64,000 nucleotides of DNA from Bacteroides xylanisolvens XB1A (GTDB lineage Bacteria; Bacteroidota; Bacteroidia; Bacteroidales; Bacteroidaceae), in assembly GCF_000210075.1 (NCBI RefSeq), contig NC_021017.1:2630519-2694518 (forward strand). The letters are read 5' to 3'. This document shows, piece after piece, positions 1 through 64,000 of the stretch (position 1 is its first letter; every line of letters starts with the position of its first letter). Below the pieces are notes generated by a model. That model searched no databases, was not told the DNA's origin, and saw nothing but the letters and a program-made list of their open reading frames with translations. Made by a program: the position numbers and the translations under genes.

Positions 1-76
1 ACCTCATTCTTGTATAGCAACAATCTTTGAAAAAGAATGGGTAAGATAACGTCCGTTCGATAAAAATCAGCAGATT

Positions 77-142
77 TGTCAGCAATCAAACCTAATATGT
101 CAGCAATCTGACCATCGTTTCAGCCGGATATTAGCATCTTTG
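77..142 (+). promoter_or_regulatory. Promoter region of beta-glucan locus with 21-bp direct repeat
   Basis: The 11-mer TGTCAGCAATC occurs twice, at 77-87 and 98-108, exactly 21 bp apart, about two helical turns. A near-match to the Bacteroides -7 box (CATCTTTG for TAnnTTTG) follows at 135-142, 58 bp before the GH16 start. Hybrid two-component regulators end in an AraC-type DNA-binding domain that commonly binds direct repeats on one DNA face. The inference is that this is the operator of a regulator encoded left of the window. The rest of 1-200 shows no gene. Confidence 0.5.
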
Positions 143-200
143 CACCAAGCTTTACAAGTATAAAGCACATATTACGTTTAACCTTTAAAATGCTAAAACG

Positions 201-1016
201 ATGAAAAAAGTAGCACTATTCCTATTTTTATCCGTTTGCTTCGCGCAACAATCCTGTTCGTCGGATTCTGTTGGAACGGAACCGGAGGAAAATCCACAAG
301 ACATTCTTTTTAAAGACGATTTCAACTTTTTCGACGAAAAAGTATGGACGAAAGAAACTCATGAACCCGGTTGGACCAACCAAGAGCTACAGGCATACGA
401 TGCCGCTCATGTATCGGTTGGAAAGGACGGGGATAAATCGGTTCTGATTCTTACCGCCGAACGCAAAGGGAATAAAATTTACTCCGGCAGGATCAATTCA
501 AAAGGGAAAAAGAGTTTCAAGTATCGCAAGATAGAAGCAAGTATCAAGCTTCCCAAGACTAACGGCGGACTGTGGCCTGCGTTTTGGATGATGGGAGATA
601 ACGACAAAGAATGGCCGGCATGCGGGGAGATCGACATTATGGAAATGGGAGAACAGAGCGGAATGGCTGCGGGCGATTCGGAAAAACAAGTGAACACCGC
701 CATTCACTATGGCCCTAGCGCAGCGGCTCACGAACAGCAATACTACAAAGCCAATGTTGCCAACAGCCTGCAAGACGGCAATTATCACACCTACTCTCTG
801 GATTGGGATGAAAACAACCTGACAATATCCATCGACAACGTCAAGTTTCATACGTTCGACATTAGCTCGAACACATACTTTCATGACAACTTCTACATCC
901 TGTTCAACCTCGCCGTGGGAGGTGCGTTTACAGGAATTACCGATATTAATAAACTGACGGGCCTGAAAGACGGTCAGAAAGTGAATATGTACATCGACTG
1001 GGTGAAAATATTATAG
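201..1016 (+). CDS. GH16 endo-beta-glucanase, surface lipoprotein (mixed-linkage glucan/laminarin type)
   Basis: This 271-residue protein is a family 16 glycoside hydrolase that should cut beta-1,3/1,4- or beta-1,3-glucan internally. The signature EIDIME near residue 147 supplies the catalytic nucleophile and acid/base glutamates with the Asp between them; the extra Met is the beta-bulge form of the laminarinase/lichenase branch. The N-terminus is a lipoprotein signal (QQSC, Cys about residue 19), so it is probably surface-anchored. It is first in a plus-strand operon, 20 bp before susC. Gene order matches the B. ovatus mixed-linkage beta-glucan locus, whose GH16 makes the initial cuts. Family call is firm; exact substrate is inferred from context. 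Confidence 0.9.
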   Translation: MKKVALFLFLSVCFAQQSCSSDSVGTEPEENPQDILFKDDFNFFDEKVWTKETHEPGWTNQELQAYDAAHVSVGKDGDKSVLILTAERKGNKIYSGRINSKGKKSFKYRKIEASIKLPKTNGGLWPAFWMMGDNDKEWPACGEIDIMEMGEQSGMAAGDSEKQVNTAIHYGPSAAAHEQQYYKANVANSLQDGNYHTYSLDWDENNLTISIDNVKFHTFDISSNTYFHDNFYILFNLAVGGAFTGITDINKLTGLKDGQKVNMYIDWVKIL

Positions 1017-1036
1017 GAATCTTAAATATACATGCT

Positions 1037-4000
1037 ATGAATATGGAAAAATGTAAGTATCTACTGTTTTGCGGAACACTCGCCCTTTGGATGGCGGGAA
1101 GTTTCCAGCAAGTGTATGCAGCAACGGAACCAAGTTCCCAGGCTATTCAACAACAAAGCAACAAGGTAACCGGAAAAGTGAGCGATGCCACAGGTCCCAT
1201 CATTGGGGCTTCCGTAGTGGAGAAAGGAACTGCCAACGGAACGATTACCGATCTGGATGGAAATTTCAGTTTGAATGTAAAAGCGGGAGCTACGCTCGTT
1301 GTCAGCTACGTGGGTTATAAATCCGAAGAAGTAAAAGCGGGAAGAGGTCCTTTGAACATCACCTTGAAAGAGGATGCCAAAGCATTGGATGAAGTGGTAG
1401 TCACCGCCCTTGGCATCAAGAGAGAGCGCAAAGCGTTGGGCTATGGCATTGATGAAGTGAAAGGTGAAGCCTTGACCAAAGCGAAAGAAACGAATCTTAT
1501 CAACTCCATGGCAGGACGTGTGCCGGGCTTGGTAGTCAGCCAGACCGCCGGTGGTCCTTCCGGTTCTACGCGCGTTATTCTACGAGGCAGTACCGAAATG
1601 ACCGGCAATAACCAGCCTCTTTATGTAGTGGACGGTGTACCTTTGGACAACACTAATTTCGGCAGTGCCGGCACAAACGGAGGCTTCGACTTGGGCGACG
1701 GTATTTCGAGCATCAATGCCGATGACGTAGAAAATATGTCGGTATTGAAAGGCCCTGCGGCGTCCGCACTTTATGGTAGCCGTGCCAGCCACGGTGTTAT
1801 CTTGATTACAACCAAGCGAGCCAACAAGGATAAAATCAGCGTGGAATATAACGGAACACTGACTTTCGATACCCAACTTGCCAAATGGGACGAAGTGCAA
1901 CAGATATACGGTATGGGAAGCAACGGTACTTATAGCTATGATGCCATATCCAACACAAACAAAAGTTGGGGTCCCAAAGCGGACGGTTCAAACATGCTGA
2001 AGTATTTCGACGGCGTAGAACGCCCTTTCCTCATTGTCCCCGACAATACGTCCAACTTCTTCCGCACGGGTATCACCGCCACCAACTCCGCCATCATAGG
2101 TGTGAACAGCGGAAAAACCGGAATTCGCTTTACCTATACGGATATGCGCAATAAAGACATTGTTCCCCAGACGCACATGAGCCGTGACATTTTCAACCTG
2201 CGCGCCAATACGTCTGCAGGAAAGGTAGACCTGGATTTCAGCGTCAACTATACACGGGAAGACGTGAAGAACCGTCCGGCTCTGGGCGACAGCAAGTCCA
2301 ATATCGGTAAAAACCTGATGACCCTTGCCACCACCTACGATCAGGAATGGTTGCAAACCTATCAGACTGCCGACGGCGAATATTCCAACTGGAACGGCAT
2401 GGATCCCTACAACGTGAATCCGTACTGGGATATCTATAAGAACTTCAATAAATCCAAGAAAGACTTGTTCCGCATGAACGGCAAGGCCGTATGGAACATC
2501 GACCCACATCTGAAACTTCAGGCAACGCTGGGTGCCGAACTCAACTGGTTCACGTTCGATGATTACAAAGCACCTACCACTCCCGGATTCGAAGCCGGAA
2601 GACTTCAAAACAGTGCTTTCCGCAACCGCATGTACAACTTTGAAGTGTTGGCTCTCTACAACAACCATTGGGGTGATTTCGATTTCAACGCTACGCTGGG
2701 CGGCAATGTATATAAGGTGAACAACCAGACCACCGTTACCACCGCTCAAGACATGAAGATACGCGATGTCCCTTCATTGACGAGCTTCAACGAGATCAGT
2801 GTAGTGCCCGGCAGTTACCGCAAGCAGATTAATTCGGTTTACGGAGCAGTGAACGTGGGATGGAAACACATGCTTTACCTCGATGCTACGTTGCGTGGCG
2901 ACCAATCGTCTACCCTACCCACTGGCAACAACATGTATGTGTATCCTTCTTTCTCCGGCAGCTTTGTATTCTCCGAGCTGACAAAACTGGGCGACCTCCT
3001 GCCTTACGGAAAGGTGCGTATGTCATGGGCGCAAGTAGGTAGCGATACCGATCCTTATCAATTGGGACTCGTCTATACGAAATCCAAATATGCTTATCCC
3101 GGATATACCATCGGATATATCGATAACGGAACCATCCCCAACAAAGACTTGAAACCAACCAAAACAAACTCCGTGGAAATGGGATTGGAATTGAAATTCC
3201 TGAAGAACCGTATCGGGCTGGATTTCACCTACTATTCTCAAATCAGTAAAAACCAGATTATGGGAATGGCAAGTTCCTGGACAACCGGTTATAACTATCG
3301 CTTGATTAATGCCGGCAAGATAGAAAACAAAGGTATTGAGATTGCCCTTAGCACACGACCGATTCAAACACGCGATTTTTCCTGGGACATTAATCTGAAC
3401 TTCTCCAAGAACAGCAACAAAGTAAAAGAACTGGATGGCGAATCGGATATGTTTGAACTGGAAAAAGCATCTTGGCTCGACGTTCAGGTGGCCGCTAAGG
3501 TAGGCGAGAACTTTGGTTCTATTGTAGGCCCGGACTTCCAACGGAACGAAAAGGGAGATATTCTGATTGACCCGCAAACCGGTCTGCCGCAATATGACAA
3601 GAGCAACCACGTATTGGGGAATGCCTCTTGGGATTGGACAGGTGGATTACTCACCAACTTTACCTACAAGAATCTTTCGCTGGTAGCGGTATTCGATGTG
3701 AAAGTGGGCGCCGACCTCTATTCTATGTCTGCCCGTGCTGCTTACGAATCGGGTAAAAGTCCGGAAACATTGGCAGGACGCGACGCCTGGTATCGCTCGG
3801 AAGAAGAAAGATTAGCAGCCGGCATTGCGAAAGGAGCCGATAACTGGAAGCCGACAGGCGGATTCGTTGCTCCGGGTGTCATCGACAACGGTGATGGAAC
3901 GTATCGCCCCAACGACATCTACATCAATCCGGAAGACTACTGGATGAGCGTTTGCCGTAATGCACCTTCTATGTTTATTTACGACAACTCATACGTGAAA

Positions 4001-4225
4001 TGCCGTGAACTGACGTTGAGTTATAATGTACCCAAATCCTGGCTGAAGAATGTAGTAAGCGGACTGACCGTTTCGTTCGTTGCCCGCAATCCGTTCATCG
4101 TATGGAAGAATATCCCGAATATCGACCCGGATTCCAACTACAACAATACCACCGGTATGGGACTTGAATACGGTTCGTTGCCTTCACGCAGAAGCTATGG
4201 TTTTAATGTAAATGTGAAATTCTAA
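1037..4225 (+). CDS. SusC-like TonB-dependent outer-membrane transporter (beta-glucan locus)
   Basis: This 1062-residue TonB-dependent receptor imports oligosaccharides across the outer membrane, with the SusD lid encoded next. After a signal peptide (to about residue 29) comes a carboxypeptidase-regulatory-like beta-sandwich (about 42-112, VTGKVSD to ITLKED), then the TonB box/plug start (LDEVVVTALG, about 117), a plug with GSRASHGVILITTK, and a 22-strand barrel ending in an aromatic C-terminal strand (NVNVKF). Length is typical. Only 11 bp separate it from susD. Substrate (mixed-linkage beta-glucan oligosaccharides) is inferred from the flanking GH16 and GH3 genes. Confidence 0.93.
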   Translation: MNMEKCKYLLFCGTLALWMAGSFQQVYAATEPSSQAIQQQSNKVTGKVSDATGPIIGASVVEKGTANGTITDLDGNFSLNVKAGATLVVSYVGYKSEEVKAGRGPLNITLKEDAKALDEVVVTALGIKRERKALGYGIDEVKGEALTKAKETNLINSMAGRVPGLVVSQTAGGPSGSTRVILRGSTEMTGNNQPLYVVDGVPLDNTNFGSAGTNGGFDLGDGISSINADDVENMSVLKGPAASALYGSRASHGVILITTKRANKDKISVEYNGTLTFDTQLAKWDEVQQIYGMGSNGTYSYDAISNTNKSWGPKADGSNMLKYFDGVERPFLIVPDNTSNFFRTGITATNSAIIGVNSGKTGIRFTYTDMRNKDIVPQTHMSRDIFNLRANTSAGKVDLDFSVNYTREDVKNRPALGDSKSNIGKNLMTLATTYDQEWLQTYQTADGEYSNWNGMDPYNVNPYWDIYKNFNKSKKDLFRMNGKAVWNIDPHLKLQATLGAELNWFTFDDYKAPTTPGFEAGRLQNSAFRNRMYNFEVLALYNNHWGDFDFNATLGGNVYKVNNQTTVTTAQDMKIRDVPSLTSFNEISVVPGSYRKQINSVYGAVNVGWKHMLYLDATLRGDQSSTLPTGNNMYVYPSFSGSFVFSELTKLGDLLPYGKVRMSWAQVGSDTDPYQLGLVYTKSKYAYPGYTIGYIDNGTIPNKDLKPTKTNSVEMGLELKFLKNRIGLDFTYYSQISKNQIMGMASSWTTGYNYRLINAGKIENKGIEIALSTRPIQTRDFSWDINLNFSKNSNKVKELDGESDMFELEKASWLDVQVAAKVGENFGSIVGPDFQRNEKGDILIDPQTGLPQYDKSNHVLGNASWDWTGGLLTNFTYKNLSLVAVFDVKVGADLYSMSARAAYESGKSPETLAGRDAWYRSEEERLAAGIAKGADNWKPTGGFVAPGVIDNGDGTYRPNDIYINPEDYWMSVCRNAPSMFIYDNSYVKCRELTLSYNVPKSWLKNVVSGLTVSFVARNPFIVWKNIPNIDPDSNYNNTTGMGLEYGSLPSRRSYGFNVNVKF

Positions 4226-4236
4226 AAAGATATATC

Positions 4237-5913
4237 ATGAGACAATCTAAATACATCACAATCATCACGATGGCATGTGCCCTGTTTTTCGCTTCTTGCA
4301 GCGATGAATACATGGAAAACATGAATACCGACCCTTCCAAGGCCGCTACCATCGACCCGAATGCGCAGCTCACCACTGCCCAACTGCAAACGTACGGAGA
4401 CCTTAGTATGATGGAAATCTACCGTAACTACCATTATGCATTCACCCAACAACTGATGGGATGTTGGAACACCACCAACTACGGCGGACGCCATACGCTA
4501 GATAATAATGAAATGAGCCGTATCTGGACATCGTTCTACACTCAATCCCTGAAGAATATCATTGATGCTCAATATCGCACAGCCGAAGATGCAGAGAAAG
4601 TGAACATCAACTCTGTGCTCCGCATTTATCGGGTTTATCTTATGTCTATCATCACCGACACTTACGGAGACGCTCCTTTCAGTGAAGCCGGCCTGGGATT
4701 CCTCGAAGGAAAGTTCAATCCGAAGTATGACAAACAGGAAGATATTTACAACGCTTTCTTTCTGGAGCTGGAAGATGCCGTCAATAAAATCGATCCGACC
4801 AAAGATAAAGTGACAGGTGACCTCATCTATGCCGGTGATGTAACTAAATGGCAACAACTGGCAAACTCGCTTCGCCTACGTTTTGCCATGCGAATCTCCA
4901 ATGTCAATCCTACAAAGGCACAAACGGAATTTGAAAATGCTTTAGCTGCCAATGGGGGTGTGATAACGGACGCCTCAAGCGATGCGCTCATCAAATACAT
5001 GACAATCGCATTTAGTTTCGGACAAGAAGCTTACTCTGATTATCGCGGAAATTCATTGTCACAGTTATTGTTCGGCAACGACCCCGCTAATAATCCAAGT
5101 TACCTCTGCTCCACTTTCTTTAATCAGCTACGCCAATCCGGTGACCCTCGTACATTCAAAATTTCCCGTTGTTATTATGACGGGCTGATGAGTGCCACCA
5201 GTCCCGACAATCGTGTCGACATCACCCAGGAGATGATTGAAAAAGGGATTGATTTCAGTCCGCGCAACCCGGGTGCCTACTCGTGGGAGCCATGGCCTAC
5301 AGGATACGACAGCGATATTTGTAAGGAATTAGCCGTTAACAACCCTTCTGTTACGGTAACTATGGCTCGTGAAGTGGAACCCAAACTTGCCAATAATTTC
5401 CTAAAAAGCGACAATCCGGGCGTAGTGATGACCTCTGCAGAAGTGAAATTCCTGATGGCGGAAGCTACCGTGAAAAAATGGAATGTCGGCAGTGTGTCGG
5501 CAGAAGATCTTTACAAGCAAGGAGTGCGTGCAGCTATGGATTTCCTGACAGACAACTACGGTTGCACGGCTACTACTGATGCAGAGTTTGATGCATTCAT
5601 TCAAGGTAGAGGGACGTTCGGACATACGGACAATCAGAAACTTGAAGCTATCAATACACAGGCCTGGATTCTTCACTTCACCAATCCTGCCGAATGTTGG
5701 GCAAACGTGCGTCGTTCCGGTTATCCGAAGTTGAAATCACCGGCAGAATATGGGTTCGGACAATATCTCACCGGTGGAACGGAAATTCCGGTACGTCTCT
5801 GCTATCCTGTATTGGAATCTTCCTATAATAAGAAAAGCTACAATGAAGCCATCGAGCGCATGGGAGGAACAGATAATTGGCACAGCCTTCTGTGGTGGGA
5901 TACTGAAAACTAA
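4237..5913 (+). CDS. SusD-like surface glycan-binding lipoprotein (beta-glucan locus)
   Basis: This 558-residue SusD-type lipoprotein forms the extracellular lid of the SusC channel and binds glycan. The signal peptide ends in a lipobox (FFASC, Cys about residue 20). The body has TPR-like helical segments typical of SusD, and the layout (an early NMNTDP motif and a C-terminal ERMGG segment) suggests the SusD-like_2 branch. It lies 11 bp after susC and 20 bp before the next lipoprotein gene, so the genes are co-transcribed. Confidence 0.9.
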   Translation: MRQSKYITIITMACALFFASCSDEYMENMNTDPSKAATIDPNAQLTTAQLQTYGDLSMMEIYRNYHYAFTQQLMGCWNTTNYGGRHTLDNNEMSRIWTSFYTQSLKNIIDAQYRTAEDAEKVNINSVLRIYRVYLMSIITDTYGDAPFSEAGLGFLEGKFNPKYDKQEDIYNAFFLELEDAVNKIDPTKDKVTGDLIYAGDVTKWQQLANSLRLRFAMRISNVNPTKAQTEFENALAANGGVITDASSDALIKYMTIAFSFGQEAYSDYRGNSLSQLLFGNDPANNPSYLCSTFFNQLRQSGDPRTFKISRCYYDGLMSATSPDNRVDITQEMIEKGIDFSPRNPGAYSWEPWPTGYDSDICKELAVNNPSVTVTMAREVEPKLANNFLKSDNPGVVMTSAEVKFLMAEATVKKWNVGSVSAEDLYKQGVRAAMDFLTDNYGCTATTDAEFDAFIQGRGTFGHTDNQKLEAINTQAWILHFTNPAECWANVRRSGYPKLKSPAEYGFGQYLTGGTEIPVRLCYPVLESSYNKKSYNEAIERMGGTDNWHSLLWWDTEN

Positions 5914-5933
5914 CTATTAAACAATCATCCATT

Positions 5934-7196
5934 ATGAAAAAGATATATATTGCACTATTTGCCCTACTCGCTGTAGGCTCCACATTTACTGCATGCACCG
6001 AGGAAGAACCGTTCGCTACGGTGACGGAAAATGATGATCCGCATATCCTTGACCCGGTATTTCCTGACAGGACGAACGGCCAATTGGCTACATTCGCCAA
6101 CATCAGCCGGGATGCGAACTTATCCATTGCGCTGACCGTGACTCCGAAAGATTACACCACAGTAACCTGGTTCATTGACGGGCAGGAAGTAGAATCGGGT
6201 ACCGACTCCGACAAAGAAATCAACCGTAGTCTGAAAGCCGGTACGTATAATTTGAAAATAGAAGTGGAAACTGTGAAAGGGAAGAAGACTTCCCGTGAAG
6301 GATTAGTGGTGGTCAATCCGTTGGCTGATGACCCTCAATCTAAAGAAGTAGCCTTTGAGAGAATTGTATCTCCCGGTAAGACTGCCCGTTTATATGGCAG
6401 TAATTTACAGAACGTAACAGCCATCCTCTTGGGAGGAAACACGATCACCGATCCTACTTATGTTGAATCGGAAGACGGGAACTATCTGGAATACATCGTT
6501 CCGACAGGCGTAAGCGAAGGCGATTACCGTATCGTTCTGCAAGATGCCGCCGGCAATGAATATGGAGCCGACATGGTGAAAGTGACCAATGCTTCCCTTG
6601 TCATTTCGGGGGCTAACCGGGCTACTGCCAACGTGGACTGGACCATTTCCGGTATCAATCTTGAAAACATCGCTTCTCTAACTATCGGCGGACAGACGGT
6701 GTCTCAATTCAGCAATCAATCTTCTACGGAAGTTACGCTGACTTGTCCGGATTTGTCTGATGGAAGCTATACGCTGACAGGCAAAACCCGTAGCGGAGAG
6801 GCTGTGCAGTTCTTGAACGACAATGCTACGACTACCGAACAGACTGTGACCGTATCTACCGAAATAACGCTTTGGTCAGGACACCATTACGTTTCGTGGG
6901 ATAAGCCGGACGGTGACCCCAACAAGAGTTTCGGTCTGATTCCAAAAGATGTGTTTGCCGGTATCACAGCCGGATCAACACTGAAAGTAGTCTACTCCAT
7001 AGAACCAACTGCCGAATATCATCAGATGCAACTTGCCACAGGTTGGTGGACTGGCCTGGCAGATAAGATAGAATTTACGGAAAACGGTGAATACACACTG
7101 GTACTGACACAAGAGATACTGAATAAGATTCAAACTGAAGACGGATTCTTATGTACGGGTCATGGCTATTATGTAGACCTGGTAACCGTGAAATAA
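5934..7196 (+). CDS. Surface glycan-binding lipoprotein (SGBP-B position, beta-glucan locus)
   Basis: This 420-residue lipoprotein (signal peptide to TACTEEEP) sits where glycan loci encode the second surface glycan-binding protein. It appears to be a chain of beta-sandwich domains: a PKD-like N-terminal domain (about 35-125), two IPT/TIG-like domains with the pattern VTAILLGGNTI and IASLTIGGQTV (about 135-290), and an aromatic-rich C-terminal domain (about 300-420) likely to bind glycan through Trp and Tyr side chains. No catalytic motif is visible. Such proteins are fast-diverging and named by position, so the role is inferred from synteny and architecture. Confidence 0.8.
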   Translation: MKKIYIALFALLAVGSTFTACTEEEPFATVTENDDPHILDPVFPDRTNGQLATFANISRDANLSIALTVTPKDYTTVTWFIDGQEVESGTDSDKEINRSLKAGTYNLKIEVETVKGKKTSREGLVVVNPLADDPQSKEVAFERIVSPGKTARLYGSNLQNVTAILLGGNTITDPTYVESEDGNYLEYIVPTGVSEGDYRIVLQDAAGNEYGADMVKVTNASLVISGANRATANVDWTISGINLENIASLTIGGQTVSQFSNQSSTEVTLTCPDLSDGSYTLTGKTRSGEAVQFLNDNATTTEQTVTVSTEITLWSGHHYVSWDKPDGDPNKSFGLIPKDVFAGITAGSTLKVVYSIEPTAEYHQMQLATGWWTGLADKIEFTENGEYTLVLTQEILNKIQTEDGFLCTGHGYYVDLVTVK

Positions 7197-7235
7197 TGTT
7201 CCTAAGTAAGTTTAAAAATCATTCATACCATAAGT

Positions 7236-7275
7236 ATCTGTCATTCTTCGGGTTAAATCCCTCTGAATGACAGAT
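7236..7275 (+). terminator. Intra-operon hairpin between binding protein and GH3 genes
   Basis: A perfect 11-bp stem pairs ATCTGTCATTC (7236-7246) with GAATGACAGAT (7265-7275). A further GGG/CCC pair (7250-7252 with 7259-7261) lies in the loop. No U-run follows, so it may be an attenuator or an mRNA 3'-end stabiliser rather than a full terminator. It fills the 112-bp gap after the binding-protein gene and could lower GH3 expression relative to the upstream genes. Confidence 0.5.
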
Positions 7276-7308
7276 TACATAAACGATGCTACTTAAAAAC
7301 AAATCATA

Positions 7309-9603
7309 ATGAAACTAAGAAATATTATATTAATGACCGCATCTATCGCAATGACTGCCTGTTCCAAACAGGCAGTTCCCACTGCCATTCCTGAAGACGC
7401 AAAAATAGAACAACAAGTGGAAGAGCTTCTATCAAAGATGGACCTTGACGCCAAGATAGGGCAAATGACCGAGCTTGCTATTGATGTATTAGGAGAGACG
7501 ATAAATGGAGAATTCCAATTGGACGAGGCAAAACTCCATAAAGCGATTGCTGAATATAAGGTAGGTTCGTTCCTCAATGCCCCCGGCCCGGTAGCACAAA
7601 GCCCTGAAAAGTGGAACGAGATTATCAGTCGAATACAAGAACTGTCGATGACGGAGATTGGTATTCCATGTATCTACGGCCTGGATCAGAATCATGGTAC
7701 TACCTATACATTGGGCGGCACGCTCTTCCCTCAAAATATCAATATGGGTGCTGCCTTCAATCCGGATTTGACCTACGAAGCAGCACGTGTAACGGCTTAT
7801 GAAACAAGGGCTAGCAATTGTCCCTGGACATACTCCCCCACCGTCGATATGGCACGTGATCCCCGTTGGCCGCGTGTATGGGAGAATTATGGAGAAGACT
7901 GTTTAGTCAATGCCATTATGGGCAGCACTGCCGTCCGAGGCTTCCAAGGAGATGATCCTAACCATATTCCCGCCGACCGAATCGCCACCTCCGTGAAACA
8001 TTACATGGGATACAGCATGCCACGTACCGGTAAAGACCGCACACCGGCTTATATATCGGTTTCCGAACTGCGTGAGAAATGTTTTGCACCGTTCAAGGCT
8101 TGTGTGGAAGCTGGTGCACTGACTATAATGGTCAACAGTGGTTCCATCAACGGAAAGCCTGTGCACGCCGACCGCGAACTCCTTACACAATGGCTGAAAG
8201 AAGACTTGGGATGGGACGGAATGTTAATCACCGACTGGGCGGACATCAACAATCTTTATACCCGCGAACATGTGGCGGCGGACAAAAAAGAAGCCATCGA
8301 AATGGCAATCAATGCAGGTATAGACATGGCTATGGAACCGTATGATCTCAATTATTGTACACTACTAAAAGAGTTAGTGCAAGAGAAGAAAGTGCCCATG
8401 AGCCGTATTGACGATGCCGTCCGCAGGGTGCTTAGACTTAAATTCCGTCTGGGTCTGTTCGATCATCCGAACACTTTATTGAAAGATTATCCTCTCTTCG
8501 GCAGCAAGGAGCATGCACTTATCGCACTTCATGCAGCCGAAGAATCGGAAGTATTGCTAAAAAATAAAGATAATATTCTTCCGCTTCCTCAAGGGAAAAA
8601 GCTACTGGTAACCGGTCCGAACGCCAACTCTATGCGTTGCTTGAACGGCGGTTGGAGCTATTCGTGGCAAGGACATCTGACCGATAGATTTGCCGACAAA
8701 TATAACACCATTTACGAAGCAATCTGCAACAAATTCGGAGCCGATCATGTCCGTCTGGAACAGGGCGTAACCTACAAACCCGAAGGTGCCTACATGGAAG
8801 AAAATGAACCGGAGATTGAGAAAGCTGTGGCCGCCGCCCGCAACGTGGATATCATTATCGCCTGCATCGGTGAAAATTCATATTGCGAAACACCCGGTAA
8901 TCTTTCCGAACTTACCATCTCTGCCAACCAAAGCAAACTGGTAAAGGCACTTGCCGCTACGGGAAAACCGATCATCCTGATACTCAATGAGGGTCGTCCC
9001 CGCATTATCAACGAGTTGGAGCCATTGGCTGATGCTGTTATTGACATTCTATTACCCGGAAACTATGGTGGCGATGCATTAGCGAACATTCTGGCAGGAG
9101 ACGTGAACCCCAGTGCCAAGATGCCTTACACATATCCGCGACACGAAGCAGCACTGACTACCTACGATTATCGGGTGAGTGAAGAGATGGACAAAATGGA
9201 AGGAGCTTACGACTACAATGCAGTAGTCTCCGTTCAATGGCCTTTCGGATACGGATTGAGCTACACCACTTTCGAATACAGCAACTTCCAAACGGACAAA
9301 TCTTCGTTTACCACAGGAGATGATTTGCACTTTTCCATAGATGTAACCAATACCGGTAAATATGCCGGAAAAGAAGTTGTCATGCTATTCAGCAGTGATC
9401 TTGTGGCTTCGCTTACTCCCGAAAACCGCCAGTTACGAGCCTTCAAAAAGGTGGAACTACAACCGGGCGAAACCCAAACTGTCACTCTATCCATCAAAGG
9501 CAGCGACTTGGCTTTTGTCAATTCTGACGGGCAATGGGTACTGGAACAAGGGGATTTCCGTATGCAATGCGGAAATCAAGTAGTGACTATTACTTATAAG
9601 TAG
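7309..9603 (+). CDS. GH3 beta-glucosidase, lipoprotein
   Basis: This 764-residue family 3 glycosidase releases glucose from the non-reducing end of beta-gluco-oligosaccharides. The catalytic nucleophile Asp lies in [12 protein letters not shown] (about residue 310); the N-terminal TIM barrel also shows KHYMGYS and the substrate-binding [14 protein letters not shown]. The second alpha/beta domain starts about 400 and carries [12 protein letters not shown] with the likely acid/base Glu. A fibronectin-III-like domain closes the protein (about 665-764). The N-terminus ends in a lipobox (AMTACS), suggesting a periplasm- or surface-facing lipoprotein. It is last in the beta-glucan operon, where the B. 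ovatus locus also has a GH3. Confidence 0.92.
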
Positions 9604-9703
9604 ACATTTATAAGTAAATGCGCATTATTAATGTATACACTCCCGACAATAACTCTATGAGACACTGCGTTACTTTGTGGTGAATTCAAATTATCATCTA
9701 ACC

Positions 9704-9733
9704 GGCTGAACAGCCTCTAACAGCTGTTCAACC
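9704..9733 (+). terminator. Hairpin after GH3
   Basis: TGAACAGC (9707-9714) pairs perfectly with GCTGTTCA (9723-9730), and outer GG/CC bases extend it with one mismatch. It lies about 100 bp after the GH3 stop and precedes a larger hairpin, so the two may act in tandem. No strong U-run follows. Confidence 0.35.
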
Positions 9734-9738
9734 AAATT

Positions 9739-9824
9739 TAAACAACCGCTCCTCTTGATCCAAACGACCGTATGTCTACAACAAAAAGACAATCGTTTGA
9801 GCCCAAAGGAGCGGTTGTTTTTAT
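9739..9824. terminator. Long nested hairpin, bidirectional terminator between GH3 and cysK
   Basis: The outer stem is 14 bp and perfect: AAACAACCGCTCCT (9740-9753) with AGGAGCGGTTGTTT (9807-9820). Inside it CAAACGA (9761-9767) pairs with TCGTTTG (9793-9799), and TGTCT (9773-9777) with AGACA (9787-9791), so three stems are nested coaxially. A T-run follows on the plus strand and an A-rich flank gives U on the minus strand. It lies between convergent genes, which fits two-way termination. Confidence 0.7.
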
Positions 9825-9843
9825 CTGAAGGAAAGCGGCATTA

Positions 9844-10791
9844 TTACAAAGGGTATTCCTCAAAAGCATACAAAATGGTAGATAAATAACGTTCACCTGT
9901 ATCGGGTAATAATGCAACAATCATTTTCCCGGCATTTTCCGGTCGCTTCGCCAGTTCCGTAGCAGCATATACGGCTGCTCCTGAAGATATGCCTACCAAC
10001 AAACCTTCCTGTTTGGCTAATTCACGACTCGTACGAATGGCATCGTCATTCTGCACCTGAATAATTTCATCTACGACAGAAGCCTTGTACGTTTTAGGAA
10101 CAAACCCTGCACCGATTCCCTGAATCTTATGCGGACCTGGTTTACCTCCCGATAGTACCGGAGAATCAGAAGGTTCTACTGCCACGATCTTTATACTCGG
10201 ATCACGCATCTTCAGCGCTTCCCCTACACCGCTAACTGTCCCGCCAGTACCTACTCCGGCCACAAAGATATCGACTTTCCCCTCGGTATCTCTCCATATT
10301 TCCAGACCGGTAGTCCGTAAATGCATGGCAGGGTTAGCAGGATTCTCAAATTGTTGTAAGATGACAGCTCCCGGAGTGACCGCCTTCAGTTCTTCAGCTT
10401 TGGCAATGGCTCCTTTCATACCATCCGCACCAGGAGTCAATACTAATTCCGCCCCTAAAGCTTTCAGAAGATTACGCCGTTCGATACTCATGGTATCGGG
10501 CATCGTCAGAATCAGTTTATAGCCTTTAGCTGCCGAAACAAAAGCCAACCCCACACCGGTATTCCCGCTGGTCGGTTCAATGATAGTTGCTCCGGGATGC
10601 AAAATTCCTTTCGTTTCTGCATCCTCAATCATAGCCAATGCTACACGGTCCTTCACGCTTCCTGCCGGATTGAAAGATTCAATCTTTACAATCAGACGAG
10701 CTTTCAGGTCGTTACTTGTATTATAGTTACTAAGTTCCAATAACGGAGTATTACCCACCAAATCCGTCAATTTTCTTGCTATCTTTTCCAT
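9844..10791 (-). CDS. cysK: Cysteine synthase A (O-acetylserine sulfhydrylase)
   Basis: This 315-residue PLP enzyme makes L-cysteine from O-acetylserine and sulfide in the cytoplasm. The PLP lysine lies in NPAGSVKDR (about residue 45), the phosphate/substrate loop is PTSGNTG (about 70), and [12 protein letters not shown] (about 178) and the late GISSGAA are family hallmarks. Length is typical. It has its own good Bacteroides promoter and a palindrome upstream (10830-10894), so it is regulated apart from the carbohydrate genes around it. It is convergent with GH3 across a strong terminator. Confidence 0.95.
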
Positions 10792-10829
10792 ATATATCTG
10801 TTTTAAATTTCTCTTGTTTTAATATATGA

Positions 10830-10894
10830 CAAAGATAGTGCGGATTCTGTTCAGGGTAAATACCATATATGTGGTAAATTCATACCACATATAT
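10830..10894 (-). promoter_or_regulatory. cysK promoter with 12-bp inverted repeat operator
   Basis: Reading the minus strand, a -7 box TATCTTTG (10837-10830) lies 19 bp after TTTA (10860-10857), close to the Bacteroides TTTG-N19-21-TAnnTTTG consensus. Immediately upstream is a perfect 12-bp inverted repeat with a 6-nt centre: ATATATGTGGTA (10865-10876) and TACCACATATAT (10883-10894). The position just upstream of the -33 element suits a dimeric activator or repressor of sulfur assimilation; the regulator is unknown. Confidence 0.6.
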
Positions 10895-10912
10895 CTGACT
10901 TCCTGCTAGATA

Positions 10913-11254
10913 TTATATTAAGAAATCAGCTCTCATAGGGCTGAATGTATCAATCAATACACCTGCTTCCAGACAAACACATCCATGAGGCTGGTCAGGT
11001 TCCACATAATAACCATCACCTGTAGAAAGAATTTCTTTCCGATCTCCAATGGTCAATTCAAACTTACCGCTTGCAACATAAGTAACCTGGCTATGATAAT
11101 GTTGGTGCATAGAACCGACGGCACCTTTCTCAAATTCCACTTTCACCATCATCAGTTGCCCGTCATACCCCATTATCTGGCGGCGGATTCCCGGAGCCGG
11201 TTTCTCCCAATCCAATTCTTTCCCAAACTGAAAAGCATCACTGCGTGTTTTCAT
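10913..11254 (-). CDS. KdgF-like single-domain cupin
   Basis: This is a 113-residue cytoplasmic cupin with no signal peptide. The metal-binding core is MHQHYHSQVTYV followed by the GDGYYVEPDQPHG half of the cupin motif, giving the usual three His plus an acid/Gln site. The ending, VLIDTFSPMRADFL, resembles KdgF, which linearises unsaturated uronate products of pectin and alginate breakdown. No uronate pathway gene is adjacent, so the substrate is open. It sits 28 bp after the esterase gene's promoter-distal end and is probably co-transcribed with it. Confidence 0.65.
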   Translation of the reverse strand: MKTRSDAFQFGKELDWEKPAPGIRRQIMGYDGQLMMVKVEFEKGAVGSMHQHYHSQVTYVASGKFELTIGDRKEILSTGDGYYVEPDQPHGCVCLEAGVLIDTFSPMRADFLI

Positions 11255-11282
11255 CTTCCAATCTATTCTTATTATAACTATA

Positions 11283-12083
11283 TTATTTGAATCTCTTCAC
11301 ATAATCTGCAATCAGATAACATGCCGGGCCAAGTACTTGACCATGATCGAATCCTTGCATTTCGTACAAAGTCACCTTCTCGTTACCTATACTTTTCAAG
11401 ACAGCTTCCAACAACGCATTTTCTTCATATCTTGCCGCCATCTCCAGATGCTTGTCCCCCGTAATCAACACGAGAGGAGCAGTTTCCTTGCGGGCCTTAT
11501 TTACCGGAGCATACTCATCAACCACCGGAATACCGTCAGGCAAACCTCGTTCCTTGCGAATAGTGAAATGTGTCACCGTCTGACCACTCACCGGAAGATA
11601 AGCAGCTACACTATCGGCATTTGCTCCGTATGCTGCCATGTACTTTTTATCCATTGCCAGAATCAACGAAAGATAGCCTCCCGCAGAATGACCGGAAACA
11701 AAAATGTGATCCTTACGACCACCATACTTCTTAATATTCTTGAAAACCCATGCCACAGCTTCAGCCGCATCTTCGATGTAAGCCGGATTCTTTGCTTTCG
11801 GACTCAAACGGTAATTCACCGCCACTACTGCAAACCCCTGTTCTCTCAATTCTTTGGGAATAAATTTATTTCCACCTTCCATACCACCACCGTGAAACCA
11901 AACGATAGTTGAGAAATCCTTCTTGTTTTCAGGATAATAAATATCCAGTTTACAACGTTCCAGACGATAGGTGTCCGTTTCGGAGCCAGAGACATAAGAT
12001 ATATCTTTGTTTGTGCGATAAGCATTTTGTGCTTGAGCAATGCAAGCACAAAGCAAAAAGAGAAGAAGGCAAATCTTTTTCAT
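11283..12083 (-). CDS. Secreted alpha/beta-hydrolase, probable carbohydrate esterase
   Basis: This 266-residue protein starts at the Met of MKKICLLLFLLCACIAQAQ (12083), which gives a clean signal peptide; an earlier in-frame Met at 12170 would add a non-secretory leader. The oxyanion motif FHGGGMEGG, the nucleophile elbow SGHSAGGY and the late His in GFDHGQV show a serine alpha/beta-hydrolase of the acetylxylan-esterase/BD-FAE-like kind. It lies just past the terminator of the mannan operon, so removing acetyl groups from mannan is plausible but unproven. Confidence 0.7.
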   Translation of the reverse strand: MKKICLLLFLLCACIAQAQNAYRTNKDISYVSGSETDTYRLERCKLDIYYPENKKDFSTIVWFHGGGMEGGNKFIPKELREQGFAVVAVNYRLSPKAKNPAYIEDAAEAVAWVFKNIKKYGGRKDHIFVSGHSAGGYLSLILAMDKKYMAAYGANADSVAAYLPVSGQTVTHFTIRKERGLPDGIPVVDEYAPVNKARKETAPLVLITGDKHLEMAARYEENALLEAVLKSIGNEKVTLYEMQGFDHGQVLGPACYLIADYVKRFK

Positions 12084-12233
12084 GATCTTATTTATTTCAG
12101 TATTTTTTAGTATTCTTTCCCAATAAGCAGCATACAACCAAATGGCATCCATGTTTCTTATAAAATGCAATATTACGAAATTCTAATAAGAAATAGTCCT
12201 TCTACATACAGCTAATTCTGTTCATGCAAAAAA

Positions 12234-12307
12234 TTATTCGTCTGACGACTGTTGAACTTTCGTCTAACAACTGTCAGACAAAAAGTATACAGTTGTCAGA
12301 CGAATAA
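12234..12307 (-). terminator. Terminator of the mannan operon
   Basis: ATTCGTCTGAC (12236-12246) pairs with GTCAGACGAAT (12295-12305); the stem extends inward through ACTGT/ACAGT with one mismatch and outward through TT/AA. On the minus strand the stem is followed by TTATTTTTT-like U-rich sequence (12237-12230 region). The loop holds a third related copy, GTCTAACAACTGTCAGAC. It lies about 80 bp after the GH26 stop, ending the SusC-to-GH26 transcript. Confidence 0.7.
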
Positions 12308-12384
12308 AGTTATTCAGCTAGAAAACTAGTCTTCTGTATACATAAGACTAATTCTTATATAAAAAGCGATAACATCAGCGTTTA

Positions 12385-13569
12385 TCATTTCACATTCATT
12401 CCTTCAGCCATTGTATACATATCCGGCAAATCGGCAGAGAAAAGCGAAACCGGACTTTCATACATCTTTATAAAACTCTTTTCAGAGGCATGCCCTTTAA
12501 AAACGGAGTAGAAATGCGACTCACTTTCACTAGGATCATATTTGTTTCTCCACATCACAATCATGCTGACAAACTGTCCCGTAGCAGGGGTAAGGATTTG
12601 CTGTGTCCAATAGTTTTTCTCCGGAACACCATCACGTTGAATACCCTCTACTCCGGTTTCTGTAACCCCACACGGTTTTTTCAGTTCTTTTGACAGACGA
12701 GACAAGGTATTCATATTGGTAGTCAGCACAACCGGACTCAAACCATGATAAGAATCCATTCCTAAAAAATCTACATAATCATTGCCGGGCCATCTAAATA
12801 GGAAGTTCTCACGTCCCTGCACAGAATCTATTTGCGGGGAAATCGCATAAATAAGGTTATGCACATTTTTTGTGTCCCGCAAATAATTGACGGTAAACTT
12901 CCAAAAGGAAGTAAATTCATCACTGGTCGTACATGAACTCCCCCACCACGACCATGTTTGGGTATGCTCATGATAAGGGCGGAAAATGACCGGCACTAAT
13001 TCACCATTCTTACCTTTCAAATTCAGTGCAAAATTCGCCAAACGATCCAGCCAAGTTTTAAATTTAAGATGTGTAGGACTTCCCTCTTTAAGAATCTCCT
13101 TCACAACCTCATTACTGGAATTATCCCATGAATCACCTCCGGTCAACGGATTATTCAGATGTGCACATGCAATAAGTACCTCGCCACGCTCATAAGCCTC
13201 TAAAGCGACTCTTTTACGGATTTCATTTTCCGGGTTCTGATAACGATCATCCATTATTTCAGCAACATCAAAACTGAAAACCGCCGGATAGTCACCACAA
13301 ACATCATGAGTGTCGGAGCGTCCTTCCTCATTATACCATTTACGACCATACCAAAGATCATCATGATGTCCGAACATGAAACCTTTTGACTGAATAGCCC
13401 AAAGATTCGAATACAAGGCTTTAGTCTCGGAAGTCGCATTTTTATCTACAATGGAGAGTTCTTTCACTTCTTCATATTCCGGATAAAGCGCCGATACCTC
13501 TTCCACATCGCTACAACTCATAAAGACGGATGCTAATCCGACCAAAAGTATATTGATTTGCTTTTTCAT
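12385..13569 (-). CDS. GH26 beta-mannanase, lipoprotein
   Basis: This 394-residue enzyme of family 26 (clan GH-A) hydrolyses beta-1,4-mannan. The acid/base Glu lies in RPYHEHTQTWSWWG (about residue 200) and the nucleophile Glu in GVTETGVEG (about 305); GHHDDLWYG near the N-terminus is also typical. The signal peptide ends in a lipobox (FMSCSD), so it is membrane-anchored, facing either the surface or periplasm. It is last in the operon running from susC at 22233. Whether it acts endo or releases mannobiose cannot be told from sequence alone. Confidence 0.9.
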   Translation of the reverse strand: MKKQINILLVGLASVFMSCSDVEEVSALYPEYEEVKELSIVDKNATSETKALYSNLWAIQSKGFMFGHHDDLWYGRKWYNEEGRSDTHDVCGDYPAVFSFDVAEIMDDRYQNPENEIRKRVALEAYERGEVLIACAHLNNPLTGGDSWDNSSNEVVKEILKEGSPTHLKFKTWLDRLANFALNLKGKNGELVPVIFRPYHEHTQTWSWWGSSCTTSDEFTSFWKFTVNYLRDTKNVHNLIYAISPQIDSVQGRENFLFRWPGNDYVDFLGMDSYHGLSPVVLTTNMNTLSRLSKELKKPCGVTETGVEGIQRDGVPEKNYWTQQILTPATGQFVSMIVMWRNKYDPSESESHFYSVFKGHASEKSFIKMYESPVSLFSADLPDMYTMAEGMNVK

Positions 13570-13582
13570 AATTATCTGTCTT

Positions 13583-15070
13583 TTAATCTATATTCGTTAA
13601 TAAAATAAAACTTTGAGCCTTGAGGATAGTCTGATAAGTTCCATCAACAGTTAATCCTGTCTGGACAGGGACGGGGTGTCCTTCATTGTTAGTTTGCCTA
13701 TTCCCTTCTTCATATACATATAAAGAAACATTCTCGAGAGCAGCAGGCAAAGAAATATCCAAAGATCGATCCTCGTCTCCTATATTAACGGCAGCAAAAA
13801 CATATTTTCCTTGATATTCTCCAGCAGCCGCATAAACACCTTTCGTGCGATCAAGCGTTGTTTTAAGGATATTAGAACCAGTCGGAAAATAACGGCACAT
13901 CAATGACCAAGTGTAATACCACGGACGGATTTCTTCCTGCGAAGGGTCATCGAAGACTTCTTCTCCTAAGATATTCCACATTCCCCACAACTTAATATCT
14001 TCCGTCTTACCAGAATCACCGCTACTGTGCATTGCGTCATCCAACATCCAGGCAGCTATTCCCGAATATCCTCCATTCATTACCTCCATACAGAGCAATG
14101 GCATATCAAGACCATAAAAATAGTCGTATACCAACATATTAGAATCTGTACCTTTAGTAAACGGATGACCTTCGACACGCCGGTTATACTCTTTCATTAA
14201 CAACGAATCTGCTTCACGCCAATATTTGTAACCGGCCTCTCCCAACACAATCTTTTTACCAGCAGGAATAAATTCCTTATGGCGAGCCAGAATCTCCGCA
14301 TATTGCCCAGAACGTACTTCATGTTGTCCGGGATAGGCATGAATATCGTAAATACCGATGTGCGAATCCAAGTCGGTGGCCGCCTGTTTCACCCATCCTG
14401 CCGCGTCAAATGGAGAAGACGGATTCTTGTAATCAACGACTGCATCAGGGCCGGCAAACTTCACTTTGCCGTCTAGTCCGGGATATTCTTTCATCTTATC
14501 CGCAAAACGGAGTAACATGGATTTCCACAGGTCGTAGTCACCGTCAGTTGAAGCCCAATTCCCATCAGGTTCATTAAAGATCACAAAATATTTGATACAG
14601 GAAAAGCCAAGATCATTGACCAGATAATTCAGGTAATCGACAGACATATCCACCCAACATTGTTCATCCTTCATAGCCCAAGTAGGGGGATTATATTCAC
14701 CATACATCACCACAATATTATGATCCGTACAATACTGCAACAAGCGGGAAAGTGACGCTATATTACGTGTTTTATCATACTTTCCCGTCTGCGGATCATA
14801 ATAACGAAAAGGACTGTTAATCATACAACGCACATACCCCATACGCATAAAGTCAAGGCGTTTAAACAGTTTCTGCCAGTCTTCGTCAGAAACGGAGGCT
14901 CCCCATGACTCGGCTTCATCGTAAGGGTCCCACTCCACACCATTTCCTATGTAACCGGAAGTAACAACCTCTTGAAATACATTCACTGTCAGCCGGTTGT
15001 CAGAGTGCGTACATGAAACAAGCAACATCCCCACCACAAAAGTTCCTATTATTGTTTTTAAATTCATCAT
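13583..15070 (-). CDS. Clan GH-A glycosidase, lipoprotein, family unassigned (copy 1)
   Basis: This 495-residue lipoprotein (LLVSCTHS) is a (beta/alpha)8 glycosidase. The likely acid/base is in FNEPDGNWAS (about residue 168) and the nucleophile in VLGEAGYKYW (about 274), the NE...E pair of clan GH-A. A C-terminal beta-sandwich (about 400-495) completes a GH5/GH30/GH39-like plan. I cannot place it in a family with confidence. The gene is paralogous to the next one upstream (shared GNGxxWDPY, RxxFMRxxxxRxMIN, WMLDDAMHS and RPWYYxWSL). It sits 13 bp from GH26, suggesting a role on mannan or its side groups. Confidence 0.75.
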   Translation of the reverse strand: MMNLKTIIGTFVVGMLLVSCTHSDNRLTVNVFQEVVTSGYIGNGVEWDPYDEAESWGASVSDEDWQKLFKRLDFMRMGYVRCMINSPFRYYDPQTGKYDKTRNIASLSRLLQYCTDHNIVVMYGEYNPPTWAMKDEQCWVDMSVDYLNYLVNDLGFSCIKYFVIFNEPDGNWASTDGDYDLWKSMLLRFADKMKEYPGLDGKVKFAGPDAVVDYKNPSSPFDAAGWVKQAATDLDSHIGIYDIHAYPGQHEVRSGQYAEILARHKEFIPAGKKIVLGEAGYKYWREADSLLMKEYNRRVEGHPFTKGTDSNMLVYDYFYGLDMPLLCMEVMNGGYSGIAAWMLDDAMHSSGDSGKTEDIKLWGMWNILGEEVFDDPSQEEIRPWYYTWSLMCRYFPTGSNILKTTLDRTKGVYAAAGEYQGKYVFAAVNIGDEDRSLDISLPAALENVSLYVYEEGNRQTNNEGHPVPVQTGLTVDGTYQTILKAQSFILLTNID

Positions 15071-15077
15071 TCTGTTT

Positions 15078-16541
15078 TTAATAATCGTAATTAGTATACA
15101 CTATCAGTGATTCTGCCGGCATAGTCACTGTCTCTCCTTTCTCAAGGTGAAGAATCAAGTTCTCATCATTCGGCAAAAGGAGACAATCTCCTTTCTGTTT
15201 CAACGTACCGTCCGAATAGATGAACTTTTTACAACCTGACAGAGAAGAAAGAACATTACTTTTTAGTTTTACCGTTTTCGGACTATCAGAAACATTCACC
15301 AAAGCAATCATATATTTCCCATCTTTTCCTGATACGGCAGCCTTTACGAAAGGCTCTCCGGTGGTGTCTGTTCTATAAACCACAGCTCCGGCAGGCATAT
15401 ACCTGGTCAGTAACGACCAGGCATAATACCACGGACGGACGTTTTCCTCTTCTGCTCCGAAACATTCTTCACCGAATATATTCCAGAATCCCCAAATCTT
15501 CAGTTTGTCAGGTGCTTCATTAGAGTGCATGGCATCATCCAGCATCCAGGCAATGGAACCTGAAAAACCTGTATTGACAGTTTGAATAAGAGCATCTGCC
15601 ATATCTGTTCCATACATATAATCATAAACAAACATCTGCGAATCTTCCAACGAGGCGTTAACTTTACTCCTGGCTCTACGAATATTCTCCTTCTGATACA
15701 AAGAATCAGCCTTTTCCACAAATTTAAAACCAATTTCTCCCATCACGATTTTCTTTCCTTCAGGAATCTTCTCTTTATAGGCAGCAATAATATCTGCATA
15801 TTCTCCAGAATTAACGGTGACTTTAGACGGATAAGTATGGATATCGTAAAGTTCTATTTGTTCGTTCAACTGCACTGCACAGCTATCTATCCATCTTGTC
15901 TCCGCTTTATCCCAGATGGCAATATCCGGACCGACGATACCAACTTCTCCGATCAAGTCAAATTCTTTCATATATTGATAAAACTGCCGGACAGATGATG
16001 CCCAAAGAGGAAAACTCTTATTAGTGGCAGCCCAATAACCATTCGGCTCATTCACTAGATTGTAATAGCGGATACAAGAATATCCTTTATTATGAACCAG
16101 ATAATCAACCAAGGCAGCTGCGTGACGAAGACTTTGACTGTCAATCTCTGCTTCGCGGGCACGAATGACACTCCATCCCCAATCTCCGAACATGACAGTC
16201 ACATTACGACTCTGGCAGTAGTCTAACATTTTGGATAATACTTCCATCCCCCGTTCCGGCACCAATCTCCCCTGGTCAACAAACGAAGAAGTATTAATCA
16301 TGATACGAATAAACTGCGGACGCATAAAATCAAGTCTGTCATACAGTTTCTCCCAATCGGCTTCCGAAATAGTTAGTTTACCTTTGCCATAATCCAGTTG
16401 ATAAGGATCCCACTGCGCCCCATTGCCTATATAGCAATCATTTAGCACCGTTTCCGTATCTATAGTGATTATTACATCCTGTTCTACCGGAGCACAGGAT
16501 GCAAAAAAGGCAACTATAAAAAGAAAGAAGTATTTCTTCAT
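15078..16541 (-). CDS. Clan GH-A glycosidase, lipoprotein, family unassigned (copy 2)
   Basis: This 487-residue paralogue of the downstream gene has a lipobox (FFASCAP), the acid/base Glu in LVNEPNGYWA and the nucleophile in VMGEIGFKF. Sequence around the two glutamates and the WMLDDAMHS and RPWYYAWSLLTRYMPAG blocks is shared; surface regions differ. Both copies keep both catalytic residues, so both are probably active, perhaps on different decorations or chain lengths. Spacing is 7 bp to copy 1 and 17 bp from the binding-protein gene. Confidence 0.75.
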   Translation of the reverse strand: MKKYFFLFIVAFFASCAPVEQDVIITIDTETVLNDCYIGNGAQWDPYQLDYGKGKLTISEADWEKLYDRLDFMRPQFIRIMINTSSFVDQGRLVPERGMEVLSKMLDYCQSRNVTVMFGDWGWSVIRAREAEIDSQSLRHAAALVDYLVHNKGYSCIRYYNLVNEPNGYWAATNKSFPLWASSVRQFYQYMKEFDLIGEVGIVGPDIAIWDKAETRWIDSCAVQLNEQIELYDIHTYPSKVTVNSGEYADIIAAYKEKIPEGKKIVMGEIGFKFVEKADSLYQKENIRRARSKVNASLEDSQMFVYDYMYGTDMADALIQTVNTGFSGSIAWMLDDAMHSNEAPDKLKIWGFWNIFGEECFGAEEENVRPWYYAWSLLTRYMPAGAVVYRTDTTGEPFVKAAVSGKDGKYMIALVNVSDSPKTVKLKSNVLSSLSGCKKFIYSDGTLKQKGDCLLLPNDENLILHLEKGETVTMPAESLIVYTNYDY

Positions 16542-16558
16542 ATTTTATCATCCATTAG

Positions 16559-17536
16559 TTAATCCTCATTTTTTGTCACGAGTACAAAGAACTTACGTGC
16601 CTGTTTAGCAAACACATCATAATCAGTATAAATATAGGTCCACTCATCCACACCATTGATTTGGAAAGAGAAAGCATTATTCGGCAAAGTTACCGTATTG
16701 GTATAACCTCCCCCCTGGAATAATGTATAAGTTCCCGGATTTTCGAGTACGGCAGTCGATTCATTTCCGTCCGAATCAATAAAAGTAATAGTACCTAAAC
16801 TGTAATTACGAATCCAACGGCTCTCTCCTACTGGGATTTTCCGATAATACTTCTTCAGATCAATATCCGTCTTATCTGCCGGATTAGAAGAACCTTTAAA
16901 TATAAAATCTGCATATTTCCCATCAGGCCCAGCAGCATTTATACATTTCCCGGATGTGTTTCCATCATCTGTGATATTCTCCATAATAAAGGTCAGTGTA
17001 TTGTCATACTCTTTTTCCGGGGAATATTCATCATACCAGCACCATGATTTGTCCATAAACGGATAAACTCTTCCGCCACCCCATTCCGGACCTGTACCAC
17101 CATAAATAATCAAATTATTAATCGACCATGTACCTTCCAGACTTTCACGGAATTCATTCACATAGATCATATATTCACGTGTTTTTCCAGTTGCGGAAGT
17201 TACAGTAAGAACCGATTTTCGCTCCGGATTACTAAAATCCAATGTACTGCCTTTACCTGCAGAAGCTGTGGCTTGATACGACAATTCGATAGATTCTATT
17301 TCAACTTTCGACAAATCAGGAATAGCCCCCACATTAAGGGTTACGGTAACTTCCCCGGTTGTATCATCAATGCGTTCAATTTCAGCCTGTCCCACCTGGT
17401 TCTTGAATTTAAGATTCGTTACAGACCTCTCGTTATTCCATCCTCCATCATTCAAATCATCCTGCATGTCTTTCACACAAGATTGCATTATCCCCATACA
17501 AAGGATAAACAGTGTGTATTTTAATAGTTTATTCAT
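16559..17536 (-). CDS. Surface glycan-binding lipoprotein (mannan locus)
   Basis: This 325-residue lipoprotein (MQSCVKD) lies right after susD, the usual place of the locus-specific glycan-binding protein. An N-terminal Ig-like domain of the DUF5018 kind is suggested by VTNLKFKNQVG...VTVTLNVGAIPDLSKVE and GKTREYMIYV (about 40-130). The C-terminal half is rich in Trp and Tyr (WCWYDEYSPEKEY, WTYIYTDYD) and could bind mannan. No catalytic motif is seen. The function is inferred from position. Confidence 0.7.
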   Translation of the reverse strand: MNKLLKYTLFILCMGIMQSCVKDMQDDLNDGGWNNERSVTNLKFKNQVGQAEIERIDDTTGEVTVTLNVGAIPDLSKVEIESIELSYQATASAGKGSTLDFSNPERKSVLTVTSATGKTREYMIYVNEFRESLEGTWSINNLIIYGGTGPEWGGGRVYPFMDKSWCWYDEYSPEKEYDNTLTFIMENITDDGNTSGKCINAAGPDGKYADFIFKGSSNPADKTDIDLKKYYRKIPVGESRWIRNYSLGTITFIDSDGNESTAVLENPGTYTLFQGGGYTNTVTLPNNAFSFQINGVDEWTYIYTDYDVFAKQARKFFVLVTKNED

Positions 17537-17552
17537 AGCTCACGATTTTTTA

Positions 17553-19091
17553 TTATTCTCTTAAACTTGGATTAAGATTAATCTCGGTTTGCGGCAACGG
17601 ATAGAAAGAATATTGACTTTCATTTAGTCCGGCATCCTTCACTTCTTTGATTTCTCCAATCCTGCCCCAACGACGAATATCGTACATACGATCTCCTTCA
17701 AAAGCCATTTCAAACTTACGTTCTTCATATACTTTCTCCCGGAATTCATCTATCGGCAATCCTGGAGTCAAATCCCCCAATCCTGCCCTATGCCGGATAA
17801 AGTTTATCAGTTCATAAGCCTTGGTAGTCGGGCCGGCAGCTTCGGCATACACCATCGCAATGTCAGTAAAACGAATGAGAAAGGGGCGTGTACTAGTCTT
17901 ATCCCCATCAAATTTGGGATCGATGTATTTTCGGCAGAAGGGGTACTCAAAATCACCGCCATCCGGTTTCCATTCCGCTTTTACCGTTCCATCTTCATTA
18001 TACACCTTGTCCACAATGAGATCTTTCTTACGCAAATCGTTTCCATCAAACTCATTATAGAAATTCATTTCCGTACGATATTCTCCCCAACCGTCATGAG
18101 ATTTTATATATTCATCTTTGTCTCCTTGCTTGATCCAGATAGTAGCACCCTCAATATAAGGAAGGAACATTTTGGATATCTTAGAATATTGTCCTTCTGC
18201 CTCTCCCGTTCTATCCATAGACATCAAGAAAATATTTTCTTTACCGGCAAAGTTCTCTACATCATAAATCTTGAGCAAATCACTTTCAAAACCATACGTA
18301 TTCTGCGGATAATCCGGATCCAATCCTAATGCTCTTCCGGCATAAGTCATAGCATCTTGATAGAGAGAATTGACATCTTTCGCCATTTCCTTGTATAAAG
18401 GCACATTATTTGCTTTGGCAGAAGCTGCATATAAATAGATTTTAGCTAACAAAGCCTGTGCACCGACTCTATCGATACGTCCCATTATGGGGGCAGCGTA
18501 TACAGGCAACAATTCTTCCGCTTTTTTACAATCGTCAATCATCAAATCATAAATCTCATCCATATTATTTGCCAAAGGAGTACCCGTTTGCGACAGTGTC
18601 TCCACTACTCCATAATGCATCGGTACCAAACCGAAGTTACGTGAAAGACAGAAGTAATTGTATGCACGTAAAAAATAAGCTTCACCCAAATACTGATCCT
18701 TTAGCTTGGAATCAATATCCGTACCCGGCATCTTCTTAATGACAGCATTCGCCCGATTAATAGCAATGAATGAGTATTTAAAGAAATTGACCAAAGTAGC
18801 ATTGGTATCAAAGTTATCAATTCTCCACAGATTCAAGGCACGATTATCAACGGAGGCATCTCCTTTAGTAGTCATAATTTCAGTAGGCATATCACCGATG
18901 AAATAAAGAGCACGCGAATACTCGATATAGGTAAGAGTAGCATAAGCGTAATGAATAGCTGCCATTGCATCCCCCTCTGTTTTATAGAAGTTATCTTCGG
19001 AATAGAATCCGTAAGGCTCTTCATCAAGACTGCAACCGGAAAAGCCCAGGATACAGCTTATTAAAATGAAAGTGTATATATTCTTTTTCAT
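17553..19091 (-). CDS. SusD-like outer-membrane lipoprotein (mannan locus)
   Basis: This is a 512-residue SusD/RagB-family lipoprotein (GFSGCSLDEEP). Diagnostic blocks are the early AIHYAYATL, the TPR segment YLGEAYFLRAYNYFCLSRNFG (about 135-155, quoted in part), and the C-terminal YEERKFEMAFEGDRMYDIRRWG (about 455-475). It pairs with the SusC encoded 10 bp upstream as the hinged lid of the transporter. Substrate is inferred as beta-mannan from GH26, GH2 and GH130 neighbours. Confidence 0.92.
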   Translation of the reverse strand: MKKNIYTFILISCILGFSGCSLDEEPYGFYSEDNFYKTEGDAMAAIHYAYATLTYIEYSRALYFIGDMPTEIMTTKGDASVDNRALNLWRIDNFDTNATLVNFFKYSFIAINRANAVIKKMPGTDIDSKLKDQYLGEAYFLRAYNYFCLSRNFGLVPMHYGVVETLSQTGTPLANNMDEIYDLMIDDCKKAEELLPVYAAPIMGRIDRVGAQALLAKIYLYAASAKANNVPLYKEMAKDVNSLYQDAMTYAGRALGLDPDYPQNTYGFESDLLKIYDVENFAGKENIFLMSMDRTGEAEGQYSKISKMFLPYIEGATIWIKQGDKDEYIKSHDGWGEYRTEMNFYNEFDGNDLRKKDLIVDKVYNEDGTVKAEWKPDGGDFEYPFCRKYIDPKFDGDKTSTRPFLIRFTDIAMVYAEAAGPTTKAYELINFIRHRAGLGDLTPGLPIDEFREKVYEERKFEMAFEGDRMYDIRRWGRIGEIKEVKDAGLNESQYSFYPLPQTEINLNPSLRE

Positions 19092-19101
19092 ATCATTTAA
19101 T

Positions 19102-22100
19102 TTAGAATGTTATATCAAGACCTACTGTCCATTTCCTCAAGCGAGGATACCCACCAGAATAAATTCCGTTTTGCCCGACTTCCGGATCATACCCGTCGAA
19201 CTTGGTAAATGTATATAAATTGGAAGCATTCATATATAGGCGTATTTTCGAGGCAAACACTTTCTGTTTAGGCAAATCAAAGGTATACCCTACTGTCAGA
19301 TTCTGAATTCTCACAAAAGAGCCGTCTTCTATCCAATAGTCAGAAAAGCGAGTCTGACGTCCGTCACGCAGACTGGGATATTTGTTAGTCGGGTTGTCAG
19401 GTGTCCAACGGAGTGCAGCATTATGCGGATCACCAAAAGTCTTGGTGTTCAACACATCATTTCCAAACACACCATTCAGGAAAATACTCGCATCCAGTTT
19501 CTTCCAACGGAAAGAAAGATTCAGACTTGCCGTAAAATCAGGATTAGGATCACCGATAATACATTTATCGTTTTCATTCACAACACCTTGTGTCCCGTCC
19601 CCATCATACGTATTGACATATTTGAATTCTCCCGGCATAGCATCTTCTCCCGACAATCCTGCGTTAAGTCCTTCCGGCAAAGTCTGAATAATTCCATCAC
19701 ATTTATATCCATAAAAGACATTGATCGGTTGGCCAATAGCAAGTATATTAGTATAAGAGCGATACTGTTCACTCAAGTTACCGACAACTTCATATTCCAT
19801 TCCCGTACGGGCATCTTTCAATAGACCCGATTCGACACTACTTCCCAAATCAACCACCTTGTTACGGTTCATAGAGAATATAAAAGTTCCATTCAAGCTC
19901 CAATCTTTTTTATCTACCATAACTCCGTCAATCGTTACTTCAAATCCCCGGTTGCGAATCTTACCATCATTCACCCACATGCGGTCATAACCGGAAGAAA
20001 GAGCCAGGTTTCTTTCTCTCAACAGATCAGACGTCTCTTTATTGTAAATATCCAAAGTGACGCGAAGTCTTCTGTTAAAGAAAGCCATATCAATACCAAA
20101 GTCCCATTGCGCAGTTGTCTCCCATTTCAGATCCGGATTAGGAATTCCACTCCAAATTTTCCAGATTCCGTCTTGCCCGGACTGCCCTGACTCATACCCG
20201 GGACCGATAGCAGTCAGCCATTGTCCCTGATGGTAATATTTAGTCGTTCCATAACGGCTAAGAGTCTGATAAGGACTGATTCCCTGATTTCCCGAAATAC
20301 CGTAACTTAAACGAAACTTCAATTCATCAAATGTATTTAGTTTCTTTATAAACTTCTCTTCGTGAGCTTTCCAGCTGATAGCTCCGGAAGGGAAATACCC
20401 CCACTTGTTATTCTTACCGAATTTAGAAGAACCGTCGGCACGAAAAGTGGCAGTAAGCAAATACTTATTATCATAAGTGTAATTCAGACGGGCCATTCCG
20501 GAAACCAGTTTACTTTTCGAGAACCCGTTGGAAATAATATTGTTCGCTTTCTCTCCGGCTCCCATATTCTCATTTCCCAATGCTTCATTCACAAAACCAT
20601 TAGCAGTCAGATACGAATCACGATATTGATACCACTCGTAAGAATGACCTACCATGGCGCCCACTTCATGTTTGCCGAACATTTGAGAGTAATTGGCAAA
20701 TGTTTCGGAAACAAAATTTTGATTCTCTGTGTTACCAATGACTCCCCTACCACGATTCTCCGTACCGACTTGGGTGTATTTCTGTGGCAGATACTGGTCG
20801 TTGGTAGATTTTCCATATTTATAATTCAACTGGCTTGTGAGACGAAGTTGCGGTATCACTTGCCATTCAAAAGCTCCGGATGAGATAACATCCAGCATTT
20901 TGGTTTTATCCTTTTTATGCTCGCGAATAGCGATAGGATGACTATAATCTTGAGCAGTAGTCTGATAATAAGTTCCGTCTTCATTATACACAGGATAAAT
21001 CGGATTTCTCCAATAAGCCATTCCGCCATTGTTATTACGGTTGCCAAGATATAGAATATTGGATGCACGAATCGTAAAGTTCTTATATATCTTATGACTG
21101 ACATTCAGATTATACCCCCCTTTACTATAATCATCATCAATATACATTCCTTGGTCCGTATAATAATTAGCACTCAAGTTAAAACTCGTCTTCTCGTTAG
21201 CACTGGAGACAGAAACTGTTGTATTATTAGACACAGGCGCATCTCTAAACACTAATTCATCCCAACGGGTATTGGTTGTCCAAGTAGTCTGAAGCTCCTC
21301 AATAGACGGGTAATAAACACCGGCAGAATTATTTGCACCGATATAGAGCGGCTGTAATCCACCATTCACACGTCCCTCATTGTTCAACATTGCCATCATC
21401 ACCGGGTCTCTCCACAAATCCAGTTTGGAAGAAAATTCAGAGAAAGTGAGCTGCTGTTTGACAGATACCGTCGTAGTTCCTTCTTTCGCCCTTCGAGTGG
21501 TTACAATTATAACTCCATTAGCACCTCTGGAACCATAAATTGCAGAAGCAGAAGCATCTTTCAATACTTCCATTGAAACAATATCATCGGTATTAATCTG
21601 TTTCAAATCACCGGCATCTCCCAATGGAAAACCATCTACCACAATCAAAGGTGAATTGGATCCGCGCAGCGAACTATTACCACGAATACGAACCGTTGAT
21701 CCGGCTCCCGGATCCTGTGACGAATTGATTACTTGTACACCAGCCGCACGCCCCTGCAACAATCCTTCAACAGAATTAGCCGGTATATCACTTAATGCCT
21801 CCGGCTTTACCGTCGCAACCGATCCCGTCAAATCACTCTTTTTCACCGACCCGTACCCAATGACCACCACCTGATCAAGTAATTGAGTAGCATCACTAAG
21901 TACCGCATTTACCACCTTTTTTCCGGAAACCGATATTTCTATACTATTCATACCTACATAAGAAAACTCTAAAACCCCATTCACCGGCACATTGGCCAGA
22001 GAGTAATTCCCATCAAAATCACTGACTGTTCCTACAGCCGAACCTTTAATTTTAATAGTAGCTCCTATCAGAGGCTCACCTTGTACATCTTTAACCACTC

Positions 22101-22233
22101 CAGTCACAGTAATCTTGGAAGATGTTTGCTCTACCGCAGCCCATGCGGTAGAAAATACGGACAAAAAAAGGCATATCAACACAACTTTGCAGAGTGACAT
22201 GCTACCAAGCCGTTTTTTCTGTTTATTCATCAT
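19102..22233 (-). CDS. SusC-like TonB-dependent transporter (mannan locus)
   Basis: This is a 1043-residue TonB-dependent receptor with a signal peptide (to about residue 32, TAWAAVEQ), carboxypeptidase-regulatory-like domain (about 42-115), TonB box/plug start LLDQVVVIGYGSVKKSDLTGSVATV (about 117), plug hallmark GSRGANGVIIVTTRR, and a barrel ending in WTVGLDITF. It is the first gene of the operon that continues to GH26 and is preceded by the regulated promoter at 22280-22344. The start MMNKQKK leaves a leader of about 40 nt after the -7 box. Confidence 0.93.
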   Translation of the reverse strand: MMNKQKKRLGSMSLCKVVLICLFLSVFSTAWAAVEQTSSKITVTGVVKDVQGEPLIGATIKIKGSAVGTVSDFDGNYSLANVPVNGVLEFSYVGMNSIEISVSGKKVVNAVLSDATQLLDQVVVIGYGSVKKSDLTGSVATVKPEALSDIPANSVEGLLQGRAAGVQVINSSQDPGAGSTVRIRGNSSLRGSNSPLIVVDGFPLGDAGDLKQINTDDIVSMEVLKDASASAIYGSRGANGVIIVTTRRAKEGTTTVSVKQQLTFSEFSSKLDLWRDPVMMAMLNNEGRVNGGLQPLYIGANNSAGVYYPSIEELQTTWTTNTRWDELVFRDAPVSNNTTVSVSSANEKTSFNLSANYYTDQGMYIDDDYSKGGYNLNVSHKIYKNFTIRASNILYLGNRNNNGGMAYWRNPIYPVYNEDGTYYQTTAQDYSHPIAIREHKKDKTKMLDVISSGAFEWQVIPQLRLTSQLNYKYGKSTNDQYLPQKYTQVGTENRGRGVIGNTENQNFVSETFANYSQMFGKHEVGAMVGHSYEWYQYRDSYLTANGFVNEALGNENMGAGEKANNIISNGFSKSKLVSGMARLNYTYDNKYLLTATFRADGSSKFGKNNKWGYFPSGAISWKAHEEKFIKKLNTFDELKFRLSYGISGNQGISPYQTLSRYGTTKYYHQGQWLTAIGPGYESGQSGQDGIWKIWSGIPNPDLKWETTAQWDFGIDMAFFNRRLRVTLDIYNKETSDLLRERNLALSSGYDRMWVNDGKIRNRGFEVTIDGVMVDKKDWSLNGTFIFSMNRNKVVDLGSSVESGLLKDARTGMEYEVVGNLSEQYRSYTNILAIGQPINVFYGYKCDGIIQTLPEGLNAGLSGEDAMPGEFKYVNTYDGDGTQGVVNENDKCIIGDPNPDFTASLNLSFRWKKLDASIFLNGVFGNDVLNTKTFGDPHNAALRWTPDNPTNKYPSLRDGRQTRFSDYWIEDGSFVRIQNLTVGYTFDLPKQKVFASKIRLYMNASNLYTFTKFDGYDPEVGQNGIYSGGYPRLRKWTVGLDITF

Positions 22234-22279
22234 AATATAAAATTTAAGCGTTGAATTCTTTACTGATAATTTGATAATA

Positions 22280-22344
22280 CAAATATAGACTATAACCTTT
22301 CATTTTCATTCGCACTATTTACTCTATTATTATACTTTTTTGAA
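22280..22344 (-). promoter_or_regulatory. Mannan-regulon promoter 1 (susC): operator plus -7 box
   Basis: The plus-strand motif ATTATACTTTTTTGAA (22329-22344) lies exactly 41 bp from a minus-strand -7 box TATATTTG (22287-22280). The same motif and the same 41-bp gap recur before the symporter and GH2 genes. No TTTG -33 element is present at the expected place, as expected for an activator-dependent promoter. The likely activator is the AraC-type protein encoded at 25231-26097. Confidence 0.75.
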
Positions 22345-22454
22345 CGATTTAATCTATGATTATCTATTTTTCGCATAGCAACCTCCCCAATGTACACATA
22401 AACAGTGTATACACATCACATTAAAAGACTAAAAGATAAAGGAGATTCAGTTAA

Positions 22455-23480
22455 TTACACCTTGCAGTCGGTCAACAAGTAAGAGAGCAGTTCATTTACA
22501 GAGCAGGTAGCCACGCAGACATACTTATCCGCACTACCATAATACACAAAGAGCGTATCATCCACAATCACATTTCCCGTAGGGAATACACAACCGTTAT
22601 AATACCCGTTTATCTCGAAGTCCTCTTCCGGTTCGAGAATTGATTCATGCGTTTTGGCTAGTATTTTCAGAGGGTTATCCAAGTCGAGCAATAAAGCCCC
22701 CACCCTATAATACCCTTTTCCGCCATGCTCCACACCATGATAGAGCATCAACCAACCCTTGTCCGTTTTCAAGGGAGGAGTACTTCCACCAATCTTTTCC
22801 TCCCAAGTATTTTCACGTCCTGTCAGAAGAAGATGGCTTTCCTTACCCTCCCAATCTAATAAATCATCCGAAAACTTTATCCAGATAGAAGGGTATTCTA
22901 CACCAAATTTTTCGCCAATATACTGCTTGGGGCGATGTAACATAACAAATTGTCCGTTTACCTTCTCGGGAAAAAGAATCACATCGCGATCATCAAGCAC
23001 CGGCGAAGTCAGACGTCCCAAACGGCGAAAATGGCAAAAATCTGTAGTAACAGCCAGCCCAGTATTACCTAAATTCTTAGCAATAGCTGCAGGAGCATAC
23101 TTACCACATTCAGGAAGTAAAACTTCATCATGCCCAAACTTCCAATACTGCCCGGGTGGTACCGGCCGATAGGCATAAGTAATATAATACTCACCATCAA
23201 ACTTCACAATACGAGGATCTTCCACACATCCGGAATCAGGCCCATCGACACTCGGAGAAAAAGCCGGCCGATCCGAGTGTCTTTCAAAATAAAACCCATC
23301 CCTGCTCGTAGCCAATCCCAAGCGGATAACATGTTCTCTATCATTACCTGCAGCACGATATAACATATAAAACATGCCGTTATCATAGAACACGCCAGGA
23401 TTACAAGTCACCAAAGATTCCCAATCATTCTTTTCCGACGGAGAAAGAATCGGGTTTCCTTCAAATTTCTTTAATTTCAT
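22455..23480 (-). CDS. GH130 mannoside phosphorylase
   Basis: This 341-residue five-bladed beta-propeller enzyme of family GH130 uses phosphate to cleave beta-mannosides to mannose 1-phosphate. There is no signal peptide, so it is cytoplasmic. Family features are NPGVFYDNGMFYMLYRAAG, the catalytic-Asp block CVEDPRIVKFDGEYYITYAY (about 90-110), RDVILFPEKVNGQFVMLHRP and LMLYHGVEHG. It lies 14 bp after the symporter gene and is surely co-transcribed. The same pairing occurs in the B. fragilis mannan operon (mannosylglucose phosphorylase), but the 2-epimerase of that pathway is missing here, so it may act on mannobiose or Man-GlcNAc directly. Confidence 0.88.
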   Translation of the reverse strand: MKLKKFEGNPILSPSEKNDWESLVTCNPGVFYDNGMFYMLYRAAGNDREHVIRLGLATSRDGFYFERHSDRPAFSPSVDGPDSGCVEDPRIVKFDGEYYITYAYRPVPPGQYWKFGHDEVLLPECGKYAPAAIAKNLGNTGLAVTTDFCHFRRLGRLTSPVLDDRDVILFPEKVNGQFVMLHRPKQYIGEKFGVEYPSIWIKFSDDLLDWEGKESHLLLTGRENTWEEKIGGSTPPLKTDKGWLMLYHGVEHGGKGYYRVGALLLDLDNPLKILAKTHESILEPEEDFEINGYYNGCVFPTGNVIVDDTLFVYYGSADKYVCVATCSVNELLSYLLTDCKV

Positions 23481-23494
23481 ATATTCTATTTATT

Positions 23495-25081
23495 TTATTG
23501 AAAAATAATCCAAATCAATGCGCTTAACACAAGTAACACCCCTGCCCATACCTGATAGTTCTTATACCAGACTACTGTTTTCAAGGTTACATATTCTTCT
23601 TTCAGATCGCTAAAAGAAAAGGTGGTGTCAGTAAGCTTATCTTTACCCGGAGCCGCATAAAAGAAACTGCTGATGTAAATCACTATTATACTGAATATCA
23701 ACAAGAAAGGAACCATCAATAAAAAGTGCAAATCACCAAAAACCGTATTTTTAAAGAAAAGTAAAAGAACCGCTACTACCAGACCGAGAATCAATCCCAT
23801 AAAAGCTCCGCCACCATTCACTCTCTTATTAAAAATTCCAAGAAGGAAAGCCGCTACGATAGGAGGAGAAATATAAGAAAGCATTTCCTGATAATATTTT
23901 AGAAGAGATCCGAATTTACCAATTTGAGGTGCCCATAATGCAGCTAACAGAATAATCACACAAGAAGCGATTTTACCAACCAGTACCAGCTTTTTTGTAT
24001 CAGCATGTTTATTAAACTTCGCATAAAAATCCATCGTAAACAAAGTAGAAGTAGAATTCAAGATAGCACTAATCGTAGAAGTCAATGCAGACAACAGAGC
24101 AGCCAGCATAATACCCAGCAAACCCACAGGCATTAATTGCATCACCATATTAGGATATACCATATCGGGTTTATCCAAACCTGGAAATAAATCACGGGCA
24201 ATCAATCCGGGAATAGCGATAATAAACAATGTGCTCATCGTGAGAAAACCGGTGAATATAACACCTCTCCGACCTTCATCAATAGTTCTGGCACTCAAAA
24301 CACGTTGTACTAAAGTCTGATTATTAGCCCAGAAGTAAATACCCAATATGGGCATCCCCACGATCAGCCCCAACCAAGGAGTGGCATTATCGGACAACGG
24401 GCGAATCAGCTTCACCAATATATCATCGTTTTCAAACAAATGATAGAAATAACTTCCTCCCTGTTGAAAACAGAAATAGGTAAGCAAAACCGAACCTAAA
24501 ATCAAAACTACCGCCTGTATCAGTTCCGCGTTAATGGCAGAAGAAAGTCCTCCCGGAATTGTATATGAAGCTGCAATAATAGCAAAGACTATAATAATCA
24601 TCTGAAGATCAGCTTCAGGTAATACCAGTTTGATAATTAATGCGGCTGCATAAAGCGCACCGGCAGCATCCAGAAAAATATTTCCGATAATACAAATAGC
24701 GGAAAAGTAGTAACGGGAACGCTTATCAAACCTCTTCTCCAGAAACTCCGGAATCGTAAAGACCTTCGACCTTATATATAAAGGTAGAAGGAAAACAGCA
24801 AAAAACACCATAACCACAATACCGGTCAGGTTATAATTGAAAACGGCAAGTCCCGTATCATAAGCATCACCCGATTGCCCGATAAGCGTAGTACTGGATA
24901 TACTGGCGGCAAACAGAGACAACCCTACAACCCACCAAGGCATGGAACGTCCGGCAAGAAAATACGATTGGGCATCCGAACTCTTTCCGTTCTTTACACC
25001 CCACCATATAATAAATAGCAAATATACGACTACGATTATAATATCAATAGTTCCGATAGAAAATGATTCCATAGCATTCAA
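23495..25081 (-). CDS. Sodium:solute symporter family (SSS) inner-membrane transporter
   Basis: This 528-residue polytopic protein has about 13-14 hydrophobic helices and the SSS hallmarks GLSLFAASISSTTLIG (about 54-69) and the later RVLSARTIDEGRRG. It probably brings mannobiose or another mannoside into the cytoplasm with Na+, feeding the GH130 encoded 14 bp downstream. The first Met (25081) or the Met three codons later (25072) may start it; both suit the -7 box at 25115-25108. In B. fragilis an SSS transporter also accompanies the mannoside phosphorylase. Confidence 0.9.
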   Translation of the reverse strand: MNAMESFSIGTIDIIIVVVYLLFIIWWGVKNGKSSDAQSYFLAGRSMPWWVVGLSLFAASISSTTLIGQSGDAYDTGLAVFNYNLTGIVVMVFFAVFLLPLYIRSKVFTIPEFLEKRFDKRSRYYFSAICIIGNIFLDAAGALYAAALIIKLVLPEADLQMIIIVFAIIAASYTIPGGLSSAINAELIQAVVLILGSVLLTYFCFQQGGSYFYHLFENDDILVKLIRPLSDNATPWLGLIVGMPILGIYFWANNQTLVQRVLSARTIDEGRRGVIFTGFLTMSTLFIIAIPGLIARDLFPGLDKPDMVYPNMVMQLMPVGLLGIMLAALLSALTSTISAILNSTSTLFTMDFYAKFNKHADTKKLVLVGKIASCVIILLAALWAPQIGKFGSLLKYYQEMLSYISPPIVAAFLLGIFNKRVNGGGAFMGLILGLVVAVLLLFFKNTVFGDLHFLLMVPFLLIFSIIVIYISSFFYAAPGKDKLTDTTFSFSDLKEEYVTLKTVVWYKNYQVWAGVLLVLSALIWIIFQ

Positions 25082-25107
25082 TTAGTTATTAAGTATGATT
25101 CACTTTG

Positions 25108-25172
25108 CAAATGTAAGGCATATAATGATAGTTTTTTGATATTATATTGCTTAATAATTATACTTTTTTGAA
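25108..25172 (-). promoter_or_regulatory. Mannan-regulon promoter 2 (symporter-GH130)
   Basis: ATTATACTTTTTTGAA (25157-25172, plus strand) is 41 bp from the minus-strand -7 box TACATTTG (25115-25108). It is identical to the susC copy over 16 bp and shares a flanking half-site (TATATTGCTTAAT) with the GH2 copy. It lies in the divergent region between the symporter and the AraC-type regulator, so the regulator may also control its own gene. Confidence 0.75.
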
Positions 25173-25200
25173 TAGCCTGTTTTTGTATTATTATTATTCG

Positions 25201-25208
25201 TACATTTG
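25201..25208 (+). promoter_or_regulatory. -7 box of the AraC-type regulator gene
   Basis: TACATTTG matches the Bacteroides TAnnTTTG box and lies 22 bp before the ATG at 25231. A TTTG at 25182-25185 is present but its 15-bp spacing is short for a -33 element. Confidence 0.45.
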
Positions 25209-25230
25209 TATCAAGTTAAATACAGTTCTT

Positions 25231-26097
25231 ATGAAAGACATTCAAAAGGAAATTACTCCCATTTCTTCTGATGATTTATTCATCGTTTTAAATCATCCCA
25301 ATGCAAAATTTGATTATCCGGTACATTATCACTCCGACTATGAAATTAATCTTGTGATGAATACGTATGGAGAAAGAATTGTAGGCGATTCAGTCGAAAA
25401 GTTTGACAATCTGGATTTGGTAATGACTGGCCCCAATCTTCCACATGCCTGGAAAGGGGAGATTGTAGAAGGCAATCATGTGGTGACAATTCAGTTCTCG
25501 GACAAATTGCTCAATTTTCCAATATTGGAGAAACGACTATTCAGCCCGATTAAACAACTGTTACTCGACTCACAGAAAGGAATTAGCTTTTCTGAAAACA
25601 CCATGCTGGCAATGAAAGAGAAAATTCTCCAGCTTACCCGGATGCAAGGCTTCCACACCGTTTTAGAGTTTCTCTCTATCTTGTATGATCTCTCCACTGC
25701 CGACAGACATATTTTAGTCAGTAATCTCTATGACACCAAAGACACGATACGTACCTCAAAAAGTAGACGCATTGCAAAAGTCTGCGACTATATAGAGAAG
25801 AATTTTGAAGAACCTATCAAACTGGGAGATGTAGCAGCTCTGGTAAATATGTCGGAATCCGCTTTCAGCCATTTCTTCAGAAAGAAAACAAATTGCACCT
25901 TTATTGACTATATCAACAACCTCCGTGTGGCCCGTGCTTGCCAGATGCTGACTGAAACATCACACACGGTAGCAGAAATCTGCTACTCGTGCGGATTTAA
26001 TAATCTATCGAACTTTATTCGGATATTCAAAAAGAAGAAAGGAAACACACCTAGCGAATACCGTACAATCCTGCAACAGATGTTGATTAAATATTAA
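25231..26097 (+). CDS. AraC-family transcriptional regulator of the mannan locus
   Basis: This 288-residue regulator starts at MKDIQKE (25231); an upstream in-frame Met (25147) lies inside the shared operator and is unlikely. The N-terminal part (FDYPVHYHSDYEINLV, about 26-41) is a cupin-type ligand-binding domain. The C-terminal AraC double helix-turn-helix spans about 180-280 (VCDYIEKNFEEPIKLGDVA... and GFNNLSNFIRIFKKKKGNTPSEYR). The gene lies between the symporter and GH2 genes, divergent from the former. It is the best candidate to bind the motif repeated at three promoters in this locus, probably in response to a mannan-derived sugar inside the cell. Confidence 0.88.
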   Translation: MKDIQKEITPISSDDLFIVLNHPNAKFDYPVHYHSDYEINLVMNTYGERIVGDSVEKFDNLDLVMTGPNLPHAWKGEIVEGNHVVTIQFSDKLLNFPILEKRLFSPIKQLLLDSQKGISFSENTMLAMKEKILQLTRMQGFHTVLEFLSILYDLSTADRHILVSNLYDTKDTIRTSKSRRIAKVCDYIEKNFEEPIKLGDVAALVNMSESAFSHFFRKKTNCTFIDYINNLRVARACQMLTETSHTVAEICYSCGFNNLSNFIRIFKKKKGNTPSEYRTILQQMLIKY

Positions 26098-26107
26098 GTG
26101 CATTTAT

Positions 26108-28711
26108 TTAATATCCATCGACCAACGATTTGATTTTTAGCTGTCGGGAAAAGTCCGTATATGAAATATCGGTACGAACTTTCACTATCTTATCTTTTCC
26201 CGGCATCAAATCGAAATAATTATCTTCAAAGAAATTATCAATTCCATCAAGAGACAAGTATACAGCTCTTGCAAAACGGTCTGCTTTTAAAGTCAATTCA
26301 TATCCGTCAGGCAGTGACTTTAATTGATATGATATATTCACTTGCGGATATAACATCTCCTTTTGCTTCGTCAAGAAATAATTATTTATGTAAATCGTTC
26401 CTTGTTGATCGGTAAGGGTTGCGGAGATAACAAGCTGATTTTCCGGTTGTGATTTTATAAATGAATTCAATTTGTGGGACATAACGACTTTACTTTCATT
26501 AGCAGGAATAGTTACCGATCTTCTGATTGAATTAACAAGCTTTCCTTCCATGTCACAGACTTCCAGTTCCAGTATAGCGCTCGTTTTCCTTAATCTATCA
26601 GATACAATATATACATCAAGCTTGTCATTATTAACTATGGGAGATACAAGCACATCCCGAAAAGCTGCCTTGGCAAAATAATGTTGCGCTTTCCAACGTC
26701 CGTAGTAATCACGGCTCGACCACGAAGCAACCGGCCAGCAATCATTATGTTGCCAAAATAATGTCCCCATACAGTAAGGCATATCCCTGCGATGTGCTTC
26801 AATAGCCGTTTTAATAGCATCCCCTTGCAGTACAAGGTTCATATACAGAAATGATTCGAAATCTTTAGGTTTGCGATATTCGTTCAGCAAATAGTCTTCA
26901 ATCAGTTTGTTCGCGAACTCACCTCCCCGTTGATGAGACATCATTACCTCGGAAGTTATTTCCCAGTCTTCAGGGTGCGGAGCATACATTTTGACCGACT
27001 CAAATTCGGGAAAAGATTGAAAACCATATTCACTAAAGAAACGACTACGCACCTTATTATATTCGGAGATCGGCTTTTTTGCATGCCATACAGCCCAATA
27101 ATGCGTATCTCCTTTATTATTCTCGGAAACTCCGTCATAACGACTGAAGGGCGACGAAGGCCAATAAAATGTTTCAGGGCTATTTTCTGTCACCACTTCC
27201 GGTAGCATTTTATGAAACAGATCTTCATACTGCTGCCAGATAATCCGGGCATACTCCGGATTCTGCTTCACATAGTTTTCTTTCCAATTCCAACCAAACC
27301 AAGCTTCCAGACATTCATTATTACCACACCATAAAGCAAGAGAAGGGTGATTGCGCAAACGGCGAACATTATCAATCGCTTCCTGACGAATATTTCCCAG
27401 CAATTCACCTTCGGAGGGATATACGCTGCAGGCAAACATAAAATCCTGCCACACAAGAATACCATATTTATCGCATAATTCGTAGAAATAATCATCTTCA
27501 TAAGTCCCTCCACCCCACACACGCAAAGTATTCATATTAGCATTGACAGCATCCAGGATCGTTTTCTCATACAGTTCCTTCGTCACACGAGGCAGAAAAT
27601 TATCACAAGGGATATAATTAGCCCCTTTGGAAAATACAGGTATTCCATTAAGTTGAAAATAGAATGATCTTCCCTCTTTATCCTCCTTACGTATAACTTT
27701 TAATGAACGTATTCCTGTAGAAGTTATAAGACAATCCTTATTTTGCTCGTTTGTTTTTACTTCGGTCCGGAATTCATATAGATTGGCTTTTCCGAGTCCA
27801 TTGCTCCACCACAAATTTGGATTCTTTATAAAGAAGTTTACAGCAATCTTATTCAATCCTTTTGTCAGGCAGGTAGTAGTAGCACCATAAATCTTTCCAG
27901 TCTTATTGTCTCTGACCGTAACTTCAGCCTTCTCAATATCTTTATCGGCTAGTATTTCTACAATATTACTAATGTCGGCTTGTTTATAAGAAACCTCTTT
28001 TTGCCGGATAAACACATTTTCTATCCGCAAATCATCCCATGCTTCTAATAAAACAGGTCTCCAGATACCAGAAGTTACCAGGCGAGGTCCCCAGTCCCAA
28101 CCATAATGATAGCCTGCCTTACGGGCAAAAACACTAACCTTTCTATTGAATACTCCTCCATTCTCCGACTGGTCGTTGATTGCCTCATAGTGAAAAGGCA
28201 GCGCATCCCATTTAGGCATATCCCGTTTAATAGGAGAATGGAAATATATCCTTAATTTATTATCCTTTGCTTTCAGTTTATCTTTTACGGGAAGTTTCCA
28301 TTCACGAAACATATTGTCTGCCTCCAATATCTTTTCTCCATTCAAATAGACATCTGCATAAGTATCAAGCCCTTTAAAATAAAGCCGTATATTGTTTTTA
28401 TCCATCAATTCGTGTGCTACATCGAAGGTTGTTTCATAAATCCAGTCTTCCTTATCAACCCACTGTACACCTCTTTCATTTAAGCGATAAAAAGGATCTT
28501 CAATGATTTTATTATCAATCAAGTCAGTGTGTACTACTCCCGGAACTGTAGCAGGATACCAGTTAGAAAGACGAGCTTGTTTAAACCTCCATCCCGAATG
28601 GAGTTCTTTCTGAAGTGTATTGGCAGATATGTTACCATTCAGAGTGGAAAATGTAGTGACCATAGCTAGTGCAACCATCTTTAAATAAATTATCCTTGTT
28701 GATTTTCTCAT
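26108..28711 (-). CDS. GH2 beta-mannosidase, exported
   Basis: This 867-residue family 2 glycosidase removes terminal beta-mannose. The acid/base Glu lies in ALWCGNNECLEAW (about residue 447) and the nucleophile in FFSEYGFQSFPEF (about 543), the signature of GH2 beta-mannosidases such as BtMan2A. The sugar-binding jelly-roll domain begins with WYPATVPGVVHTDL. I chose the Met of MRKSTRIIYLKM (28711), which gives a signal peptide ending around ISA; the earlier Met at 28774 overlaps the -7 box. It is convergent with the regulator gene (10 bp between stops) and has its own regulon promoter. Confidence 0.9.
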   Translation of the reverse strand: MRKSTRIIYLKMVALAMVTTFSTLNGNISANTLQKELHSGWRFKQARLSNWYPATVPGVVHTDLIDNKIIEDPFYRLNERGVQWVDKEDWIYETTFDVAHELMDKNNIRLYFKGLDTYADVYLNGEKILEADNMFREWKLPVKDKLKAKDNKLRIYFHSPIKRDMPKWDALPFHYEAINDQSENGGVFNRKVSVFARKAGYHYGWDWGPRLVTSGIWRPVLLEAWDDLRIENVFIRQKEVSYKQADISNIVEILADKDIEKAEVTVRDNKTGKIYGATTTCLTKGLNKIAVNFFIKNPNLWWSNGLGKANLYEFRTEVKTNEQNKDCLITSTGIRSLKVIRKEDKEGRSFYFQLNGIPVFSKGANYIPCDNFLPRVTKELYEKTILDAVNANMNTLRVWGGGTYEDDYFYELCDKYGILVWQDFMFACSVYPSEGELLGNIRQEAIDNVRRLRNHPSLALWCGNNECLEAWFGWNWKENYVKQNPEYARIIWQQYEDLFHKMLPEVVTENSPETFYWPSSPFSRYDGVSENNKGDTHYWAVWHAKKPISEYNKVRSRFFSEYGFQSFPEFESVKMYAPHPEDWEITSEVMMSHQRGGEFANKLIEDYLLNEYRKPKDFESFLYMNLVLQGDAIKTAIEAHRRDMPYCMGTLFWQHNDCWPVASWSSRDYYGRWKAQHYFAKAAFRDVLVSPIVNNDKLDVYIVSDRLRKTSAILELEVCDMEGKLVNSIRRSVTIPANESKVVMSHKLNSFIKSQPENQLVISATLTDQQGTIYINNYFLTKQKEMLYPQVNISYQLKSLPDGYELTLKADRFARAVYLSLDGIDNFFEDNYFDLMPGKDKIVKVRTDISYTDFSRQLKIKSLVDGY

Positions 28712-28754
28712 AACAACTTTATTGTGTATTAGATTTCCATTTAAAATAACGTTG

Positions 28755-28819
28755 CAAACATAGGCAATTGTCAATCAATATTTTAATACTATATTACTTA
28801 ATCATTATACTTTCTTGAA
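28755..28819 (-). promoter_or_regulatory. Mannan-regulon promoter 3 (GH2)
   Basis: ATTATACTTTCTTGAA (28804-28819) differs from the other two copies at one base and again lies 41 bp from a minus-strand -7 box, TATGTTTG (28762-28755). The flanking TATATTACTTAAT agrees with the symporter copy. Confidence 0.75.
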
Positions 28820-29065
28820 AAGGGTAATAGGAATTTATTTTATTTAAATAGACAACTGCTTATCGACTTGATAATATATACTTTCAATGTTCTATTTTTA
28901 ATATTATACAAGGAAATGGCCAATTAGAAAATAACGAACCGGAAAATAAACTGCATAAATAAACGCATGAGCATACAAAAGGATGCCTAATATTGCATAA
29001 AAGCAAACAGGATATGCATCTTTCTCTATTCAGAAACCGCTCATTGCTTTAAAACCAACGAAGTG

Positions 29066-29102
29066 TTCCTCGGTGTGCATCGACTTGTTCCTCACCGAGG
29101 AA
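29066..29102. repeat. Perfect 10-bp inverted repeat
   Basis: TTCCTCGGTG (29066-29075) pairs with CACCGAGGAA (29093-29102) around a 17-nt loop; a third partial copy TTCCCCGGTGAAG follows at about 29110. It is far more GC-rich than its surroundings. No U-run follows on either strand. Confidence 0.6.
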
Positions 29103-29436
29103 GCTATCGTTCCCCGGTGAAGAAGATAAAAATGGACTATTAAGAAACATTTTTATCTCTAGTTTACCATAATATATCGGAAAGGAAAAAATAATAAAAT
29201 GATTAGTTATTCGGGCATCTGCTCTCCAAATAACAAAAATAATCAAAAATCTATCGCAGCTTGATTGGCATATTTTCGAAACAGCCGAAATAGAGAATCG
29301 CGTAATTACAAATGCAGGACATTTTCCTGCTTTTCTTTACCAAACTGCAATTCACGTCCTTCTTCCAATGATTAAATATTCCTTTTTTAAGAATCATCGT
29401 TTTTTAAGAGGCTACTGATTCCTTCAGAAGGCTCTT

Positions 29437-29643
29437 TCAACTTTTATCCTTCAATAGCTCTTTTGTCTTATCCGCCAAAAACAGGGGGATATTAATCAAA
29501 TTACCATCTTGTTTCAAATTCAGCATTGAATAGCGAATCAGGTAAGCGGGTTGGAAAAGCTTCTCATAATGAATCACACTTTTGATATCAGAAATGTGAT
29601 AACTTACACATTTCTGATATGAGTTTCGTGCGAATCTACACAT
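29437..29643 (-). CDS. Possible 68-residue hypothetical protein or remnant
   Basis: This short reading frame encodes a basic, helical-looking peptide (a QDGNLINIPLFLADKTKELLKDKS-type tail) that resembles no family I recognise. The hairpin at 29585-29620 lies inside it, which argues against a conserved gene. It may be the end of a decayed gene. Confidence 0.2.
   Translation of the reverse strand: MCRFARNSYQKCVSYHISDIKSVIHYEKLFQPAYLIRYSMLNLKQDGNLINIPLFLADKTKELLKDKS
29585..29620. repeat. Perfect 14-bp inverted repeat downstream of the dextran locus
   Basis: ATATCAGAAATGTG (29585-29598) pairs with CACATTTCTGATAT (29607-29620) around an 8-nt loop. It lies about 80 bp after the GH31 stop on the minus strand, where a transcript end is expected, but lacks a U-run, so it may be a processed 3' end or a protein-binding site. 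Confidence 0.55.
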
Positions 29644-29699
29644 TATCCATATAAAACGAAAGAAAAACTCTGAATATTAGCTTGCCAACAGCTCCCTGT

Positions 29700-32216
29700 T
29701 TATTTAAAAGTAATCATCAACTGTTCATCAACACCTTTATCAGGTATTCTCACACTACAGACACCTGTTTCCTTATCCCAACTCCACGCTACAGTTTCAG
29801 TGTTATTCTCCAGATTTTCTTCCAAACGTTCCGGTTTAGTTTGCTTTATCTTCTTTCCTTTGACAGTTATCTCTTTCGGAGCTTTCGCAGAATAAATACG
29901 GAACAACAGATTTCTCGGACCGGGAACAGTGTATCCTTTTCCTTCACGGGCAGAGACGGTCAGTTCATATCCATTTGCCAGAGTGCTGCAAATAATCGGT
30001 GTTTTGACAAATTCATCACGCTGATATCCTAAGTCTTCTCCTTCATCTTCGTAAAGAGTAAAGGCTGCTTGTGCACCTTCCTGGGCGGGAAAGATTTCAA
30101 AAGTAAGTGGATATACCGGTTTCTCATGGGTGTAGTTCATCACCGGCATGGTGGGGATGATGGAACCTTGCTTCACAAACATGGGAATAGAAGACAAGGG
30201 AGCGTCAACGGTAGTCCATTGCTCTCCGGTGTAGACCGTCTGCTTGTTGTTGTAGTCTATCCATGTGCCTTCGGGAAGATACACGTTCTTTGTGCGAGCA
30301 CCTTTCTTCACCACAGGAGCTACCAACAATTCACGACCGAACAGGAATTGGGCATCCGTGGAGAAAGTTTCCATATCCATTGGATATTCCAGAAACAGAG
30401 GCCGCATGATAGGCAATCCTGTATCATACGCTTCTCGGGCGTAAGTGTAGATATACGGCAACAAACGATATTTCAGCTCGATAGCCGCTTTCGCGTTCTT
30501 TTCCGCTTCCGGCCCGAAAAGCCACGGTTCCACCGGGTTATCTCCCTCATGGTGGATACGACTCAAAGGATTAAATGCTCCGAATTGAATCCAACGGGTA
30601 TAGAGTTCCGCCATAGCCGGATAATCCTCAATATCCCCACAGTAACCGGTGATATCACAGGAAGAAAATGGGATTAATCCCAATCCGGCGGAAAGCATTA
30701 CAGGAATCTGATTGGCTAATTGTCCCCAACCTTGCAGTACGTCGTCTCCGTTTCCGCTATCACCCGTCCAGCCAAACGTATAACGTTGCAAGCCGGCATA
30801 AGCAGCACGAGTCATCTGGAAAACACGACGGTCCGGATTCCTCTTTTCAAATTGCTCCTTTACCACTTTGTCCCAGGTCAGACCATAGACGTTATGGATT
30901 TCATCGTGCATACCGAGATGGTGCTTCATCACCAGGCGTTCCGTCTGCTCCTCGTTACTCCAAGCAGGTTCGCCCATGTCTGTCCAGAAGCCGGAGACAC
31001 CATCGTCAATAGGTTTCTGCTGATAAGTTCCCCACCAGTCGGCTACGGTAGGCAAGGTAAAGTCCACCACTCCGCAGTTCCCACCCCACGGCCAGGGCAT
31101 ATCGTAGCTTTTACCGTTCGTATTGTCCTTTACAAAATAGCCCAGACGGTCTGCTTCTTCCCATTGTTTTTTGTTGGCTTGTGCAATTACCGGGTCTTGA
31201 GATACGACTACCTTAAAACCCATCTCTTTCAAATCCGAAAGCATCTTTTTGGGGTTTTCATAGTTTCCTTTGCGCCATTCGAAATCCTGCAAATATTCTG
31301 TCCAGCCGATATCCTGATAGATAATATCACAAGGTATTCCCCGTTTCCGGTAGCCTTCGGCTATCTCACGACTTAGCTTTTCACTTGTCAACAGACCGCG
31401 GCATTGAGCAAAACCCAACGCCCATTTCGGCGGCATGATAGGTTTTCCAGTCAGTCCGACGTATTGGCTGATGATTTCTTTATAGTCTTTACCGAAGATA
31501 AAGTAATATACCATTTCCCCGTTCGGAGCTTCAAAGCTGTAATAATCACGGCTCTCTGTTCCGAATTTGAATTCCGTCTTATAGGTGTTATCAAGGAAAA
31601 TACCATACCGGTAATTGCTCATAAAGAAAGGAATACTCTTGTAAAGAGGATCTTCTACCACACTATAACAAGGTTTGTCACTATTCCACATCTTATAAGA
31701 CTCGCCACGACGATCCATCTTTCCCGCTTTCTCACCAAGTCCGAAGAAGTGCTCGTCACGACGAAGCACTTTATATTCCACTTTCTTCGTTCCTTCACTG
31801 ACATGGCCTTTATCGGCATAATCACTAAACAGAAGTTTCTGATATTTATCGAATATCTGAAGACTCATCGGAGATTTATTCACCCGGATACGCAACTTCG
31901 GAGTAAATATCTCGTAACAGGCCGCCTGTTCATCCACATGAATAGTTCCTACCTCTTCCAGTTCTTCATTAATCACTGCAAACGAAGCATTTCTTCGTTG
32001 CAATTGCCCGTCGGGTGAGAACCAGATTTTCACGACGGAAGAGCTGCAAAGTTGCAATTGCAAGGCGGCACTGTCCGTCAGGTGAAAAGTCACCTGACGT
32101 CCTTGTTGTGTAAAAGAAGTGCACGTACGTATCTCATTTTCCGCCCAAACCCATGTTGGAAACATCAGACACAACACCCACACCCATAATCTATATCTAA
32201 TCATCATACCTATCAT
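29700..32216 (-). CDS. GH31 alpha-glucosidase (dextran locus)
   Basis: This 838-residue family 31 enzyme should release glucose from isomalto-oligosaccharides. The nucleophile Asp lies in GFWTDMGEP (about residue 405) and the acid/base Asp in GWTGDSGNGDD (about 473). The N-terminal galactose-mutarotase-like domain holds YKVLRRDEHFFGLGEKAGKMDRRG in part, and C-terminal beta domains follow. The signal peptide (VLCLMFPTWVWAEN) points to the periplasm. The start may be Met1 or Met5. It is last in the minus-strand dextran operon, 24 bp after GH66, as in the B. thetaiotaomicron BT_3086-3091 locus. Confidence 0.92.
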   Translation of the reverse strand: MIGMMIRYRLWVWVLCLMFPTWVWAENEIRTCTSFTQQGRQVTFHLTDSAALQLQLCSSSVVKIWFSPDGQLQRRNASFAVINEELEEVGTIHVDEQAACYEIFTPKLRIRVNKSPMSLQIFDKYQKLLFSDYADKGHVSEGTKKVEYKVLRRDEHFFGLGEKAGKMDRRGESYKMWNSDKPCYSVVEDPLYKSIPFFMSNYRYGIFLDNTYKTEFKFGTESRDYYSFEAPNGEMVYYFIFGKDYKEIISQYVGLTGKPIMPPKWALGFAQCRGLLTSEKLSREIAEGYRKRGIPCDIIYQDIGWTEYLQDFEWRKGNYENPKKMLSDLKEMGFKVVVSQDPVIAQANKKQWEEADRLGYFVKDNTNGKSYDMPWPWGGNCGVVDFTLPTVADWWGTYQQKPIDDGVSGFWTDMGEPAWSNEEQTERLVMKHHLGMHDEIHNVYGLTWDKVVKEQFEKRNPDRRVFQMTRAAYAGLQRYTFGWTGDSGNGDDVLQGWGQLANQIPVMLSAGLGLIPFSSCDITGYCGDIEDYPAMAELYTRWIQFGAFNPLSRIHHEGDNPVEPWLFGPEAEKNAKAAIELKYRLLPYIYTYAREAYDTGLPIMRPLFLEYPMDMETFSTDAQFLFGRELLVAPVVKKGARTKNVYLPEGTWIDYNNKQTVYTGEQWTTVDAPLSSIPMFVKQGSIIPTMPVMNYTHEKPVYPLTFEIFPAQEGAQAAFTLYEDEGEDLGYQRDEFVKTPIICSTLANGYELTVSAREGKGYTVPGPRNLLFRIYSAKAPKEITVKGKKIKQTKPERLEENLENNTETVAWSWDKETGVCSVRIPDKGVDEQLMITFK

Positions 32217-32240
32217 TTTAGTTATTCTGTAGCAGCCACT

Positions 32241-34019
32241 TTATTCAGCCACAATCATCGTCCAATATTTCAGGGAAGGCAATGTGAAAGAGACAACTCC
32301 ATTCTCCTGTGTAAAGGCCAATTCCTGCAAAGCCCCTCCGTGTACATCCGGCGACGCTACCCACAGCTTATTCACCTTTGCCGACAGATTCATTTGCAAA
32401 GCCGCTTTTGTAATCAAAGCCGGTTCCGGCATCGTACCGTCCACATCTCTCCAGCTAAGGCTGTTCGCTTGCGAGAAATTAAGAAGATGTATCACTTGCT
32501 TGCCACCTACCTGCTTGGCATAAGTAGTAACCGATCCCTGTTGAGGAGGCCAACTATTCAATCTCATTTCGCCATTGGTACAATTCATGGAAACACTATT
32601 CTCTGTACCACCGTCACGAAGCAGGTTTTGATAAGAAGTCAGGAAATCATAATAACGAACCATCGCTGTTTTCAATTCTTCGCTCATTGTCAGGTTCTCA
32701 TTCGGAAAGTACTCTTTGCACAACATGTGATCGCCTCCCAACTCAAGGTGCGAACCACCCAAAGCAAACATGACAGCATCCGTCAGCAGAATACCCGGCG
32801 TATTAAATTCTCCCCGGTTATCCGCTTTATTATAATTCATATAAGCTGCAAAAACCGTATTCAACTGATAATTGCCATAGACTCCATTTTCATAAAGAAT
32901 GGCTTTCAGATTGGTAAAATCAGCCTCATCCGCCCACACCTCATTATAGAAGAAATCAACTTTACCTGTCTCCCCTATCTGACGGGCACCGTAACGGCTG
33001 ACCGCATTCATCACCAAACTCTTGTCCGGATGAGCCTGCTTCGTCGCTTCAATAAAAGAAGCATATCCCTCACGCAGATTGACCGGAATACCGTTGTAAT
33101 TGTAAAGCGTGCTGCGTCGTCCCAACTGGTCTATCTGATAGCCGTCGAAGGCAAAGTTCGCATATACATCATCATTCCTTTCGTTCAAATATTTCTGCCA
33201 TTCCTTATTAGAAGGATCTACCAGATAAATATTACTTTTCCATCCGCCCGGCAGATCATGACTGTCTTTAGTAGTGTGAGAAGCATCCTTAAACAAATAC
33301 CATTCCTCCTTCACCCCGTCCGCAGCGGCATCCTTCAACGCCCCAAAACAAAGATTGTAAAACATAGACTTCATACCGAAACGATGCTGCGCTTCAATGT
33401 AATTCTTCACAGAACTTGTATAAACCTCCCGGTTAGCGATGTCCATATATACTTCGTCCAACTGCGTACGTGTACCGCCCAACGGCCAGTGATGTTTATT
33501 ATGCCAGTCCTGAAACTGTACCCAATTGATGTGATGACGATTCAGATACGCCATCTCTTCCTGTGTCTTTTCGGCTGTCTTCTCCCGACTGAAATCAGCG
33601 ACAAAACCATAACGCGGAAAACGTGCCGGATCACTGGATACATCTACCGCAATCGTACCGACAATTACATCCGTACCATTCTCCTGACGATACAGTTCCG
33701 CCATATATCCTTTGAAATCAGTAGTAGGCGGTTGCCATATCCAGCTCGTACCATTTACCGACTCTTCTCCGACAACCTCCCCTAAAAGACGATAGCGAAC
33801 TTTAGTTCCGGCAGGCAACGCATCTTCTGCTGTAAATACCACTTTCTCCCCCGGTTTATAGAAAGCCTTATCCGTAGACAGGTCCACACTTAAATCCGAT
33901 GTTACCGGAGTCACTTCGGTGACACTGCCCGAAGCTCCTCCATTCTCTTGGTTCGACCCATGATCGTCACTGCAAGCCATACACAGAAAAGCAGCCACCC
34001 AATATATTATTTTCTTCAT
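32241..34019 (-). CDS. GH66 endo-dextranase, lipoprotein
   Basis: This 592-residue family 66 enzyme cleaves alpha-1,6-glucan (dextran) internally. The nucleophile Asp lies in FAFDGYQIDQLGRR (about residue 310) and the acid/base Glu in FFYNEVWADEADF (about 370); FVADFSREKTAEKTQEEM and HHINWVQFQDWHNKHHWPLGG (in part) at about 150-190 are family blocks. An N-terminal Ig-like domain precedes the barrel. A lipobox (LCMACSDD) suggests surface display, fitting the role of generating oligosaccharides for SusC/SusD import. No cyclisation-associated insert is evident. Confidence 0.92.
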   Translation of the reverse strand: MKKIIYWVAAFLCMACSDDHGSNQENGGASGSVTEVTPVTSDLSVDLSTDKAFYKPGEKVVFTAEDALPAGTKVRYRLLGEVVGEESVNGTSWIWQPPTTDFKGYMAELYRQENGTDVIVGTIAVDVSSDPARFPRYGFVADFSREKTAEKTQEEMAYLNRHHINWVQFQDWHNKHHWPLGGTRTQLDEVYMDIANREVYTSSVKNYIEAQHRFGMKSMFYNLCFGALKDAAADGVKEEWYLFKDASHTTKDSHDLPGGWKSNIYLVDPSNKEWQKYLNERNDDVYANFAFDGYQIDQLGRRSTLYNYNGIPVNLREGYASFIEATKQAHPDKSLVMNAVSRYGARQIGETGKVDFFYNEVWADEADFTNLKAILYENGVYGNYQLNTVFAAYMNYNKADNRGEFNTPGILLTDAVMFALGGSHLELGGDHMLCKEYFPNENLTMSEELKTAMVRYYDFLTSYQNLLRDGGTENSVSMNCTNGEMRLNSWPPQQGSVTTYAKQVGGKQVIHLLNFSQANSLSWRDVDGTMPEPALITKAALQMNLSAKVNKLWVASPDVHGGALQELAFTQENGVVSFTLPSLKYWTMIVAE

Positions 34020-34033
34020 CTTGAATTCTTGTT

Positions 34034-35551
34034 TTATTGTTTCACAATCGAAATCGTCTCTTTCAACTGGTCAATCGTAATCCGATAAGAACCGGCTTCC
34101 TGAATATTCCATTTATAATCCAAACTACCCAAATCTGTATCCGGATACATACTGTTCAACTCCGCATCCGACTTAGCAACGAACAATGCCGTCTCTACTT
34201 CCCCCGTCGGAGCCTTGTTGCTCTTATCCGCCATAAACCAATCCCCGTTCCAGTCTGACTGCTTATCGCAGGATATCTTCATCTCACCTGCCTTCAGCGT
34301 GCCGCTCCAGGTAAAGATATAAGGACTGTCGGCACTCTTAGTCATCGGAGTAGCATTGCCTAAATCCCATCCGTTCGGAGTTGCCTCACCCACCAGATAC
34401 AGTCCTTCGTAAGGAGTGAACGGACGCATCAGCATCTTTTCTTTTCCTTTTCCTGTGTAGAACCATACTTTATAAGGCTTGCCACATTCGGCTTCCTTCA
34501 TCTGCCATTTATTATCGTCACCTCCAAGCACTACGGATGTCGAAGTGTACGGAGCATTAGCCATGGTAGGATGGAAGAAAGCATCCGCCTGACCGAAATC
34601 TGTCACAGAAGCGAATTTAAATTCTCCGTCTGCCTTCCAGGGAATCACGGCTCCATAATGGAACAGATCCATTTGGACAGCATCTTTAGACAGTGCTTCA
34701 AATCCCCAACCATTGTTACCCGTAAACGAACCGACAATGAAAAATTCTTCATATCTCCAGCCAATATCTTCTGTTTCGGTAAGTGTCAACGTCAAGTCGA
34801 GCAGGTTTGCTTTTACGATATAAGTTGCTTCTTTACTGATTGTGAACTGTTCGTCCGGTTGGTCACCCGATGTACGGTAGGTCAGTTTGAATCCTTCTTC
34901 GGCAGTAGCATCGCGGTTGTACGACGGCAGGAATTCTCCTAAGGTCGTTATAAACTTAAACGATCCGGTATTCAGCTTTCCTGTCCATGTAAATTGTCCG
35001 TTATCCGTACGTTCCATTGCCGTTGCGTTATCGGCGCTCCATTCGCTCGGAGCAGCATCACCAATCAGGTAAAGCGTGGTAGTAACCGGCTGGTAGGTAG
35101 TCACTGTAAAGGCAGTCGTCGCAATCTGTTTCTGATCTTCCATTCCGGCAACAACCGCTGTGATACGTGCTTCCAACTCCGCTTTCACGGCATAGCCGAT
35201 ACCGAACTGCGTATTCAAGAATTGGTTGAGTTCTTCCACTTTCTTAGTCCATTGATACGTTCCCGTACCCAAATCCACCGAATAAGGATTCGCAAAGTCC
35301 GTTCCAGCTTTCGCCAGTTCCAGCGTATAAGAGATACGGTTACCGCTTCCATAATTCGTACCGGTAGTCCATGAAAGCGCCAATGCTTCCTGGCTATGGT
35401 TCTTTTCGTTCAACACCAACTCCTGCTGATTCACCGAAAGGGTGAGGGTATCATGTCCTTTATCTGTCTCCATATAATCCTCGGCACAGGCAACCATCGT
35501 TGCACCGATGAAAAGAGAGCATAACAACTGATATATATATTTCTTCATCAT
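34034..35551 (-). CDS. SusE/SusF-like alpha-glucan-binding lipoprotein (dextran locus)
   Basis: This 505-residue lipoprotein (MVACAEDY) has a SusE-type N-terminal Ig domain (about 35-150, LTLSVNQQELVLNEKNHSQEALALSWT in part). It is followed by three CBM-like repeats with the pattern LYLIGDAAPSEW / FFIVGSFTGNNGW / LYLVGEATPNGWD (about 165, 265 and 385), each rich in Trp. These resemble the starch-binding modules of SusE and SusF. It probably binds dextran at the cell surface. The neighbours are GH66 (14 bp) and susD (33 bp). Confidence 0.88.
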   Translation of the reverse strand: MMKKYIYQLLCSLFIGATMVACAEDYMETDKGHDTLTLSVNQQELVLNEKNHSQEALALSWTTGTNYGSGNRISYTLELAKAGTDFANPYSVDLGTGTYQWTKKVEELNQFLNTQFGIGYAVKAELEARITAVVAGMEDQKQIATTAFTVTTYQPVTTTLYLIGDAAPSEWSADNATAMERTDNGQFTWTGKLNTGSFKFITTLGEFLPSYNRDATAEEGFKLTYRTSGDQPDEQFTISKEATYIVKANLLDLTLTLTETEDIGWRYEEFFIVGSFTGNNGWGFEALSKDAVQMDLFHYGAVIPWKADGEFKFASVTDFGQADAFFHPTMANAPYTSTSVVLGGDDNKWQMKEAECGKPYKVWFYTGKGKEKMLMRPFTPYEGLYLVGEATPNGWDLGNATPMTKSADSPYIFTWSGTLKAGEMKISCDKQSDWNGDWFMADKSNKAPTGEVETALFVAKSDAELNSMYPDTDLGSLDYKWNIQEAGSYRITIDQLKETISIVKQ

Positions 35552-35584
35552 ATTATTTGTCTAAATGAATGATTATAAAACGGA

Positions 35585-37075
35585 TTAATAACCGGGATTT
35601 TGAGTCATCAGGTGATTGGAGTCCATCTCCGTCTGCGGAATAGGCAACAGGAGACGTTCTTTGGTCACATTATTCTTACCGATAGATTTCAGGAATGTCA
35701 ATGCATAATTTCCATTATCAACCCGGATCATATCGAACCAGCGATGTCCCTCAAAAGCAAGTTCCATCCGACGTTCATGAATAATCTTTTCTCTCATTTC
35801 GGTCTGCGTCAGAGTGGTCGGCAGCTCTGTCAGCCCGGCACGCTTACGAACGATATTCATCGGTTCGGCAGCCTGATCCGGATGTCCCTGCTCATTCAAG
35901 GCTTCCGCTTTCTTCAGTAAGACATCCGCATAACGGTATACTACAAAGTTGTTGGGGTTGGTATTATACTCCGGAGAGACGGTTTTCGATACAAGGAACT
36001 TACGTACGTTATAACCCGTATTCGACCAGGAACGTCTGTATTCCATACCGTCAAAAGCAGGACAACCCTGATACAACACAGTGATGTCTTTCCGCAAATC
36101 ACCGTCTTCGTATTGCTTGACAAACTCTTCCGTAGGCAGGTTCCATCCATAAGCACCGGCTACCATACCCGAATTACGTGGTCCCATGAAAGTAGACAAC
36201 CAGGACGCTTGATTATCGCCGCCCCAAAAGTCATATTCCGTACTACCGGAGTATTGCACTTCGAAGAGAGATTCCGCACCATTATTGATCGTCGCATTAA
36301 AGTTATCGGCATAATTGCATTGAGTCAGATCATATCCCATTGCAGCAATGTTATTGCACAAGGTCACTACTTCATTATAATAGTCACGATGATTGGGAGC
36401 CAGTGTCAGGTAAATATCCGCCAGCATCGCCATTGCAGCCTCTTTGCAGGCACGTCCCCTGTCAGCATCTCCATAACTGCTTTTCGGAGGAAGCATATTC
36501 ACTGCATTTTTGCAGTCGGAAAGAATTTGAGCATATACCTCATCTACCGTATTACGGGCAATATCCGCAGATTCTCCCGGTTCAAACGGCTCCAAGCGTA
36601 AAGGCACCCCTCCGTACAAACGAACCAGAATATAATAATAATGTGCACGCAGGAAATAAGCCTCACCCATGCAACGGGTCTTTATCTCATTGGAGACAGA
36701 TGCTGAAGGCAAATTGGAAAGCACGATGTTGCAACGTCCGATCCCAACCCACGGAGAACGCCATACATACAAGGCAAAGCCGTTATCGCTCTGGGCAATG
36801 AAATTGGAAGCCTGAACAGTCTCCAAACCGTCAGTACCTCCTCCGGCTCCTACTTCACTGTTGCCTGCAATGATGTCGAGGCTCCAAATACGCTGGTTAT
36901 ACATATTAGATGACTGAAGAGTCTTGTAGCAGGCAGTAGTCAGTGCCACAGCAATCTCATTCGTCACTTCCGATTCGGGATCGACGCCATATTTAGGATA
37001 TTTATCCAAGAAATCGTTGCACGATGTCAATGCCAGCATGGCAGACATAAATACCAAAGTTATTATCTTTTTCAT
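35585..37075 (-). CDS. SusD-like outer-membrane lipoprotein (dextran locus)
   Basis: This 496-residue SusD/RagB protein has a lipobox (LALTSCNDFLD), the block CMGEAYFLRAHYYYILVRLYGGVPL in part (about 132-156), and the C-terminal HERRMELAFEGHRWFDMIR (about 440-458). It ends with the usual NPGY. It is the SusC lid and binder for dextran oligosaccharides by analogy with BT_3089. It lies 15 bp after susC. Confidence 0.93.
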   Translation of the reverse strand: MKKIITLVFMSAMLALTSCNDFLDKYPKYGVDPESEVTNEIAVALTTACYKTLQSSNMYNQRIWSLDIIAGNSEVGAGGGTDGLETVQASNFIAQSDNGFALYVWRSPWVGIGRCNIVLSNLPSASVSNEIKTRCMGEAYFLRAHYYYILVRLYGGVPLRLEPFEPGESADIARNTVDEVYAQILSDCKNAVNMLPPKSSYGDADRGRACKEAAMAMLADIYLTLAPNHRDYYNEVVTLCNNIAAMGYDLTQCNYADNFNATINNGAESLFEVQYSGSTEYDFWGGDNQASWLSTFMGPRNSGMVAGAYGWNLPTEEFVKQYEDGDLRKDITVLYQGCPAFDGMEYRRSWSNTGYNVRKFLVSKTVSPEYNTNPNNFVVYRYADVLLKKAEALNEQGHPDQAAEPMNIVRKRAGLTELPTTLTQTEMREKIIHERRMELAFEGHRWFDMIRVDNGNYALTFLKSIGKNNVTKERLLLPIPQTEMDSNHLMTQNPGY

Positions 37076-37090
37076 ATTCTTTCTCCTGAT

Positions 37091-40090
37091 TTAAAAGTTA
37101 AAGTTCAAGCCCATACTGAAAGTACGTGAAATCGGGTAACGGCTGCTGTCGATGCCATTAATATCCACTTCCGGGTCGAAGCCGGAATATCCGGTGATAG
37201 TTGCCACATTCTCGCAAGAGAAAGAGATGCGGGCATTTTCCAGTTGAATCTTTTGCATCCACTTTTTGGGCAGTGTATACGAAAGCGTGATATTCTTCAG
37301 ACGGAGATAGGAACCGTTTTCCACAAATCTGTCGGATACACGGCAGTTCTGGTTCGGGTCTCCCCAAATGGCGCGGGGCATAGAGTTGCTGGTTCCTTCA
37401 CCCGTCCAGCGGTTCAATACCGCTGTGGTTTGGTTGTAAGCGGCTGCCATTCCTTCGTTGTCAACATTGTTGGCGTTATAAATCTTGTTTCCCGATACAC
37501 CTTGCAGGAAAACGGAGAGTTCCCATCCCTTATAAGAGAAATTATTGCTTAAAGAGAAGAACCAGTTCGGATTCGGGTTACCGATAACGGTACGGTCTTC
37601 ATCGTTGATGACTCCATCGTTATTCAAATCCCTGAAACGGATATCCCCCGGAGCTGCTCCCGGTTGGGTGGCGTGGCGGTTTACTTCCTCCCAGTTTTGG
37701 AAAAGTCCGTCGGTCACGTATCCGTAGAATACATTGATCGGATAACCGGCTCTAAGCATAGTCACGTATGAGTTACCCATCTGATTGATAAACATCGGAG
37801 TTTCGCTGTTCAGGTCCAGAATTTCATTCTTGTTATAGGTAGCCGTTAAAGCAGATTCCCAAGAGAAAAGACCTTTCAGGTTGATGGTGCGCAGGGTCAT
37901 TTCCACTCCTTTGTTGCGCATTTTGCCGGCATTGGTAAAGGTTTCAGTAGTATCTTCAAAACCGGAGGTGATAGGGATGGAAGCTTTCACCAACATGTCT
38001 GCCGTCTTCTTGATGTAGGCATCCAGCGAAAGGTTGACACGTGAATTGAACAGGCTCATATCCACACCGAAGTTGGTCTGGCGTACCTCTTCCCAATGAA
38101 TATTCGGATTGGAAAGGGTGGTAGATACCAAAGCGGTGGAGTTGTTGTTGCCGAAAGGATAGACTCCTGTATTATAGGAAGCCACAAAGCCGTAGTTACC
38201 GATTTCCTGATTACCGGTCACACCGTATCCGATACGCAGTTTGAGGTCATTCACCGGAGAATTGTCTTTCGGAAACCATTCTTCCTGCGAAATACGCCAT
38301 GCCAGAGAAACGGAAGGGAATGTTCCCCAACGGTTGTTCTTACCGAAGCGGGAGGAACCGTCACGGCGCACAGTGGCTGTAAGCAGGTATTTATCTTCGT
38401 AAGAATAGTTGAGACGTGCCATCAGAGAAAGCAGTGCCCAGTCGCTCTGGCTGCCACCGATACTGTACATCTTCTCGCCGTTGTCCATTTCATGGATATT
38501 ATCAAACATGAAGATATTCTTTTGAGCATTCAAGTAATCATAGTTGTTCCACTGGGCGGAAGAACCTGCCATCACACCTACACGATGTTTTTGGGCGAAA
38601 GTATGGTCGAATACAAAATAATTATCCCACAGGTAGGTAAATGATTTGTTGTCACTCTTATAGCGGGAAGATTCTTCTACCGGATTCGGTTTCCAGTCGT
38701 AAGCCGGAGTAAAGTTGTCGACAAACCAAAATTTGGCGTCATAACCGAAGGTGCTTTTCAACTTCAGCCATTTGGTAAAGGCAATCTCTCCGGTGATGTT
38801 TGCCAGAAAGTTATATCCTTTTGTCTCGTTCGTCATCATATACAACGTACCGATCGGATTGCGGACACTTCCATACCATTGCGCTTCCTGTCCGGGACCG
38901 CTCCAGCTACCGTCTTCATTCTTCACCGGCTGGGTGGGGAGTGCTTTCATCGCATCTCCGATGCTATAACTTCCTCCTTCTTTCACGTCCGTACTGAATG
39001 TCAGATTAGTAGTGAACTTCAACCATTTATTGACCTGGGCATCACTATTTGCCTGGAAATTGAAACGACGGTAATTAACGCTTTCCACGATACCGGACTG
39101 GTCGAGGAAACCGCCGGATACATAGTAATGTGCCTTTTCCGTACCACCGGAATAGCTAACCGAATAGCTTTGTTTCACTCCCGTACGTAGCATCTCATCC
39201 AGCCAGTTCGTTCCTGTTCCCAATAAAGAAGGGTCTGCCCAATAAGGGTTTGTATTATCATCATTATTAGACAGCATATCATTGCTCAAAGCGGCATATT
39301 GCGCAGCATTCAGCATATCGGGCACTTTAGTAGCGTTCTGAATAGCCCAGTTTGCGTTTACCGTTACTTTTCCGGCACCTTCGGCACCACGTTTGCTGGT
39401 AATCATCACCACACCGTTGGCACCACGCGAACCATAGATAGCTGTTGCCGAAGCATCTTTCAATACGTCTACCCGTTCCACATCAGCCATATTCAAGGAA
39501 GACAATCCCAAGTCGGTAGGAATTCCGTCAATGACAATCAGCGGGTTACTGTTATTGATCGTACCCAAACCACGGATTTTAATGGTGACATTATCACCCG
39601 GCTTACCGGCATCGATTATCTGCACGCCGGATACTTTTCCCTGCATTGCCTGACCGATATTAGCTACCGGAGAGTCTTTGATGTCCTTCACTCCGACAGA
39701 AGATACGGCACCAGTCAAATCGCTCTTTTTCATCGTTCCGTAACCTACTACAACAACTTCGTCCAATACTTCCGTATCTTCCTGCAAGGTTACTTTCAAC
39801 GAGTTTTTCCCGTTCACCGGAACAGTCTGCGTTTTATAGCCGACAAAAGAGATAGTCAGCGTGCTGTTAGCCGGAACGCTTAATGAGAAATTACCGTCTA
39901 CATCGGTTATCGTACCATTCGTTGTACGTCCTTCCACCACACTGGCACCGATCACCGGTTCACCCGTGGCATCTACTACATGTCCTTTTATTGAAATCTG
40001 TTGTGCGAATGCACTAAGAGATAGGAACAAGCCCCACATTATTAATAAGAGGCGGCGTTCAAAGCCTTTCGACTTCATACTCTGTTTCAT
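37091..40090 (-). CDS. SusC-like TonB-dependent transporter (dextran locus)
   Basis: This roughly 999-residue TonB-dependent receptor imports alpha-1,6-gluco-oligosaccharides by analogy with BT_3090. The start was set at MKQSMKSKG (40090; MYMKQ at 40096 is equally possible). The frame is open to 40249, but those residues would cover the promoter. Signal peptide, carboxypeptidase-regulatory-like domain (ISIKGHVVDATGEPVIGASV), plug start LDEVVVVGYGTMKKSDLTGAVSSV (in part), GSRGANGVVMITSKRG and C-terminal FSMGLNFNF are all present. It is the first structural gene of the operon running to GH31. Confidence 0.92.
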   Translation of the reverse strand: MKQSMKSKGFERRLLLIMWGLFLSLSAFAQQISIKGHVVDATGEPVIGASVVEGRTTNGTITDVDGNFSLSVPANSTLTISFVGYKTQTVPVNGKNSLKVTLQEDTEVLDEVVVVGYGTMKKSDLTGAVSSVGVKDIKDSPVANIGQAMQGKVSGVQIIDAGKPGDNVTIKIRGLGTINNSNPLIVIDGIPTDLGLSSLNMADVERVDVLKDASATAIYGSRGANGVVMITSKRGAEGAGKVTVNANWAIQNATKVPDMLNAAQYAALSNDMLSNNDDNTNPYWADPSLLGTGTNWLDEMLRTGVKQSYSVSYSGGTEKAHYYVSGGFLDQSGIVESVNYRRFNFQANSDAQVNKWLKFTTNLTFSTDVKEGGSYSIGDAMKALPTQPVKNEDGSWSGPGQEAQWYGSVRNPIGTLYMMTNETKGYNFLANITGEIAFTKWLKLKSTFGYDAKFWFVDNFTPAYDWKPNPVEESSRYKSDNKSFTYLWDNYFVFDHTFAQKHRVGVMAGSSAQWNNYDYLNAQKNIFMFDNIHEMDNGEKMYSIGGSQSDWALLSLMARLNYSYEDKYLLTATVRRDGSSRFGKNNRWGTFPSVSLAWRISQEEWFPKDNSPVNDLKLRIGYGVTGNQEIGNYGFVASYNTGVYPFGNNNSTALVSTTLSNPNIHWEEVRQTNFGVDMSLFNSRVNLSLDAYIKKTADMLVKASIPITSGFEDTTETFTNAGKMRNKGVEMTLRTINLKGLFSWESALTATYNKNEILDLNSETPMFINQMGNSYVTMLRAGYPINVFYGYVTDGLFQNWEEVNRHATQPGAAPGDIRFRDLNNDGVINDEDRTVIGNPNPNWFFSLSNNFSYKGWELSVFLQGVSGNKIYNANNVDNEGMAAAYNQTTAVLNRWTGEGTSNSMPRAIWGDPNQNCRVSDRFVENGSYLRLKNITLSYTLPKKWMQKIQLENARISFSCENVATITGYSGFDPEVDINGIDSSRYPISRTFSMGLNFNF

Positions 40091-40165
40091 GTACATTAAT
40101 TTAAAGTTAATATTAGGGTTACTTTTGTTTTCGTTCTCTGTGTCATTGCTGAAATGACCGTGAAA

Positions 40166-40251
40166 CAAAAGTATCCACATTTCATACTGCTTCTTAAAGC
40201 AGATAGCAAAAATATAGTGATTTATACAGTGTCTCACAGCATAAACCACTA
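40166..40251 (-). promoter_or_regulatory. Dextran susC promoter with two palindromic operators
   Basis: On the minus strand TTTA (40198-40195), 21 bp, then TACTTTTG (40173-40166) form a Bacteroides-like promoter. The 16-bp palindrome CTGCTTCTTAAAGCAG (40187-40202) overlaps the -33 element. Just upstream a 37-bp imperfect palindrome spans 40215-40251 with arms TAGTGATTTAT and ATAAACCACTA (10 of 11 matching). A further half-site TAGTGATTT recurs at 40292-40300, inside the stop region of the regulator gene. A second possible -7 box, TATTTTTG, is at 40214-40207. The SusR-like regulator encoded next door is the likely ligand. Confidence 0.6.
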
Positions 40252-40302
40252 AATATAAGAACGTTATAAAATAGAAGTCAGACTAAAAAAGTAGTGATTT
40301 TC

Positions 40303-41952
40303 TTATTCTTCCACCTTCCCTATTTGCATTACTTTAGTCTCAAATTCATCTCTTTCTCCCAAAGCTTTGTTACGGACACGGGTCCGGTAATTATAAATGG
40401 TAGTCACGGAATAACGGAGGAACTGCGCTATCTTGGTACTGTCCGTAATCCCCAGCCGGATAAGGGCAAAGATACGGAGTTCGGTGTTCAACAGTTCTCC
40501 CGGTTTGGGTTGCATGGGTTCTGTGAGCAGCGCATTAAATTCCTCCACAAAATTGGGGAAGAGTTGCAGGAAAGTCATGTCGAAGTTCGCATAAAACTCT
40601 TTCAGTTCTTCGTCAAGGAATTGAGAAGATTTAATGGCTTTATATAGTTCTTCCACTCTTCCGGCAGCGGCAATTTTATTTAGAGAACGACGGTATAAAT
40701 CCATCTTGTCGAGATAAGTGGAGCATTGGTCCATATATCGGCCGATATATTCCTCCTTGATATAGTTGGCTTCCGAAAGCGTATGGTTCATCTCTTTCAG
40801 TTGCGAATTAGAGTCGTGAAGTTCTTCGTTCAGTTCTTGCAACAACGTATTGGTATCGACCACTTCGCGACGTGCGGCAGCAACCTTTTTCATCTGCTTG
40901 TAAACGAAGAAAATGGCAACCAACAAAAATACGGAAAGCAAACTGATACAAATCAATGATACTTTCATCTCCTGCTGCTGCCGTTTGGTTTTCAATTGGT
41001 AAGCCTGGTCAATGATAGGAAAGACTTGCGAGATTTCTAACGTACGAAGGCGGGCATTACAAAGAGTGGCATCCTCTAAGGAGCATTTCAGGTAATTGTA
41101 GGCACGGTCAATATCCCCTTCATCGTAGACAAGGGAAGCGAGTTTGCGCAAAGATACATATTCCTTTACTGCCGATTTCAGGTCGGCAATAGCCGAAAGG
41201 GCCAGGTAATGTTTTTGCCCTTGTTTGTCGCCTTTCAACCGGTAACCTTCGGAGAGAGTATAAGTAAGCATTGCTTTTGAATGGTCATCCAAAGAAGGTT
41301 TGTTGTAATATTCCATCAGCATACGGATGGCTTCATCGTATTGAGCATGTACGATACACTTATCCGCCATCACCAATACGTGCCCCAAAGAGTCGGAAGC
41401 GTTGACCTGCAGCAGAGAGTCACGATACAGATCCGTCATTCGATAATACTCTTTCTTGACTTTCTCCGTAACGGCATAATCTCCCATCAATCCGTAAATA
41501 GTGCGATACAGATGATAATAGTAACCATAGAGATAATCGGGCAACGTTTTCTTATCAATCTGCCCCAATAGTTCCAACGCTTCTTTATACATTCCGGTAG
41601 TTCCCATCACTTCCGCCATATTCATGGCAGCATCATCCAGATAATCCAGTTTATCCATGCGATGCGCCAGTTCCTCTTTCCGTTGAGCATAGACAAAAGA
41701 CGAATCCAGATTATAAGCCCGGTATTCATCGAAAAGACGTCCGCAAAAACCATATCGTTGTTCATCGGAAGTAGCCTCCGCCAACAATTTCTTCAGGTCA
41801 GCGATACGCGCCTCCTTTTCCGCTCCATAGGTCTGACGGTTTTTAATGATACCATCAATCTCACGAAGTAACGCATCGGTACTCTTATTATCTTTTGCAT
41901 AAAGCAGACCGGAAAGGACGATTGTCACAAAAATCAGAATCACTTTTTTCAT
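40303..41952 (-). CDS. SusR-like membrane regulator (TPR, TM, DUF6377, HTH)
   Basis: This 549-residue protein has a signal peptide (to about 19), a helical TPR-rich periplasmic part (about 20-320), one transmembrane helix (about 329-350, LICISLLSVFLLVAIFFVY), a cytoplasmic coiled coil (about 355-400), and a C-terminal LuxR-like helix-turn-helix (about 487-530, ALIRLGITDSTKIAQFLRYSVTTIYNYRTR in part). It corresponds in position and plan to the SusR-type regulator BT_3091 of the B. thetaiotaomicron dextran locus. It should sense a periplasmic alpha-glucan product and activate the susC promoter 200 bp downstream. It has the same orientation as the operon but its own transcription. Confidence 0.85.
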   Translation of the reverse strand: MKKVILIFVTIVLSGLLYAKDNKSTDALLREIDGIIKNRQTYGAEKEARIADLKKLLAEATSDEQRYGFCGRLFDEYRAYNLDSSFVYAQRKEELAHRMDKLDYLDDAAMNMAEVMGTTGMYKEALELLGQIDKKTLPDYLYGYYYHLYRTIYGLMGDYAVTEKVKKEYYRMTDLYRDSLLQVNASDSLGHVLVMADKCIVHAQYDEAIRMLMEYYNKPSLDDHSKAMLTYTLSEGYRLKGDKQGQKHYLALSAIADLKSAVKEYVSLRKLASLVYDEGDIDRAYNYLKCSLEDATLCNARLRTLEISQVFPIIDQAYQLKTKRQQQEMKVSLICISLLSVFLLVAIFFVYKQMKKVAAARREVVDTNTLLQELNEELHDSNSQLKEMNHTLSEANYIKEEYIGRYMDQCSTYLDKMDLYRRSLNKIAAAGRVEELYKAIKSSQFLDEELKEFYANFDMTFLQLFPNFVEEFNALLTEPMQPKPGELLNTELRIFALIRLGITDSTKIAQFLRYSVTTIYNYRTRVRNKALGERDEFETKVMQIGKVEE

Positions 41953-42140
41953 AGTGCCGTATGTATTATAGTTGCAAAGATAAAAGTCTTTCAGAAACTT
42001 CCGGCTTTCAGGAGAAAATTATTGCAGGCAGAATGAACAATCTTGTATTAAAACAGGAAGCATTACAAATTTATTATGAACATAATTATTATATTTATAA
42101 TAATGTTATCGTTGGAACAACCATCAATATACAGATAAAT

Positions 42141-43169
42141 TCAAAAGTATGTATTCACAGCAAATTCAAACTGTTCTATAAATATTTTCTTAAATGGATA
42201 TATATTATTTTGTTCATAGAAAACTAACATAGCTTTCTTATAGTCGATAGAATCAACTGAACGAAATGATAAAGGACAATAACCGTTGGCTATAAGTATT
42301 GCATTACTTGTTATACGGGCAGTACGTTTATTACCATCAGCAAATGGCTGAATGTAAGATAACAGAACTAAAGCTAGGAAAGCTTTATCAAAGATACTCT
42401 GCTTATTATTAATTAATTGACAAGTGTCTTCCATAGCTTCTCTTATTTGATATTCATTATCAAGTGGACGATAATTCGTACCCGTAATACCAACACGCCG
42501 AGAACGAATATGACGCTCAACTCCCAGTTCTTTAATAAGGATACTATGAATGTCTTCAATCTTTCTTATTGATAAATACTGAAGATAATCAGGATTATCT
42601 AAAATAAAATCAAGAGCTTCCTTGTGATTTAGTAGCATAATGGCTTCTTCTTTAGTTTTACCTTTTGCTTCTTCTTTTTCCAGCAAAAGTCTTTCCGTTT
42701 CAAGAAGATTATATGTGTTCCCTTCAATTTGAGAAGACTTCCAACTAAGATCCACACCTAACCTTTCCATTTCTTTCCGGTACTCTCCGTCTGTCATTTC
42801 TAATACATTTCTTCTAAACGTTTCTTGAAGAGCCGTTAAATGTTTCCGTTCGTCCATCGTGAAAGGGTCAACATTAGGCAATATATCAGGAATAAGGCTG
42901 AAATTGAAAGCTTGTTGAATTTCACGCTCATCAACTTCTTTCCGAAAGTATGATTCTAAGTCGAAATAACTTGTAACAAACGTTTGTGGTGTTAGTTTAT
43001 AACATGTGGCAGGTCCTTGCCCTATGACTTCAATACTTCCAGCGGAAATCATGGCAGCTAATAAACGCTTGAATGTGGCGACACTTACTTTAGTATTCAC
43101 TCCCTCCATTAATTCTGACCTAGAAGATAGAGGATGAAAACGAAGATATTGTTGAATTTCTTCTTCCAT
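42141..43169 (-). CDS. Fic-domain protein with N-terminal winged helix; His-to-Gln in Fic motif
   Basis: This 342-residue protein has an N-terminal winged helix (about 10-60, SVATFKRLLAAMISAGSIEV), an inhibitory-helix motif SSQIEGN (about 145-151), and a Fic core with IQPFADGNKRTAR (about 273-285). The canonical motif is HxFx(D/E)GN(G/K)R. Here the catalytic His is Gln274, encoded by CAG, while the Asp, Gly-Asn and Arg are kept. Active Fic enzymes transfer AMP or other groups to proteins; loss of His makes AMPylation doubtful. The winged helix and the operator repeats just upstream suggest autoregulation. AT-rich and unrelated to the glycan loci, it may be a transferred gene. Confidence 0.85.
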   Translation of the reverse strand: MEEEIQQYLRFHPLSSRSELMEGVNTKVSVATFKRLLAAMISAGSIEVIGQGPATCYKLTPQTFVTSYFDLESYFRKEVDEREIQQAFNFSLIPDILPNVDPFTMDERKHLTALQETFRRNVLEMTDGEYRKEMERLGVDLSWKSSQIEGNTYNLLETERLLLEKEEAKGKTKEEAIMLLNHKEALDFILDNPDYLQYLSIRKIEDIHSILIKELGVERHIRSRRVGITGTNYRPLDNEYQIREAMEDTCQLINNKQSIFDKAFLALVLLSYIQPFADGNKRTARITSNAILIANGYCPLSFRSVDSIDYKKAMLVFYEQNNIYPFKKIFIEQFEFAVNTYF

Positions 43170-43186
43170 TGCTATTTAGTTGATTA

Positions 43187-43273
43187 TATCGGCTCAAAAA
43201 TACATAATATTATTAATATATCGGCTCAAAATGAGCCAATAATTACAGTGTATAGGACTCTTTTGAGCCGATA
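43187..43273. promoter_or_regulatory. Triple operator-like repeat upstream of the Fic gene
   Basis: TATCGGCTCAAAA occurs at 43187-43199 and 43219-43231 (32 bp apart) and inverted as TTTTGAGCCGATA at 43261-43273. The middle copy is also a palindrome, GGCTCA-AAA-TGAGCC (43223-43237). The first copy ends 18 bp from the Fic start codon, so bound protein would block transcription or translation start. The winged-helix domain of the Fic protein is the obvious candidate binder. Confidence 0.7.
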
Positions 43274-43328
43274 TGAAAATCTTCAGCTACCTGTTAGTAG
43301 TCTCATATTGTTTCTGCATTGCTTTGAT

Positions 43329-43451
43329 CTATTCTTCAGAATTCTTATTTATCACAGCAATTTTATCCTGTAATTCTTTATTCTGGATTTCAGATAATCT
43401 CATCTGTTCAGTATGGATCTTCTGACTGTCCTCTGTGGTGAAATAGTTCAT
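43329..43451 (-). pseudogene. Short coding remnant (40 codons, then in-frame continuation)
   Basis: A minus-strand frame from ATG 43451 to TAG 43329 encodes a charged, coiled-coil-like peptide beginning MNYFTTEDSQKIHTEQMRLS. Past the stop the frame runs on as IKAMQKQYETTNR before another stop, as if a longer helical protein had acquired a nonsense codon. I do not recognise a family. It may be a leftover of a mobile or defence gene once next to the Fic gene. Confidence 0.35.
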
Positions 43452-43481
43452 TTCTGCACTCTAATGAGGTAAATACAGTTT

Positions 43482-43515
43482 TTTGAAACACTATCCAATA
43501 GAATGATTATATTTG
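43482..43515 (+). promoter_or_regulatory. Promoter of the VOC-family gene
   Basis: TTTG (43482-43485), 22 bp, then TATATTTG (43508-43515) resemble the Bacteroides consensus, 45 bp before the ATG at 43561. The spacing is one base longer than usual. Confidence 0.5.
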
Positions 43516-43560
43516 CATTTTGATATAAGAAACAAATTACAAACTATTAATCAGTAAACC

Positions 43561-44004
43561 ATGAGATTCAGCAACGTAAGATTATTAGTGAAAGACTTCG
43601 CCAAATGCTTCAAGTTCTACACCGAACAACTCGGATTAGAGCCATCCTGGGGAGATGAAAATAGCGGATATGCCAATTTTAAAGTAGCTGACGGGATAAA
43701 AGGCTTCACCCTTTTTGTATCCGACTGGATGGCACCTGCGGTAGGCAATGCAGATAAGCAACAGCCCGTTGCGATGCGTGAGAAATTAATGGTTTCATTC
43801 AGTGTAGATAACCTCGACGAAACTTTTGCCGATCTAAAAGCAAAAGGCGTGACGTTTATCACCGAACCTACGGATATGCCCGATTGGGGGATGCGTACCC
43901 TATACCTGCGCGATCCCGAAGAAAACTTGATAGAACTCTTTACCCCTCTAGCACCGGAGCAATGTAGCCAGGAGCTCCTCGAAGAAGATAAGAAATTTCA
44001 ATAA
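43561..44004 (+). CDS. VOC-superfamily protein (glyoxalase/bleomycin-resistance fold)
   Basis: This 147-residue cytoplasmic protein shows the paired beta-alpha-beta-beta-beta modules of the vicinal-oxygen-chelate fold: RFSNVRLLVKDFAKCFKFYTEQLG at the start and LMVSFSVDNLDETFADLKAKGV in the middle, ending with RTLYLRDPEENLIELFTPL, where the Glu is a common metal ligand (all quoted in part of longer runs). The true substrate cannot be told; such proteins include dioxygenases, isomerases and drug binders. It is a single-gene unit with its own promoter, ending at a convergent terminator. Confidence 0.75.
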   Translation: MRFSNVRLLVKDFAKCFKFYTEQLGLEPSWGDENSGYANFKVADGIKGFTLFVSDWMAPAVGNADKQQPVAMREKLMVSFSVDNLDETFADLKAKGVTFITEPTDMPDWGMRTLYLRDPEENLIELFTPLAPEQCSQELLEEDKKFQ

Positions 44005-44055
44005 GAAAGTTTGTTATAAAGAAATGTGCCCATACGAGTGAGCCGGAAAAATGAT

Positions 44056-44100
44056 AGTTAATGAGCCCTATAGTGACATCGCTATGGGGCTCATACATTA
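44056..44100. terminator. Bidirectional terminator between VOC and GH2 genes
   Basis: ATGAGCCC (44061-44068) pairs with GGGCTCAT (44087-44094), extended inward through TATAG/CTATG and outward through TTA/TAA with one bulge. It lies between the convergent stops at 44004 and 44174. Confidence 0.65.
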
Positions 44101-44173
44101 ACTTGATATTGCAGATATTCACTTGCCTTTCAACTTTATAGCAAGAAACTCACAAAGTAGAATATGAATCTGA

Positions 44174-46384
44174 TTAATAAGCCCTCAACCCATAATCGAA
44201 TCTCATCTTCTTGCTATCTTTCACTTCGATTTTCAACAGATTACTTCCTTTCCGCAAGTAACGGCTGTAATCGCTGATATTATATTGATTATATTGCCTG
44301 GTCTGCTTTGCCTCCTGCGCAAAGACTTCTACACCATTCAGCCAAACTTTGGCTTCTCCGGCAACATTCAGCCATAAAGACAGATGATTGAAATCCTTAT
44401 CCACCTTAAAAGTAGCTTCTGATACTACCGTAGAACGAGGGGGACAGTCGAAAGGCAAAGAAGTCATTTTCAGCTCCTGACCGTTCATACCGACAAGGCG
44501 GGTATTCTTGCTTCCGTTCTGACTGTCTGCAATCAAAGTAACCGCTTTCACGGGAGTGATTTCATACAAACGGTTGTGCATCAGGTGTAACAAGCCTTCC
44601 GGTATTTTAGTTACTTTCCGGTCGTAAGTAATCAGGCCGTTCACTTCTCCTTCCACATCAGTGGTTTGTGTATAAACAGCCGCACTCAACCCTTGGGCAA
44701 TCAGCGTTTCCAAATCATATACCAGACGGCCGTAACTATCAATCAGAGCCATTGCTCCGTCTATATTCTTATACCCCCAGTTCCTCATATTCGGATTCCA
44801 GATATGTTCCTTGATCGCCCAGCCATAGCCGCCGAATTCTCCCAGTACGGAAATGCGGTTACCGTTGTTCTCCGGCAGAATCATGGAAGTGACAGGATAA
44901 TTATGTACGTCGTACATATCGCCTACGCCTCTGTCCGTCCAGCCGGTCACTCCGTTTATCAGGCGTGTATCGTCGTATTTTATCACTTTATTTACGATTT
45001 CCACCGTGTTATGCTGTCCCCATCCTTCATTGAAAACCACCCAGGTAGTGATACAGGGATAGAAACGGAGACGGTCGATCATTTCGAACATTTCTTTTTG
45101 CCATTGCCGGGTGTGTTCTTCGGGAGCGTTCCAATCAGTAGTAGCCAACGGATTGACGTGTTCCTCCTTCTTCCTTGACGTAGCAAAACCGGAAACCATG
45201 TCTTGCCACATCATCAATCCCAGAGAATCAGCGTAATAATAATATTGCTCCGGTTCTACTTTGATATGTTTACGGATCATATTGAATCCCATCTTCTTCA
45301 ACTGCACCATGTCCCACAACATCGCTTCCTCGGAAGGAGGAGTCAACAATCCATCGGGCCACCAGCCTTGATCGAGCGGACCGTATTGGAAGATGGGTTG
45401 GTTATTCAGGCAAATACGGTTATATCCGCACTCATCTTTACAGACATCTACTTTTCTCAAGGCAAAGTAACTCTTTACTCGGTCTAAAACACGTCCTCCA
45501 TTGGATAAGACAATATTCAAATGATACAGTTTCGGAGATTCGGGAGACCATAAGACAGCGTTTGGAACGTCTATCTCCATCACATCACGCAACTTCTGTT
45601 CCACCGTCTTGATTACTTTGCCATCATCCAACACTTCTATTTTCACTTCTTCATTGCCTTTGGCTCCGATTATATCGAAAGCCAGCTTCACGGATTTTCT
45701 TTCAATATCAGTGGAAGGAAGTACCTGACGGATATAGGTTTTATTCACCGCTTCCAGCCACACAGTTTGCCAAATGCCCGATACAGGCGTGTACCAAATA
45801 CCTTCCTGATTAAGTTGTTGTTTCCCTCGGGAAATAGATTCCGTGTCCGTCGGGTCGGTGACGGCTACTTCAATGCTTTGAGGGCCACTCTTCTTCAGGT
45901 ATTTAGTAATATCGAACGAGAACGGGTTGTTTCCTCCTTTATGCGTACCGACCAACCGGTTATTCACCCATACTTGACATTCATAATCCACTGCTCCGAA
46001 ATGCAGGATAGTAGATTTGTTCTTCCAGGAAGGATCTAAGGTGAACTCACGTTGATACCATAGTTTATCCGTAGGAAGAAATGTTTTCTGCACTCCGGAC
46101 AGAGATGATTCAATCGCAAACGGAACCAGGATTTCCCCTTCAAAGGAAACATTCTTCCGAGGCGTGTTCTGATCCGTTACGGCATACTTCCACAATCCGT
46201 TCAGATTGATCCATTCTGCCCGTTGCAACTGTGGTCTGGGATAACTTTGCCACACATTTTCCGGCGTCACCTGTTCAGCCCATACTGTTTTAATTTTATC
46301 TCCTTTAGGCTCCCATGCATGGGTAAACACCTGCGACATGGCTCCTAAAGCCAGAGTTAGTAAGATTCTCTTATCCATAAGCAT
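44174..46384 (-). CDS. GH2 glycosidase, exported (sulfatase operon)
   Basis: This 736-residue family 2 enzyme has a signal peptide (LLTLALGAMSQVFTHA), a jelly-roll domain (WINLNGLWKYAVTD), an Ig-like domain, and a TIM barrel with acid/base Glu in VVFNEGWGQHNT (about residue 450) and nucleophile Glu in VLGEFGGYGW (about 525). The NEGWGQ form is seen in beta-galactosidase- and related-type GH2 enzymes and differs from the mannosidase at 26108. The specificity is open. Its start overlaps the sulfatase stop by one base (TAATG), so translation is probably coupled; the Met three codons in is an alternative start. Confidence 0.88.
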   Translation of the reverse strand: MLMDKRILLTLALGAMSQVFTHAWEPKGDKIKTVWAEQVTPENVWQSYPRPQLQRAEWINLNGLWKYAVTDQNTPRKNVSFEGEILVPFAIESSLSGVQKTFLPTDKLWYQREFTLDPSWKNKSTILHFGAVDYECQVWVNNRLVGTHKGGNNPFSFDITKYLKKSGPQSIEVAVTDPTDTESISRGKQQLNQEGIWYTPVSGIWQTVWLEAVNKTYIRQVLPSTDIERKSVKLAFDIIGAKGNEEVKIEVLDDGKVIKTVEQKLRDVMEIDVPNAVLWSPESPKLYHLNIVLSNGGRVLDRVKSYFALRKVDVCKDECGYNRICLNNQPIFQYGPLDQGWWPDGLLTPPSEEAMLWDMVQLKKMGFNMIRKHIKVEPEQYYYYADSLGLMMWQDMVSGFATSRKKEEHVNPLATTDWNAPEEHTRQWQKEMFEMIDRLRFYPCITTWVVFNEGWGQHNTVEIVNKVIKYDDTRLINGVTGWTDRGVGDMYDVHNYPVTSMILPENNGNRISVLGEFGGYGWAIKEHIWNPNMRNWGYKNIDGAMALIDSYGRLVYDLETLIAQGLSAAVYTQTTDVEGEVNGLITYDRKVTKIPEGLLHLMHNRLYEITPVKAVTLIADSQNGSKNTRLVGMNGQELKMTSLPFDCPPRSTVVSEATFKVDKDFNHLSLWLNVAGEAKVWLNGVEVFAQEAKQTRQYNQYNISDYSRYLRKGSNLLKIEVKDSKKMRFDYGLRAY

Positions 46385-48051
46385 TAGCGGGTTTTATATT
46401 CTTTAAAATCTTTCCGTCGATTCTTATTGTAGGTATTCCACATTTTCTGGAAATACAGTACATCACTCTTGTCCGCCCATTCGAAATAGGCTGTTTCCAA
46501 TTCTTTTGCCATTTCAGGATATTTACCGATCAGGTTGTGCTGTTCGGTACGGTCTTCCTTGATGTTGTACAATTCCCATTCATCTCCCTTGAAGTTGGCG
46601 GAAACCAGCTTCCAGTCACCTTTACGCACCATGCGGTTGCCTTCATGTTCCGCATAGATGTATCTTTCGGGCATCTTCTTTCCTTTCACAATCGGAAGGA
46701 TAGACTGACCTGCCATAGGCAGAATCGCTCTTCCCTGATATTCTTTCGGATAAGTGGCTCCTGCCAGTTCCACACAGGTAGACATGATATCGGAGAATTG
46801 TGCAGGCTGATGATTCAGTCCGCCTTTGTTCTTCACATGATTACCCCAGAAAATGATACACGGAGTAGAAATACCTCCTTCGTGTGCATAATGTTTATAC
46901 AGCGTGAACGGCGTGCAGCAGACATTTGCCCAGCCTGTACCGTAATGATGATAGGTTCCGGGCAAACCCATTTGGTCGAGTTCTTCTCCGGTATGGGTAT
47001 GGTATTCGACTCCGGTCTGTTTGTCGAAACCGAATTCGTGCCATTCGGCACAAGCTCCGTTATCGGACATAAACATGATAAATGTATTGTCTAACTCACC
47101 GTTCTTCTTCAATTCATCTACTACCCGGCCGATGTTCGCGTCCATCACATCTACCATAGCGGCAAAAATGGACATACGGCGTGCGAGGTCGGTCTGCTGA
47201 TCTTTCGTCAATGAGTCCCATGCCGGTAGCGGATGCGTTTCATCTTCAAACAGACTTTCGGGAACTACACCACGTGGACTAAGTGCCGGTTTGCCTTGCA
47301 TGAGTTTCAGGTCAACAATCCGTTTCCAGCGGGCGTCACGAATCTTATCCCATCCTTGCATATAGAGAGACATATATTTATCGGTCACTTCTTTCGGCGC
47401 ATGCAAAGGGAAATGGGGAGCGTTATAGGCCAGATACAGGAACAACGGTTTCTTCTCCTGATGTGCCTGGTCGATAAAGTCAATCGCATAATCCGTTATC
47501 ACATTGGTAGCGTAGAAAGTTCCTTCCTCATAGTGTCTGGGCGTACGGTCTTTAGGCAAACGGGTATATACCGCCGGATTCCAGAAAGAGTTGAATCCGC
47601 CCAACAGTCCGTAATATTCCTGAAACCCACGAAGAATGGGATTTGATTTATTCCCCAGATGCCACTTTCCCGACATCGCCGTAAAGTATCCGGCATCTTT
47701 CAGGACTTCCGCAATCGTGACGTTATCCGAATTGGAACGGAAACCGGAATATCCTTTCGGCCAAGCAGGATGACTGCCGTCCATGTGTCCCAATCCCGTC
47801 TGATGCGGATAAAGTCCCGTCAACAGGTTGGCACGGGACGGGCAACTGCGTGCACTGTTATACATCTGCGTCATACGGACGCCATTCTTTGCCAGTTTAT
47901 CCAACACCGGTGTATGAATCTCACCACCGAAACAGCCGAGATCGGAGAAGCCCAAATCGTCAGCCAGTATGATAATAATATTCGGTTTGTCCTGCGCATA
48001 CGTCATCGGGACCAGAGCCAGGCTGCCTGCTATCAATAAAGAAGTTTTCAT
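46384..48051 (-). CDS. Ser-type S1-family sulfatase (arylsulfatase-like), copy A
   Basis: This is a 555-residue exported sulfatase (signal to MTYAQ). The formylglycine motif is S69-C70-P71-S72-R73 in ARSCPSRANLLTG, so the modified residue is Ser, which is matured by the radical-SAM enzyme anSME. Metal ligands are the Asp pair in ILADDLGFSDLG (31-32) and DNG at MFMSDNGAC (about 330). The long form with AMSGKWHLG and the C-terminal VRKGDWKLV block is typical of the arylsulfatase A-like group. It should remove sulfate esters from a glycan before GH2, GH43 or GH51 can act. It overlaps the GH43 stop by four bases (ATGA). Confidence 0.9.
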   Translation of the reverse strand: MKTSLLIAGSLALVPMTYAQDKPNIIIILADDLGFSDLGCFGGEIHTPVLDKLAKNGVRMTQMYNSARSCPSRANLLTGLYPHQTGLGHMDGSHPAWPKGYSGFRSNSDNVTIAEVLKDAGYFTAMSGKWHLGNKSNPILRGFQEYYGLLGGFNSFWNPAVYTRLPKDRTPRHYEEGTFYATNVITDYAIDFIDQAHQEKKPLFLYLAYNAPHFPLHAPKEVTDKYMSLYMQGWDKIRDARWKRIVDLKLMQGKPALSPRGVVPESLFEDETHPLPAWDSLTKDQQTDLARRMSIFAAMVDVMDANIGRVVDELKKNGELDNTFIMFMSDNGACAEWHEFGFDKQTGVEYHTHTGEELDQMGLPGTYHHYGTGWANVCCTPFTLYKHYAHEGGISTPCIIFWGNHVKNKGGLNHQPAQFSDIMSTCVELAGATYPKEYQGRAILPMAGQSILPIVKGKKMPERYIYAEHEGNRMVRKGDWKLVSANFKGDEWELYNIKEDRTEQHNLIGKYPEMAKELETAYFEWADKSDVLYFQKMWNTYNKNRRKDFKEYKTR

Positions 48052-49178
48052 TTAGTATTATAATTAAAGTTGGGTTTGAATTTACCATTCTCATAGATCA
48101 TCGGAATTAATCCGGGACGGCACGTCACTTTATATTCCGCCGCCTGTGCCCCACGCGGATTGAAGAACATGGTAGCCCACCAGTTTCCATCCTTATCCTG
48201 GAAAAGGTTGTTGTGTCCTCCTCCCGTGATGGCATTGTAGCGTTCGCTATAGGGACCATACACATTATCGGCTGTCGAGATGATGCAGTCGTAACTATAA
48301 CGTGTCTTCGGTGAGGTTACTCCCTTTTTCTCGATATAGGTATCTCCCTCCGACGTACGGTGCGACCATATAGCCTGTACGAGGTGATATTTGTTATCAT
48401 ATTTGAAGATAAACGCTCCTTCAATATACGGTTCCGGATTATATTTTTTCTCTTTCAATGTTTTCAGTTCCTCGGCAAATCCGCTCATATCCGGTTTCAT
48501 ACGGGCGATATAATGGTTGTGCCCGACAAAGTAGACAGTGCCGTCCGTATCTTCGAACAAACTTCCGTCGATGTTCGGGAAGATAGCTTTGTCTTTATTA
48601 CCTTCGATATTCTCGTACGGACCTTCCGGTTTTCCGGTCTTGCTCCGCAAAATAAAAGAACCTCTCCCGCCTGCCGACTCATTCATGCAGGCAACGATAA
48701 ACCAGTTCTTCGCGCTTTTGATATAATGCATTTCCGGAGCCCACACTGCATGAAAGCGGTTGTCCATCGGATCACCGTTGATAGATTTCTTCTGATATTT
48801 CTCTCCTGCTTTATATACTTTCGGCTTCTTTTGCCAGGTTCCGTCTTTTTCCATCGACCATATTTGTCCTCTGGCTTCCCAGGACTTCATATCTTTGGAA
48901 CGCCACAGGTACAAACCGTCGTTCCAGTCCCAGCAATGTCTCTGTCCCGGAAAGTAACGGTCGGGGGTAGAGGTCGTTCCTGTGATATAATAATAACCGT
49001 CGGGACCCAGCGTAGCCCAAGTGTCCCTCATCCAATAATCAAACGCCGGCTTTACAGATGTCGGAACACGTAGTTCCGGAGCGTTTGTATCTGCCGTTCC
49101 ATATAACTGTGCTGATGCTGTAGAGATGGAAATAAATCCTGTAAACAAGATCAATCCTAATCGCAAAATCAATTTCAT
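48048..49178 (-). CDS. GH43 five-bladed-propeller glycosidase, exported
   Basis: This 376-residue protein starts at MKLILRLGLILFTGF (49178), which gives a signal peptide ending at ASAQ; the earlier Met at 49235 adds an unlikely leader. Family 43 features are the early catalytic-base region WATLGPDGYYYITGT, HAVWAPEMHY, the pKa-modulating Asp in IDGSLFEDTDGTVYF and the acid Glu in YIEGAFIFKY. Family members are arabinofuranosidases, arabinanases, xylosidases or galactosidases. With the neighbouring GH51, arabinofuranoside cleavage is the leading guess. Translation is coupled to the next sulfatase by an ATGA overlap. Confidence 0.85.
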   Translation of the reverse strand: MKLILRLGLILFTGFISISTASAQLYGTADTNAPELRVPTSVKPAFDYWMRDTWATLGPDGYYYITGTTSTPDRYFPGQRHCWDWNDGLYLWRSKDMKSWEARGQIWSMEKDGTWQKKPKVYKAGEKYQKKSINGDPMDNRFHAVWAPEMHYIKSAKNWFIVACMNESAGGRGSFILRSKTGKPEGPYENIEGNKDKAIFPNIDGSLFEDTDGTVYFVGHNHYIARMKPDMSGFAEELKTLKEKKYNPEPYIEGAFIFKYDNKYHLVQAIWSHRTSEGDTYIEKKGVTSPKTRYSYDCIISTADNVYGPYSERYNAITGGGHNNLFQDKDGNWWATMFFNPRGAQAAEYKVTCRPGLIPMIYENGKFKPNFNYNTK

Positions 49179-49282
49179 ATATTTCTGTTTTATGTTTACG
49201 GATACAAAAATAGGCCGTTGCGGGGCAGACTTCATGGAATCATGTTTTTAATATCCGTAGGTATGTACAATCTTCTTATTTT

Positions 49283-50836
49283 TTAGTATTCCGGATGGAG
49301 ATAATTAAATGGATTCTGTTTAAAATGGTAACGTCTTTGCGGGAGAGGCAGCGGGTCCTGCAAACGCAACTCCCATGCCAGTAAACGGGTCAGAAGTTCT
49401 GTTTGAATTTCGCTGTATTTCTTCTCGCCAAACAGATTATGAACTTCCGAAGGATCTTTCTTTAAATTATAGAGTTCTCCGTTGCCATAATGATTCATGA
49501 CCAGTTTCCAGTCATCCTTTCTTATCATGCGTGAGGTACCGCTTTGCGTCCAGGTGTTCAGTTCGTCGAAGTGGGCTATTTTGCCGGGAGTCAATGCTCC
49601 TTCCTGTTCAAAAGTCAGGGAGGCATCCAGTCCGACATCGGCTCCTCCGAAGCCTTGTTGTACGACCATGCTGGAGAATTCTTCTTTAGGGTAAGCTTTT
49701 CCGGTCAGCATCGGCCACAAGCTACGACCCTGAACTCCTGCCGGTATTTCGGCACCGATGGCAGAGCAGAAGGTGGGGAAAAGGTCGGCTATCGATACGT
49801 GGCTATCCATAGGGGCAGGCTGGTTTTTAATGTGATATCCTGCCCATACCATCGGGATACGTGCGAGGCTTTCGGAAAGTCCGGCTCCTTTACGGATCAA
49901 TCCGTATTCCCCCCAGTAGTCACCGTGGTCGGAAAGTACGACAAAGAGGGTGTTTTCATATTGTCCGCTGGCTTTCAATGATTCGATCAGTCTCTTGATC
50001 TGATCGTCTATCAACCGGATCATTCCGATATAGTTGGCACGGATTCGAGGCAAGTCTTGTTCCAGGTTCGGGCAGGACGCGTCTTCCAGTTGCGCCAAAA
50101 TACGGTATTTCTCTCCTTTCTTTGCCAAATCTTTGCGGGAGGTCTTTAAGACAGGGAGCTTATCGGGGGAGAACATGGAGTAATAGGGTTCACATACCTG
50201 ATAAGGGTTGTGAGGTTCCGGAAAAGAGACCCATACGAAGAAAGGATTTTCTTTCTGCTGTTTAATCCATGCCAGCGCTTCGTTCACGATTTTGGTGGGA
50301 TGCTGTTCTTCCAGCGAGATGGGAGATGGCTCCAGCCATTGCCCCCTGGCTTGCTGATTCAGGAAACGGGCAGTCTCTTTCTCTGCGGGAGTCGTCTTTT
50401 TGTGCTTTCCCCAGTGTCCGTATTCAGACCAGAAATCCAAGTCGGCAGGTTTCAGGTAAGCGTGATTCTTGCCAACCAATGCTGTTTTATATCCGTTTTC
50501 TTTCAATACGCCCACTAAGTCCTGTTGATAGGAGATGTCGGGGATATTGTGATTCGTGCGTACGTGAGTGGCGGAAGGAAAACGCCCGGTGAACATGGAA
50601 CAACGTGCCGGAGAGCTGGCCGGCATCACAGTGTATGCCTTATTGAACCATACATTCTCCTGCGCCAAACGGTCGACAAAGGGAGTCACTTCCAGCGGAA
50701 AACCTTCCCTGCCGCACAAATCGGCACGCTGCTGATCGGTCATAATAACCACAATATTCGGTTTGCCGGTTTGCGCCTGAACTGACATAGCCAAACCTTG
50801 TATGGCAAGTCCTGTGATACAAAAGATTGTTTTCAT
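49283..50836 (-). CDS. Ser-type S1-family sulfatase, copy B
   Basis: This 517-residue exported sulfatase (signal to VQAQ) has the formylglycine motif S74-S75-P76-A77-R78 in MPASSPARCSMFTG, again Ser-type. The metal site includes VIMTDQQRADL (about 31-41), and VVLSDHGDYWGEYGL (about 305) carries the second metal pair; LVGKNHAYL gives the usual Lys/His. It differs clearly from copy A in length and blocks, so the two probably attack different sulfate positions. It belongs to the same minus-strand operon, 104 bp before the GH43 start. Confidence 0.9.
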   Translation of the reverse strand: MKTIFCITGLAIQGLAMSVQAQTGKPNIVVIMTDQQRADLCGREGFPLEVTPFVDRLAQENVWFNKAYTVMPASSPARCSMFTGRFPSATHVRTNHNIPDISYQQDLVGVLKENGYKTALVGKNHAYLKPADLDFWSEYGHWGKHKKTTPAEKETARFLNQQARGQWLEPSPISLEEQHPTKIVNEALAWIKQQKENPFFVWVSFPEPHNPYQVCEPYYSMFSPDKLPVLKTSRKDLAKKGEKYRILAQLEDASCPNLEQDLPRIRANYIGMIRLIDDQIKRLIESLKASGQYENTLFVVLSDHGDYWGEYGLIRKGAGLSESLARIPMVWAGYHIKNQPAPMDSHVSIADLFPTFCSAIGAEIPAGVQGRSLWPMLTGKAYPKEEFSSMVVQQGFGGADVGLDASLTFEQEGALTPGKIAHFDELNTWTQSGTSRMIRKDDWKLVMNHYGNGELYNLKKDPSEVHNLFGEKKYSEIQTELLTRLLAWELRLQDPLPLPQRRYHFKQNPFNYLHPEY

Positions 50837-50866
50837 TTTATTTTTATTTGCTATTTGACAATTTAG

Positions 50867-51039
50867 AGTTCACCACGGAGGACACAGAGGACACGGAGGC
50901 TTAATCATTTTATTCATTACAGAGTAACACAGAGTCTCACGCTTTTTTTACAGCTAACTGCATCTATCACTCTGTTCCTTGCAGAAAGAGAGAAAAAATG
51001 CTGTGTCCTCTGTGCTCTCTGTGTCCTCTGTGGTGAACT
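50867..51039. repeat. 173-bp element with inverted ends built of 9-bp repeats (MITE-like)
   Basis: The ends are inverted copies: AGTTCACCACGGAGGACAC (from 50867) matches the complement of the right end (51039 leftwards) at about 29 of 33 positions. Each end is made of a 9-bp unit CACRGAGGA repeated three times. The core carries ACAGAGTAACACAGAG. It occupies the 201-bp gap between GH51 and sulfatase B, and its right tip supplies the AG of the GH51 stop codon. I recall similar CACAGAGGACACAGAG sequences between genes in Bacteroides, but cannot check copy number here. Confidence 0.65.
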
Positions 51040-53092
51040 AAAAACGATATACAACCATGGAAGCTGCCTCCAGTTCGAACGGTTGATTCAGGTCCAGCCC
51101 GACTTCCGTCTCTACCGGTTGGACTTCATTCGGAGCAAACGGTGTGTTTTCTTTTCCCGGAACCAGTACCAGACTTGTTTTATGTGCCTTGACGGGACGT
51201 TTGAAGCCGGAAACTTCCGGTTGTAGAGTGACTTTTTTATCCTGCAGGTTTATCAGTTTCAGGATATATTGTTTGCTGGCCGTATCATATCCCATCGTAA
51301 CAAAGATGTTCTGCAAACCTTCTATATCCTTGATCGCTGCATCCAGACACACGTCAAACGTGTTATCCCTGAACATCTTTGCCAGGTAGAAGAAGGAAGT
51401 CTTTACGCTACTGTCTACTCCATTAATCAACATCGGCAGGAAGATACGGTGTTCCAGAAAGTCCCAATGCCTCATCACCGGACGTTCAGCAAACAAGGGA
51501 TTCAAATCGCCGTTGCGTTCTATTGACATACGGATGGCTCCGGTAGCCAGCAGGTTATAAGGATATTTTCCGTTGATTCCCAATTCGCCGATAAATAGAT
51601 CGGCAACACCCCGTTTGTAGTTATCAAAACGATAATGCTGTTCGCAAGCCCATTCGATTGAGTTATAATAATGTTCGTCGAACACTTTCACATTCTTCGG
51701 GTTGACAAAATTGGGAATATCCTTCCGTTTGTCATCATTCTCTCTTCCGACTACACGGATGACACTATTGGCTATATAAATCAAGTCAGGATATTTGGCG
51801 GACAACGCCTGATAGATTTTCTCATAACGCTCCCAATACACAGGTCCGAAATCTTCATTTCCAATCTCGATATATTTTAGCGGGAAAGGAGCGGGATGAC
51901 CGTTCTTTGCCCGTTCAGCTCCCCATTTCGTAGTTGTATCACCAATGGCATACTCGATGGCATCCAACGCATCCTGGATATAAGCGTCCAGATCGACATC
52001 AATGTGTCTGAAATTCCACTGTGGACTTTGCTTCACCCAACCACTGCAAATCATACCCGTAGGCATCACATACATCGCATCAGCTCCCACATATTCGCAC
52101 AATTCATAAAACTCATGATAGCCGATTCCGTCGGTACGGTAATAAGGCGCCCATTTGCTCCACTGTCCCGGACGATTTTCAATCGGTCCGAGCGTCTTTT
52201 TCCAGTGATACATCGTTTCTTCATTGACTCCGTGCACGATGCATCCGCCCGGGAAACGGATAAAGCTGGGAGAAAACTCTTTCAGGTTCTGAACAATGTC
52301 TTTACGGAATACGGATTTTCCATCGTTCCAGGTATCGGACGGGAACAGGGAAACGACATCTATCTGAAATTGCCCTTTCGACATCGGTTGTATGGCAAAC
52401 ATTCCACGCCGGACGTTCTTTTCCGGTTTCAGTTCACCGGTATATTTTGTCCAGTCCCGATTCCCTACATTCACTTCGATCACATTGCTCACCCGTTGTC
52501 CCCATTCGTCAACTAGAAATACACGTAACGGAGCGGAATAATTCCTGTTCTTCAGAAACAAGGAAAGACGGTAAGACGTATCTGTCTTCAGGTTCATTCC
52601 ATAATATCCACGGTTGAGAATCAGGGCATCCGGATGGTTCGCAATATCTTCCGTGACATTAACCAGCATCGAATACTTATTTTCCCCGCTCATCGGATTT
52701 TCATCCGTGCGACTGATAAATACAGGAGTATATGATAACGGATAAGTCGTCCATCCAATCAGCGGATCGGCCTGAAACACTTTTTTCTCTTTAACGCGGG
52801 GAGCCGGAACATTTTCATAAAGACCGTTCTTCACAGATAATCCGGCAGGCGGTGTAGCTTCTTCAAACGAACGGTTACGTATCAGTTCGGCGTGCAGGGC
52901 ACCCTCGCCCATCATTCCTATTTCTTCATAATGGAAACCGTACTTTACGGGAGCCACTTTGTGGGTTTTCGATTTATTGATATACAACGTTCCATCGGAG
53001 GAAGACGGAGAGGAACTATTCCCATATACCAGAGGTAATGTGAAAAACAGACCGATACCAAACGTAAAGGATTTGACTGTCGAATGATTCAT
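51038..53092 (-). CDS. GH51 alpha-L-arabinofuranosidase, exported
   Basis: This 684-residue family 51 enzyme releases terminal arabinofuranose. An N-terminal carbohydrate-binding-like jelly roll (about 75-240, YRLSLFLKNRNYSAPLRVFLVDEWG in part) precedes the TIM barrel with RFPGGCIVHG (about 290), the acid/base Glu in YIEIGNEDFGPVYW (about 405) and the nucleophile Glu in LFIGELGINGKYP (about 485). A beta-sandwich closes the protein. The start was set at MNHSTVKSF (53092), giving a signal peptide; the Met at 53122 would sit in the -7 box. It is first in the five-gene operon, divergent from the hybrid regulator. Confidence 0.9.
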   Translation of the reverse strand: MNHSTVKSFTFGIGLFFTLPLVYGNSSSPSSSDGTLYINKSKTHKVAPVKYGFHYEEIGMMGEGALHAELIRNRSFEEATPPAGLSVKNGLYENVPAPRVKEKKVFQADPLIGWTTYPLSYTPVFISRTDENPMSGENKYSMLVNVTEDIANHPDALILNRGYYGMNLKTDTSYRLSLFLKNRNYSAPLRVFLVDEWGQRVSNVIEVNVGNRDWTKYTGELKPEKNVRRGMFAIQPMSKGQFQIDVVSLFPSDTWNDGKSVFRKDIVQNLKEFSPSFIRFPGGCIVHGVNEETMYHWKKTLGPIENRPGQWSKWAPYYRTDGIGYHEFYELCEYVGADAMYVMPTGMICSGWVKQSPQWNFRHIDVDLDAYIQDALDAIEYAIGDTTTKWGAERAKNGHPAPFPLKYIEIGNEDFGPVYWERYEKIYQALSAKYPDLIYIANSVIRVVGRENDDKRKDIPNFVNPKNVKVFDEHYYNSIEWACEQHYRFDNYKRGVADLFIGELGINGKYPYNLLATGAIRMSIERNGDLNPLFAERPVMRHWDFLEHRIFLPMLINGVDSSVKTSFFYLAKMFRDNTFDVCLDAAIKDIEGLQNIFVTMGYDTASKQYILKLINLQDKKVTLQPEVSGFKRPVKAHKTSLVLVPGKENTPFAPNEVQPVETEVGLDLNQPFELEAASMVVYRF

Positions 53093-53119
53093 AGCATTTG
53101 TTTTTAGAGTTTCACATTG

Positions 53120-53274
53120 CAAATGTGGTCTTTTCTATCCAAGAAAAACAGAAAAATAATGCTTAATACCTGCAATCATGTATAAAAATCTGTAGCGAAG
53201 CGGCAAACTGAACATGAGTGCTGCCCGTTTGAACAATTCTACGACTGTTCAAAACAAAAAAAGACGTATCTTTA
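53120..53274. promoter_or_regulatory. Divergent promoter region of sulfatase operon and hybrid regulator
   Basis: Toward GH51, CACATTTG (53127-53120, minus strand) approximates a -7 box. Toward the regulator, TATCTTTA (53267-53274, plus strand) does the same, 26 bp before the ATG. Between them lies a perfect 8-bp inverted repeat, TTTGAACA (53228-53235) and TGTTCAAA (53246-53253), which may be an operator. I found no 21-bp-phased direct repeat like that at 77-108. Confidence 0.4.
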
Positions 53275-53300
53275 GGTCGTGAAAATCAATCAGAAAAGCC

Positions 53301-56300
53301 ATGAGAACCACCTTACTTAAATTCGTACTCTTATTTAGTCTCGTGCTCTTAAATACAAGCTTGTCGACGGGACAGATTCAATATAATAATATACGCTTCA
53401 AACAGCTAAGTATAGCTGAAGGACTCCCGCATAATACGATCAATGCAATCACCCAGGACAACCACGGGTTCATCTGGTTTGGTACACGCAACGGATTGTG
53501 CCGATATGACGGTTATAATATCAACCTGTTCGCACATAATGAAGCCGACAGCACCTCACTCCGCCACAATTTCATCACGCGCTTATATAACGATTCGCTC
53601 CGTAACATTCTATGGATCTCTACCGATCAGGGCATCTGCAGCTATAACTACGAGACAGAAGATTTCAGTCGTTACCAGATTAAAGGGAACACTAAGGATG
53701 ATGTTTGTTTCCTGAATACCAGCGATGGTGTGCTTCTGGCCGCTTGTAGCAACGGACTCTATCGCTACAATGAACAAGACAGTCTGTTCGTTCCTTTTCT
53801 TCTCGATGAAGAAAAACCTCATGTGAGATACCTTGCGGAGGACGGAGACAAAACCTTATGGATAGACACCAACAAAGGACTGATGCGATACAGTCTGGAG
53901 AAGAAACAGTTCGTTTCCCTCCCGACTCTCATCCAGCCTTTTACACAGCAATGCAACAATGCCGTCCTGATCTCGTCCAACCAGCTTTTATTTAATACTA
54001 ACAACGATTTTTTCGTCTATCATATACAAAGCAATACCCTGTGTAATCTCTCGAAAGACCTGGAAGTAAAACACTTCCGCTGTGCGGCAACCGACCATAC
54101 GGGGAATATATGGGTAGGCACGGAGTATGGCATCTTTGTCTTCAACAAACTCTATCAACTGATTGCACATTACGAACAATCGGAACGGGATTTAAGTGCG
54201 CTGAACGATTCTCCCATTTACAGCCTTTATCAGGACAAGGCTCATAATATGTGGGTGGGAACCTATTTCGGAGGAGTCAACTATTATATATTCGGTTCCG
54301 ACCAGTTCCAGATATATCCATACGGAGCCAGTTTCAATCATTTGAGCGGAAAGGCTGTCCGCCAGATTATCAATGCTCCGGACAACGGTCTGTACATCGC
54401 CACCGAAGATGGCGGATTGAACTACCTGAACAATAAGAAAGAAATCACCCGTGCCGAACGGCTGCACAAGCAAATGCAAATCTACGCCAAGAACATACAT
54501 TCTTTATGGCTCGACAAAGATAACAGCCTGTGGCTCGGACTGTTCCTGAAAGGAGCTCTTCACTATATACCGCATCTAAACCGCACGGTGGACTATAATC
54601 TACTGTCGGATGAGGTTTCTTCCGGCTTCTGCATCATCGAAGACAAGAACGATCATATCTGGTACGGAGGCCCTTCCGGCTTATTCCTGATCGACAAGAA
54701 GAAAGCAAACTCCCGCCCGGAAAAAATTTCATCTCTCCGTGTCTTTAACCTGGTACAGTTTAATGACAGTATACTTTGGGCAGGAACCCGAAAAGGCAGT
54801 ATATTTCAGATCAATACCCATACACTGAAAGTAACCTCGCTCCCCATCCTGCCGCATACCGATCTCTACATCACCTATATCTACCCCGATTCACATCAAC
54901 GGATATGGATAGGTACAGACAACAACGGGCTTTATGTATCGGACCGCAACGGTAGCATTATCGCCTTTTACAGTAAAGAACAGTTGGGATCCAACGCCAT
55001 CAAAGGTATCATTGAAGATGAGATGAGCAATGTTTGGGTAGGTACCGGAAACGGACTTTGTTGTATCAATTCCCAAACAGGAAGCATTGACCGATATACC
55101 ACGGCCGACGGATTGCCCATCAACCAGTTCAACTACTCCTCCGCCTGCAAGAAGCCTGACGGAGAATTGTATTTCGGAACTATCAACGGTATGATTTCTT
55201 TCTACCCGGAACAGGTACGCTCCGTCAATCCCCGTTTCAACATTGCACTGACTGCCATTTGGAGCAACAGCGAATATATGTCGCCCAACAATGAGAAAGC
55301 ATTCATCCCTTCCTCTATCTCCGAACTGACAGAGATCACCCTGACGCACGAACAAGCCCAATCCCTGCGTCTCGAATACTCCGGACTGAATTATCAATAT
55401 ACCGACAACACTCAATATGCGATGAAAATGGAAGGTATCGACAAGGACTGGCAGTTTGTAGGCAACCAGCATCAGGTACGCTTCTCCAATCTGCCTTCAG
55501 GAAGATATATCTTAAAGATCAAAGCCAGCAAAGATGGTATCCACTGGGACGAAACGGGCCAAAAGGACCTTGCCATCAGAGTCCTTCCTCCTTGGTGGCT
55601 CTCACCGGGAGCATATTTAGTTTATGCACTACTCTTCCTATTAATCATTTACGCCGCATACAGATATACCAAAACGCGTATCATCCTGCTCATGCGACTG
55701 AAAACGGAGCATGAACAACGCGTCAACATAGAGAATATGAATCAACAGAAGATCAATTTCTTCACTTACATCTCCCATGACCTGAAAACACCGCTGACCC
55801 TGATTCTATCGCCTCTGCAACGATTGATCCAGCAGCCACAAATCAGCAACAACGATAAAGAGAAACTGGAAGTCATCTACCGAAACGCCAACCGGATGAA
55901 TTATCTGATTAATGAACTATTGACGTTCAGTAAAATCGAGATGAAACAGATGCGTATCAGCGTCCGGAAGGGAGACATCATGCACTTTCTGGAAGAACTG
56001 TCGCACATCTTCGACATCGTAGCCGGAGAACGGGAGATTGACTTCATCGTCAATCTGGAAGACACCGAAGAGGAAGTCTGGTTCTCGCCTTCCAAGCTGG
56101 AACGGATTCTTTATAACTTGCTCTCAAACGCATTTAAATATACCCAACCCGGCGGATACGTCAAGTTGAGTGCCAAACTAATAAAAGAAGAGAAAGGAAC
56201 ATTTGTGCAAATCTCCGTCAAAGACAATGGCAGGGGGATTCCTAAAGAAGCTCAAGAACAAATATTTGAAAGTTACTACCAAGTTGAGAAGCGCGACCAT

Positions 56301-57311
56301 CGCGAGGGATTCGGACTGGGATTATCGCTTACGCGTTCGCTCATACACATGCACAAAGGGGAAATCCGGGTAGAAAGCGAAATCAACAAAGGTTCGGATT
56401 TTATCGTTACCCTGAATGTATCCGAGGATGCTTACAACCCCGATGAACGCTCGTCCGAGAACATCACGACCGAAGAAATACAGAAATATAACCAGCGAAT
56501 CAAGGAAACCATCGAACTCATTCCCGAAAAGCTGACCAACAAAGAAAAAGATCCTGCCCGGGAATCTATTATGATTGTGGAGGACAACAAAGAAATGAAT
56601 GATTACCTCGCCAGTATATTCAGCGAGAAATATGATATTATACGAGCGTATAATGGTGCAGAAGCCTGCAAGAAGATAGCCAAACAGCTGCCCAACCTCA
56701 TTATATCGGATTTAATGATGCCGGTGATGGACGGCCTGGAATTCACGGAACGTGTCAAACAGGACGTAACGACCAGCCATATCCCCGTTATCCTCCTGAC
56801 TGCAAAGACTGATGAGAACGACCATACGGAAGGTTATCTGCGTGGAGCCGATGCATATATCACCAAACCTTTCAACGCCAAGAATCTGGAACTGCTGGTA
56901 CAGAATATCCAAAAGAGCCGGAAACAGAGTATCGAGCACTTCAAACAGGCAGAGGAACTGAACATCAAGCAAATCACCAACAACCCGCGGGATGAAATAT
57001 TCATGAAAGAACTGATGGAACTGATTATGGCGAACCTCACCAAGGAAGACTTCGGAGTAACGGAAATCACAGCCCATCTCCGCATCAGTCGCAGCCTGTT
57101 GCACATGAAGCTGAAATCACTCACCGGATGCTCCATCACCCAATTCATACGGACCATCAAAATGAAAGAGGCTAAAACTCATTTACTGAATGGTATGAAT
57201 GTCTCCGAAGCATCATTTGCCGTCGGTATATCAGATCCGAACTACTTTACAAAGTGTTTCAAGAAAGAATTTAATATCACTCCGACAGAGTTTCTCAAGC
57301 AGTTGAAGTAG
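53301..57311 (+). CDS. Hybrid two-component system regulator (HTCS)
   Basis: This 1336-residue one-protein sensor-regulator has a signal peptide; a periplasmic double beta-propeller of Reg_prop repeats (about 25-650, units such as HGFIWFGTRNGLCRYDG and NIWVGTEYGIFVF); a YYY domain (about 690-760); and a transmembrane helix (about 768-790). A histidine kinase follows, with H-box ISHDLKTPLTLI (about 825) and ATP site NLLSNAFKYT, DNGRGIP and GFGLGLSL. A receiver domain (about 1087-1205) has the phospho-Asp in IISDLMMPVMDG, and an AraC-type helix-turn-helix ends the protein (about 1235-1336). HTCS proteins bind a specific oligosaccharide in the periplasm and switch on the adjacent locus, here the divergent GH51-sulfatase-GH43-sulfatase-GH2 operon. 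Confidence 0.95.
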   Translation: MRTTLLKFVLLFSLVLLNTSLSTGQIQYNNIRFKQLSIAEGLPHNTINAITQDNHGFIWFGTRNGLCRYDGYNINLFAHNEADSTSLRHNFITRLYNDSLRNILWISTDQGICSYNYETEDFSRYQIKGNTKDDVCFLNTSDGVLLAACSNGLYRYNEQDSLFVPFLLDEEKPHVRYLAEDGDKTLWIDTNKGLMRYSLEKKQFVSLPTLIQPFTQQCNNAVLISSNQLLFNTNNDFFVYHIQSNTLCNLSKDLEVKHFRCAATDHTGNIWVGTEYGIFVFNKLYQLIAHYEQSERDLSALNDSPIYSLYQDKAHNMWVGTYFGGVNYYIFGSDQFQIYPYGASFNHLSGKAVRQIINAPDNGLYIATEDGGLNYLNNKKEITRAERLHKQMQIYAKNIHSLWLDKDNSLWLGLFLKGALHYIPHLNRTVDYNLLSDEVSSGFCIIEDKNDHIWYGGPSGLFLIDKKKANSRPEKISSLRVFNLVQFNDSILWAGTRKGSIFQINTHTLKVTSLPILPHTDLYITYIYPDSHQRIWIGTDNNGLYVSDRNGSIIAFYSKEQLGSNAIKGIIEDEMSNVWVGTGNGLCCINSQTGSIDRYTTADGLPINQFNYSSACKKPDGELYFGTINGMISFYPEQVRSVNPRFNIALTAIWSNSEYMSPNNEKAFIPSSISELTEITLTHEQAQSLRLEYSGLNYQYTDNTQYAMKMEGIDKDWQFVGNQHQVRFSNLPSGRYILKIKASKDGIHWDETGQKDLAIRVLPPWWLSPGAYLVYALLFLLIIYAAYRYTKTRIILLMRLKTEHEQRVNIENMNQQKINFFTYISHDLKTPLTLILSPLQRLIQQPQISNNDKEKLEVIYRNANRMNYLINELLTFSKIEMKQMRISVRKGDIMHFLEELSHIFDIVAGEREIDFIVNLEDTEEEVWFSPSKLERILYNLLSNAFKYTQPGGYVKLSAKLIKEEKGTFVQISVKDNGRGIPKEAQEQIFESYYQVEKRDHREGFGLGLSLTRSLIHMHKGEIRVESEINKGSDFIVTLNVSEDAYNPDERSSENITTEEIQKYNQRIKETIELIPEKLTNKEKDPARESIMIVEDNKEMNDYLASIFSEKYDIIRAYNGAEACKKIAKQLPNLIISDLMMPVMDGLEFTERVKQDVTTSHIPVILLTAKTDENDHTEGYLRGADAYITKPFNAKNLELLVQNIQKSRKQSIEHFKQAEELNIKQITNNPRDEIFMKELMELIMANLTKEDFGVTEITAHLRISRSLLHMKLKSLTGCSITQFIRTIKMKEAKTHLLNGMNVSEASFAVGISDPNYFTKCFKKEFNITPTEFLKQLK

Positions 57312-57433
57312 AAGTTACCATGATAGAAATTCGATCTATCCTTAGACAGCGTATCAGCTATTAGTAGAAAAGTCCTTTTGCTCCCTTTGCAAAGATCTCT
57401 TCCCTTAATAGTAAAGTTGTCTTTGCCCTATTC

Positions 57434-57529
57434 CAAACTATAAATGCAAGTTCCGTTTATAAAATTGCAAGCTTTGTTTTTATAAACGGAACTTGCATTT
57501 ATAAAAACAAAGCTTGCATTTATAGTTTG
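57434..57529. repeat. Composite palindrome with mutually exclusive perfect hairpins
   Basis: Three perfect inverted repeats interlock. Hairpin 1 pairs 57440-57463 with 57479-57502 (24 bp, 15-nt loop). Hairpin 2 pairs 57467-57486 with 57498-57517 (20 bp, 11-nt loop). An outer stem pairs 57434-57450 with 57513-57529 (17 bp). Hairpins 1 and 2 share bases and cannot coexist. All are built from four copies of a TATAAATGCAAG-like unit. It lies between the convergent HTCS and SUMF1 genes, so termination in both directions is the simplest role. The remainder of 57312-57657 shows nothing else. Confidence 0.75.
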
Positions 57530-57657
57530 AAACGAAGGAAGACGAAGTTATCTAACCGGAAAAAGGAAGTTTGGTCTATATCAAAGAGAAGTTATCTATT
57601 AATAACCAACAGGCCAAATAGGTATATCCTGTACATCCGTCATTTGCTTGTTAAAAA

Positions 57658-59010
57658 TTACATAGATTCAGAGGTATCTATCCTTACAATTCGGAAACCT
57701 ACATTGGCATAACCTTGCGCACCTGTCCTTACATCATCTGATTTCTCGCTACGGCAATCGTCACGTTTGGAGTCCCAACTTCCACCTTTGACAATATACT
57801 GCCCGTTAGCATCAGTTGAAGTAGTCCACTCCCAGCAGTTTCCCCAAAAGTCAATGCCTCCACATGCACCTGTGGACTGTTTGTAAGCATCCACTGCTGT
57901 CAGTCCTGATTCAATGTGGTTAGCATTCATTGCCACATCTTTAGGCATGTGACCAGCACCAAGAATCCATTCTTCTTCATTGGGTAAACGGTAGATATGC
58001 TTGCTGTCCTGTGCTGTCAACCATTTGCAATAAGCTTTGGCATCATTCATCGTAATGTTCACAACCGGATAGTTGTCCTGTCCTTTTTCATAGGTAAATC
58101 CGGACTTGAAGGCGGCATACTCGGCATTGGTGACGGGTGCATAGCCGATATAAGCATTGGGAGCTGATGCGCCACGCAACACCATCCAAGCATCTTTCGG
58201 ATTCTCGTCCCTTCGAGGGTCGATGAAGCGAAGAAATTGCTGTTGGATGCGGGTTTCTCGATTCTGTACCATTTCGCCCACAATACCTTGCATGTGCTCC
58301 ACAATGCTGTAAGTCCGGGCTTCACGTTCCAGTTCACGGAGCTTGTTTTTCTTTCTGGCTACCACTTTGTCATACCGTACACACATCTGATCCAGCAATG
58401 CTTGTTTGTTGGCTTCCGTAGATTTCTTACGGTATTGAACGAATAGATTGTGTGTCTTGGAATCCATTTTGGGTCGTCCTTCCTCTACGAGTGGAGCACC
58501 GGGCTTGTCGAACTCTAACTCGCTCTCTACCAAATCATCGGGACTGATAAATTCTCCCAATTCCACCTTCTGATGCACACCGAAATAATGCGCCACGAGT
58601 CCGTCTCGGTAAATAGAGAGCCTGTATCCTCCGTAAAGGTTGCAAGGTAAGGTGGAAATGTAGTAGTCTTTTCCGGGTATAAATCCAGACTTGCTGCTTG
58701 AACTGTACGTTATAATGGTACTTGTATGTACCATATCATCGATTACAGTTTTTCCCTGGGCGGTCCTTTGGGTAGTCGCCGTACCTGCTAGCGGAAAGCC
58801 ATCGACACTTTCCAGTTCTACCTTTGTCACACCTATAAGCTGGAAATTGAATTTGATACCGCATCGGCTAGCCGAATGACCCTCATATCCATCCTCTTTA
58901 TCCGTTTGGTGGGTTGAAACCACGATTTTATCTTCTTTGTCATCGTCTTGCGCGGACACAGCAGTACCCGTCACAATGGCAATAGCCATTGCTAAAAATA
59001 TTTTTTTCAT
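57658..59010 (-). CDS. SUMF1/FGE-like domain protein, secreted (copy 2)
   Basis: This 450-residue exported protein has a signal peptide (to VSAQ) and no lipobox. Its N-terminal beta-rich domain (about 45-165, FQLIGVTKVELESVDGFPLAG and GGYRLSIYRDGLVAHYFGV in part) is fimbrillin-like. A helical linker (about 190-265) and a C-terminal SUMF1 domain (about 275-445) follow, with NAEYAAFK, YRLPNEEEWILGAG, FWGNCWEWT and GGSWDSKRDDCRSEK. In formylglycine-generating enzyme the last block has two catalytic Cys; here the first is Ser414 and only Cys419 remains, so sulfatase maturation is unlikely. It is the last gene of the ECF operon and a close tandem paralogue of the next entry. Confidence 0.8.
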   Translation of the reverse strand: MKKIFLAMAIAIVTGTAVSAQDDDKEDKIVVSTHQTDKEDGYEGHSASRCGIKFNFQLIGVTKVELESVDGFPLAGTATTQRTAQGKTVIDDMVHTSTIITYSSSSKSGFIPGKDYYISTLPCNLYGGYRLSIYRDGLVAHYFGVHQKVELGEFISPDDLVESELEFDKPGAPLVEEGRPKMDSKTHNLFVQYRKKSTEANKQALLDQMCVRYDKVVARKKNKLRELEREARTYSIVEHMQGIVGEMVQNRETRIQQQFLRFIDPRRDENPKDAWMVLRGASAPNAYIGYAPVTNAEYAAFKSGFTYEKGQDNYPVVNITMNDAKAYCKWLTAQDSKHIYRLPNEEEWILGAGHMPKDVAMNANHIESGLTAVDAYKQSTGACGGIDFWGNCWEWTTSTDANGQYIVKGGSWDSKRDDCRSEKSDDVRTGAQGYANVGFRIVRIDTSESM

Positions 59011-59030
59011 ATTCGTATGTTATTAGGGAA

Positions 59031-60461
59031 TTAAATGAAATCTGTTCTTACGACTCTGAAACCGACATTGGTATATCCTTGTGTACCAATTCTTACCACA
59101 TCCGATTTTTCACTACGGCAATCGTCTCGTTCAGAATCCCAACTGCCGCCTTTGATGATGTATTGTCCATTTGCATCTGTGGATGAAGTCCATTCCCAGC
59201 AGTTGCCCCAGAAGTCGATACCACCACAAGCACCCGTTGTCTGGCTGTAAGCATCTACCGCTGTCAGTCCCGTCTCCACACGACCTGCGTTCATCGTAAC
59301 ATCTTTCGGCATGTGTCCGGCTCCAAGAACCCATTCCTCGTCGGTCGGCAAACGGTAGTTATGCAAATTGTCTTTTGCTATAAGCCAATCGCAATAAGCC
59401 GTGGCTTCAGCTATGGTTATATATACTACCGGATAATTGTCCTGTCCTTCATTATAGGTGAAGTCTTCTTTAAAGGCAGCATATTCTGCATTGGTTACCG
59501 GTGCATAACCGATGTAGGCATTGGGAGCTGACGCACCTCGCAACACCATCCATGCGTCATTGGGATTGTCGTCGTTTCGAGGATCGATGAGTCGCAGAAA
59601 CTGCTGTTCGAGTCGGACGTCTCGATTCTCAACCATCTCATCCACAATCTCCTGCATTTCTTCCACCACATCCGGGGTCAAAGCTTCTCTCTCCAGCTCG
59701 CGGAGCTTGGCTTTCTTTCGAGCCACTACCTTGTCGTAACGAATTCCCATCTGATTCAATAATGCCTGCTTGTTTTCTTCCGTTTGGTTCTGTTGGTATT
59801 GGCGGAGAAGGGCTGTAGTTGTGGCATCCAGTTCCGGACGCTCTTCTTCTACGAGCGGCGCATCCGGGTCGTCAAATTCCAGTTCGCTTTCTGCCAAATC
59901 ACCGGGGGTTATGAATGTGCCCGGTTCTACAGTCTGATGCACTCCAAAATAGTGGGCAACCAGTCCGTCCTTGTAAATGGAAAGCCGGTATCCTCCGTAG
60001 AGGTCGCAAGGCAAGGTGAAAATAGAGTAGTCTTTTCCCGGAGTGAAACCGTTTTCATCGGGAGCATTGAAAACCAAAATGGAACCGGCATTTTCCGCTT
60101 CGCCGATAACCGGCTGTCCCGTCTCGTCCCATTGGATGCCAACAGTTCCGGACAAGGCATAACCGTCTACACTTTCCAGTTCTATCCTGGTTACTCCCGA
60201 CAGTTGAAAATTTAGCTTTAAGCCACTGTAGAGCTTGTGAAGCTCCAGTGAATTAGGGCAGTTTACTATTGAAAAACCTTTTTCATCATATCCATCATTT
60301 CCTGCCTTTTGTTCAGCAAGAACAATTAGGGTAGGATTTTCATCACTGAAATTCAGTTCCTCTTCGTTTACCAGGTTTTCATTATCACACGAAGTTAGGG
60401 TAAACATCACAAGGAACGATAAACCAAATATGCTAAATGTTTTTAATCTCATAATCTTCAA
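59031..60461 (-). CDS. SUMF1/FGE-like domain lipoprotein (copy 1)
   Basis: This 476-residue protein has the same plan as copy 2 but carries a lipoprotein signal (FTLTSCDNE) and an acidic N-terminal stretch. The fimbrillin-like domain, helical linker and SUMF1 domain line up throughout, with long identical runs such as the 59510-59560 region (DAWMVLRGASAPNAYIGYAP). The catalytic-Cys block again has Ser443 and Cys448. One copy anchored and one soluble suggests division of labour. The start could be Met1 or Met4 (MRLKTF). It lies 1 bp from the upstream Spy-like gene's stop and 20 bp from copy 2. Confidence 0.8.
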   Translation of the reverse strand: MKIMRLKTFSIFGLSFLVMFTLTSCDNENLVNEEELNFSDENPTLIVLAEQKAGNDGYDEKGFSIVNCPNSLELHKLYSGLKLNFQLSGVTRIELESVDGYALSGTVGIQWDETGQPVIGEAENAGSILVFNAPDENGFTPGKDYSIFTLPCDLYGGYRLSIYKDGLVAHYFGVHQTVEPGTFITPGDLAESELEFDDPDAPLVEEERPELDATTTALLRQYQQNQTEENKQALLNQMGIRYDKVVARKKAKLRELEREALTPDVVEEMQEIVDEMVENRDVRLEQQFLRLIDPRNDDNPNDAWMVLRGASAPNAYIGYAPVTNAEYAAFKEDFTYNEGQDNYPVVYITIAEATAYCDWLIAKDNLHNYRLPTDEEWVLGAGHMPKDVTMNAGRVETGLTAVDAYSQTTGACGGIDFWGNCWEWTSSTDANGQYIIKGGSWDSERDDCRSEKSDVVRIGTQGYTNVGFRVVRTDFI

Positions 60462-60905
60462 TTATTTACGGTTTTCTTTATTTTGAGAGCGATGAAACAG
60501 GCGATTCATCATCTTTCTTTCCAATTCATATACTCTCTCAATTTGTTTGGGTGTCAAAAATTTGCTGTATTTCAAATAATACCTTTTCCTTAGGTCAAGT
60601 ATCTTTTGACTATGAGTGAATCTTTCATTCATTGCCTGTTCAGCTTCTTTATCCGAAAGATGGGAAGCGTCTCTTTTAGGACGGGGCCCCAATGCCCAAA
60701 TATCTTTCTGGAATTGGCAGAAAGTTTCTACAAACTGCTTGGCTGTCGTATCATCCATCGCCATCTCATCGGCAATAAAATGAGCTTGGGCTTCAGCCAA
60801 CTGTTCCCGAGTCATACGCTGTCGTTCGCTCTTCTGGGCATAAGTACTCACATTAAAAGTAATCATTGCTACTGCAAGTACAAGAATTTTAATCATATTC
60901 TTCAT
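60462..60905 (-). CDS. Periplasmic Spy/CpxP-like helical protein
   Basis: This 147-residue protein has a signal peptide (MITFNVSTYAQ) and an all-helical charged body. The segment FLTPKQIERVYELERKM (about 115-131) resembles the LTxxQ repeat of Spy/CpxP/ZraP/CnrX-type proteins, which act as periplasmic chaperones or metal sensors. It lies 14 bp after the anti-sigma candidate and directly before the SUMF1 genes. Its place between anti-sigma and effectors is like CnrX in the CnrYXH nickel/cobalt system. That role is inferred. Confidence 0.6.
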   Translation of the reverse strand: MKNMIKILVLAVAMITFNVSTYAQKSERQRMTREQLAEAQAHFIADEMAMDDTTAKQFVETFCQFQKDIWALGPRPKRDASHLSDKEAEQAMNERFTHSQKILDLRKRYYLKYSKFLTPKQIERVYELERKMMNRLFHRSQNKENRK

Positions 60906-60919
60906 GTCTGTTTGTTTTT

Positions 60920-61249
60920 TTATTCGTTCATAAACAAATCGTTCTGATAGGTTGCAAACAGGTAATCCTGATCACTACTGCTCAAATTGGCAAACGCCTT
61001 TTCAACATCTTCAAAATTATTCCTTGGATGATGGGGCAATAGGTTGAAGACAATTAATAGTGCAATACTTGCTGCCACAAGTCCTCCCGTTACAGAATAC
61101 CAAAGACGAAAGTTGCGTTTGGGTCTAGAAGGCTGCATCTCCTGTTTTACAGTTTCCCATACGTTGTTTTCTATATCATCCAAGAAACTATCGGGTGTGG
61201 TATAGGGCAGACGCTTACCTATGCGGTTGAAATCAAAATCTTCTTTCAT
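60920..61249 (-). CDS. Single-pass membrane protein, probable anti-sigma factor
   Basis: This 109-residue protein has a cytoplasmic N-terminal part (about 1-48, with YTTPDSFLDDIENNVWETVKQ in part), one transmembrane helix (about 50-70, VTGGLVAASIALLIVFNLL) and a short periplasmic tail. There is no ZAS zinc motif. The size, topology and position 4 bp after an ECF sigma gene are those of CnrY- or FecR-N-like anti-sigma factors. The short acidic tail, ASSSDQDYLFATY-like, could contact the periplasmic partner encoded next. Confidence 0.7.
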   Translation of the reverse strand: MKEDFDFNRIGKRLPYTTPDSFLDDIENNVWETVKQEMQPSRPKRNFRLWYSVTGGLVAASIALLIVFNLLPHHPRNNFEDVEKAFANLSSSDQDYLFATYQNDLFMNE

Positions 61250-61253
61250 ACAT

Positions 61254-61796
61254 CTAATTGTTTGAATTCATATATTTAATAATCTTATCTTTGGCAATAT
61301 GATAACTGGACTTTACACCATCTGCTGTTGAACCGATGATTCCGGCAATCTCGTCATATCCCAAATCGTCATAGTATCGTAAGTTAAAAGCCAACTGTTG
61401 CTTAGTTGGCAACGTTAAAATAGCTTTTTGTAGTTTCACGACTTCCAAATCGCTGTAGTCTACATATTCGTCGGCTATCAGACTGTCTAACTCGTCTACA
61501 GAGTCATTCAACGATACCCGATCGTCTCGATACCGGTTTAGAAGACGCAAGGCTTCGTTGGTGGCAATCCGGTATACCCAAGATCGGAAAGAACATTCGC
61601 CCTTAAAATCGGACAGCGACCGGAATATCCTTACAAAAGTTTCTTGCGTTGCGTCTTGTGCGTCCTCATGAACCACTACCAACCTTCGGATATGCCAATA
61701 AACTGCATCCTTATACTTTGCCATCAGACAACGAAATCCTTTTTCCGGTTCTTTAGCTGCTATCATCACCAGTTCCCGGTCATCCTTCATTTTCAT
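61254..61796 (-). CDS. ECF-type RNA polymerase sigma factor
   Basis: This 180-residue sigma-70 family protein has region 2 (about 22-90, with DAQDATQETFVRIFRSL and FRSWVYRIATNEALRLLNRYR) and region 4 (about 120-175, LPTKQQLAFNLRYYDDLGYDEIAGIIGSTADGVKSSYHIAKDKI in part). The start overlaps the end of the small lipoprotein gene by 17 bp (11 bp if the second Met at 61790 is used), implying translational coupling. It probably directs transcription of its own operon. Confidence in the ECF call is high; the regulon is unknown. Confidence 0.93.
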   Translation of the reverse strand: MKMKDDRELVMIAAKEPEKGFRCLMAKYKDAVYWHIRRLVVVHEDAQDATQETFVRIFRSLSDFKGECSFRSWVYRIATNEALRLLNRYRDDRVSLNDSVDELDSLIADEYVDYSDLEVVKLQKAILTLPTKQQLAFNLRYYDDLGYDEIAGIIGSTADGVKSSYHIAKDKIIKYMNSNN

Positions 61797-61989
61797 AAAC
61801 AGCAGGTTTTGACACCACCCAACATTCGGTAGGAAGAAAGTTATACAAGGTCGTATCGGTTATCCGTTGCGTAACGACAAAACAATGTTTGCGATGGTGA
61901 TGGCGGTGGGACCGGCGCACGGTCACACATGATTGCAGCAAAAACATAACAGCCATTCCTAAAACCAGTAATTTCCAAATCCGCTTCAT
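61780..61989 (-). CDS. Small His-rich lipoprotein
   Basis: This 69-residue protein has a lipoprotein signal (VMFLLQSCVTV, Cys at about 20) and then a basic, His-rich run (RRSHRHHHRKHC, about 25-36) that could bind metal or negatively charged envelope polymers. No family is recognised. It lies 3 bp after the preceding small secreted gene and overlaps the sigma start. Confidence 0.6.
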   Translation of the reverse strand: MKRIWKLLVLGMAVMFLLQSCVTVRRSHRHHHRKHCFVVTQRITDTTLYNFLPTECWVVSKPAVYENEG

Positions 61990-61992
61990 ACA

Positions 61993-62364
61993 CTATTGTC
62001 TTTTTATATACACTTTCTTTTTTCCTTTGATAATAAGTTGTATAGGCTTTTTTTTATCCATAGCGAAAGCATCAAGTTCAGCTTCTGCCGCGGCCATGCT
62101 AAGTCTCGTCATTTTTGCATATTGCCTGATGCCTAGGTGCTTATGCGTTTCCAAGTAAGCTATAGCCATTGCCAATCGTTCCTTTTGATTAAAAGGGTTG
62201 CTGACATAAGATGTCACGTCAGGTTGAACCACAACAGTCACCACCCGATCAGGACGATAATAATAATGCCGATGCCAATGTTGTGCATTTGCGGATCCGC
62301 AAACCAGCGCCATCGCAACTACCAGTATTCCTGTTTTCCATTTTATCGTTGTACACATAGTCAT
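61993..62364 (-). CDS. Small secreted protein of unknown function, first gene of ECF operon
   Basis: This 123-residue protein has a signal peptide (VCGSANAQ) followed by a His/Tyr-rich segment (HWHRHYYYRPDR, about 29-40). A compact helical domain (about 60-100, LGIRQYAKMTRLSMAAAEAELDAFA in part) follows, resembling a helix-turn-helix fold although exported, and a Lys-rich tail. No known family is recognised. His-rich segments in this and the next gene suggest metal contact. It starts the operon; upstream the minus strand reads TTTACAAGG and, 14 bp on, CGTC, a loose resemblance to an ECF promoter. Confidence 0.6.
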   Translation of the reverse strand: MTMCTTIKWKTGILVVAMALVCGSANAQHWHRHYYYRPDRVVTVVVQPDVTSYVSNPFNQKERLAMAIAYLETHKHLGIRQYAKMTRLSMAAAEAELDAFAMDKKKPIQLIIKGKKKVYIKRQ

Positions 62365-62696
62365 TTATCTTATCTCGTTATACATTCATGTTCCACGTAC
62401 CTTTTCGTGAGCTCAACCGAATGGACGTTCTATATAAAAGACCTTGTAAAAGAATAAAAGTAAAATAGAAGAAGTGATTTTTTCAGTTTCCTCTATTAAG
62501 AGTCTACTTAAAAAAGTCGATAAATTTAAAAACCGAGGTTCATTCGATAGATTTTTCCCAATCAAAGTCCCTTTAAAAAAGATAGGTTATTGGATGATAA
62601 CAGAAAAAGGGAAATCTATTCTGTCATAAGACAGAGCCGTAAGTTAATTTAAGCGGTATAAACGCCAACGGAATGTCGGCTGCAAATAAAAACAAC
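62365..62696. other. Intergenic region between ECF operon and next glycan locus
   Basis: No gene is supported. There is a small hairpin CTGTC-ATAA-GACAG (62621-62634) and an imperfect inverted pair GATAGATTT (62546-62554) with AAATCTATT (62612-62620). The ECF-operon promoter should lie in about 62380-62460. Confidence 0.6.
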
Positions 62697-62744
62697 ATCG
62701 CCAGGAACTAGCTAACAAATGCTGTAAGCTAATTCACTGGCGAT
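62697..62744 (-). terminator. Terminator of the right-hand glycan locus
   Basis: ATCGCCAG (62697-62704) pairs with CTGGCGAT (62737-62744), with inner GAA/TTC and TAGCT/AGCTA stems separated by single-base bulges. On the minus strand the stem is followed by GTTGTTTTTATT. It lies 26 bp after the stop at 62771. Confidence 0.8.
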
Positions 62745-62770
62745 AAAAACTATATCAACTAATACCTATT

Positions 62771-63673
62771 CTACCACTCCTGGAAACGTAAATCGGCTTC
62801 TGGATTCTGACGACGAATCAGTTCCTCGTCAACCTGATAAGTGACGCCACCTTTCGTGTACTTATAAGAAAGCGTAAACTTTGGCTGCTTTCCTACAAAT
62901 TCCAACGATTCGGCTGCAGGATCTAATGAGGCGGACGCATCTATGATAGCAACACTTCCTCCGGCTTCGATAGTAACGCTTCCGTCCGGATTGACTGTCA
63001 GATTTACCGACTCATTATTTTCCAATGTGTTTCCGAAACCCGGTCTGCGTACTTTGTTTCTACCTAACGAAACAAAGTCGCGGGTCATATTCTGACTCAA
63101 ATCCTTGTTATTGTATTCAGTCACCTGCTGGGTGGATAAGTTAGTAACTTTCCCTTTCACAAAGTATGTCCCATGATACTGGCTGACGAACTTGACAACT
63201 ACAATGCTGTAATCCTTCAACTGACCGTTCACGTCGGTACTTACTTCATCCTGATTATGATCGACCAGCCGGAAAGGGATGGCATAATGCTTATCCAAAG
63301 CGGCATCGTCATTATAGAAAGCATCGGAGAAAGTCACTTTCACATCTGCTATTGCCAGATTCGGATTGCTAATTGTCATCTTGTTCGGATTAGCCAACTG
63401 ATAATAGTTTTCCGGCATCAGTGTCAAGCCCGTACCATCCAGTAAAGACGGATCGATCTCAAACGTAGCCCAATCATCGGTATGCACCTCTCTTTTACCG
63501 CCAATAGCCACTCCCACCTTTATCGACATATCTGTATCGGCTACCAGTGTCCGCAGAGGTTTTTGCGAAGCAAAGTACACAGAACTCTTATCGTAGTCCT
63601 TTTCATAATCGTCATAACAAGCAGTCATCAGAACGCTTATCAGCCCTATCCATAATATATTTAGTCTTTTCAT
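62771..63673 (-). CDS. DUF1735/DUF4361-type surface glycan-binding lipoprotein
   Basis: This 300-residue lipoprotein (LMTACYDDYEKDYD) has an N-terminal DUF1735-like domain (about 25-150, SSVYFASQKPLRTLV, YAIPFRLVDHNQDEVS) and a C-terminal DUF4361-like beta domain (about 160-300, YHGTYFVKGKV, FTLSYKYTKGGVTYQVDEELIRRQNP in part). Such proteins follow susD in many Bacteroides loci, including loci for host glycans and for plant polymers, and bind glycan at the surface. It lies 29 bp after the susD stop. The substrate is unknown because the rest of the locus is outside the window. Confidence 0.8.
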   Translation of the reverse strand: MKRLNILWIGLISVLMTACYDDYEKDYDKSSVYFASQKPLRTLVADTDMSIKVGVAIGGKREVHTDDWATFEIDPSLLDGTGLTLMPENYYQLANPNKMTISNPNLAIADVKVTFSDAFYNDDAALDKHYAIPFRLVDHNQDEVSTDVNGQLKDYSIVVVKFVSQYHGTYFVKGKVTNLSTQQVTEYNNKDLSQNMTRDFVSLGRNKVRRPGFGNTLENNESVNLTVNPDGSVTIEAGGSVAIIDASASLDPAAESLEFVGKQPKFTLSYKYTKGGVTYQVDEELIRRQNPEADLRFQEW

Positions 63674-63702
63674 TGTAAATAAGTATTTATATCAACAGCA
63701 CG

Positions 63703-64000
63703 TTATTCCCAACCCTGATTATTCATTAGATTCTTATTCTTTTCCAGCTCTGCATACGGTAGCGGCATGAAATAGTTTTTCACTTCATATTTCCGTTGTT
63801 CCACTTTCTGTACTTTGAAGCTGAATGTACCATCTTCCTTGCGGGTAACGGCAACACCCTCCACCTCTTCGTTCAACGGCAATACCCAACGACGCATATC
63901 AAAATAACGATGATTCTCGAAAGTAAATTCCAAGCGACGTTCGTTCTGAATCAACTTTCTGAACGAGTCCTTACTTTGAGCCATTTCATCCAGATAAAGA
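63703..64000 (-). CDS. SusD-like lipoprotein, 3' end only
   Basis: Only the last 99 codons or so are present; the frame stays open through the window edge (LYLDEMAQSKDSF). The block NERRLEFTFENHRYFDMRRW (about 25 residues into the visible part) and the ending NLMNNQGWE are SusD/RagB C-terminal hallmarks. It belongs to a locus continuing to the right, with susC expected upstream. Confidence 0.88.
   Translation of the reverse strand, partial: LYLDEMAQSKDSFRKLIQNERRLEFTFENHRYFDMRRWVLPLNEEVEGVAVTRKEDGTFSFKVQKVEQRKYEVKNYFMPLPYAELEKNKNLMNNQGWE

Follow-up and report, generated by a model that had tools for sequence, protein, structure and literature searches.

The 64,000-nucleotide stretch of Bacteroides xylanisolvens XB1A DNA analysed here (the window) carries genes for a SusC-like transporter, a SusD-like lipoprotein, three glycoside hydrolase family proteins, and a sodium/solute symporter, together with a divergent regulatory gene, araC (Table 1). 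Judged by family only, SusC, SusD, GH26, GH130, and a GH2 with mannosidase domains represent the gene content of a beta-mannan PUL. The best solved relatives of the GH130 protein are beta-1,2-mannan phosphorylases, and its score lies below the curated NCBIfam cut-offs. The initial annotation described three promoters coordinating import, phosphorolysis, and beta-mannosidase; the coordination holds up as a cis-regulon, whereas "phosphorolysis" is too specific for a protein below these cut-offs, and the putative role of GH130 is best kept vague.

Table 1. Genes and promoter elements of the locus, in window coordinates
Feature	Position	Strand	Basis or remark
GH26 (mannanase family)	12385..13569	-	sequence search
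SusD-like lipoprotein	17553..19091	-	sequence searches
SusC-like TonB-dependent transporter	19102..22233	-	sequence searches
susC operon: susC, susD, 16559-17536, 15078-16541, 13583-15070, GH26		-	read from gaps of 7-17 bp
-7 box TATATTTG of susC operon	22280..22287	-	sequence match
Proximal (weak) half-site, susC promoter, 21-bp repeat position	22309..22323	+	degenerate: 6/15 match; 8/15 shifted one base
Distal (strong) half-site before susC operon, ATTATACTTTTTTGAA	22329..22344	+	sequence match
GH130 phosphorylase-like protein	22455..23480	-	sequence searches
SSF-family sodium/solute symporter	23495..25072	-	start read from sequence; searches used 25069
-7 box TACATTTG of symporter-GH130 unit	25108..25115	-	sequence match
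Proximal half-site, symporter promoter	25137..25151	+	9/15 match
Distal half-site between symporter and araC, ATTATACTTTTTTGAA	25157..25172	+	sequence match
Divergent -7 box TACATTTG of araC	25201..25208	+	28 bp from distal half-site
araC, 288-aa regulator, predicted N-terminal jelly-roll sensor and AraC-type HTH domain	25231..26097	+	Pfam, model
GH2 with mannosidase Ig domains	26108..28711	-	start read from sequence; searches used 28729
-7 box TATGTTTG of GH2	28755..28762	-	sequence match
Proximal half-site, GH2 promoter	28784..28798	+	9/15 match
Distal half-site before GH2, ATTATACTTTCTTGAA	28804..28819	+	sequence match

A tandem repeat at three promoters

The motif ATTATACTTTYTTGAA has exactly three exact matches in the 5,976,145-bp (~5.98 Mb) genome, all of them in the window, and 41 bp separate each of them from a TAnnTTTG box on the minus strand, CAAANNTA. 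Compared with the canonical sigma-ABfr promoter, a -7 box TAnnTTTG is predicted from sequence at all three promoters, but none has a -33 box TTTG (or NTTG, or TTGN) upstream of it with spacers of 14–26 scanned. A flanking half-site, TATATTRCTTAAT, starts 14 bp before the motif in two copies and is degenerate at susC. These observations agree with the initial annotation as to the three motif sites, the 41-bp distance, the missing -33 box, and a flanking half-site common to two copies and partial in the third.

Its description of one 16-bp motif plus a flank was correct in sequence and is refined here in structure: the operator is a direct repeat with a 21-bp period, whose distal half is strong and whose proximal half is weak. 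The flank is itself a second, weaker copy of the motif in direct orientation, shifted 21 bp promoter-ward to the position expected for the -33 box. When offsets up to 45 bp were scanned, the PWM score reached its maximum at -21, a height equalled by 0 of 2000 shuffles. Reverse-complement scores displayed no outstanding peak, and an inverted-repeat structure was rejected. The sites thus show the AraC/XylS arrangement of tandem direct repeats spaced by about two turns of the helix, though weakly at the susC copy of the window, where the proximal half is barely recognisable (6/15, which 25% of background positions attain); for the symporter and GH2 proximal halves (9/15 each), the corresponding figure is 1%.

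Relaxing the 16-mer to one mismatch added a single genome match, C1:5894393, which was rejected as a fourth site on being read by eye as inside a coding frame. Up to two mismatches, 34 matches were obtained; these loose matches represent background because the reversed-pattern control gave 46. The 65-bp composite of motif and box matched the genome three times at 0 mismatches and then only twice, at 3 mismatches (control 1+1). The motif is therefore unique to the three sites and not common without the spacing, an outcome that favours the cis-regulon initially suggested. No plasmid match was obtained for the intergenic region.

Conservation of the 41-bp spacing

Orthologous loci provided 39 distinct motif sites, picked regardless of the box; related sites among them are not independent samples in the following counts. 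A perfect box occurred at 41 bp in 32 of the 39, at 42 bp in one (L064), at 43 bp in one (L056), and at no other distance within 20–64 bp. Three more sites (L059, L062, and L080) have a one-mismatch box at 41 bp, and two have no box. Among 27 divergent sites, spacer identity was 0.295 (random, 0.286), compared with 0.888 for the distal half. Since the 21 bp adjoining the box are by now no more alike than random sequence, it is the spacing itself that is conserved.

The sites are conserved as well. All 16 orthologous loci contain one in the symporter-araC gap, and 12 contain a second ahead of the head gene of the next unit (susC in 10, a 13583-type gene in two). The second site is missing in three loci, where this head gene abuts GH130, and in L056 a gap of some 215–285 bp after GH130 holds no site. 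Further sites were located elsewhere, ahead of GH3-GH2, SusC, SASA, and CE2 esterase genes.

The AraC-type regulator and its proposed role

The araC product has a C-terminal AraC-type double HTH (PF12833, 3.8e-25; PF00165, 2e-18). Its structural model (pLDDT 84.6) displays strands over residues 17–89 and helices thereafter, and a Foldseek search with the model returned the RhaR regulatory domain (TMt 0.63) and AraC 2arc (E 5e-4), while Pfam gave no cupin match at E<=1. An N-terminal cupin-like sensor and dimerisation domain is thus predicted from the model.

We propose, at a probability of slightly under 80%, that the three sites are operators of this AraC-family regulator, which would activate the beta-mannan genes jointly. 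Each site has a distal half, RTTRTACTTTTTTGAA, that hardly varies, and a weaker proximal half whose end lies 21 bp from the TAnnTTTG box on its upstream side, where the sigma-ABfr -33 element would be expected. The protein's presumed ligand, bound in the cytoplasm via the predicted cupin-like sensor, is a mannan breakdown product that has been imported; the protein would then occupy both halves, replacing the missing -33 contact, and the susCD-GH26 operon, the symporter-GH130 unit, and the GH2 beta-mannosidase would be switched on together. The cis-regulon tied to the araC locus, as initially suggested, is strongly supported by comparative genomics; the AraC protein as its binder, activation, and the ligand are what we infer.

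The distance from the araC -7 box to the distal half-site is 28 bp in 13 of 20 loci and 29 bp in four. Because the symporter-side site thus also keeps its phase relative to the divergent araC box, araC is probably autoregulated through it; this site may set the araC promoter in either direction. A single site that stands at a fixed distance from each of two divergent promoters would also suit an AraC protein that binds but represses, or that switches between repression and activation like E. coli AraC, and genome G425 has a second motif copy at a distance of 8 bp from the araC -7 box, where occupancy would be expected to block araC. We nevertheless regard repression or switching as unlikely, given that all three window promoters are without a -33 box, suggesting a need for an activator, and that, as at activated AraC-type promoters, the proximal half lies directly against the -33 position. 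Activation would thus be favoured over repression by these two features, position and missing -33 box.

It is less probable still that the element is the operator of another regulator, such as a global Crp-like or an HTCS protein, the adjacent araC being incidental. With one mismatch or fewer allowed, 12 of the 149 genus genomes contain the composite. An araC match at 1e-65 is present in exactly these 12, and the composite is absent from the 137 genomes without one; a reversed control composite was found in none of the 149. The symporter and GH130 genes are also confined to these 12 genomes, therefore linkage alone cannot name the binder. Co-occurrence was accordingly rejected as proof of AraC, and an unlinked factor would be compatible with it, while the orthologous-locus genes lacking annotation could include a further local regulator. 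When 13 window proteins were compared, araC, the symporter, and GH130 alone were common to every one of the 16 orthologous loci, and araC is the sole regulator among the three. A global factor would have sites elsewhere, whereas the composite occurs only three times in the genome, which disfavours a global-regulator site. Moreover, the two-turn direct repeat is reported for AraC-type DNA-binding domains in the available portions of PMC3878776 and PMC3870299.

The AraC protein as binder also receives support from genome G284, where it is only 52% identical and two sites change jointly to end in TTGCT, with the 41 bp kept. Helix 1 of the G284 protein reads TESGFCH in place of SESAFSH; this possible covariation of the recognition helix is a lead only, coming from one genome. 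A change from SNFIR to SNFNR in the second helix was discarded as a motif determinant, as it does not track the motif (L084 combines SNFNR with TTGAA sites). An extended core promoter element, or a chance repeat, is a scarcely credible reading of these sites: the motif is A+T rich and its loose matches are common, if fewer than in the reversed control, but the composite is unique, phylogenetically conserved, missing from the araC-less genus genomes, and constant in its spacing although the spacer sequence is randomised.

The reading preferred here, operators of the AraC-family regulator, would describe one-component beta-mannan control in gut Bacteroides and other Bacteroidales down to the operator sequence, together with a candidate regulator and a regulon. 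A distance fixed at 41 bp over otherwise random sequence makes an unusually clean case that the half-site of an activator may replace the -33 element in the phylum.

Comparison with known systems

The switch is well conserved and adds a new example to a known class, the tandem AraC-type/HTCS operator in Bacteroides. In E. coli, the AraC sites araI1-I2 are arranged in tandem, the stronger distal and the weaker adjacent to the promoter, and the regulator gene is divergent. The present locus resembles that system in its sensor-plus-HTH protein, its strong-distal/weak-proximal tandem sites, and its divergent regulator gene; the HTH is alike in sequence (2k9s, 1.7e-10), the sensor (2arc) by fold only, and the promoter is of the sigma-ABfr type, not sigma-70.

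According to the available text of Ravcheev et al. 2013 (PMC3878776), B. thetaiotaomicron HTCS regulons have tandem direct repeats on average 21 bp apart, the HTCS_Man (alpha-mannan) sites being 16-bp repeats with a 5-bp spacer, and HTCS units include susC/susD. The AraC-type DNA-binding domain, 21-bp tandem repeats, and susC/susD units are all shared with our locus. In contrast to HTCS, the regulator here is a one-component protein with a predicted jelly-roll sensor and no membrane hybrid kinase; at 288 aa, and with Pfam giving HTH families only, it does not have the HTCS combination of periplasmic sensor, histidine kinase, and receiver. The present locus has GH26, GH130, and GH2, pointing to beta-mannan. 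SusR-like tandem sites, given in the same portions of PMC3878776 as 67 or 77 bp apart, differ from the 21-bp period found with offsets up to 45 bp scanned. Among AraC-family rhamnose regulators, that of Bacteroides has a predicted direct repeat with 21-bp periodicity in the accessible part of PMC3870299, which gives no distance to the -7 box; regulon, motif, and sugar all differ here.

Similar gene content is described, in the part of PMC9860051 available, for the beta-mannan-induced PUL of Muricauda sp. MAR_2010_75, which likewise combines SusCD, GH26, a symporter, a predicted GH130, and an expressed AraC-type regulator; it also has an HTCS, GH27, and an epimerase, and no operator is described in that part. 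A literature search, weak on subscription journals, found no publication on this particular regulator or motif, and the accessible portions of PMC10766802, PMC12125979, and PMC12596196 contain nothing on this AraC regulator.

The composite gives a search pattern for other loci. We tentatively suggest, at somewhat less than even odds, that one-component AraC glycan regulators follow a rigid grammar across Bacteroidota, in which a 21-bp tandem operator has its weak proximal half replacing the sigma-ABfr -33 box and its distal half 41 bp from the -7 box. In the intergenic region of the regulator itself, this operator would in addition be phase-locked at 28–29 bp to the divergent regulator promoter, with one site setting both. 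In a scan of 34 AraC paralog loci (39–52% identity), matches in L025 and L038 were judged unlike the motif or low-complexity, and the other 29 gave no repeat at 41 bp, which is not a fair negative, given that in 28 of the 34 loci the flanks extended no further than ~1.5 kb either way. Only L068, L069, and L071 had a convincing repeat at the 41-bp distance, and generality is hinted at because these three display the same layout ahead of susC genes near AraC paralogs of 39–40% identity.

Motif, promoter box and gene order

The three copies of the 16-bp motif and the three minus-strand -7 boxes (TAnnTTTG) ahead of susC, the symporter gene and the GH2 gene lie where the initial annotation placed them, 41 bp apart in each case; the missing -33 box was likewise borne out, as TTTG and NTTG are absent at spacers of 14–26 in all three promoters. 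The genome-wide motif search, proposed there as a refuting test, returned three exact matches in the 5,976,145-bp genome, all within the mannan locus and each with the 41-bp spacing. With ≤2 mismatches the 16-mer gave 34 matches versus 46 for a reversed-pattern control, so that the pattern is informative only in its exact or composite form. The composite, CAAANNTA-N41-RTTRTACTTTYTTGAA, had three perfect matches in this genome, the next two carrying three mismatches (control, 1 + 1). The sole one-mismatch 16-mer elsewhere in the genome was discarded, being inside a reading frame.

The mannan locus encodes SusC, SusD, GH26 and GH130, a symporter of the SSF family, the AraC-type protein, a GH2 protein carrying mannosidase Ig domains, and three further proteins that Pfam did not match at 1e-3, a predicted gene set that fits a beta-mannan utilisation locus.

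Positions of features in the window
Feature	Position	Strand	Remark
Motif copy	22329–22344		ahead of susC
Motif copy	25157–25172		ahead of symporter
Motif copy	28804–28819		ahead of GH2
araC	25231–26097	+	AraC-type regulator
GH130	22455–23480	-
Lipoprotein gene	13583–15070	-	predicted
Lipoprotein gene	15078–16541	-	predicted, paralogous
Second glycan locus	29700–41952	-
Fic/DOC-family protein	42141–43169	-	adjoins second glycan locus

A contig scan of genomes yielded 23 loci (L numbers), comprising the orthologous L051–L066 (68–100% identity), a partial orthologous locus (L072) and six relatives at 39–43% identity; the 100% identical protein belonged to the Bacteroides acidifaciens DSM 15896 record. 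When 13 proteins of the window were searched against the 16 orthologous loci, only araC, GH130 and the symporter matched in every one. The gap between symporter and araC contains a motif site (≤1 mismatch) in all 16, and a second site precedes susC in 10 of them and the counterpart of the lipoprotein gene at 13583 in two (L060, L061). L054, L062 and L065 are without a second site, and there the next gene starts within about 30 bp of GH130. Motif sites track the heads of transcription units as gene order changes, with the exception of L056, whose siteless gap after GH130 spans 285 bp by BLAST extents, or about 215 bp if the gene start implied by the match (from residue 24) holds.

Putative operator architecture

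Spacing was sampled from motif sites with ≤1 mismatch, the box not being required, in 23 loci (L051–L066, L072, L022, L084, L075, L076, L080 and L081), excluding duplicates and paralogs at ≤52% identity. A perfect box, CAAANNTA, stood at 41 bp in 32 of 39 distinct sites, at 42 bp in one and at 43 bp in one, and at no other distance in the 20–64 bp scanned; the other five sites had a one-mismatch box at 41 bp (three) or no box (two). Among 27 divergent sites, differing at over 20/80 bases, the 21 bp adjoining the box were 29.5% identical (random expectation 28.6%) and the distal half was 88.8% identical. Box and distal motif (≤1 mismatch) were both required for these sites, so their conservation results partly from selection, which leaves the spacer and proximal-half figures unaffected.

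When the distal half was turned into a weight matrix and scanned upstream through the same 27 sites, the score peaked at -21 bp (mean -14.4; runner-up -18.9 at -18; offset median near -27; highest among 2000 shuffles -18.6), and the better-conserved block extends from about -20 to +15 (34 sites). Together these indicate an operator built as a direct repeat with a 21-bp period. The element formerly termed a flanking half-site is present, and is better read as the proximal member of this repeat. Within the window, the proximal halves of the symporter and GH2 promoters agree with it at 9/15 positions, which 1.1% of background positions reach; that of susC matches at 6/15 (reached by 25% of background), or 8/15 with a one-base shift. 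The proximal half stops 21 bp short of the -7 box, at the expected place of the -33 box; Bacteroides promoters carry TAnnTTTG at -7 and TTTG near -33 (PMC7366714).

Near AraC paralogs at 39–40% identity, susC-upstream sites (L068 15011, L069 10916, L071 15115) show a 21-bp tandem repeat of another sequence, TTACACTTTTTTA followed in two of the three by TAACACTTTTTTGCA, again 41 bp from CAAANNTA.

Towards araC, the shared site is separated from TAnnTTTG by 28 bp in 13/20 loci and by 29 bp in 4/20, some of the 20 being near-identical; in three the box is missing or elsewhere. The distance from motif to araC ATG varies (56–99 bp in 19/20 loci, 255 bp in L065), so the quantity kept is the spacing of motif and promoter; araC is probably autoregulated. 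In L064 araC is directly followed by a GH2 gene, an order that would make sense if the araC promoter were induced too. Genome G425 (L156 3355–3370, identical to L084 2403–2418) has a second motif copy, separated by 8 bp from the -7 box of araC (TATATTTG) and without a box at 41 bp; binding there might block araC.

Candidate regulator and related systems

The initial annotation assigned the three promoters to a cis-regulon under the AraC-type protein. Among 149 genus genomes, the composite (≤1 mismatch) occurred in 12, with 24 sites and none for the reversed control, and araC (1e-65), GH130 (1e-100) and the symporter (1e-150) were found in the same 12; several loci have the same coordinates in this set and the locus set, which overlap. 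The identical counts tie the motif to the locus and do not separate AraC from the other two genes; araC is the only regulator among the three, of the 13 window genes compared, that recur in all 16 orthologous loci. In 19 genomes preselected for the locus, the composite appeared in 19/19, with 41 sites at ≤2 mismatches (control 5); sites beside araC were expected beforehand and the remainder were new. Extra sites precede GH3 then GH2 (L138), SusC (L141), esterase genes of the SASA (L055) and CE2 (L056) families, and the gene for a secreted protein that is followed by GH26 (L139). Others stand ahead of genes with no informative Pfam match (L142, L072 and two more in L139), and one further site is in L140/L143.

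Genome G284, whose AraC is 52% identical, has sites before GH130 and araC (L161 8583–8598, L162 10734–10749) with 3 and 4 mismatches, the 41 bp kept, and the ending TTGCT instead of TTGAA. The first recognition helix of its AraC is altered, and co-evolution is possible judging from these sequences. G185 has GH130 (66%) and neither araC at 1e-60 nor a site on the 5.4-kb contig of this 87% complete genome.

The AlphaFold2 model of the AraC-type protein, built from 30 sequences (pLDDT 84.6), has a jelly-roll at the N-terminus, joined through a helical linker to a double HTH of the AraC type. In Foldseek the whole protein matched structures of the AraC family (E about 1e-10, TM about 0.4, domain placement differing); further matches were the sensor domain of RhaR, arabinose-bound AraC and BgaR, a lactose sensor. 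The model and these matches make it likely that the protein is a cytoplasmic sugar sensor.

Direct repeats with 21-bp spacing are described for HTCS regulators (PMC3878776) and an AraC-family rhamnose regulator of Bacteroides (PMC3870299), and a published marine beta-mannan locus combines a symporter and GH130 with an AraC-type regulator that is expressed (PMC9860051). This kind of system is therefore already known; our literature search did not find the motif, the 41-bp phase lock or the double phasing to divergent promoters in print.

Enzymes and the second glycan locus

The closest solved structure to the GH130 protein is a 1,2-beta-oligomannan phosphorylase (9fj8, 9.4e-59), 4-O-beta-mannosyl-glucose phosphorylases scoring lower (5ay9, 3.5e-21), and the protein falls below curated NCBIfam cut-offs. 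It is nearer beta-1,2-mannan phosphorylases than beta-1,4 enzymes, which is unexpected beside GH26.

The second glycan locus encodes GH31, GH66 (dextranase family), SusE/F, SusD, SusC and a DUF6377 protein, and has no motif match at ≤3 mismatches.

The two paralogous predicted lipoproteins are 37% identical and have no Pfam match at 1e-3, PF00150 reaching at best 0.0012 in 4/12 aligned members. Their family alignment has an invariant N-E-P and, later on, G-E. The model of the first (pLDDT 83.7) comprises a TIM barrel and a beta domain, placed by Foldseek near GH30/GH79/GH39 at about 10–15% identity. Judged against Pfam and Foldseek, the pair is a candidate unclassified clan GH-A family.
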